In this document: in pieces, positions 1 through 30,809 of the stretch
Position numbering within the stretch: position 1 is the stretch's first letter
Layout: every line of letters starts with the position of its first letter
Program-made: the position numbers and the translations under genes
Notes under the pieces: generated by a model
What the model saw: only the letters and a program-made list of their open reading frames with translations
Told to the model about the DNA's origin: nothing
The model's database searches: none
IMG/VR virus record: IMGVR_UViG_3300021365_000064
Location: 1 to 30,809 of that record
Origin: a virus
Length of the DNA: 30,809 nt
Strand: one strand, 5' to 3'

Positions 1-449
1 ATGATAATGTCTGCACGGCTACCTGTTAACTGAGAGGATATACCAAGGGACTTAACGGAAGGTGCGTGAGCAGCTGGAGCAGGACCGACATCGAAGGCTA
101 TCTTAGAGAACCTTTGATCCTTTTTAGGGATTAGTCCTTGAAGAACAGGAATGTCGTGTATGATTTTCAAGGTAAAGGTGGAGAAGTCATCAGCACGGTT
201 CTTAGAAGCAGATACAACCAGGATGTTCTTAGTGGGGTCTAGGAGGAGTTGATGTACAGCATAGGCAGAACATATCCAAGACTTACCTACTCCACGGAAC
301 GCCATGATAACAGATCGTTTAGGACCGTGTTGCATGAAGTCTGCAATGTCATATTGTAATCCAGTAGGATCAGGTAGGTTCAAGTGTTTCCAAACTACAT
401 ATAAGAAGTTACGGAAGTCCTTGAGTTGTTTAAGTTTATCGATACTCAC
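1..449 (-). CDS. terL: Terminase large subunit, C-terminally truncated by window edge (T7 gp19-like)
   Basis: DNA-packaging ATPase/nuclease that docks on the portal and pumps DNA into the prohead. Seen: about 149 codons open to the left edge. The N-terminus resembles T7 gp19: FLYVVWKHLNLP, then the Walker A-like AFRGVGKSW, then VVSASKNRADDF, the FDVGPAPAAHAPSVKS stretch and QLTGSRADII, in the same order and spacing as T7. The nuclease domain lies outside the window. The start is taken as GTG at 449 (VSIDKLKQL). The frame is closed by a stop at about 498-500 and has no ATG before GTG, so this start is likely but not proven. A purine-rich GAGAGA stretch lies upstream. It is the last gene of the late cluster, directly after terS, as in T7. 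Confidence 0.93.
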   Translation of the reverse strand, partial: MSIDKLKQLKDFRNFLYVVWKHLNLPDPTGLQYDIADFMQHGPKRSVIMAFRGVGKSWICSAYAVHQLLLDPTKNILVVSASKNRADDFSTFTLKIIHDIPVLQGLIPKKDQRFSKIAFDVGPAPAAHAPSVKSLGISSQLTGSRADII

Positions 450-486
450 AATCCAACTCTTTTGTCTCTCTCTTTCGGTGTTGTTA

Positions 487-732
487 TTACTTTGTAGCTA
501 CTTTTTGCTTTAGTTGTATATCATCTTCAAAGGGGAGTACTTCATTGAGTAGGTCATTAAGGGGAGTATCTTTCCCACTTGTTAATACAATCTCATTATC
601 TTTAAGTAATTGCCTAGCACCGTTCAGTAGTGATGGATTGTACTCACCAGTCTCGTGCATCTGATCGATAGCTGATTTGTAGGTATCTGCTACATAACCT
701 TGTAATTTACCTAGTTCTTCAAAAGTCTTCAT
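487..732 (-). CDS. terS: Terminase small subunit-like (T7 gp18-like)
   Basis: Probable DNA-recognition subunit of the packaging motor. The protein is 81 residues from the ATG at 732; T7 gp18 is 89. The helical core YNPSLLNGARQLLKDNEI resembles the matching stretch of gp18 (SPQLYNAINKLLDRHKF in T7, from memory), and the acidic Leu-rich C-terminus fits. The longer frame begins with GTG at 765 and overlaps the previous gene. The ATG at 732 lies 7 nt after that gene's stop with GAGAAG upstream, so I prefer it. Position immediately before terL supports the call; sequence similarity alone is modest. Confidence 0.72.
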   Translation of the reverse strand: MKTFEELGKLQGYVADTYKSAIDQMHETGEYNPSLLNGARQLLKDNEIVLTSGKDTPLNDLLNEVLPFEDDIQLKQKVATK

Positions 733-739
733 ATTGTTA

Positions 740-1063
740 TTATTCTTCTCTAGTCGTAGGAACACCGTAACGCAACTTATCTACGTGCTCGTCTAGTTTA
801 TTCACCCTAGTCTTTAGGTGTTCAATGTTCATGTCTTGGGTAGCGTCAGCAGGTAGTGAACCGATCTCCCCACGAGGCCATCTTATGCGAAATTCTGAGT
901 TCAAATTAAGCTCATGTTGAATCCTAGATATATCCATTTCAATGGTATTTAAGCGGTTGACAATTACTGAATATCCCCAAACCGCAGTTCCTACCAAAGC
1001 AATTACCTTTGCAGCAAAAGCGAGTTGTACTTTAGCGGATGCGTTTGCGTTTATCTCTGTCAT
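740..1063 (-). CDS. Small single-span membrane protein with coiled coil; candidate lysis protein
   Basis: A 107-residue protein. Residues about 11-35 (LAFAAKVIALVGTAVWGYSV) form one hydrophobic segment. A helical, charged region follows, then a conserved-looking WPRGEIGSLPADATQDM stretch and a second helix (IEHLKTRVNKLDEHVDKL). It lies between the tail fibre and terS, where T7 keeps its holin (gp17.5) and, after terS, its spanins. I do not recognise a named family with certainty, although I recall similar proteins at this place in marine T7-like phages. Function as holin or spanin-like protein is inference from topology and position. Start ATG at 1063 has only weak purine-rich sequence (GATGAG) before it. 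Confidence 0.6.
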   Translation of the reverse strand: MTEINANASAKVQLAFAAKVIALVGTAVWGYSVIVNRLNTIEMDISRIQHELNLNSEFRIRWPRGEIGSLPADATQDMNIEHLKTRVNKLDEHVDKLRYGVPTTREE

Positions 1064-1090
1064 CTCATCAACTTCTTACTGAGGCATTTG

Positions 1091-1330
1091 TTAACACTTC
1101 CAACGTCTAAGAGCTAAAGCTTTTCTAGTGGGTCTACCTTTACTATCTTTCATCGGTCCTTTATTACCACCCATTCTAGCACAGAAGCTTCGCTTTCTAG
1201 GACCACCACCAGGTTGAGGAGCTTTTAAGTTAGACCCAGTAGCCTTGTTATACTTAGCTCTGCCTTTAGCAGTGAGTCCACCCTTCTTAGACTTTTCACC
1301 TCTACCTAGAGATAACGATACACTCCTCAC
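1091..1330 (-). CDS. Small basic conserved phage protein (DUF6321-like)
   Basis: A 79-residue, very basic, Gly-rich protein with no membrane segment. Motifs in order: KSKKGGLTAKGRAKYNKATG, SNLKAP, RKRSFCARMGG, GPMKD and PTRKALALRRWKC. This arrangement matches my memory of the DUF6321 family of phage proteins of unknown function; the family name is recalled, not searched. The start is GTG at 1330, which overlaps the TGA of the 40-residue gene upstream (GTGA), suggesting coupled translation. The paired Cys residues and basic charge would suit nucleic-acid or metal binding, but nothing here proves it. Confidence 0.7.
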   Translation of the reverse strand: MRSVSLSLGRGEKSKKGGLTAKGRAKYNKATGSNLKAPQPGGGPRKRSFCARMGGNKGPMKDSKGRPTRKALALRRWKC

Positions 1331-1449
1331 TTTTTAAAACCACGCTTCATATTTGCGTATGACTTAGGTGATATAGTAGACTTCTTCTTGCTACGACTAA
1401 TGCCTAGCTTTCTTCTTCTGTTAATGTTTGCGTATAATCCTTTTTTCAT
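1327..1449 (-). CDS. 40-residue basic peptide, KKGLYANI family
   Basis: A very short gene: MKKGLYANINRRRKLGISRS, then a Lys/Ser-rich middle, ending YANMKRGFKK. Its ATG overlaps the TGA of the preceding gene (ATGA) and its own TGA overlaps the GTG start of the next gene (GTGA), so it sits in a tight translationally coupled chain. I recall small phage peptides with a KGLYANI start in marine phages, which supports a real gene. Function unknown. Confidence 0.6.
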   Translation of the reverse strand: MKKGLYANINRRRKLGISRSKKKSTISPKSYANMKRGFKK

Positions 1450-1697
1450 CGTTTAATTAATATCTCCATCATTCTATCTAGTTTACCGTTAATCTCTTTA
1501 ACCGTTGTTTCAAGACCACTCATACGGTTCTCAACAGCAGTATCTCGTTCTCGTTGCGTAGCTAACTCTACTTCAATCTTTGTTAATCGTTTCTCGTCTG
1601 TGTCTAAGCGATCTGATAGTTTCTTTATAACCCATCCGATAGCACCTAGAATAACAGCTAGAGCAGTGTCGAGAAAGTGTGAGATAGATTCGGTCAT
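1446..1697 (-). CDS. Candidate holin-like protein: N-terminal membrane segment plus coiled coil
   Basis: An 83-residue protein. Residues about 8-27 (LDTALAVILGAIGWVIKKL) form one membrane segment. The rest is a heptad-rich coiled coil (RLDTDEKRLTKIEVELATQR and MSGLETTVKEINGKLDRMME). The gene follows the tail fibre stop by 2 nt; AGGA lies 6 nt before the ATG, inside the fibre's last codons. In T7 the holin gene 17.5 directly follows the fibre gene 17, so position and topology fit a holin. XhlA-type proteins have the coiled coil before the membrane segment, so the order is reversed here. Function is inference. Confidence 0.62.
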   Translation of the reverse strand: MTESISHFLDTALAVILGAIGWVIKKLSDRLDTDEKRLTKIEVELATQRERDTAVENRMSGLETTVKEINGKLDRMMEILIKR

Positions 1698-1699
1698 GA

Positions 1700-3538
1700 T
1701 TATCCTATAGCTACTACTTTGATGAACAGGTTTGTATAGTTAGTAGTGCCAAGTAGTCCGTTGGTTCCTAAGTCCGGGTAGCCGTTTGCTAACTGTAAAG
1801 TAAAAGAATTGGAACTTAAAGTAGTAATACTGTAACCTGTATGTCCTGCTGCCGATGCACTAGCTATAGGCACTAATTGTGCGTTAGTATCACTAGCTGA
1901 TGAGTTAACATAAACAGCAACTGTTACATCTGTAGTTCCTAAGTTGTGAGTAATTGTGTGAGTACTAGCGTTTGCTACGGTTACAGAGTCTATGGAGTTT
2001 TGCCATCCTGTATTGTATTTAGAAACCGCACCTCCCGTACCACTACTTGCTGCTGTAATTCGTCCTTGTTGGTCTACTGTGATGTCAGCACTAGTATAAG
2101 CACCGGGTGTAACAGCAGTGTGAGCTAGTTTAGCACTTGTAACAGCGTCGTCGGCTATCGTAAGTGTAGTAGAACCTGTAACATCTCCTGTATGAGTAGC
2201 GTTAGTAACCTTCGCTGTATTAGCTGCAACAGAAGCATTATTAGAAACCTCAGCGTCAAAGTCAGATATAGTAGCAGCAGTTTGAGTACCTGTGTGATTA
2301 GCTCTGTTCTTTAAGTTAGAGTCTGTATCATTAGCTGTTGCACCTGCTGCAATACCTGCAAGCTTATTTTGTTCAGCGTCATCATACTCATTAGTGTTAG
2401 CGTTGCTTTCGTAAAGAGTCTTAACATCAGCAGCAGAAGGAGAAGCACTACCGTTAGCAGCAGCTGTAATCCTTCCTTGTGCATCTACTGTTAGATTAGT
2501 AGCAGTGTAAGAACCTGGAGTAACAGCAGTGTCAGCAAGCTTGTCAGCAGTTATAGCGTCATCATTGATCTTGTTTGTAGTGATAGCAGCATCAGAGATG
2601 TTAACTGTATTAATAGGACCACCTGCTGTACCTGTTGCTAAAGTTGTAGCAATCTGAGCATCTACATAAGTTTTGTTTGTAGCGTGACTACCACTAGCAG
2701 GGGAAATTAACCCTGTAACTTTATCAACGTTTTGAATATCATTTGTTTGCATATCCAAGTTACCTGACATCGAATCTCCACTCTTGTTAACTTGAAGAGC
2801 ATCTTGTTGGTCTACATAGCCTTTACGAGCAGAGTGATCACTACTAATAGGAGCACCTAAACCACTGACCATGTTACCACCCATAGCCAAGTCACCTGTC
2901 ATATTGTCACCTGCTTTGGTAACTTGTAGTGCGTCTTGACCGTCTACATAAGTCTTATTAGTAAGATCGTTACCAGCACTAGGAACAGCAGAGGAAGTAA
3001 CTTTATTAGAACCCATGTCCAAGTTACCAGTCATCGTATCCCCTGCTTCATCAACAAAAGTAGTATCTGCGTAGTTCTTAGTTACTGCATCTTGTGGGTT
3101 TGTAGGATCAGCTAGGTTTTTAATCTTGGCTAAATCGGCATCGTAGTGTCCATCAACAGGGTCTTTAGTCATCGTGTTCTTACCACTACCCTCTTCAATC
3201 TCTTCACTAAGATAAAGGTTGTGAAGGTAAGCACGATCTAGTTCTACCTCAGTAAGTACACTTCCATTCTCAAAGTCTACAAGAGCGGTGTCAGAAGCAC
3301 TATCTCTTTTGATCCTTATCCTGTCTCCAGTTGCTGGAGCAGTAACAAATATTATAGCAGCAGAAGGAGAAGTTTGGATTGTGTAGTGAGTAGTAACTGT
3401 TTGATCTACAAATTTACCACCAGTTAAAGCCACTGTATCAAGTTGTACTACAACGTGTGTGTCATCGAGATAAGGAAAAGGAAAAGCAAAGGAGGTAGTA
3501 GTATTATCCCCAGTGTAGTCTACGTATGTATTAGGCAT
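1700..3538 (-). CDS. Tail fibre protein (T7 gp17-like N-terminus)
   Basis: Receptor-binding fibre attached to the tail. The protein is 612 residues. Residues 1 to about 118 match the T7 tail-fibre N-terminal attachment domain (YVDYTGDNTTTSFAFPFPYL ... GDRIRIKRDSA ... VLTEVELDRAYLHNLYLSEE). Residues about 150-300 contain repeats of the form NKTYVD-QDALQVTKAGDNMTG-DLAMGGN. Residues about 315-500 contain a second repeat type (AVTPGSYTATNLTVDAQGRI and AVTPGAYTSADITVDQQGRI). The last 110 residues form a distinct, Thr/Ser/Val-rich tip. No intramolecular chaperone or enzyme motif is visible. It follows the gp16-like gene by 12 nt, with no clear Shine-Dalgarno sequence. Confidence 0.9.
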   Translation of the reverse strand: MPNTYVDYTGDNTTTSFAFPFPYLDDTHVVVQLDTVALTGGKFVDQTVTTHYTIQTSPSAAIIFVTAPATGDRIRIKRDSASDTALVDFENGSVLTEVELDRAYLHNLYLSEEIEEGSGKNTMTKDPVDGHYDADLAKIKNLADPTNPQDAVTKNYADTTFVDEAGDTMTGNLDMGSNKVTSSAVPSAGNDLTNKTYVDGQDALQVTKAGDNMTGDLAMGGNMVSGLGAPISSDHSARKGYVDQQDALQVNKSGDSMSGNLDMQTNDIQNVDKVTGLISPASGSHATNKTYVDAQIATTLATGTAGGPINTVNISDAAITTNKINDDAITADKLADTAVTPGSYTATNLTVDAQGRITAAANGSASPSAADVKTLYESNANTNEYDDAEQNKLAGIAAGATANDTDSNLKNRANHTGTQTAATISDFDAEVSNNASVAANTAKVTNATHTGDVTGSTTLTIADDAVTSAKLAHTAVTPGAYTSADITVDQQGRITAASSGTGGAVSKYNTGWQNSIDSVTVANASTHTITHNLGTTDVTVAVYVNSSASDTNAQLVPIASASAAGHTGYSITTLSSNSFTLQLANGYPDLGTNGLLGTTNYTNLFIKVVAIG

Positions 3539-3550
3539 GGTAATCTATTA

Positions 3551-6500
3551 TTAATTTGTTTGTTGTAAAAGTTCAAGCACATCTTCTTGTTGCATTCCAG
3601 CTCTTAAACCTGCTCTAGCTTGTGTTAACGAAGAGTATTGTGCGTTTAACTCAGGATACTCTCTAAGCACTTGTCTTCTAGCTTCTTTTCTGTACTTAGT
3701 TAGAACACTATTTAACTGCTGAATACGAGGGCTAGGAAGACCAGGTTCAGAGTCTGGTGATAACCTTTGGTAGTTCCTTGACTTTATAAGTTTGTTCAAT
3801 GTTTGTCTAAGAGAAAGACCACGAAGTTTAACAGTTTTTAATAACTCTAATTGTCTATCGTTTGCGGATTGTCCTTTATCGTTTTCATACTCTAACAAGT
3901 CTATCTGCCCACCTAAACTAGGAGGAGGGTTTCTAAAAGCATGATTCAAACTTGCCATCTCTGTTAGGATAGGATCATTCTTTTTAGTGGACAGTTGAAT
4001 AGGATTAATAAAACCTGTACCCATCCATTGTTCTGCTACATATTCCTCTCCCAATATATTACGTTTAGTATCTAAAGAACCACGCATACCTAGCTTACGT
4101 TTAACTGCGTCCATTACAGACCTTGTTTCTTTTATCGCTTGAGTATCGTAGTCGGCTGTTTGAGAAATTAAGTTAGGAACTAACGAACCTGCATAATTCC
4201 TACCTAACTTTTCTACATAACGATCAGGATCACCCAAAGCATCTGCCCACATTTGAATACCAGCTAAGTATGACTTGTTAGTAGCATTTCTTGTTAGAGC
4301 TAATACCATTGATGTTGATGCGTGTTCTAAAAGGGATTCATCAAAAGCCGCTTCCTCTCTTATCCCTGTTTCAACTAAATCTGCTACAACACCTAAAGGA
4401 GTAGCTAAAGGATCAAGTCGTTGATAACTGAAGTAAGTGTCTCCAATCTTAATACTGTAAGGTCTCCATCCTGTTGCCATTAGAGCTTCTTTTTCACGCT
4501 CATTACTAGGACCACCTCCAGTTATGTACTCTCTGTTGTTATAAGCTACATCGATTAAACCTCCAAAAGTAAGACCTGCTGTTACTACTTTACCTCTGGT
4601 TCTTGCTTTTAAGATAGGGTCTGTACTGTTGAACTCTGCAAATAACCGCTCACGCTCCTCTTTTAACACAGTAACAAAAGGAGTTCTTTCAAAAGCAAAC
4701 TTTAAGATATTAGTAGGAGTACGAACAAAAGGAACTACAAATCTCAAGTAAGGTATTTTGTTAGTGGCTTCTTGGATTACTTTACCTAATGTCTTGTCTT
4801 GTAACTCTTTAGTAAATGTTAAATACTGAGCTTCTTCCATTGAATACTGCATAAGTGCAGATGAATCAGGATTAAAGTTATCGTCCTTGTATTTGATGAT
4901 GAAATCAGATTTATCTTTTCCTTTAAGACCTTGCTTATCCGCTATCAAAGAAGCCTCTCTAACAAGACCTTCTTCAGACATCATACGTCCACCTTCAGTT
5001 ACTATTCCATCGATAGTTTTATTAATATGCCCAGCTAATGCTTTGGGATCACGAATACCTTGTTGAATGCCTGACATAGCTGCTTTCATTCTAGCAGCTC
5101 TACGATAAGCTAACTGTTTAAAGAACTCATCAGAAGTTAACAATAACCTACTAGGCAGTCTTATGTAACTAGCGTATTTGTCTATTGAATCTTTAGCCGA
5201 GTCTGAAACAATACCACCTATAGGGGATTCAGCTATACGTTGACCAGTAATAGAAGCACGTTGACCTTCCTCAAACGCACGATTTGATGGGTCTAGTAGA
5301 TTGTCTTGGTCTTTAAAAGCTTGTTTAGCAAACTTACCTGCTTCTTTAAACATCTCACTATCAGACCAAGACGCTATAACAGCTTTGACTACATCCATGT
5401 TTCCACTAGCTATACCACCAGCAACAGCCTCTAAAGTGGTCATTACCTGTGTCAACGCATTACCCATGATATTAACCATCTGCGTCTTAGGACCACTCAA
5501 TATAGAGTTCATCCAGTATTCAGTAGGCATATCTAGGAAATGTTTACCTTGTGCCTTTTTAGCAGTATTCAACAATCTAGCTAAACTACCGTCTAAGTCA
5601 TTAGGATCAATATGTTCTTTAACTAGCTTAACCATACGCTCTGGTTTCATGTTACCAGAGTTATTAACAAACTCGTTACGTATTCCTTCGATCTGAGTCT
5701 CCGCTTCGTTAAGACCTAACTTACGCTTTCCAAAACCTTCGTTTCTAGCTTGTAAAGTAATAGCAGTTTCTCTACCTATCCTACGATATACATCTGCTAC
5801 TGTTAATAGTTGTTGGAAAGCATTTTTCAATTTAGTAGTGGATACTGTACCTCCACCTGTTTGATCAAACTCTTTAACTATCTCACTGACATTCTGTATA
5901 AGTGCTTTACCTTGTTCTCTGTAAGATTGTTGAATTATACGAACATCACGCAATACTTTCTCAGCATCTTCTCCTTCTTTAGCTTGTGCTCTGACAGTTG
6001 TTTCGATTGCTTCATCTATATCTGTGACTGCATCTGTAACGGTTACTTTATCAGGATTAGCCTTATAGTATTGTTCTAGTATATCTTTGAGTACAACAAC
6101 ATCTCCGTCAGTCTCTAGTGCAAACTGTGGTAGTCTAGGTTTTACTCCACCTACCATGAGTGCTTCAGCAAACCCTCTAAACTTGTCAGGTATAGCACTA
6201 AGGAACTCATCCTCTTCTCCAGGCATCATTTCTAAACCTTTCCTACCTCTTTGAGAAGGAAGCTTCATCTCTGCAATCTCACCTACACGACTAACAATGT
6301 TATCAGCTAAGTCTGTGCTTACACCTCTACCAAAGAAACTTTTAACAGTATTAACAACCTTCTCCCACATTGTCATCTTAGGAGTGTATTGAATACCTTT
6401 GAGAGCTTGCTGTAGTTGAGGATCAGAGAATGCCATAGACATAAACTCTGCTGGGTTCTTTATCCAGTATAAGTCAGGTTCACCTTTAACTGTCGTTAGT

Positions 6501-6889
6501 TCACCTTTAGAAGCTATCTCATCACGCATAGCATCCGCTTTCTTAAACATACGGAACATCTCTGCAACAGGTTTAGGTAGAGATTTCTTTGATAATACTT
6601 TATCAATAGCTTTAGCTCTAGCAGCTACATCATTTACATCTATATTTTTAAATGCACTTGAGTCATAATATTTATTTACATTATCAACTGTTACAGCGTG
6701 AGTAGCTTCGTGTAGTAAATTATAGATTGGATTTTCTTTTACTGAAGACGATTGACCATCTAGAACAATTCTTCTCTTACCACTCTCATAGAAAGAACCT
6801 CGTTTTAAACCTGTAGGTACATCAGAAGCAAAAGACCTTTCTTCAAGCTTAGCGTCAATACCTGTGTCTTTCCTAGTGCTAACAGTTTT
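3551..6889 (-). CDS. gp16-like internal virion protein, C-terminal portion (reached by -1 frameshift)
   Basis: Second part of the large ejection protein. The frame is open from 6889 down to 3551 but has no ATG, GTG or TTG before ATG 6557-6559. An independent protein from 6559 would be 1002 residues. The 110 codons upstream still encode sensible protein: LKRGSFYESGKRRIVLDG, then LLHEATHAV (HExxH at 6698-6712). Just after the ATG comes YWIKNPAEFMSMAFSDPQLQ, whose Glu (6446-6448) is the likely third zinc ligand. The peptidase-like domain therefore spans the apparent start. Further on is IPYLRFVVPFVRTPTNILKF and TGWRPYSIKIGDTYFSY, of a type I recall in large internal proteins of marine podophages, and a charged helical C-terminus. 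Expression presumably needs the shift near 6868-6891. Confidence 0.85.
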   Translation of the reverse strand, partial: KTVSTRKDTGIDAKLEERSFASDVPTGLKRGSFYESGKRRIVLDGQSSSVKENPIYNLLHEATHAVTVDNVNKYYDSSAFKNIDVNDVAARAKAIDKVLSKKSLPKPVAEMFRMFKKADAMRDEIASKGELTTVKGEPDLYWIKNPAEFMSMAFSDPQLQQALKGIQYTPKMTMWEKVVNTVKSFFGRGVSTDLADNIVSRVGEIAEMKLPSQRGRKGLEMMPGEEDEFLSAIPDKFRGFAEALMVGGVKPRLPQFALETDGDVVVLKDILEQYYKANPDKVTVTDAVTDIDEAIETTVRAQAKEGEDAEKVLRDVRIIQQSYREQGKALIQNVSEIVKEFDQTGGGTVSTTKLKNAFQQLLTVADVYRRIGRETAITLQARNEGFGKRKLGLNEAETQIEGIRNEFVNNSGNMKPERMVKLVKEHIDPNDLDGSLARLLNTAKKAQGKHFLDMPTEYWMNSILSGPKTQMVNIMGNALTQVMTTLEAVAGGIASGNMDVVKAVIASWSDSEMFKEAGKFAKQAFKDQDNLLDPSNRAFEEGQRASITGQRIAESPIGGIVSDSAKDSIDKYASYIRLPSRLLLTSDEFFKQLAYRRAARMKAAMSGIQQGIRDPKALAGHINKTIDGIVTEGGRMMSEEGLVREASLIADKQGLKGKDKSDFIIKYKDDNFNPDSSALMQYSMEEAQYLTFTKELQDKTLGKVIQEATNKIPYLRFVVPFVRTPTNILKFAFERTPFVTVLKEERERLFAEFNSTDPILKARTRGKVVTAGLTFGGLIDVAYNNREYITGGGPSNEREKEALMATGWRPYSIKIGDTYFSYQRLDPLATPLGVVADLVETGIREEAAFDESLLEHASTSMVLALTRNATNKSYLAGIQMWADALGDPDRYVEKLGRNYAGSLVPNLISQTADYDTQAIKETRSVMDAVKRKLGMRGSLDTKRNILGEEYVAEQWMGTGFINPIQLSTKKNDPILTEMASLNHAFRNPPPSLGGQIDLLEYENDKGQSANDRQLELLKTVKLRGLSLRQTLNKLIKSRNYQRLSPDSEPGLPSPRIQQLNSVLTKYRKEARRQVLREYPELNAQYSSLTQARAGLRAGMQQEDVLELLQQTN

Positions 6890-6891
6890 TT
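6805..6891 (-). other. -1 frameshift window within the gp16-like gene
   Basis: The two frames overlap only here. On the minus strand the 5' limit is a run of six A (6886-6891, reading GTT AAA AAA CTG) and the 3' limit is the first-frame stop at 6805. Candidate slip points are the A6 run and GGA AAG ACA (6873-6866). A slip of AAG onto AAA at the second point gives the smooth protein join YSPIVKKLLALGK/DTGIDAKLEER. The classical X XXY YYZ heptamer is not in register with the first frame. It may be programmed frameshifting, a true mutation, or a sequence error. Confidence 0.7.
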
Positions 6892-8868
6892 AACAATAGG
6901 ACTATATTCACCTAAGTTTCCATTTGTTCTATCGAATAGGTCTTGGATAGCTTCACGTGCAGTCATTGGTTTCCCAGTCTGCATTCGACTAGAAACACCT
7001 TCTACTAATGTTTTATTGTAGAAGTCTTTCTTTAGTTCTGGTCCTATCTTACCTAGTTTAGAATCTAAATCAACAACACTTGTAGGGGATGGAAAAGCCT
7101 CCTCAAAGAAGTCAAAACCCATTTCTTTAAAAGCCTTGTCTATTTTATTAGCAATATCTTTAAGTTGTTTTTCACTATATCCAGCTGCAATAAGTTTCTT
7201 TTTTAGACCTCCTTTAATTCCCTCCGATTCATAAATGGACATAGGTGTTAATTTTTGTTGAAAATCCTCAAAAGTTACACCGTGGTTTTCAATTAAATCA
7301 ACAAACTCTTCTTCAGACCAAAGTAAAGACCAAGTATTTTCATCTAATTCGTTAGGTCCTCCCTCCATTCTAATGTTAAAAGCTTGGTCTTCTCTCTTTG
7401 CTGCTTGATGTACTTCATTTAAAGTGATGCCTGTCTCCTTCATTAACAGAGCTAAAGCTTTATTAGGAGATTCTGTTAGACCACTTGGTCCATTTGTCCA
7501 GTCCCCTATATCAAACAACTTCTCTGCGTTTGGTAAGTCTTCAATCGATTCAGCAATTTCTTCAGTTACTTCACCTGTATCAGGGTCAACCTTTTTAATG
7601 GGTTTTCCTATACCTAACGCACTATCAATTTTATCTGCCCACTTTTCTTTTTGCTCTTGTATTAAACCTTCGCTTGTTAAAGCTTGTGTAGTGGGAGCTT
7701 CTTCCGTTCTGTTAATAACTCTTGAGACATCAACCCATTCTTGATCACCTGCTTGTGCTAATTTATCTGTGGGTTTAAATACATTTGCATCCAATCTTTC
7801 TTGTACTTGTTGCCTATTAAAAGGACCGAATTGTTTACCGTCAGAATAAACATAAAAAGCTCTATCATCTCCAGGAGCAAAATCTACATCTGTTCTTTCT
7901 TTTGGTATTATACTAGCAGCATCTATTAACCTTTCAGGGTTTTGAGGATCAGATATTAATGTTCTAGTGCTTCCGCTTGGTAATTGATATTTCTTAATAA
8001 TCTTACCAGCTACATCTGTTTCACTGATTAATTGACCACCTGCTTGAATAGTTTCTGATTCTTCTTTTGTAAGTGTTATAGCAGCTGGAGAAGGTTCATC
8101 TAAATCAAAAGCACTATAATCTTGTGTTAAGTCTATCTCAAAACTTTCATCAGGGTCTCCACCTATTTCTCTAAAGTCCTCTTCAAATTCTTTCTGTGCT
8201 TGTTGGCGAGAAAGAAAAGATTCATCTTCTGTAACTTGACTGAGTTTAAATTCTTCACGAAAGGGTGTACCTGTATTTAAAGACTCAACACCTATATTGT
8301 TGACCTCATCTGCGGTCTTACCTTCTCCCTTACCTCGCCTCATGTTCTTCACCGCTTTTAACGATTTAATAAACACACCAGCGACAGCTTCAAGACCTAG
8401 ACCTTCCAACACATTCTTCATGCGTCCTTCTAACTCACCTTCATCTTCATCGTGTGCCAAGAACTCAGTAACTGGATTCTGTAGCTCGGGTACTTGTTGT
8501 ATAAGATTAGATAGTCTAGCTTCTTGTCCGTTAAAGAAAGTAAAATCAGTAGCAGCACCAGCAACAACACCTTTAGTAACAGTACCTGCTTTAGCTAATG
8601 CACCTGCTCTACCAGCAAGACCAAACAAAGGAATGAATCCTGTAGCAAACTGAGATATACCTTCTACAGCACCACCTGCCATAGTCTTAGAAGTACCCAG
8701 GAATCGAGTGTCGTAGTCAGGTAGTACATCAAAAGCTAAGTAGTCAGCTAAGTTGTACGCACCTTGAACTGCACCTTCTACACCTCTAAATGGAGCTGCA
8801 AGTATATCACCTGCGTAATCAAAAAAATCGTTATCGTTTTCCTTTAAAATATCTTCTGGTAATGCCAT
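6805..8868 (-). CDS. gp16-like internal virion protein, N-terminal portion, with GYF_2-like domain
   Basis: First frame of the ejection protein, 687 residues if it ends at its own stop. Residues 1-180 are Gly/Ala-rich with amphipathic or membrane-like helices (GGAVEGISQFATGFIPLFGL, AGTVTKGVVAGAATDF). The middle is acidic. Residues about 337-385 (FYVYSDGKQFGPFNRQQVQ ... DQEWVDVSRV) look like a GYF_2/DUF4339 domain. No lytic transglycosylase signature like that of T7 gp16 is visible. The last 20 residues (LSLKKGLLLLMYLQV) look like out-of-frame sequence; homology-like text continues in the -1 frame. A joined product would be about 1,770 residues, longer than T7 gp16 (1318). ATG at 8868 has no clear ribosome binding site. 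It lies 6 nt after the gp15-like gene, in T7 order. Confidence 0.85.
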   Translation of the reverse strand: MALPEDILKENDNDFFDYAGDILAAPFRGVEGAVQGAYNLADYLAFDVLPDYDTRFLGTSKTMAGGAVEGISQFATGFIPLFGLAGRAGALAKAGTVTKGVVAGAATDFTFFNGQEARLSNLIQQVPELQNPVTEFLAHDEDEGELEGRMKNVLEGLGLEAVAGVFIKSLKAVKNMRRGKGEGKTADEVNNIGVESLNTGTPFREEFKLSQVTEDESFLSRQQAQKEFEEDFREIGGDPDESFEIDLTQDYSAFDLDEPSPAAITLTKEESETIQAGGQLISETDVAGKIIKKYQLPSGSTRTLISDPQNPERLIDAASIIPKERTDVDFAPGDDRAFYVYSDGKQFGPFNRQQVQERLDANVFKPTDKLAQAGDQEWVDVSRVINRTEEAPTTQALTSEGLIQEQKEKWADKIDSALGIGKPIKKVDPDTGEVTEEIAESIEDLPNAEKLFDIGDWTNGPSGLTESPNKALALLMKETGITLNEVHQAAKREDQAFNIRMEGGPNELDENTWSLLWSEEEFVDLIENHGVTFEDFQQKLTPMSIYESEGIKGGLKKKLIAAGYSEKQLKDIANKIDKAFKEMGFDFFEEAFPSPTSVVDLDSKLGKIGPELKKDFYNKTLVEGVSSRMQTGKPMTAREAIQDLFDRTNGNLGEYSPIVKKLLALGKTQVLTLSLKKGLLLLMYLQV

Positions 8869-8874
8869 AGTGTT

Positions 8875-11019
8875 TTATTTTATAAGTCTTAATCTTTTAG
8901 CGAACTCTCTTTGATCTTCAACAAATTGTACGAGATCGTCTATACCTATTATACTTGCTTTGTCTTTTACTTCTTGGGGCATATCCTCATTACTTTTTAT
9001 ATCTTTAGCTTGTTCTAATGCAGCAACAGAAAGAAGCCTAGTTATTCTCGTTCTGCCTTCAAACTCAGTTGCATCAAACCTTACTGTTCCATCAGGTGAT
9101 AAACCTCTTTTAAGAGTGTCTGTGCTAGTAAAAGTTTCTAAGAATCCGTTAATGTTCATCCATTCACTAAGCATTCCTTCCTGTTCCTCTACAGTATAAC
9201 GAACACCAGGTTGTCCTTTAACAGTCATAGGGATAGCACCTGCCATAACTGATGTATCTGGAGTTGGTTCTACTTTCCAAGCGTTAGGGTCTAACTGTTC
9301 CGATAATATAGCAGAAGTTCTAATACCATATGACCTAAGAAATTCAAAAGATTTCTGTTTGTTCTCTGGTGTAGATTCTTTTGCTCCCAATACTTTTAAA
9401 GCTTTAGTTGTCTCTGCTAAGTCTCCTTTTTTCTTGTCGTATCCAAAAAGATTTTCTAGTGCTTTGTCGAACATACCTTTTTCAGGTGCTTCTAATCCCT
9501 CTTGTTTTGTTTCTAAATAATCTGCGACTCTTTTAGAGTCGTTATCTTCTTTAGTTTTTTTAACGGTACGATCTTTAAGTTGCTTCTGTAAGTCCTTGTA
9601 AAGTCGTTCATCTTCTTTCCTAGTAAACTCTAAAAGTTTATCTTGTCTTTCCTCGTTAGATAGAGGTGTCTGTGTAAGCTGTAGAGTATAATTATCTACA
9701 TTTGTTTGAAACTCAGCTAAAGAATTTGTCAGTAGATTAAAACCTTCTGCATCTCCAATTAAAACACCTTGTTGATCAAAATAACCTTTTACCTTCGTAG
9801 TGAAACCATCTCTTATAAATCCTAATCCAGGGGTGTTTCTTTTTAACTCTTCTTTTTTCCTTACATTAAAATTTACATTTGTAGCTAACCACGATTTAGC
9901 TTGGTCACTGAAGTTTACAAAAGCTTTTTTATTAACTGCAAGGTTAGCGTTTAAAGCGAATTTCTCTAAGTCGTTTTTGTTTGTGAATTTTTCACCCTCA
10001 TACTCTACTTCTTTAGCTCCACTGTTTAATTGATCGTGTGCTATCTTAAAATTAATAAGCGTATTCTCTGCTAATTCATCCCCTTCATCCTCTTCTTGAC
10101 CTTCAAATATTTCAGCAGCTTTATTTATGACTCTTTCGTATTCTAAATACTCATCATCATTCATTTTAGCGTTACCAAACTTCAAGTTTTCTGCTGCCCA
10201 ATTTAAAAATCCATCTGCTCTATCTTCATTGCCACTAGCAGCTAGTTTTCTAATAACAGAAGTAAAGACAGCTCGTTGCTCTTTCGGTGCATAAGCATTT
10301 AAATTTCCCCAGTCATCAGCGAAGGAGTTAAGAGTGTCTAAGTCATAGATACCTGCTCTAGCTTCATCATCTAAACCTCCTGTTATATTTCTTACTGTTT
10401 CAAAAAGAGCAGAACTAGTAGAGAAAGCTAATTCTTCTTTAGCTATGGCTGACTGTCTTACTTCAAAGTTTGTTACAAGCGGTTGTATCTGTGGGTTTAT
10501 CGCTTTTTGTAAACCTTGCTGTGCAATAACAGAACCTGCTAATCCAGGGTTATTTTGTATATACTCATCTCTTACTTTATTAATAATGTCAGCACCACCG
10601 TCAGGATCGTCTTCTAAAGGGTTAGCTAATCGTTTATTGATCTCAACCATCAAATCCCTACCAGCTAACTTGCCTATCGCTTCTATCTTCCTCTTCTGAT
10701 TAATAGGAGAAGTAAGCCAACTCATAGCCCCTTTTCTTACTTGCTTATCAAACTCTCCTTCTGTCTTTTGGAGCATCGCTTGAATCTCTTCAGGACTCTT
10801 CCTTGATAACTCATCTTCAAATTGTTCTGCTTCTATATCAGCTACCTGTGTGTACTGCTGTAAGATAGGATTAACCTGTGACAAAGCATCAGCAAGGTCC
10901 ATCAACTTATTCCTACCAGCTCTACGCTGACCTACACTGTATTGACCTGCTCTTTGAATAGTAGGTTGAATGCCTGGAACTGCGTCACCTAACCCTTGTA
11001 CTTGTACTCGTTCTGCCAT
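8875..11019 (-). CDS. Internal virion protein, gp15-like
   Basis: A 714-residue, mostly helical and charged protein with no membrane segment; T7 gp15 is 747. It starts AERVQVQGLGDAVPGIQPTI and AGQYSVGQRRAGRNKLMDLA. Its assignment rests on size, helical composition and position between the gp14-like and gp16-like genes. In T7, gp15 is part of the inner core that leaves the capsid and forms the periplasmic part of the ejection channel. The start ATG at 11019 overlaps the gp14 stop (TAATG), with GTAGGAG just upstream, a good ribosome binding site. Clear motif evidence is lacking. Confidence 0.78.
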   Translation of the reverse strand: MAERVQVQGLGDAVPGIQPTIQRAGQYSVGQRRAGRNKLMDLADALSQVNPILQQYTQVADIEAEQFEDELSRKSPEEIQAMLQKTEGEFDKQVRKGAMSWLTSPINQKRKIEAIGKLAGRDLMVEINKRLANPLEDDPDGGADIINKVRDEYIQNNPGLAGSVIAQQGLQKAINPQIQPLVTNFEVRQSAIAKEELAFSTSSALFETVRNITGGLDDEARAGIYDLDTLNSFADDWGNLNAYAPKEQRAVFTSVIRKLAASGNEDRADGFLNWAAENLKFGNAKMNDDEYLEYERVINKAAEIFEGQEEDEGDELAENTLINFKIAHDQLNSGAKEVEYEGEKFTNKNDLEKFALNANLAVNKKAFVNFSDQAKSWLATNVNFNVRKKEELKRNTPGLGFIRDGFTTKVKGYFDQQGVLIGDAEGFNLLTNSLAEFQTNVDNYTLQLTQTPLSNEERQDKLLEFTRKEDERLYKDLQKQLKDRTVKKTKEDNDSKRVADYLETKQEGLEAPEKGMFDKALENLFGYDKKKGDLAETTKALKVLGAKESTPENKQKSFEFLRSYGIRTSAILSEQLDPNAWKVEPTPDTSVMAGAIPMTVKGQPGVRYTVEEQEGMLSEWMNINGFLETFTSTDTLKRGLSPDGTVRFDATEFEGRTRITRLLSVAALEQAKDIKSNEDMPQEVKDKASIIGIDDLVQFVEDQREFAKRLRLIK

Positions 11020-11690
11020 TATCTTCTCCTACCTGTCATTGCTTGTGTATAACTCTGGGATGATGTAGTTCCTGTTGATGATGATCCCATCCTACTACTA
11101 ATGCCTTGACCTGCTGCGTATCCACTAAGTCCACCACTAACAGCTTGTAACCCTGATACTAATAAACTCGGTCTACTGATAGGTTGTTGAATCCCTATAA
11201 GTCTTTGTTGAGAAGCTAGTCCAGCTTGTTCTAATCCTAGCTGTGTGCCTACTCCTGTTAACTCTTGTTGTCTTAAAGTTGCTGCTCTATACCCTGCTTC
11301 CTGTCTAGTATAGTCATCCATTAAAGCAGTAACACTAGCACCTGCGACACCTGCTTCACCTGCTGAAACTCTCGCTCTACCTAAAGCTTCTCTAGATTTC
11401 CTGCTGACTTGTTCTAATTCCCTAGCAGTAGCTTCTTGTTGTTGAGCTTGTTGCATACGGATAGAGGACTGCTCTTGTAATGCTCTTTGACGCTCCGCTG
11501 CTGCTGACTGTGCTTGATACGCTGCTTGTGCTTTAGCTTGTTGCCTTTGCCCAGCATAACTCATTAAAGGTGAAGCTATACCTGCTACGGTTGATGCTCC
11601 TATAGTACCTAAAGCAACCGCTGACATACCAGCTGCTGCTGACTGTCCTACAATAGCTGTTCCTATAGTTGCTGATATTGGATCACACAT
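11019..11690 (-). CDS. Internal virion protein, gp14-like
   Basis: A 223-residue protein (T7 gp14 is 196). It begins MCDPISATIGTAIVG with Ala/Gly-rich hydrophobic segments to about residue 45, followed by a Gln/Ala/Arg-rich helix (QRQQAKAQAAYQAQSAAAER) and then EALGRARVSAGEAGVAGAS, a stretch I associate with gp14-type proteins of T7-like phages. The C-terminus is Gly/Ser-rich. In T7, gp14 is ejected first and inserts into the outer membrane as part of the DNA conduit. The ribosome binding site AGAGGAAG precedes ATG 11690. Confidence 0.88.
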   Translation of the reverse strand: MCDPISATIGTAIVGQSAAAGMSAVALGTIGASTVAGIASPLMSYAGQRQQAKAQAAYQAQSAAAERQRALQEQSSIRMQQAQQQEATARELEQVSRKSREALGRARVSAGEAGVAGASVTALMDDYTRQEAGYRAATLRQQELTGVGTQLGLEQAGLASQQRLIGIQQPISRPSLLVSGLQAVSGGLSGYAAGQGISSRMGSSSTGTTSSQSYTQAMTGRRR

Positions 11691-11691
11691 A

Positions 11692-12132
11692 TTACTTCCT
11701 CTCTATCTTAAATGACTTATAACCAGGGATATTGCAATCCTCAAAACTAGCACCCAACCATTTTAACCATCTCATACTCAGCGTGTTAGCTTCCATAATG
11801 TAATTTGTTAAGTAGTCAAAGTCTCCCATCAAATCATCTATCCACATCTGTGAATCCTTAACAAACTTCTTCTTTATCTTATAAAAATTCCTTGTACCTA
11901 GCAACCAGCAAATCCCTATGTTTCCTCTAGGACTGACTCCAAAGCAAGCTAACAATCCATCTTGATCTGTCTTGACGCTATAGCACTTACTACTTGATTC
12001 AAATGATCCGTACACAGCATCTCTAGGGTGGTGCATTAGACCGATACATTCCATCATATCTTCTTCTCGTAAGTCATCATATAACAAAGGAGCGTCTTCA
12101 AGTGCTTGTGCTTTCTCTACTTTAACCTCCAT
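11692..12132 (-). CDS. gp13-like protein (internal virion protein A / GNAT-like fold)
   Basis: A 146-residue protein from ATG 12132; T7 gp13 is 138. The start is chosen because AAGGAG lies 8 nt upstream, whereas the longer frame from 12165 runs further into gene 12. Motifs: VEVEKA-type start, GLLACFGVSPRGNIGICWLL in the middle, FYKIKKKFVKDSQMWIDDL, then ANTLSMRWLKWLGASF near the C-terminus. The last stretch, ending in a helix plus LGA, is typical of gp13/DUF2833 proteins and of acetyltransferase folds. T7 gp13 is needed for internal core assembly although it is not found in mature virions. It overlaps the gene 12 stop by 11 nt. Confidence 0.82.
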   Translation of the reverse strand: MEVKVEKAQALEDAPLLYDDLREEDMMECIGLMHHPRDAVYGSFESSSKCYSVKTDQDGLLACFGVSPRGNIGICWLLGTRNFYKIKKKFVKDSQMWIDDLMGDFDYLTNYIMEANTLSMRWLKWLGASFEDCNIPGYKSFKIERK

Positions 12133-15100
12133 AACGTCTACTCCTTGATATAATAGTTGATTCAAACTCAGCAGATAACAGCTTCACTGGTAAAGCACTA
12201 GAAGATTTAATTTCGATAGTGGCATCATTAGGTTGAGCTTGTACAGCAAACTTAAAGAATCCAGTCTCAGGTGTGAATTTATTAAGGGTACTGACAGAGG
12301 CTAACAAACTTGGGTTGTAAGTGTAAGTGTATTTATCTCTAAATTTAGGTGTAACTTCTACGTTGAAGTGTCCAGTCTCTGAGTACTCAATGCTACCGTT
12401 ACGAATAGTTTGGAATGTATAATCAGAAGCAGATCGTCCACCTCTCTCTGTAGGTTGCTTTAAGTTCTGCTTAGAGAACCTGTATAGCATATCGTACTCG
12501 TACCCAATGAAGTAATCATACACACTTAAATACTCGTAACCTTGCTCGCTCCACACAGGTGCTGAATCCACTTCTACAGTAGGTTGCCAATAGTTAGTAT
12601 CTGTAGGGAGTATTGATGCAGAGGATGTATGTCCTTCAACACACTTATATAGTGAACCATTATAGTTAACATAATTAGCTAACTTACCATCAATTAAAAT
12701 CTCGATGTCATTAACAGAGTGAAGTGTTACTTCTTTCCTTGTTCCGTTCTTAGAGTAAATAGCCATGCCCTCTTTAAACAAGAAGCTATTCCTAAACCTC
12801 ATATAAGTAACATCAGTATAATTACTTCCGTCAAAGCTTTGGGGTGTTGTACTACTTAGCTTAGTATAGTTTATACTTTGTATATAATTAGTACTGCTGG
12901 TTTGTATTCTACCGTCTAACAATAAAGCATAGTCTCTATCTGTCTCGGCTAATCCATTCTCCATTGGTATCTTTTCTAAGTAAGTACCGTCACTATCTGT
13001 TGTGATAATATGCAAAGTAGATTCAATAAAGTGAAAACTTCTAACCTCTCTAGTAAAAGTAAAGGACATCCAGGAACTCTGTATCTTCTCTCGACCTTGC
13101 CAAAAGTACTTATATACAAACAACTTCTTATAATCTTGGTCAGTCTGTACAATAATCATGTTCTCTGATGCACTGCCTGCCATCCTGACTATATTAGAAG
13201 GGATGTACTTATTGATTTGTTCTGTTATCTCAGCTGCTCCGTAATTCTCTGTGTTGTTATCAACAGTGTACTCTAACAATCCTTCAAAGCTATTCCTTTT
13301 AAAGTTAAAGTAGATATGACTACTTAGTGCTAACGGTCTAATACTTTCTGATACATCGTACTCAGTAACTGGAGAGATAGTAACAGTCTTTGGAGTTAAC
13401 AAGTCTGCACCTCTTAACACAAACTGTGTCTTCGCAGAGAATAACATTAGCTTCTCTTGGAACGCTTGTGCGTATTTAAGTAAGCTGATCTTAGTGTGTG
13501 ATATTCCTACATCTATAGGAGCAGAGTCTAGTAACGATTGTGTTGTGGTCCTGAAGAAATTAAAGTATTCATCTGCTTCAGAGAACACTACAGAATCATC
13601 TGTCAATACTCCTAACCTGTTCTTAAAGAAGAAGATATCATTGATCTTATTACCTTTAAAAGAAGGAAGAGGGTTACTGTTGTCATCTCCTGAATCTCTA
13701 CCTTCCCAATCAACAACTTTTAAAGTAAAGCTTGTTATCTTACCTGTATCTTGGTCAGGGATTAGTCTAACAGGCATTGTATCTTGGTCTAAGGCATTAT
13801 CAATATATTGACTAGCACCTGTAGCAGAACCGTCTTGTGTCCACCCTACTGTTTCTATCCAACTACCTTCCCCGAAATCTTCGTTATCTTTAGTCTTAAA
13901 CTTAACATAGTAATCATCTTGCTCTAGCTCTGCATCTCCTATGACCTTAATCCTAAAACCATTATAACAACTAGCTGGTAAATCTGTAATGCTATCTACT
14001 TCTTTATAAATAGCACTTAGTCCTTGATTAGCTAGTCCATCAGTAACTCTTATTTGAAAATCTTTATCTAAAGCGTTCGTTACTTTGATTACACTTCCTT
14101 GACGCTCAATAGAAAAAGGAGTACTAGCAATTGTCGTATATACCCAATTAGCTGTATTAGCAGCGGTTGTTACCCTTGATACATAACTATCAAAAACATT
14201 TACATCAAACCATTGATTTCCAAAGTACACGCTCTTTATTAACTGTGTAACAGTGATCTGTAAATCAGCGGATGCTATAACACCTGCCGATGCAAAGTTA
14301 GCTCCTATGTGTGTCAAATTAACTCCAGTTATCGTACCGTTAGAGTCTATAACAGCTTCTCCTTTTGCAGTCTCTGCTGGACCTGACAACCCTGCTGATT
14401 GATTAATAGTTACTTCTACTTTATAACCAGTTATATAAGGATTAACAGGTTTAAGATAACCTACTCCTCCGTTAGGAGAGCTAATTGAAACTGTACTCAT
14501 CACATTAACAGTACCTGAAGGAAACCTAGTGTTTAAACAAGTTTCTAAATCTTTAGCTATATACTCTGTATCTGCGTGTTGACCTGCGTGAGTTCCAGTA
14601 CTCGGTCCGCTTATGTAAGTGGAAGGAGATGCTCCTGCTATATGAGTATATTCGTGATGATTATCTAAACTAGTATCAACAGGAACTAAAGCTCCGTCTA
14701 TATAAATACTGTACCCTTTTTCGTAGTCTCCTAGTTTAACAAATATTAAAGCTTCCTTTTCTAAAGGTTCTTGTAGCACTGATAGAGCACCTACCGTCTT
14801 AGTCTTATTAACTAGAAAGGTAGAGTCTGCTATGGTTAAAGCTGTAAGGTCCGTAAGAGGATTAGAAACAGAGACGTAAGTACCAGCGGTAGCATCTTCA
14901 ATAGTAATATCCATCTCACCAGCACTAATGTTATCTACTGTTAAGTCTCTTGCTTTTAATCCGTTAACAGAGTCATACGTAATAACATATTGATTCTGTT
15001 CATCTCTATCTACATAGTGACTAAATAAATTAGAGCTAATATTAGCACCTAATCCAGTATCATAAGAAAACCTAGAGTTAGGTCTTTTAACAAGTCCCTC

Positions 15101-15217
15101 TACTACAGTTGACCAAGCATTTATCTGCTCATCACACTGTCCAGGGTATCTTAAATTGTCAGGTTGTTGTGATACACCTTGGGCAAGGTTAGGAATACTG
15201 GTGTTAAGCAGTGGCAT
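12122..15217 (-). CDS. Tail tubular protein B, nozzle (gp12-like)
   Basis: A 1031-residue protein forming the distal tail nozzle; T7 gp12 is 794, so this one carries extra domains. The N-terminus LLNTSIPNLAQGVSQQPDNL, then GQCDEQINAWSTVVEGLVKR, is typical for this family. Central motifs include FFFKNRLGVLTDDSVVFSEA and EYFNFFRTTTQSLLDSAPID, also strong family signatures, and WQGREKIQSSWMSFTF follows. The extra length appears to lie in the first 400 residues, which contain Thr/Ser/Gly-rich beta segments. GACAGGTAAAG precedes ATG 15217. It lies 2 nt after the gp11-like gene. Confidence 0.95.
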   Translation of the reverse strand: MPLLNTSIPNLAQGVSQQPDNLRYPGQCDEQINAWSTVVEGLVKRPNSRFSYDTGLGANISSNLFSHYVDRDEQNQYVITYDSVNGLKARDLTVDNISAGEMDITIEDATAGTYVSVSNPLTDLTALTIADSTFLVNKTKTVGALSVLQEPLEKEALIFVKLGDYEKGYSIYIDGALVPVDTSLDNHHEYTHIAGASPSTYISGPSTGTHAGQHADTEYIAKDLETCLNTRFPSGTVNVMSTVSISSPNGGVGYLKPVNPYITGYKVEVTINQSAGLSGPAETAKGEAVIDSNGTITGVNLTHIGANFASAGVIASADLQITVTQLIKSVYFGNQWFDVNVFDSYVSRVTTAANTANWVYTTIASTPFSIERQGSVIKVTNALDKDFQIRVTDGLANQGLSAIYKEVDSITDLPASCYNGFRIKVIGDAELEQDDYYVKFKTKDNEDFGEGSWIETVGWTQDGSATGASQYIDNALDQDTMPVRLIPDQDTGKITSFTLKVVDWEGRDSGDDNSNPLPSFKGNKINDIFFFKNRLGVLTDDSVVFSEADEYFNFFRTTTQSLLDSAPIDVGISHTKISLLKYAQAFQEKLMLFSAKTQFVLRGADLLTPKTVTISPVTEYDVSESIRPLALSSHIYFNFKRNSFEGLLEYTVDNNTENYGAAEITEQINKYIPSNIVRMAGSASENMIIVQTDQDYKKLFVYKYFWQGREKIQSSWMSFTFTREVRSFHFIESTLHIITTDSDGTYLEKIPMENGLAETDRDYALLLDGRIQTSSTNYIQSINYTKLSSTTPQSFDGSNYTDVTYMRFRNSFLFKEGMAIYSKNGTRKEVTLHSVNDIEILIDGKLANYVNYNGSLYKCVEGHTSSASILPTDTNYWQPTVEVDSAPVWSEQGYEYLSVYDYFIGYEYDMLYRFSKQNLKQPTERGGRSASDYTFQTIRNGSIEYSETGHFNVEVTPKFRDKYTYTYNPSLLASVSTLNKFTPETGFFKFAVQAQPNDATIEIKSSSALPVKLLSAEFESTIISRSRRYGG

Positions 15218-15219
15218 CT

Positions 15220-15798
15220 TTACCTGTCAATTACTCTTAGTACGCTGTAGTTGTCAAAGATAGTTCTGTCTGCATTCTCAGAGTCACTTTCAATAGCTCT
15301 AGCTTTCGCTTCGATCTCATCTCTTAAAGCAAACCCTTCTATCTCTCGACTGCCTAAGAACCTAGCAGCAAAGATGCGAGCTGATTTAACAGCTATGTAA
15401 TGTCTAAATTGTTCAGGTAGTTCTTCAAACTCTAACTCAAAAGTAATAATAGCTTTTAAGTCTTTAGTCCAAGTATCCCTGTGGTTTTTTCTATCGTATA
15501 GCTTAGTACCTCTTTGTACAGGATCAGTGTCCGTGTTTAACTCAGGGTCTAAGTCTACTTTTAAAATGTTTGTAGGTAATGTAATCCGACTTGTAACAGA
15601 ATCAGGAACAAGTGGGTAATCGTATTCTGTATTGAAATGCCATCCTTCTGATTGGATAGCTTTACTTGTTTCTTCTAACGCATGGACTGCTTGTGTAACG
15701 GTTACAGGAACACTAGTTCCACTTAAAGTATTAACAGGTGATTCTCCTATTACAGAGATCATAATGTTTACCGCTTCCAGTTTAGTTGTCAGTGCCAT
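15220..15798 (-). CDS. Tail tubular protein A, adaptor (gp11-like)
   Basis: A 192-residue protein (T7 gp11 is 196) forming the ring between portal and nozzle. Motifs: MALTTKLEAVNIMISVIGES, PVNTLSGT, ALEETSKAIQSEGWHFNTEY, LPTNILKVD, KLYDRKNHRDTW and FEELPEQFRHYIAVKSAR, all usual for this family and in the usual order. ATG 15798 follows the capsid trailer hairpin and has no Shine-Dalgarno sequence in TTTATTTACAAGCT. Confidence 0.95.
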   Translation of the reverse strand: MALTTKLEAVNIMISVIGESPVNTLSGTSVPVTVTQAVHALEETSKAIQSEGWHFNTEYDYPLVPDSVTSRITLPTNILKVDLDPELNTDTDPVQRGTKLYDRKNHRDTWTKDLKAIITFELEFEELPEQFRHYIAVKSARIFAARFLGSREIEGFALRDEIEAKARAIESDSENADRTIFDNYSVLRVIDR

Positions 15799-15802
15799 AG
15801 CT

Positions 15803-15858
15803 TGTAAATAAAAATATCAGTGAAGGGAAGGGATTCCGCTACGCAGTCCCCCTCCCCA
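15803..15858 (-). terminator. Terminator-like hairpin after the capsid gene
   Basis: The only gap between the capsid gene and gp11 holds an 8-bp stem, 15849-15856 with 15825-15832. The minus-strand transcript reads GGGAGGGG, a 16-nt loop, then CCCUUCCC. All pairs form only in the minus-strand RNA, with one G-U; the opposite transcript has an A-C mismatch. A T-rich stretch ATATTTTTATTT follows but begins about 10 nt past the stem, so it is not a textbook intrinsic terminator. Its place matches T7 Tphi after gene 10. A partial terminator or RNA-processing site is also possible. Confidence 0.45.
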
Positions 15859-15873
15859 ACACCGAAGAGAGAA

Positions 15874-16935
15874 CTATTTCTGCAATTCAATAGCACACTC
15901 AGGACGGAGAACTCCGTGACCCATAGCATACTTTGCAACAAAAAGTGTTCCTTGACGCTCGATTTGATACTCGCTTTCAGTAGCAAGATCAAGAAGCTTC
16001 ACAGTTCCGACAGCAGCAGAATGAGAAACAACACCAAGAGTATTAGTGAAGTTACCATTATACCCAGCACCACCAGCTCCGAATACATCATTGCTAGATG
16101 CACCATCTCCAGTAGCAACAGCTGATAAATCAGTTGAAGGAATGTGATTAGATTTGTAGATAGTGATACCAGCTACTTGTGGGATTGATCCAGAAGCAAT
16201 GCTACCTACTCCTCCTACGTCTTTATTGACAGCAGAAGTAGAAATAGCCAACGCACCTGCACCACCTGTAATGAGCTTGTAATACTCCTGCGGACGAAGG
16301 ACTGCAAAACGACCGTCACTAGGAACGTCATTTTCGTCAAGCTTCTGAGCAGCAGTGAATAAAGCAGCTACAAGTTCTGCACCAGTAGGATCAGTATTAT
16401 CAGCATCATCAGTTGAATCAGCTCCGTCTCCCATTGCATTAGCAGAAACATCAAGAATACCACCAACTTTACCACCAGTAACAGCAGCAGATGTACGAGC
16501 AGCAGCGATAAAGGTTTTAGCTAGAGCAGTATCAAAACGAACTGCAAGTGCTTTACCTAACTCATTCGCGTAAACGGAACGAATATCGTAGTGATTCTTA
16601 ACGTCATCAATGTTAGCCAAGAAAGTAGAAGCAAGTAACATCTTATCGATGGTGATTACTTTCTCTGCCTTTTTGATGTCACTCAAGTATGAGTTTCCAC
16701 CGTCAGCGATGTTTTCGCCAGGTGTGTGGTAAGAAGCAGAAGCTACACCAGTAACTGGGAACTGAGCTGATTTACCGTTTTCGATTGTGCGGACAGTGTG
16801 TAAAGGTTTGAAGATGTTCGACTCCTCAAAAGTTTGTAAGATTTCTCCACTAAACTTCTTAAGAAACAAAGCATCGTCAGCACCAGCACTATTAATCTGT
16901 CCCACACGTGAGGGGGATGTATCTCCATTAGCCAT
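15874..16935 (-). CDS. Major capsid protein (gp10-like)
   Basis: A 353-residue HK97-fold shell protein; T7 gp10A is 344. Motifs: LFLKKFSGEILQTFEESNIF, RTIENGKSAQFPVTG, ADGGNSYLSDIKKAEKVITI, DKMLLASTFLANIDDVKNHY and RFAVLRPQEYYKLI, which are typical for T7-like capsids. It is flanked by the window's two real non-coding gaps. ATG 16935 follows an A/T-rich leader (AACAAACATATATT) without Shine-Dalgarno sequence, odd for what should be the most abundant product. The next stop is TAG at 15874; I see no obvious extended 10B-like form. Confidence 0.97.
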   Translation of the reverse strand: MANGDTSPSRVGQINSAGADDALFLKKFSGEILQTFEESNIFKPLHTVRTIENGKSAQFPVTGVASASYHTPGENIADGGNSYLSDIKKAEKVITIDKMLLASTFLANIDDVKNHYDIRSVYANELGKALAVRFDTALAKTFIAAARTSAAVTGGKVGGILDVSANAMGDGADSTDDADNTDPTGAELVAALFTAAQKLDENDVPSDGRFAVLRPQEYYKLITGGAGALAISTSAVNKDVGGVGSIASGSIPQVAGITIYKSNHIPSTDLSAVATGDGASSNDVFGAGGAGYNGNFTNTLGVVSHSAAVGTVKLLDLATESEYQIERQGTLFVAKYAMGHGVLRPECAIELQK

Positions 16936-17053
16936 AATATATGTTTGTTGTAATTGTTATTATTATTAGTATTTGTTTTTCGACTTTCGTTTGAACCTTT
17001 GATCGAGATTGTCCACCGCAGTGGGTCTTAACATTAGTACTACTAATTGTCTG
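16936..17053 (-). promoter_or_regulatory. Leader region of the capsid gene (inverted repeat plus UNCG hairpin)
   Basis: A 118-nt non-coding stretch, rare in this genome. It has an exact 7-bp inverted repeat ATTAGTA-N-TACTAAT at 17033-17047. Closer to the gene is a small hairpin CCAC-TGCG-GTGG (minus strand; 17013-17024) whose loop fits the stable C(UNCG)G type. Then comes an A/T-rich stretch up to the start codon. T7 has its strong phi10 promoter here. I infer a phage promoter and/or transcript-stabilising element; the promoter consensus of this polymerase is unknown. Confidence 0.4.
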
Positions 17054-17170
17054 TTAAAGTAAATTAAGTATTATAATTCCACCTAAACATAGAACAGTCA
17101 AGACAATAGCCTTCTCCTTCTTGCTCAAGTTATTATAAATTCTTATTAGTCTTTTTAATTGATTTCTCAT
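17054..17170 (-). CDS. Possible 38-residue membrane peptide
   Basis: A short frame from ATG 17170: MRNQLKRLIRIYNNLSKKEK, then one hydrophobic segment AIVLTVLCLGGIIILNLL to the stop. Charge distribution (basic N-terminus, hydrophobic C-terminus) is that of a small inner-membrane protein. It overlaps the end of the lipoprotein-like gene by 38 nt and lacks a good ribosome binding site. Without it the gap before the capsid gene would be about 200 nt. It could be a small lysis-related peptide or a chance frame. Confidence 0.38.
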   Translation of the reverse strand: MRNQLKRLIRIYNNLSKKEKAIVLTVLCLGGIIILNLL

Positions 17171-17582
17171 TATTATTAGATTTTTTCTGTACGTATCGGG
17201 TATAAAAGATAGGGACTATGTTCCATAGAATAACACCTACAAGACATAGTTTCAAGAAACCATATACTTCATCTAACATAGAATCAAAGAATCCGTTATC
17301 CATCTTCTCATCTAATTGTTGTTGTACAAGTTCCTGTACATCTCCTTCGGATATAGCTTTAACTTTTTTAGCTAATCCTTTGTTCTCCTCCATTAACTTA
17401 GCACCCTCTCCTAATCCCCATCCAAGGGCAGCACCACCAGCAGCAGGACCAGGACCACCAAGGCTACCAACAGTTGCCCCACCTACACTGCCTATTAAAG
17501 GATAAAAAGAAGCCTTGGAACATCCACCAAAAAGAACCAGAACCAACACTGGCAAGAAAAAAGATGGAGTCCAAGGCTTCAA
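17133..17582 (-). CDS. Lipoprotein-like, Gly-rich protein with C-terminal membrane segment, unknown function
   Basis: A 149-residue protein between scaffold and capsid genes. The start is TTG at 17582 (MKPWTPSFFLPVLVLVLF), a good secretion signal, followed by GGC at residues 19-21, which could be a lipobox although Phe at -3 is unusual. Residues about 27-60 are a glycine-zipper-like stretch (GSVGGATVGSLGGPGPAAGG). Residues about 60-95 are helical. Residues about 107-127 (FLKLCLVGVILWNIVPIFY) form a membrane segment. The tail is Asn/Lys-rich. The frame is continuous with the scaffold gene through a single TAG stop at 17598-17600. I recognise no family; an outer-membrane or lysis role is only a guess. 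Confidence 0.65.
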   Translation of the reverse strand: MKPWTPSFFLPVLVLVLFGGCSKASFYPLIGSVGGATVGSLGGPGPAAGGAALGWGLGEGAKLMEENKGLAKKVKAISEGDVQELVQQQLDEKMDNGFFDSMLDEVYGFLKLCLVGVILWNIVPIFYTRYVQKKSNNNEKSIKKTNKNL

Positions 17583-17597
17583 ACCTACAATAAAAGT

Positions 17598-18350
17598 CTA
17601 TATATTACTGACAGATATACGTCTGTCAATCTCTTCGTGATATGCTTTATCTCCACTCCTATATCTAGGATCAGATTGAGCACGAGCTAATTCCTGCATG
17701 GAACGAAAGGGCATAGTAGATGACTTGTTAACTGCTCCTTGTACTAGTCGAGGACTAACACCATTCTCTGCTTTAAATTGAGCGTACAATCCTTTAGTGG
17801 CTAACTTAGCTTGTTCAATTGTACCGTTCTGTACGATTTCATCAAAGGTATTTACCTCTTCAGGAGATAAGTTATTAGCTGCCCATTCTGCCATTTGATC
17901 CCAATTCCCATCAGCTACAGACTTGATGCTACCTTCTTCACTTTGCATAAGTGCCTGTTGACCAGCAGCATAGCTATCTACTATCTCCTTCGATATCCCA
18001 GCTTTAGCAAGATTCTCATAGGTCTCCTCAGATAGCTTACCATCATTTTGAAAGAACTCTTTAGAAGCTTCCACAACAATATTGTTACTATCCAAGTCTT
18101 CCTTCTGAGTGTCATCGGTTTCTTCTTGTACTTCAGATTCTTCCTCCTGTTCAACCCCTGCTCCCATTTTCTTTTCAAGTTCACTATAGGCACTAGCCAT
18201 GTCTTCAGCACTTTTAAACTTTTCTGGCAACCACTCAGGTCTATTATCTTCCGTCTGTTCTTCAGGTACTGCTTCAACAGACTCTTCTGATTCGGGGTCA
18301 ATCTCCTGTGGTGCTTTCTCATTTATCTCTACTCGGTGTAATTCAGCCAT
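17598..18350 (-). CDS. Capsid assembly scaffolding protein (gp9-like)
   Basis: A 250-residue, strongly acidic protein (T7 gp9 is 307) that guides prohead assembly and is then lost. The N-terminal third is rich in Glu (DPESEESVEAVPEEQTEDN). It contains PEWLPEKFKSAEDMASAYSE, a motif common in scaffolds of T7-like phages. Toward the end come SPRLVQGAVNKSS and FRSMQELARAQSDPRYRSGD with YHEEIDRRI, the usual C-terminal motif thought to contact the capsid protein. It lies 2 nt after the portal gene. AAGAAGAG lies upstream of ATG 18350. Confidence 0.93.
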   Translation of the reverse strand: MAELHRVEINEKAPQEIDPESEESVEAVPEEQTEDNRPEWLPEKFKSAEDMASAYSELEKKMGAGVEQEEESEVQEETDDTQKEDLDSNNIVVEASKEFFQNDGKLSEETYENLAKAGISKEIVDSYAAGQQALMQSEEGSIKSVADGNWDQMAEWAANNLSPEEVNTFDEIVQNGTIEQAKLATKGLYAQFKAENGVSPRLVQGAVNKSSTMPFRSMQELARAQSDPRYRSGDKAYHEEIDRRISVSNI

Positions 18351-18352
18351 AT

Positions 18353-19912
18353 CTACTCTTCTTGTGGTTGTTGTTGACTACTCATGTACTGCTCTTGTGC
18401 AGCATTGATAGCAGGTGCTACAGCAGGTCCACCCAACTTCATCATCATCTCTTGTTGTTGGGCTTGCTGCATAGCTTGTTGAATTTCTTCATCTGATTTG
18501 ATTAAACCTTCTGTTTCAATACCTAACGCAGTAGCTCTTCTCTTGAAGTAATCTGATACGTTAACATACTGTGCTACTGCTTGTGGTCCTACTATTTGAT
18601 TAGCACCTGCAAGGAATAGATCAAGTTTTTGTAAGTCATTACCTCGTCCTAGTGCTTCAACACCAGTAACAATAGTAGGTTTAACAATGTCTTTAGGTAA
18701 CTTAGGAAGTCTTCCTTCTTTACTCATCCTTGCCATTAACCTAGTAACGACAGGCATTTGAAACTCTTGTGATAATAAAGAATACAATCCACCAAGTGCA
18801 GCTTCTAACTCCTGAGATAACATTCTTATCTCCTCTGCTGTTACTCGTTCTGCATCTCTGACTACTCCACTGTTAAGAAGGAAAGCTTGAGACAGTCTGT
18901 CACTGATTCCATTCATTACTCCTTGTGCAGTACGGAAGTCATTGAACTTGTTAAGTTGTAACACAGATACATCTCCATCACTTCCTTGTACAATTGCACC
19001 GTTAGGAGATTCAGATAAAGTCTTAGCCCTGGTTGTACCGTTAGGATTAACCATGAAGAGAACCTTAGCTGCTGCTGCACTTCCTTCGACTATCGCTTTT
19101 GTTAGTGCCTCTAGTGATTTAAGATCACCTAAGTACTCCTCTACAAAGCCACGTCCATAATCTTCACCGTCTATCCTTGTATAACGAAGAGGAAGAAAGG
19201 GAGACTTTTCAACAGGGTATCTACCCTTTGACTCCTCAATGACCATTCCCTTTACATCTTGTTGTACTATAAATTCATTACCTTCTCTGATAACAGAGGT
19301 GTATAGATCACAGCTATTCTCTTTCTCTTGACGATAGACTTCTTCTCTTACAGACTCAGGAAGCATCATCGGAGCAACAGTTTCTTTGATAGCTATGTGT
19401 GTTACGTTACCCATTGGGTCTCTCTTCACTACATAACGATCCAATCGAAATACCCTCATCCCTCCTTCGTCAGGTAAGTATAACAAAGTATTTCCAGCTA
19501 CCAATAAATTCTTTAACGCTTCAAATACTCCTACTCTAAATGCTTCGACTTCTACTTCTTGAGATACACTTCGTTCTACATCTGCTAAAGCTTTCTCTAA
19601 GTCAGATCGTAATTGCTCTCCTCCCTCTGGTCCTAACTCCTGCTTTGCTTTATCTAATTCATACCTGTCTATAACAAGACGAAAGAACGGAGCGTTAGGT
19701 GGTAACAGTGCTAATAGTAATTTAGAAGCTAAGTTGTTAACTCCTCTAGCTCCTACTCCTTGATACGGTGTGTAATACTTAGTAGCGTAGTTATGCCCAT
19801 CGGGAGGCATGATATAAGGAATAGTTAACTCAGATGAGGTACGACCTCTATCCAAGAAAGACCAACGCTGGTTCTCTAAGGAGTGGTATAAGCCTTGGGC
19901 TGTTTCTTGCAT
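18353..19912 (-). CDS. Head-tail connector / portal protein (gp8-like)
   Basis: A 519-residue portal (T7 gp8 is 536). Motifs in order: RTSSELTIPYIMPPDGHNYA, TPYQGVGARGVNNLASKLLL, ALLPPNAPFFRL, FEALKNLLVAGNTLLYLP, FRLDRYVVKRDPMGNV, LPLRYTRIDGEDYGRGFVEE, YLGDLKSLEALTKAIVEGSA, and RVTAEEIRMLSQELEAALGG, all matching this family. The C-terminus is Gln/Met-rich. The longer frame starts with TTG at 19924; I prefer ATG 19912, which follows the previous stop by one nucleotide. Confidence 0.96.
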   Translation of the reverse strand: MQETAQGLYHSLENQRWSFLDRGRTSSELTIPYIMPPDGHNYATKYYTPYQGVGARGVNNLASKLLLALLPPNAPFFRLVIDRYELDKAKQELGPEGGEQLRSDLEKALADVERSVSQEVEVEAFRVGVFEALKNLLVAGNTLLYLPDEGGMRVFRLDRYVVKRDPMGNVTHIAIKETVAPMMLPESVREEVYRQEKENSCDLYTSVIREGNEFIVQQDVKGMVIEESKGRYPVEKSPFLPLRYTRIDGEDYGRGFVEEYLGDLKSLEALTKAIVEGSAAAAKVLFMVNPNGTTRAKTLSESPNGAIVQGSDGDVSVLQLNKFNDFRTAQGVMNGISDRLSQAFLLNSGVVRDAERVTAEEIRMLSQELEAALGGLYSLLSQEFQMPVVTRLMARMSKEGRLPKLPKDIVKPTIVTGVEALGRGNDLQKLDLFLAGANQIVGPQAVAQYVNVSDYFKRRATALGIETEGLIKSDEEIQQAMQQAQQQEMMMKLGGPAVAPAINAAQEQYMSSQQQPQEE

Positions 19913-19913
19913 C

Positions 19914-20111
19914 TTACTCGTCAACGACGTTAGCCGCTACATCGTCGCACTTCCAAGGACCACTTTCTTTAACACGGAAACGCCACTCTCCTTCAACCTC
20001 TTCGGGTTCTGCGTATTTAATAGTGCCAACGGCTGGGATACCTAAGTATGCTTCAAGACGAGTTATCTCTGCTTGTGCCTCTGATTCTGTGGAATGTACT
20101 GAGTATTTCAT
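19914..20111 (-). CDS. Small conserved phage protein of unknown function
   Basis: A 65-residue protein from ATG 20111, 4 nt after the stop of the LamG-like gene; the longer frame from 20159 overlaps that gene. Sequence features: MKYSVHSTESEAQAEITRLE, AYLGIP, KYAEPEEVEGEWRFRVK and GPWKCDDVAANVVDE. I remember similar small proteins (a KY start, a helix with ExEA, then a Trp-rich beta part and WKCD) near the portal gene in marine phages, without a known role. Confidence 0.72.
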   Translation of the reverse strand: MKYSVHSTESEAQAEITRLEAYLGIPAVGTIKYAEPEEVEGEWRFRVKESGPWKCDDVAANVVDE

Positions 20112-20115
20112 TGTT

Positions 20116-21270
20116 TTACCAAGAGGTGAGTGTTGGGAGTCCGCTGTACTTATTAGCAAAGTAACTGTTAATAGTGTTCAAATCTGAAGTGCTAAGAATA
20201 GAATCAAAGAAGATAGCTTCGTAAATATCGCCTGTTGTTTTTGTAGTCCCTGATGAACCAATTGCCTCATGCACAAAAGTCGTTGACTGAGTTCTTGTGC
20301 CTAATAAAGTGCTTCCATCTCTATGTGCTTTTAAAGAGTTCGATCCATCTCTACTGTAGGTAAGCATATTAAGAGAGGTTAAATCGATGTTAGTTACAAA
20401 AGGTCCAGGGTATATATCTTCAAGCGGTCCGTAATATCCTAATTGAATGCTACCACCTCCGTCTTCATTTGGTGCTGCGTAATAATTAGAACTAGTAGAA
20501 TCACCGTTACCAACCATTATAATAGTCCACGGTTGAGTGCTGGCCCTACTTATTGAGTTAGCTAAATTTAGTACATCGCCTCCATCAAAGCTTACATACT
20601 TATCGTCACCGCTAACATTGAATGTAGGTTGTGCGGAACCTGTAGCTTGAGTGCCATCATAACTTGTAGCTTGTCCACTTCTGTCACCCCAAGTACTTAC
20701 TGCTAATCCACTTGCTGGATTGTTTACCTGATCGCTACCATCTAAAATGGCGGCATCGAAGTGCATCTTAGGTTGAACTGATATAGTGTAGTTCGTGCTA
20801 GTAAATAAACCACCGCTGTAACCGAGCTGATTAGCTGCGTAGTTAGGATCGTACTGAGAATCGTAATCAAATGTATTCCAATATGTACCGTCCCACCAAC
20901 GAAGTTTTCCTGTGTTGGTCTCTAAGTATACATCACCTGTAGCTGGGTTGGATGGTAAGCCAGTATCTGCACCTGATGATATATAAGGCATACCAAGAGT
21001 AGTGCGAGCAGCGGATGCGTCTGCATCATCTACAAGAGTAGCTCCGAATGCTGAGATGCCGTGTACGCTAGATGTTAATGCTTCGTGATTACCTAAAGAA
21101 ACTTGTGTAGCTAACCCGCTGATGTCTGCCGCCTGAACGGGAGCCGCTGCCATTAGGTTGGTAACGGTCAATTGTTTTGTCGTACTATCGGTATCATCTA
21201 CAACAGCCAGGAAATCAGCTCCAGCTACTGTTGATAAAACTCCGAGTTCACTAATTTTTTTATTGGCCAT
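20116..21270 (-). CDS. LamG/concanavalin-like structural protein, probable virion adhesin
   Basis: A 384-residue protein. Residues 1-45 (ANKKISELGVLSTVAGADFL, AVVDDTDSTTKQLTVTNL) form an N-terminal motif found at the start of phage fibre-type proteins. Residues about 85-130 contain a short sugar-tip-like motif (TGDVYLETNTGKLRWWDGTYW). Residues about 165-384 look like a LamG/concanavalin A-like beta sandwich: KMHFDAAILDGSD, STWGDRSGQATSY, PWTIIMVGNGD, and the typical ending GDIYEAIFFDSILSTSDLNT with INSYFANKYSG. Such domains bind carbohydrate. Its place just before the portal gene suggests a head decoration or side fibre rather than the main tail fibre. That role is inference. Confidence 0.8.
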   Translation of the reverse strand: MANKKISELGVLSTVAGADFLAVVDDTDSTTKQLTVTNLMAAAPVQAADISGLATQVSLGNHEALTSSVHGISAFGATLVDDADASAARTTLGMPYISSGADTGLPSNPATGDVYLETNTGKLRWWDGTYWNTFDYDSQYDPNYAANQLGYSGGLFTSTNYTISVQPKMHFDAAILDGSDQVNNPASGLAVSTWGDRSGQATSYDGTQATGSAQPTFNVSGDDKYVSFDGGDVLNLANSISRASTQPWTIIMVGNGDSTSSNYYAAPNEDGGGSIQLGYYGPLEDIYPGPFVTNIDLTSLNMLTYSRDGSNSLKAHRDGSTLLGTRTQSTTFVHEAIGSSGTTKTTGDIYEAIFFDSILSTSDLNTINSYFANKYSGLPTLTSW

Positions 21271-21275
21271 AAGTA

Positions 21276-21476
21276 TTAAGCAGGTTCAAATAATAATATT
21301 TCATTTAGTTCAGTAACTAAAGGTTCACTTAATTCTGTAAGTAAAGCTCCATCAATAACAGGAGTCTGAGGTGTATCAAATCCATACAAAGCACCAAAGA
21401 CAGGTCTGAGTAATTGATTAGGTATTGTTGTTATCTCGCTAGGTTTATCTAGCTGATCTGTGAAGGTGATAGACAT
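21276..21476 (-). CDS. Hypothetical protein, 66 residues
   Basis: A small acidic protein (MSITFTDQLDKPSEITTIPN ... ALLTELSEPLVTELNEILLF) with no membrane segment or known motif. Its ATG overlaps the stop of the gene before it (TAATG), so translation is probably coupled. It is 5 nt upstream of the LamG-like gene and may be a small structural or assembly partner of it; this is inferred from position only. Confidence 0.6.
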   Translation of the reverse strand: MSITFTDQLDKPSEITTIPNQLLRPVFGALYGFDTPQTPVIDGALLTELSEPLVTELNEILLFEPA

Positions 21477-21793
21477 TAAAGAGAGTCAGTAGAACCTGTT
21501 GCGTATACACTGTAAGTACCATCTGTTCTCGCTGATACATTACCTCTGATCTGTTCGTAGTGTCCGTGGTCATCTCTAACCATGACAGCACCGTCAGCTG
21601 TTACAGCTTCAGAGTGAATGACAAACCAAGCACCACCGATGTACGCTTCTATATCTACCGTACCTCCTGTGGTTACTGCGGAAGAAGCGATTACAAAGGT
21701 CCAACCCTTAGAACGCTCTACTGAGAATGAACTGCCAGCCCCTGTTGCAACAACAGATGATAGCAAAGTCTTTTTTGAGAGTGTGCGAAGCAT
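21476..21793 (-). CDS. Hypothetical beta-rich protein, probable virion component
   Basis: A 105-residue protein with many alternating Val/Thr/Ser/Gly residues. After a short basic start (MLRTLSKKTLLSSVVATGAG) come SFSVERSKGWTFVIASSAVT, VDIEAYIGGAWFVIHSEAVT and YEQIRGNVSARTDGTYSVYA. This pattern is that of a small beta-sandwich phage structural protein. No family recognised. It begins a short coupled group of two genes leading into the LamG-like gene. Confidence 0.62.
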   Translation of the reverse strand: MLRTLSKKTLLSSVVATGAGSSFSVERSKGWTFVIASSAVTTGGTVDIEAYIGGAWFVIHSEAVTADGAVMVRDDHGHYEQIRGNVSARTDGTYSVYATGSTDSL

Positions 21794-21816
21794 GATATTA
21801 TATAGTTATATTGTTA

Positions 21817-22023
21817 TTAAGAAGACATATAGACACCAGTACCACCAGATGATCCACCAAGTGTAGGTCTAGCAGAACGCTTTAACTGTGCTTGTGCTCC
21901 TACCTTCTTCTTCTTAGGCTGTGTTTGTCTAACAGTCTTAGATGCTTCAGCTACAGGAGGAGGTGGTGGAGGAGGAGCTGGAGGTGGAGGAGGTGGAGGA
22001 ATATCGGGTGCTGACATACACAT
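21817..22023 (-). CDS. Proline-rich small protein, possible gp7.3-like tail assembly protein
   Basis: A 68-residue protein with two runs of seven prolines split by one Ala (about residues 9-23), then a Lys-rich middle (QTQPKKKKVGAQAQLKRS) and a Gly/Ser end (GGSSGGTGVYMSS). The order Lys-rich then Ser/Gly-rich end recalls T7 gp7.3, which also lies before the portal gene and takes part in tail assembly; I also recall proline-run proteins of this kind in other marine podophages. The homology is weak because of low complexity. Confidence 0.6.
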   Translation of the reverse strand: MCMSAPDIPPPPPPPAPPPPPPPVAEASKTVRQTQPKKKKVGAQAQLKRSARPTLGGSSGGTGVYMSS

Positions 22024-22025
22024 GG

Positions 22026-22220
22026 TTAGTCTTTTGTTAAAATGTTATTTTGTATTTGATCGTTATAAGTTTGTCTGAGGAATCTGATTACAGATACTTG
22101 ACCACTCTTAAACCAAACATCTTTTTCTGTGTTCGTCAAGTCAGGACATTTGTCAGGGTATAATTGTTCTAAGCGTTTAATCATAGCCTCGCTTATAGCT
22201 GGCATTAGTTCATCTTCCAT
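22026..22220 (-). CDS. Hypothetical protein, 64 residues
   Basis: From ATG 22220: MEDELMPAISEAMIKRLEQL, then YPDKCPDLTNTEKDVWFKSG, then QVSVIRFLRQTYNDQI. A small helical protein. The frame is open to 22241, but 22220 forms a TAATG overlap with the stop of the gene before it, the same arrangement as at 21476. The pattern 'LYP.K.PDL...E..VWFKSGQ..VIRFL' seems conserved in phages as I remember, with unknown function. Confidence 0.62.
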   Translation of the reverse strand: MEDELMPAISEAMIKRLEQLYPDKCPDLTNTEKDVWFKSGQVSVIRFLRQTYNDQIQNNILTKD

Positions 22221-22456
22221 TATTGCGTGTCTCCAGTCCATATATAAAGTGGTGTCATTTCTCCTACATAAGCTCCTCCAATGTTGAAACTAAAGAACTC
22301 CATAGCATCTTCCATTGTCATATCATCTCTTAACATAAGTATCTCTAAGATTCTTTCAATAGAATAAACATATCTTCCATCGTGATACTCTTGACCTATG
22401 ATAGCTTCATTAAATCCATCTGCTTTTATCTGCTCTTTTTCTATAGGTGCTATCAT
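22220..22456 (-). CDS. Conserved phage hypothetical protein, 78 residues
   Basis: Contains KADGFNEAIIGQEYHDGRYV, YSIERILEILMLRDDMTMED and AMEFFSFNIGGAYVGEMTPL. This layout (ADGFD.AIIG, then a Tyr-rich strand, then EIL..RDGM..EEA.E.F.FN..GA.VGE.TP) is a very widespread small phage protein of unknown function. ATG 22456 overlaps the TGA of the gene before it (ATGA), with GGAG about 12 nt upstream. Confidence 0.75.
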   Translation of the reverse strand: MIAPIEKEQIKADGFNEAIIGQEYHDGRYVYSIERILEILMLRDDMTMEDAMEFFSFNIGGAYVGEMTPLYIWTGDTQ

Positions 22457-22815
22457 TTATTATAACTCCTATCATCTAGTTCACTAGGTAAACTACCTTT
22501 TGTTATTTGATCTTCGGTCCACAGGAACGCACTGGCATTCCACAGTATAGCACCTGCGTGATCTTCTGATTCATCTCCTTCACTAAGTGCTAACAAATGT
22601 CTACTCATGCTATCTATTAATCTACTGAGTGGGAATCCGTTGTGCCAGTTGTTGTCTCCGTAGAGTTTGCCTCCTTCTTCGTATCGTCTGGCAAGGGAGC
22701 GAAGGGCGATTGGAGGAATAAGGCTGAATCGTCCCCGTCCAGTAGCCCTGTCACGCTCCGCACCAGTGGCATAATGTTCTTTCTCTCCAGAGTTTGGTAG
22801 TTCTTCGGTGTCCAT
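22453..22815 (-). CDS. dATP/dGTP diphosphohydrolase-like protein (DUF5664 family)
   Basis: A 120-residue protein. Motifs: FSLIPPIALRSLARRYEEGG, KLYGDNNWHNGFPLSRLIDS, MSRHLLALSEGDESEDHAGA and ILWNASAFLW. The sequence RFSLIPP ... A..YG..NW ... G.p.SR..DS..RH......GD...EDH..A..WN is that of a family named after dATP/dGTP diphosphohydrolase N-terminal domains (MazG-like all-alpha NTP hydrolases). It presumably adjusts nucleotide pools. Members have been linked to phages with 2-aminoadenine DNA, but I see no PurZ gene here. It starts 199 nt inside the exonuclease gene in another frame, with no Shine-Dalgarno sequence. Confidence 0.8.
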   Translation of the reverse strand: MDTEELPNSGEKEHYATGAERDRATGRGRFSLIPPIALRSLARRYEEGGKLYGDNNWHNGFPLSRLIDSMSRHLLALSEGDESEDHAGAILWNASAFLWTEDQITKGSLPSELDDRSYNK

Positions 22816-23546
22816 AGTTTTGTTATTTGTTTTTGTTTTTTATTATATTCTTGTTTTCTTAATAGTCTAGCCATCCAAGCATTCATTAAAGCGTCTTGTT
22901 CGTCTTGTCCCTTCTTAGCGTACAAAGCTACAACAGCTTCCCAAGTGTATCCGTGTTCGTCCAACCACTTCTTAGCAGTCACAGCTCCTACTCCTTTTGC
23001 ACCACTGAATCCATCTGTTGAATCTCCCATCAGTGCTTGTAGTAGGTGGAAGTTATCTGCTTCTTCTTCAGTAGGTTCATGGTATTCTTCTTTGTTATAA
23101 TCATAGAAGATTCCTGGTACTCCTTTGAAGTCCTTATCTATTGACACAATGATTCTCTTGTCTAACCTGTTCGGTCTTTCAGTAGCTAAGATACTTAACA
23201 CATCATCTGCTTCTACATTAGCCCACAGTTGTGCATCTAGTTCCTCTATCATCCACTGCTTCATAGGCTTTAAGATGATAGGTAGTACTGACTTCCTTCT
23301 GTTAGATTTATAATCAGGGAATAGTTTCCTTCGGAAGTTTGCTCGGTCACTAAGTGCTAACACTACTTCATCTGCTTTGAGTAGGTCTTTGAATTGTTCT
23401 ATCCTTCCTAGTACTCTTTGCTTTGCTACTGCCATGTCTGCGTGTACAGTCCAAAGCTCCTCTTCCCATTGTATATTTTCTTGTGCTATGATTGACGATT
23501 CAAATGCTAACACATCAGCGTCAATTAGTATGGTTGTTTTACTCAT
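22617..23546 (-). CDS. 5'-3' exonuclease (gp6-like)
   Basis: A 309-residue FEN/PIN-type nuclease (T7 gp6 is 300) for primer removal, recombination and host DNA breakdown. Motifs: TILIDADVLAFESS (first acidic site), VVLALSDRANFRRKLFPDYK and SNRRK (DNA-binding arch), VEADDVLSILA (second acidic cluster), IIVSIDKDFKGVPG (third), and GDSTDGFSGAKGVGAVTA (helix-hairpin-helix and last Asp residues). The T7-like core ends near KKQKQITKLWTP, about residue 245. The last 65 residues are low-complexity (TKKEANSTETTTGTTDSHS) and are read over the start of the diphosphohydrolase-like gene. The start overlaps the upstream gene by 8 nt. Confidence 0.94.
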   Translation of the reverse strand: MSKTTILIDADVLAFESSIIAQENIQWEEELWTVHADMAVAKQRVLGRIEQFKDLLKADEVVLALSDRANFRRKLFPDYKSNRRKSVLPIILKPMKQWMIEELDAQLWANVEADDVLSILATERPNRLDKRIIVSIDKDFKGVPGIFYDYNKEEYHEPTEEEADNFHLLQALMGDSTDGFSGAKGVGAVTAKKWLDEHGYTWEAVVALYAKKGQDEQDALMNAWMARLLRKQEYNKKQKQITKLWTPKNYQTLERKNIMPLVRSVTGLLDGDDSALFLQSPFAPLPDDTKKEANSTETTTGTTDSHSVD

Positions 23547-24054
23547 AGAATATGCTCCAGTTCTCTTGGTATTTTTTATATCTTGATTTACTTTGCGGTA
23601 ATACGCTCAACTTTATAGATAATGCTTTTATTTGTTTTCTTGGTATCATCCACCAAGTGTCTTCAGGTATAACGTAGCATCCTACTACATCTATAGTATC
23701 ACACATGGAAGCCTTCTGAGCTAGTCCTGTACTTGTGCTCAATGCATAACTATTAGTCGATGACTTATGTGTTGTTGATTTAATCTGTACCTTTAATACA
23801 CCAGCAGGGCAAGTGACAATGAAGTCCCAAGGCATAGGTGTGGTAGGTACGTGAGGTTCAAAGTCTCTCTCTAGACATTCTGTTATAAACCTTGATTCTG
23901 ATATTGCTCCTATCCTCTGCGAGTTTGATGAAGGCATTTCATTGTTGTTGTGTTGATTCTTCCAGTCCCAAGAGACATCTAAATCAGTTGTATCATACAA
24001 GTTTGCAAGGGACAAGTAGTAATCGTATTCAAGTTCTAGTGTGTCTGTGACCAT
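23539..24054 (-). CDS. PD-(D/E)XK nuclease-like protein (PDDEXK_5 / I-Ssp6803I-like)
   Basis: A 171-residue protein between DNA polymerase and exonuclease genes. Residues 48-61 (IGAISESRFITECL) form the first helix with Glu53. Then PMPWDFIV carries Asp77, and VLKVQIKSTT carries Gln90-x-Lys92. The E ... D ... QxK pattern with these spacings fits the PDDEXK_5 group that includes the homing enzyme I-Ssp6803I. The first 45 residues and last 50 show no motif. It could be a free-standing homing nuclease beside the polymerase gene, or a recombination/repair nuclease now fixed in the replication cluster. It overlaps the polymerase end by 19 nt. Family call is fairly good; role is inference. Confidence 0.72.
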   Translation of the reverse strand: MVTDTLELEYDYYLSLANLYDTTDLDVSWDWKNQHNNNEMPSSNSQRIGAISESRFITECLERDFEPHVPTTPMPWDFIVTCPAGVLKVQIKSTTHKSSTNSYALSTSTGLAQKASMCDTIDVVGCYVIPEDTWWMIPRKQIKALSIKLSVLPQSKSRYKKYQENWSIFYE

Positions 24055-25910
24055 GACTCTCCTATCTTATACTCACCATCCATAGGACAGTTTAACTTTA
24101 ACTCTTTACCTGCTGCCTTGATTGCTTGTACTGCTAACTGTCCGTATGTCTCAGCTTTCTCAGGTAGTACTTCAGCTTGGAACTCATCATGTATATTACC
24201 TACGAATGAATAGTCCCTGCCGTGTTGCCATTCAAGACTCTGTAGTTTGCTGTACAACTTTATCAAAGCTACCTTCATAACTACAGCACCTGCTGATTGA
24301 AGTAACATGTTAAGTGCAGAGTGTGGACTTCTAATAGGAAGTATCCTTCCATCTATACCCACCAGTCTTTTACTTCGTGTTACTTTTTGTTCGATACCTT
24401 TCTTCAATATCTTCAAAGCAGGTAAGTTAGAAAGGAACTTCATCTTTAATATCTTTCCTTCCTTTAGACTACCACCTACTATCTCTCCAATCTTTCCATC
24501 TCCTGCTCCGTAAAGGAATCCATAGATGAATGTCTTAGCTTGATCCCTAGTCTTTAACCCTGCTGCTTTCTGATTCACAGTGTGGATGTCTCCTTCTAGT
24601 ATATTCCTAGCGTACTCTCCACCATCCCAGTTAGCTAAGTAGTGAGCAAGCATACGAAGTTCTAACCCACTCGCGTCACAACCTACTAATTTATATCCAC
24701 TCTTAGCGATGAATAAACTACGGCACTCTTCACCATAAGGAACTCTACCAGCAGGTACTTGAGCTAGGTTAGGCGAGGAGTGAGTACATCTACCTGTGAC
24801 TGCACCGTTTGTATTGACTCGTCCGTGTATCCTGCCATTCTTAACTAGCTTAAGCCATCCATTCTTGCCGTCAGCTAATTGTCCTAGTCGTTTGACTACT
24901 AATAGATACTCTAATAAAAGCTCGGCAGCTGGATGGCTTATTTTTTTAAGAGTAGCTTCGTCTACCTTTACAGTCTCTCCGTCATTACTAACTGGAAGTT
25001 CAATCCCTAGTTCCTTAAATCTTTCTTTGATCTGTAAGCGACTGCCAGGATTAAACGGTGTTACTTTTTCTTGTGTCCCGATAGACTCAGCATCTTTAAC
25101 TAGGTTCTGTACCATACCTCTTTTCTTAAGTATATCTTTTAACTTAGCTTTGGTAGGTGCATTGATTATCTCTACTCCATCCATGTGTTCAATCTTTAAG
25201 GACCATCCAGCAGAGGACTTCATCTTTTCAACTTTAGGTTCAAACATTTTTTGCAGTTCATCCTTCAAGCGAGCAGATACAGTGTTAAGTTTTTGTTCTA
25301 ACTGTTCAGCTTTATCCACATCAAACTCAAACCCGTTGCTTTCCTGTAGTCTGATGATGTAAGCGAACCAATGTTCTACTGCTAACATCTTCTTACTAGG
25401 GTTCTGATTTATTAGGTACTCATATAATGTCTTTGTTACTATGACATCTCGTTCACAGTACTTCTTCATGTCTTCATTGTAACTATCCCAAGCACCTTCT
25501 TCTTCTCCGTAAGATAGCTTTAATATCTCACCCATCCTGAGACCCCAGGCTTTTAAGCTGTGACTACCAATCATTTTAGTGTCAAAATTTTTCCTACTAA
25601 AATCATCTTCCTTTAAGTCTGGATTCAAACACCTACTCATAACGAGGGTGTCTTGTACTTGGACTAAAGGAGGATAGAAGTTATACAGTTTAGATAGGGC
25701 AGGTAGGTCAAAGCCTATGATGTTATGACCGATGATCTTGTCTGCTTTGCTTAACATATCTAGTCCTGCCCTCATGCCATCACCCTCAAAGGTAACCATC
25801 TTACCTCCTATTGGATCATACACACTCATGCAATGACAGACTTTTAAATCATTTAGATTAGTGAAGTCTTCAATGCCGTTGGTTTCTATATCAAAGAATA
25901 GTATTTTCAT
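24036..25910 (-). CDS. DNA polymerase, family A with 3'-5' exonuclease (gp5-like)
   Basis: A 624-residue replicative polymerase (T7 gp5 is 704). The exonuclease domain starts at once: LFFDIETNGIED (Asp, Glu), then IIGHNIIGFDLPAL and KYCERDVIVTKTLY. Polymerase motifs: HGRVNTNGAVTGRCTHSSPN, motif A GCDASGLELRMLAHYLANWD, motif B RDQAKTFIYGFLYGAGDGKI, LLQSAGAVVMKVALI and motif C FVGNIHDEFQAEV. The Tyr in the O-helix (KTFIYGF) equals T7 Tyr526. The thumb region where T7 has its thioredoxin-binding loop differs strongly, so processivity partner is unclear. ATG 25910 has no Shine-Dalgarno sequence and lies 4 nt after the primase gene. Confidence 0.97.
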   Translation of the reverse strand: MKILFFDIETNGIEDFTNLNDLKVCHCMSVYDPIGGKMVTFEGDGMRAGLDMLSKADKIIGHNIIGFDLPALSKLYNFYPPLVQVQDTLVMSRCLNPDLKEDDFSRKNFDTKMIGSHSLKAWGLRMGEILKLSYGEEEGAWDSYNEDMKKYCERDVIVTKTLYEYLINQNPSKKMLAVEHWFAYIIRLQESNGFEFDVDKAEQLEQKLNTVSARLKDELQKMFEPKVEKMKSSAGWSLKIEHMDGVEIINAPTKAKLKDILKKRGMVQNLVKDAESIGTQEKVTPFNPGSRLQIKERFKELGIELPVSNDGETVKVDEATLKKISHPAAELLLEYLLVVKRLGQLADGKNGWLKLVKNGRIHGRVNTNGAVTGRCTHSSPNLAQVPAGRVPYGEECRSLFIAKSGYKLVGCDASGLELRMLAHYLANWDGGEYARNILEGDIHTVNQKAAGLKTRDQAKTFIYGFLYGAGDGKIGEIVGGSLKEGKILKMKFLSNLPALKILKKGIEQKVTRSKRLVGIDGRILPIRSPHSALNMLLQSAGAVVMKVALIKLYSKLQSLEWQHGRDYSFVGNIHDEFQAEVLPEKAETYGQLAVQAIKAAGKELKLNCPMDGEYKIGESWSQTH

Positions 25911-25914
25911 ATTT

Positions 25915-27516
25915 TTAAAACGGTGCTTTACCGTTATTGTTGGTTATTGTTTTGTCTTTGAATACCTCTTCATCTTCGGTGTAACGAGCACTGTCTGCAT
26001 TGTAATACAATGTAGTTGCCAATCCTGTCTCACCACTGAATCTATTTTTAAGTACTCTTACTTTTGTTTCGTTGCTGTCTTCTTTCTGTTGGTTTCTTTC
26101 TAGTCCTATCACCATGTCACTTAGTTGTGAGATTGAATGACTACCTCTCAGGTCACTTAACCTAGTAACTCCTCCCTCTTCATGTCCTCCTCCGTTAGGT
26201 GGTCTTCTAAGGTGAGATACTAACACCATTCCACATCCAGTCTCTTCCACTAAGCTTCGTAGTTGTGTCATTGTGTTATCAATTAACCTTCGTTCATCAT
26301 CTCCTTGGATACCACTAACTACAATAGATAGATGGTCAAGGAATATCCACTTACATCCTAGCCCTTTGCACAGGTAGCGTATCTTTGATAATAGATTATC
26401 ACTTTCTGTACTTCCGAAGTGGTCATAGGTATAGAAGTTTCCGTTACCTACAGTCTCATCGAATGCTTTTCGTAACTCCTTCTCAGTCAAGGTGTTCTCC
26501 ATGTGAAGAGGTTTCTTAATGTGGATACCCATGATACCTAACGCTGTCCTTCTAACACTCTCTTCAAGTGCGATGTAACCTACCGTCTCTCCAAGTCCAA
26601 GAAGGTGGTGACAGACTTCGCGACAGAACAAGGACTTACCTATCCCTGACCCAGCACAAAGTGTTACCAGTTCTCCTCTTCTAATACCGTGTGTCATTTC
26701 ATTTAACGAGAGGTAAGGATAAGGTTGGCACTCTGAAGTGTCTTCCTTTATGACTGCTTGCCATATCTCTTCTCCTCCTACTATCCCATCAGGTCTATAC
26801 TCTCTCGCTTGCCACAAGCAATTAACTAACTCTTCGCTACGCTTGGCTACGATCATATCACTAGCATCTTTTAACGGTAGCTCTGCGATGGATGCCTTGC
26901 CTGGAGTTAGAAGACCAGCACATTCTGTTGCTCCCTTTCTTCCTGGATCATCATTATCAAAGCAGAAGATTACTTTTTGAAAGGACTCTAACCAATCGAT
27001 TGATTGACTAACGTACTTCTTTGCTGCTCCTGCTCCATTCGGTACAGATACTACTGCCCACTTGTTTCCGAATGCTTGTGAAATACTTAACGCATCCACC
27101 TCACCCTCACACACCACTACTCTTCTTCCTCCATCCTTCCAAAGGTGCTGACCATATAAGCCTAGCAACTCTCCTCGAATGTGGAATTGTTTATTCGCAG
27201 TGCGTATCTTTTGTCCTACTAATGTGCCATCTCTACTTCTATAGTTCGCTATCTGGACAGGTTCTTTATTGAAGTATCCAATTTGATACCCCCACTTCTG
27301 ACAGGTCTCACTTGTTAAGTTCCTTCTTGTTATATCTGTGTACTTACCAGTAAGAAATGATGTTTCACTGTTGTTACTACTCACCTTTACAGTTCCTCCT
27401 TTAGGTCTACTGTATGTAGCACAGCTGAAACACATTGTGCTTCCGTCTGCGTTGACTCCGACAGCGTCACTCGACCCACACTTTGTACATTGCTGATGCG
27501 TGTTAGTGAAAGCCAT
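25915..27516 (-). CDS. Primase-helicase (gp4-like)
   Basis: A 533-residue replicative primase and DnaB-type helicase (T7 gp4 is 566). Zinc domain: Cys10, Cys13, Cys29, Cys32 (CTKCGSSD ... MCFSC). TOPRIM primase: RVVVCEGEVDALSISQAFG, then VIFCFDNDDPGRKGA. Helicase: Walker A LCAGSGIGKSLFCREV, the Glu in GYIALEESVRR, Walker B KWIFLDHLSIVVSG and VLVSHLRRPPNGGGHEEGG, then LRGSHSISQLSDMVIGLERN and VRVLKNRFSGETG. All parts needed for activity are present. The first 130 nt are shared with the endonuclease gene in another frame. No clear ribosome binding site. Confidence 0.97.
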   Translation of the reverse strand: MAFTNTHQQCTKCGSSDAVGVNADGSTMCFSCATYSRPKGGTVKVSSNNSETSFLTGKYTDITRRNLTSETCQKWGYQIGYFNKEPVQIANYRSRDGTLVGQKIRTANKQFHIRGELLGLYGQHLWKDGGRRVVVCEGEVDALSISQAFGNKWAVVSVPNGAGAAKKYVSQSIDWLESFQKVIFCFDNDDPGRKGATECAGLLTPGKASIAELPLKDASDMIVAKRSEELVNCLWQAREYRPDGIVGGEEIWQAVIKEDTSECQPYPYLSLNEMTHGIRRGELVTLCAGSGIGKSLFCREVCHHLLGLGETVGYIALEESVRRTALGIMGIHIKKPLHMENTLTEKELRKAFDETVGNGNFYTYDHFGSTESDNLLSKIRYLCKGLGCKWIFLDHLSIVVSGIQGDDERRLIDNTMTQLRSLVEETGCGMVLVSHLRRPPNGGGHEEGGVTRLSDLRGSHSISQLSDMVIGLERNQQKEDSNETKVRVLKNRFSGETGLATTLYYNADSARYTEDEEVFKDKTITNNNGKAPF

Positions 27517-27884
27517 GACTTTGGTACTTGTTTATGTGCATATAATATTCCTTTCTTTTCACACCACATTGCATAAGTAGTCTTACTACCTTTGCGTATT
27601 TTATTGTAGGCGTTTTGAAATAACAACCTGATGTCTAGCTCAGGATGTTGTTCTTTGATTAGTAAATGCTTAGACCTATCCTCCGTGACCCACCTTCCCT
27701 TGGTCTCTACTATGATTCCGTTGGGAAGAATGAAGTCAGGAGTGTAGGTACTAAGTCTCTTATACTCAATGACTAACGTCTCGTACTTGTAATCTATTCC
27801 GTGACGCTTTAACTGAGCAGCTATTCTCTCTTCAAACCCACTCCTAAAAGTCGGCAGTGAGGGTGTCTTCTTCTTCTTCGGCAT
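27387..27884 (-). CDS. Endonuclease I, Holliday-junction resolvase (gp3-like)
   Basis: A 165-residue nuclease that resolves branched DNA before packaging. The T7 active-site pattern is complete: FRSGFEERI (Glu18), YTPDFILPNGIIVETKGRW (Asp50, Glu60, Lys62), followed by KHLLIKEQHPELDIRLLFQN and YAMWCEKKGILYA, matching T7 gp3 closely. The start is ATG 27884 rather than the adjacent TTG 27887, and overlaps the ssDNA-binding protein end by about 40 nt. The last 40 or so residues lie over the primase start and look unlike gp3. Confidence 0.95.
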   Translation of the reverse strand: MPKKKKTPSLPTFRSGFEERIAAQLKRHGIDYKYETLVIEYKRLSTYTPDFILPNGIIVETKGRWVTEDRSKHLLIKEQHPELDIRLLFQNAYNKIRKGSKTTYAMWCEKKGILYAHKQVPKSWLSLTRISNVQSVGRVTLSESTQTEAQCVSAVLHTVDLKEEL

Positions 27885-28476
27885 CAAGTGCTTGGTCTAG
27901 GGTTTCACCTCCGTTAACATATCCACCTTCAACAGCAGTGAACCCAAATGAATCAGCTGCTTGTTCTGTGAACTCACCCTCTGACAACTCAATTACTTGA
28001 ACAGCTAATAACTCTAACGATAATCCTACTCCTAACAAGGAAGTGAACCAAGTCTTAGGGCGTACGTTAAGGCGTACCTTTGAACCACCTCGTACTATTG
28101 TTTCTTTGTCCCAAGGATTACCCTTTGAATCAAACAATCCAATTGAACGAGTGTACGTACTACCAGTCTTCTTACTTATTCCGTTAACAGGTTTCAACTT
28201 TGCTTTGAGGATGTAAGAATCTCCTTCAAGTTGAATAGGTAACTCATAGGACTTAGCTTTCTTACCAAGCTCCTCACTTTTCTCCAGTATTGCTTCTTCA
28301 AAGATAGGTTTGAGTTGCTTTACAATAACTTCACCTTCTTCTTTTGTTAACACTAAGCTACAGCTGTACTCACCACCCTCTACAAACTTAGTACTCGGTA
28401 TGTTAACCCAAGGATACTTAGCAATTCCTACAGGTGTAGTGATACTGTCTAATTTTGATCTACTTTTTATAGCCAT
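27844..28476 (-). CDS. Single-stranded DNA-binding protein (gp2.5-like)
   Basis: A 210-residue OB-fold protein (T7 gp2.5 is 232) that coats ssDNA and recruits polymerase and primase-helicase. Features: SITTPVGIAKYPWVNIPSTK and FVEGGEYSCSLVLTKEE at the N-terminus; PVNGISKKTGSTYTRSIGLF and VRGGSKVRLNVRPKTWFTS in the core; GVGLSLELLAVQVIEL as last strand; and an acidic tail ALDAEEEEDTLTADF ending in Phe. An acidic tail with terminal aromatic residue is the hallmark of gp2.5. It lies between RNA polymerase and endonuclease I as in T7. Confidence 0.92.
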   Translation of the reverse strand: MAIKSRSKLDSITTPVGIAKYPWVNIPSTKFVEGGEYSCSLVLTKEEGEVIVKQLKPIFEEAILEKSEELGKKAKSYELPIQLEGDSYILKAKLKPVNGISKKTGSTYTRSIGLFDSKGNPWDKETIVRGGSKVRLNVRPKTWFTSLLGVGLSLELLAVQVIELSEGEFTEQAADSFGFTAVEGGYVNGGETLDQALDAEEEEDTLTADF

Positions 28477-28501
28477 TTCTTTCTTCTTTCTATTTGTTGT
28501 T

Positions 28502-30809
28502 TTATGAGAACAGGTACTGGCAGTCGTTTAATGCAGACACGTCAAGTGTGCCTAGTTCTGTGCTGTCTTCCAGTTCGTTCGTTCCAGTTTGTGTAGCGAC
28601 TTCGTTGTTGAACTTATTCCCGATGTCGTTACTAAAAATCTCTTGGTATATCTCTCTCAATTGTTGGTGCATCTTCGGTGCGTTAGGGCTTTGAGTTGCA
28701 AAGCTGTCATGTATAGATGAGACATCACCTTTGAATTTGCAAGCTAAAAAATGTACCACACTAGCATCGATACTGTGTATCACGTTGGGTACAATAGCTT
28801 TAGCCATCTGAGAAGGACAAATTAAATCGTTATCTCTTCGGTACTTTACTTGAATGCTTTGCATGTTAAGGACAGATTTAACGTAAAGGTTATCCTTCTT
28901 AACAAGCTCCTGTTCAATAGGTAATCCAAAAGGTGAAGTCCACGTAAATTTTTTATCACACTTTCGTATTTGATTCTTCAATTTTTTCATGAAGGTAATC
29001 TGTTTACCAAGCATCCAATTTGCTACGTCATTAATCAAGGTAGCAAGGTAGAGCATAGCTTCCACATATTCAGTGTTACTAAATGGATTGACTCGTCCGT
29101 TACGGATCTCCCTTTTGAATACATCTTCTACTTCATCAACACTAGAGTAGCTATTCATTCCAAAAGGTTTACACATTACTATCTTCTTTACATACTTCCT
29201 TGTAATCCCCCACTTTAACCAGTCACCAGCAAGAGAGTGTCTGTGCTTATTAGTGTGTAGTCTAGTATTTACACGGTCACATATCTCTTGGTATAAATCT
29301 TTTGGTTTATCTTGTGGTACTAAGTTTGTCCACTCTCCAATCTCCTCATCTTTTAAAAGTAAAGATAGAATCTGTACACCATTACAAGTAGCGTCCATGT
29401 GACAAGGTAACCTCGTTTCAAATCCATATCCTTCCTCCTTAAATGCTTGGTATTCAAAACAAAACGCCAGGAAAGCCCAAGGATCAGAAGCTTCTTGCCA
29501 ATAGTCATTGTTAAAAGGATCAGATGCACATTCTTTTATCTCATTTTCGTGGTCTTTTACCCAAGCAATGCGTTCATCATAACTCCCCTTTGTACCCCAT
29601 ACATTTGCTCCGTGTATTAACAACCACCTACTCTCCTCCTCGTTAGTAATTGCTACGCTATTGTAAAACTCTAAGCAACTCCTTCCAAGGTCACAACTTT
29701 GTGGGTTAACATAGCTAGGTACATAATACACTCGTCCTCTGTAATCCATTTGAACTGGAAAGAAAAGCTTTTCCTTGTCGGCATATAACTTACAGACGTG
29801 TAGGATTTTTAAACACCTCATCCTTTGTCCGTTAGTCCGTTGGTTAAACTCATAGATATACTTAGCCTTCTTCTTCCACTCGATAAAAGCTTCAGGGTCT
29901 TTCTGTACTAGTCCTTCTACTGGGTCAAGTGGTTCAAGTAACTGACTCTTTTGCATAGCTCCAATGGACAAGTCATTTTCCCACGCCCATTGCATGACTT
30001 CGTATAACTTTTTATTCAATCGGTACGGTACATTTTGCAAGTTGTTTAAAGGTTCAAAAGCCTTGGATAAATCCCTCGACATATCACTTCGTTTCATGAT
30101 GGGAAGTTGTGGAAGTTCAATCGAACTGTACCCACCACCCCAGTTGTCATTCCATTCAATAGGTTTCTCAAGAGTAGCTAACCAAAAGGGAGACAAGACT
30201 TCACAGTGTTCATCATACTTCTTGATCCACTCGTACATCTTAGGGTTTGGAACTAGTATCTTCTTTGTCTTTCTACCTTGGCAGAATCGATCACGGACAG
30301 AAAACAAATTGGTTTGTAAGCGTATCACTTCTAATAACCAACACCCAATCACTGCTTTATGGTGTTGTTTAAAAAGATCAAAGCGTTTATACCTTCCTTG
30401 TTTGTGGAACTTCCTTTCCTTTGCCCAGAAGTGGGACATAAAACGATACCTACTCTTCGCATCTTTTCTATCCCTTTCAAGTAGCATCCAATCGCTTTTG
30501 TTCATGTGCTTTTTAAAGTAACGGACACGTACTTCATCCTCGATCGCCTTTGCCATTTCAAAACTCGCGGCAGTAATGTTTGGTTCGTCAATTAACAAAT
30601 CAAATAGCTTCTTAATGCCAAGATATGCAATCACACTGGGTTCTAAATCCCATACAAAAGGAAGCCATAAAGGAACAGGTGCGTCTGGCTTTGAACAGTC
30701 CTCAAAGTACCTAGCAATTGCATTCTCTACGTCCTCATGTATCGCTCGTCCTAGTCTCTTATAGCTTGGTTGTTCGGACAGGTAATTGTTATCTTTATAT
30801 ACCTCCTTC
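28502..30809 (-). CDS. Phage single-subunit RNA polymerase, N-terminus cut by window edge (gp1-like)
   Basis: Transcribes the phage middle and late genes from its own promoters. The frame is open to the right edge, giving at least 768 residues (T7 is 883). A GTG at 30634 is internal, since WLPFVWDLEPSVIAYLGIKK reads on through it. Motifs: FPVQMDYRGRVYYVPSYVNP, WLLIHGANVWG, DPWAFLAFCFEYQAF, HMDATCNGVQ (catalytic Asp, 29393-29395; T7 Asp537), GITRKYVKKIVM (T7 Arg627, Lys631), CKPFG (Phe at 29162-29164, where T7 has Tyr639), TSPFGLPI, NVIHSIDASVVHFL and SSIHDSFAT (T7 Asp812). It ends in DCQYLFS rather than FAFA. The gene before it is outside the window. Confidence 0.96.
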   Translation of the reverse strand, partial: KEVYKDNNYLSEQPSYKRLGRAIHEDVENAIARYFEDCSKPDAPVPLWLPFVWDLEPSVIAYLGIKKLFDLLIDEPNITAASFEMAKAIEDEVRVRYFKKHMNKSDWMLLERDRKDAKSRYRFMSHFWAKERKFHKQGRYKRFDLFKQHHKAVIGCWLLEVIRLQTNLFSVRDRFCQGRKTKKILVPNPKMYEWIKKYDEHCEVLSPFWLATLEKPIEWNDNWGGGYSSIELPQLPIMKRSDMSRDLSKAFEPLNNLQNVPYRLNKKLYEVMQWAWENDLSIGAMQKSQLLEPLDPVEGLVQKDPEAFIEWKKKAKYIYEFNQRTNGQRMRCLKILHVCKLYADKEKLFFPVQMDYRGRVYYVPSYVNPQSCDLGRSCLEFYNSVAITNEEESRWLLIHGANVWGTKGSYDERIAWVKDHENEIKECASDPFNNDYWQEASDPWAFLAFCFEYQAFKEEGYGFETRLPCHMDATCNGVQILSLLLKDEEIGEWTNLVPQDKPKDLYQEICDRVNTRLHTNKHRHSLAGDWLKWGITRKYVKKIVMCKPFGMNSYSSVDEVEDVFKREIRNGRVNPFSNTEYVEAMLYLATLINDVANWMLGKQITFMKKLKNQIRKCDKKFTWTSPFGLPIEQELVKKDNLYVKSVLNMQSIQVKYRRDNDLICPSQMAKAIVPNVIHSIDASVVHFLACKFKGDVSSIHDSFATQSPNAPKMHQQLREIYQEIFSNDIGNKFNNEVATQTGTNELEDSTELGTLDVSALNDCQYLFS

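Follow-up and report, generated by a model that had tools for sequence, protein, structure and literature searches.

The two overlapping frames of the gp16-like ejection protein in the genome analysed here very probably belong to one ordinary gene, from which a single base is missing at positions 6866-6871 through error or recent mutation, without any recoding. The analysed stretch of DNA (the window) is a 30,809-bp IMG/VR virus record from a T7-like podovirus, the source phage being marine, and its main genes lie on the minus strand. These encode RNA polymerase, a Gp2.5-like protein, primase/helicase and DNA polymerase, as well as the head-tail adaptor, major head protein, tail proteins, internal virion protein and tail fibre. 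The gp16-like gene occupies the position typical of its family, between the gp14- and gp15-like genes and the tail fibre gene downstream of it (1700-3538, minus strand). The gp14-like internal virion protein (11019-11690, minus strand) was recognised through PHROG 805. The adjoining 714-aa gene (8875-11019, minus strand) was placed at the gp15 position by gene order, its product having no PHROG match.

Both frames carry family similarity. The frame at 6805-8868 (minus strand), the N-terminal part of the protein, matches the internal virion protein family PHROG 6651 (E = 2.5e-10). The frame at 3551-6889 (minus strand), which supplies the remainder with the HExxH region and ∼880 conserved C-terminal residues, matches the same family more strongly (E = 5.9e-42) and also PHROG 2206, virion RNA polymerase, through its peptidase-like region (E = 7.3e-7). 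The N-terminal lytic transglycosylase of the T7 type, described as phage-specific rather than universal, had no Pfam match either in the window or among the four intact relatives searched.

The initial annotation had read these frames as a single gp16-like gene with a −1 offset, and this description holds. Counted from its ATG, the first frame encodes 687 aa; the second comprises 1,112 codons from stop to stop, its first ATG, GTG or TTG lying only at 6557-6559, and the two overlap by 85 bases in the −1 register. The final ∼20 residues of the 687-aa frame (QVLTLSLKKGLLLLMYLQV) do not follow the reading frame of any relative, the register being lost after about residue 667. Conversely, the 110 codons ahead of the ATG at 6557-6559, which had been proposed to encode genuine protein with part of a peptidase, form a strongly conserved segment that includes LLHEATHAVT (HExxH). 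Because the ORFs of relatives run consecutively through both window frames, with 46-94% protein identity beside the join, the split of what would be one gene is, on this comparison, far beyond chance. In relatives LLALG leads straight into the TGIDAK segment, which places the join at GGA-AAG-ACA (6866-6873), the smoother of the two joins originally considered, and the offset itself at 6866-6871, where the window is one base short of all of them. The other candidate, slippage at the A6 run at 6886-6891, was rejected, since the relatives put the join at GGA/K. As had been suggested, a peptidase-like region spans the join: this putative cargo region (6245-7080, minus strand) is cut by the break, which falls ∼50 residues ahead of the HExxH motif and within the conserved block around it.

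Viral contigs searched at the protein level yielded 79, 19 and 18 loci, partly overlapping. In 17 of 17 distinct contigs, some of them close to each other and representing by our estimate about 10 independent lineages, the join is read in a single open frame and is one base longer than in the window. In each of the 17 the open frame extends between two stops or runs to the end of the contig. The extra base falls between LLALG and TGID, and L-G continues into TGIDA without interruption in each of the 15 aligned protein sequences. The N- and C-terminal parts of the gp16-like protein are held together in 47 distinct intact ORFs, and a scan of all fetched loci with the proteins of five relatives found no frame break among the 133 loci with gp16-like matches (some contigs being counted under more than one locus id). 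Applied to the window, the same five query proteins do detect its break, and the reverse scan with relatives' ORFs detects it too. Searching the whole viral collection with an exact pattern allowing three or four bases at the site identified three contigs, all with four, the unsplit length; no other viral contig with the short form was found. The window's own record was possibly left out of these scans. Of the relatives spanning the join, the closest (L073, L014 and L042) have near-identical flanks and the one additional base, at 93-95% nucleotide identity over 350 bases, which is the closest test of the join as no near-identical contig spanning it was found. A DNA search of the phage collection at blastn sensitivity gave no match; at the protein level phage isolates match the gp16-like protein in its C-terminal part only, and marine phages annotated with 'internal virion protein D' match that part at 24-29% identity.

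These comparisons bear directly on the proposal that the −1 shift is programmed and yields short and long forms for dosage control, neither part of which was upheld. A programmed −1 ribosomal frameshift in this lineage only, with a short product of 687 aa and a long one of ∼1,770 aa, would be compatible with the 85-base overlap in the −1 register and with the clean join through GGA-AAG-ACA, but we consider it highly improbable. The homologues checked are all unsplit (17/17) and conserve no slip site, the letters there differing freely among relatives (GGTAAAGAT, GGTAAGGAT, GGAGATGAG and GGAAAAGGA), and no other viral contig with the short form was found. There is no in-frame X_XXY_YYZ heptamer within 6805-6895, a stretch that ends at the first frame's stop, and the 100 nt downstream show no unusual stimulatory RNA structure (z = +0.74 against shuffles, pseudoknots being outside the model). 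A downstream stimulatory structure is not universal for bacterial −1 frameshifts. The window presents a one-base difference from all relatives and no recognisable slip signal. A related idea is a frameshift confined in origin to this lineage and either tolerated or exploited, with the phage making a truncated ejection protein alongside the full-length one; we regard it as having very little chance of being correct. Nor would a 687-aa form lack just the peptidase, as had been supposed, since the conserved ∼880-aa C-terminal part would be lost as well; a function for a short form without peptidase was rejected, relatives devoid of HExxH (L011, L016, L018 and L019) keeping the 880-aa C-terminus.

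The two frames might instead be a split gene whose halves are translated separately, with the second protein initiated at the ATG at 6557-6559, where a 1002-aa ORF does begin. However, in the downstream frame the 110 codons before this ATG are conserved and show purifying selection, and no relative was found split, making such an arrangement extremely unlikely.

We examined the age of the break by comparing the window with 2,982 stop-to-stop frames of relatives, each of at least 100 aa, an approach used in place of a noisy blastn list of indels that are not multiples of three. Consecutive matches in two frames were confined to ∼6840-6870, the sole break found in the 30.8 kb. Against the nearest relatives, dN/dS in segments of at least 79 codons was 0.19-0.37 upstream of the break and 0.14-0.44 downstream of it, the pre-ATG codons included; the value for the 20 overlap codons alone, which corresponds to 2-4 substitutions, was given no weight. 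Codons on either side are thus mostly under purifying selection. Since the downstream frame of 1,112 codons is without any stop and dN/dS stays within 0.14-0.44 to the left and right of the join, the break is either very recent or not real.

The preferred explanation is consequently an ordinary gp16-like ejection-protein gene of ∼1,780 codons in which one base missing at 6866-6871 of the assembled sequence would generate the two frames, the base having been lost either in sequencing or assembly or by a mutation that recently inactivated the gene in the genome sampled, and no recoding would occur at the join. This agrees with the fallback reading of the initial annotation, a one-base error or a pseudogene, the unsplit relatives all having one extra base. 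The T7 proteins gp14, gp15 and gp16 have been described as indispensable both for morphogenesis and for translocation of the genome (PMC8954989), a requirement that speaks for an error or a dead genome rather than a state that is maintained. Given that T7 cannot do without gp16 and that this gene is otherwise intact, we infer that loss during sequencing or assembly is more likely than a real lesion. The second branch of this explanation, a real inactivating frameshift that made the gene a pseudogene, either in the phage genome sampled or in an assembled minor strain, is possible though the less probable of the two. It stays in play because elsewhere the window agrees without gaps with contigs of more than 99% identity (11669-17857 with L108, 99.7% over 6.2 kb, 0 gaps; 21369-27128 with L263, 99.4% over 5.8 kb, 0 gaps), so that random indel errors are not obviously common, and nothing else in the window points to sequence of low quality. 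Against it stand the requirement for gp16 in T7 morphogenesis and DNA translocation (PMC8954989) and the downstream frame, which has not decayed further; a lasting lesion is unlikely. Closely similar phages, represented by the contigs L108 and L263, hence exist in other records, but no such contig was found to span the break.

Comparison of the relatives showed that the gp16-like protein has a fixed N-terminus of ∼190 aa and a fixed C-terminus of ∼880 aa, between which a middle of 149-834 aa is exchanged. This middle, at 6217-8300 (minus strand) in the window, is swapped even among closely related phages (L002, L006, L011, L014, L024, L029, L034, L072 and others). Most middles carry HExxH, in three kinds: HELWHGLS/HSLS, HE-A/G/S-THAVT and HE-I/M/L-LHGVT. 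One protein, that of L072 (L072:3494-5674), has two such regions, HESTHAVT and HEILHGVT. Short middles without HExxH, next to C-termini that are 80-94% identical, were seen in four relatives (L011:4593-5039, L016:1255-1779, L018:2086-2787 and L019:149-850), which, judged by sequence, would be group members that naturally lack the peptidase-like region. PHROG 2206 is matched by 13 of 43 relatives' middles; other domains among the 43 are ART-PolyVal (ADP-ribosyltransferase) in five, GYF_2 in two and LPD37 in one, and HTH also occurs. In the window the match to PHROG 2206 covers profile positions 2103-2248, and this similarity to the peptidase region of the N4 virion RNA polymerase, together with LLHEATHAVT, points to a putative zincin-like domain. 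For the block across the join, AlphaFold2 applied to an intact relative gave a low-confidence model (mean pLDDT 47). Judged by its domain content, the protein appears to be an injected, polyvalent protein of several domains for which a gp16-like ejection protein provides the framework.

Were the shift programmed, it would represent recoding-based dosage control of a gp16-type ejection protein, which to our knowledge has been described in no T7-like phage. The case instead cautions that one missing base in a metagenomic contig can mimic recoding, a matter that comparison with relatives decides at once. Its lasting yield is a gene family whose ejection proteins carry exchangeable enzymatic cargo in their middle.

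A known example of programmed −1 frameshifting in phages is T7 gene 10A/10B. The window shares with such systems only the −1 register of its two frames and differs from them in having no slippery heptamer, no unusual downstream structure and no conservation. The resemblance to T7 gp16 (internal virion protein D) is closer, comprising the gene order of gp14-like gene, gp15 position, gp16-like gene and tail fibre and the PHROG 6651 matches in both halves of the gene. In contrast to T7 gp16, the protein has an HExxH region and no Pfam lytic transglycosylase match, and at ∼1,780 aa it is larger than the gp16-like homologues of 609-1337 aa reported previously (PMC8954989). The N4-type virion polymerase contains an HEXXH zincin-like metallopeptidase at aa 2130-2448 (Iyer et al. 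2017, PMC5512222). The peptidase-like region of the window resembles polyvalent proteins of this type through its match to PHROG 2206 (2103-2248), and relatives of the gene carry ART-PolyVal and LPD37, as polyvalent proteins do. In contrast to the N4 type, however, the putative peptidase region sits within an ejection protein of the gp16 kind rather than in an RNA polymerase fusion.
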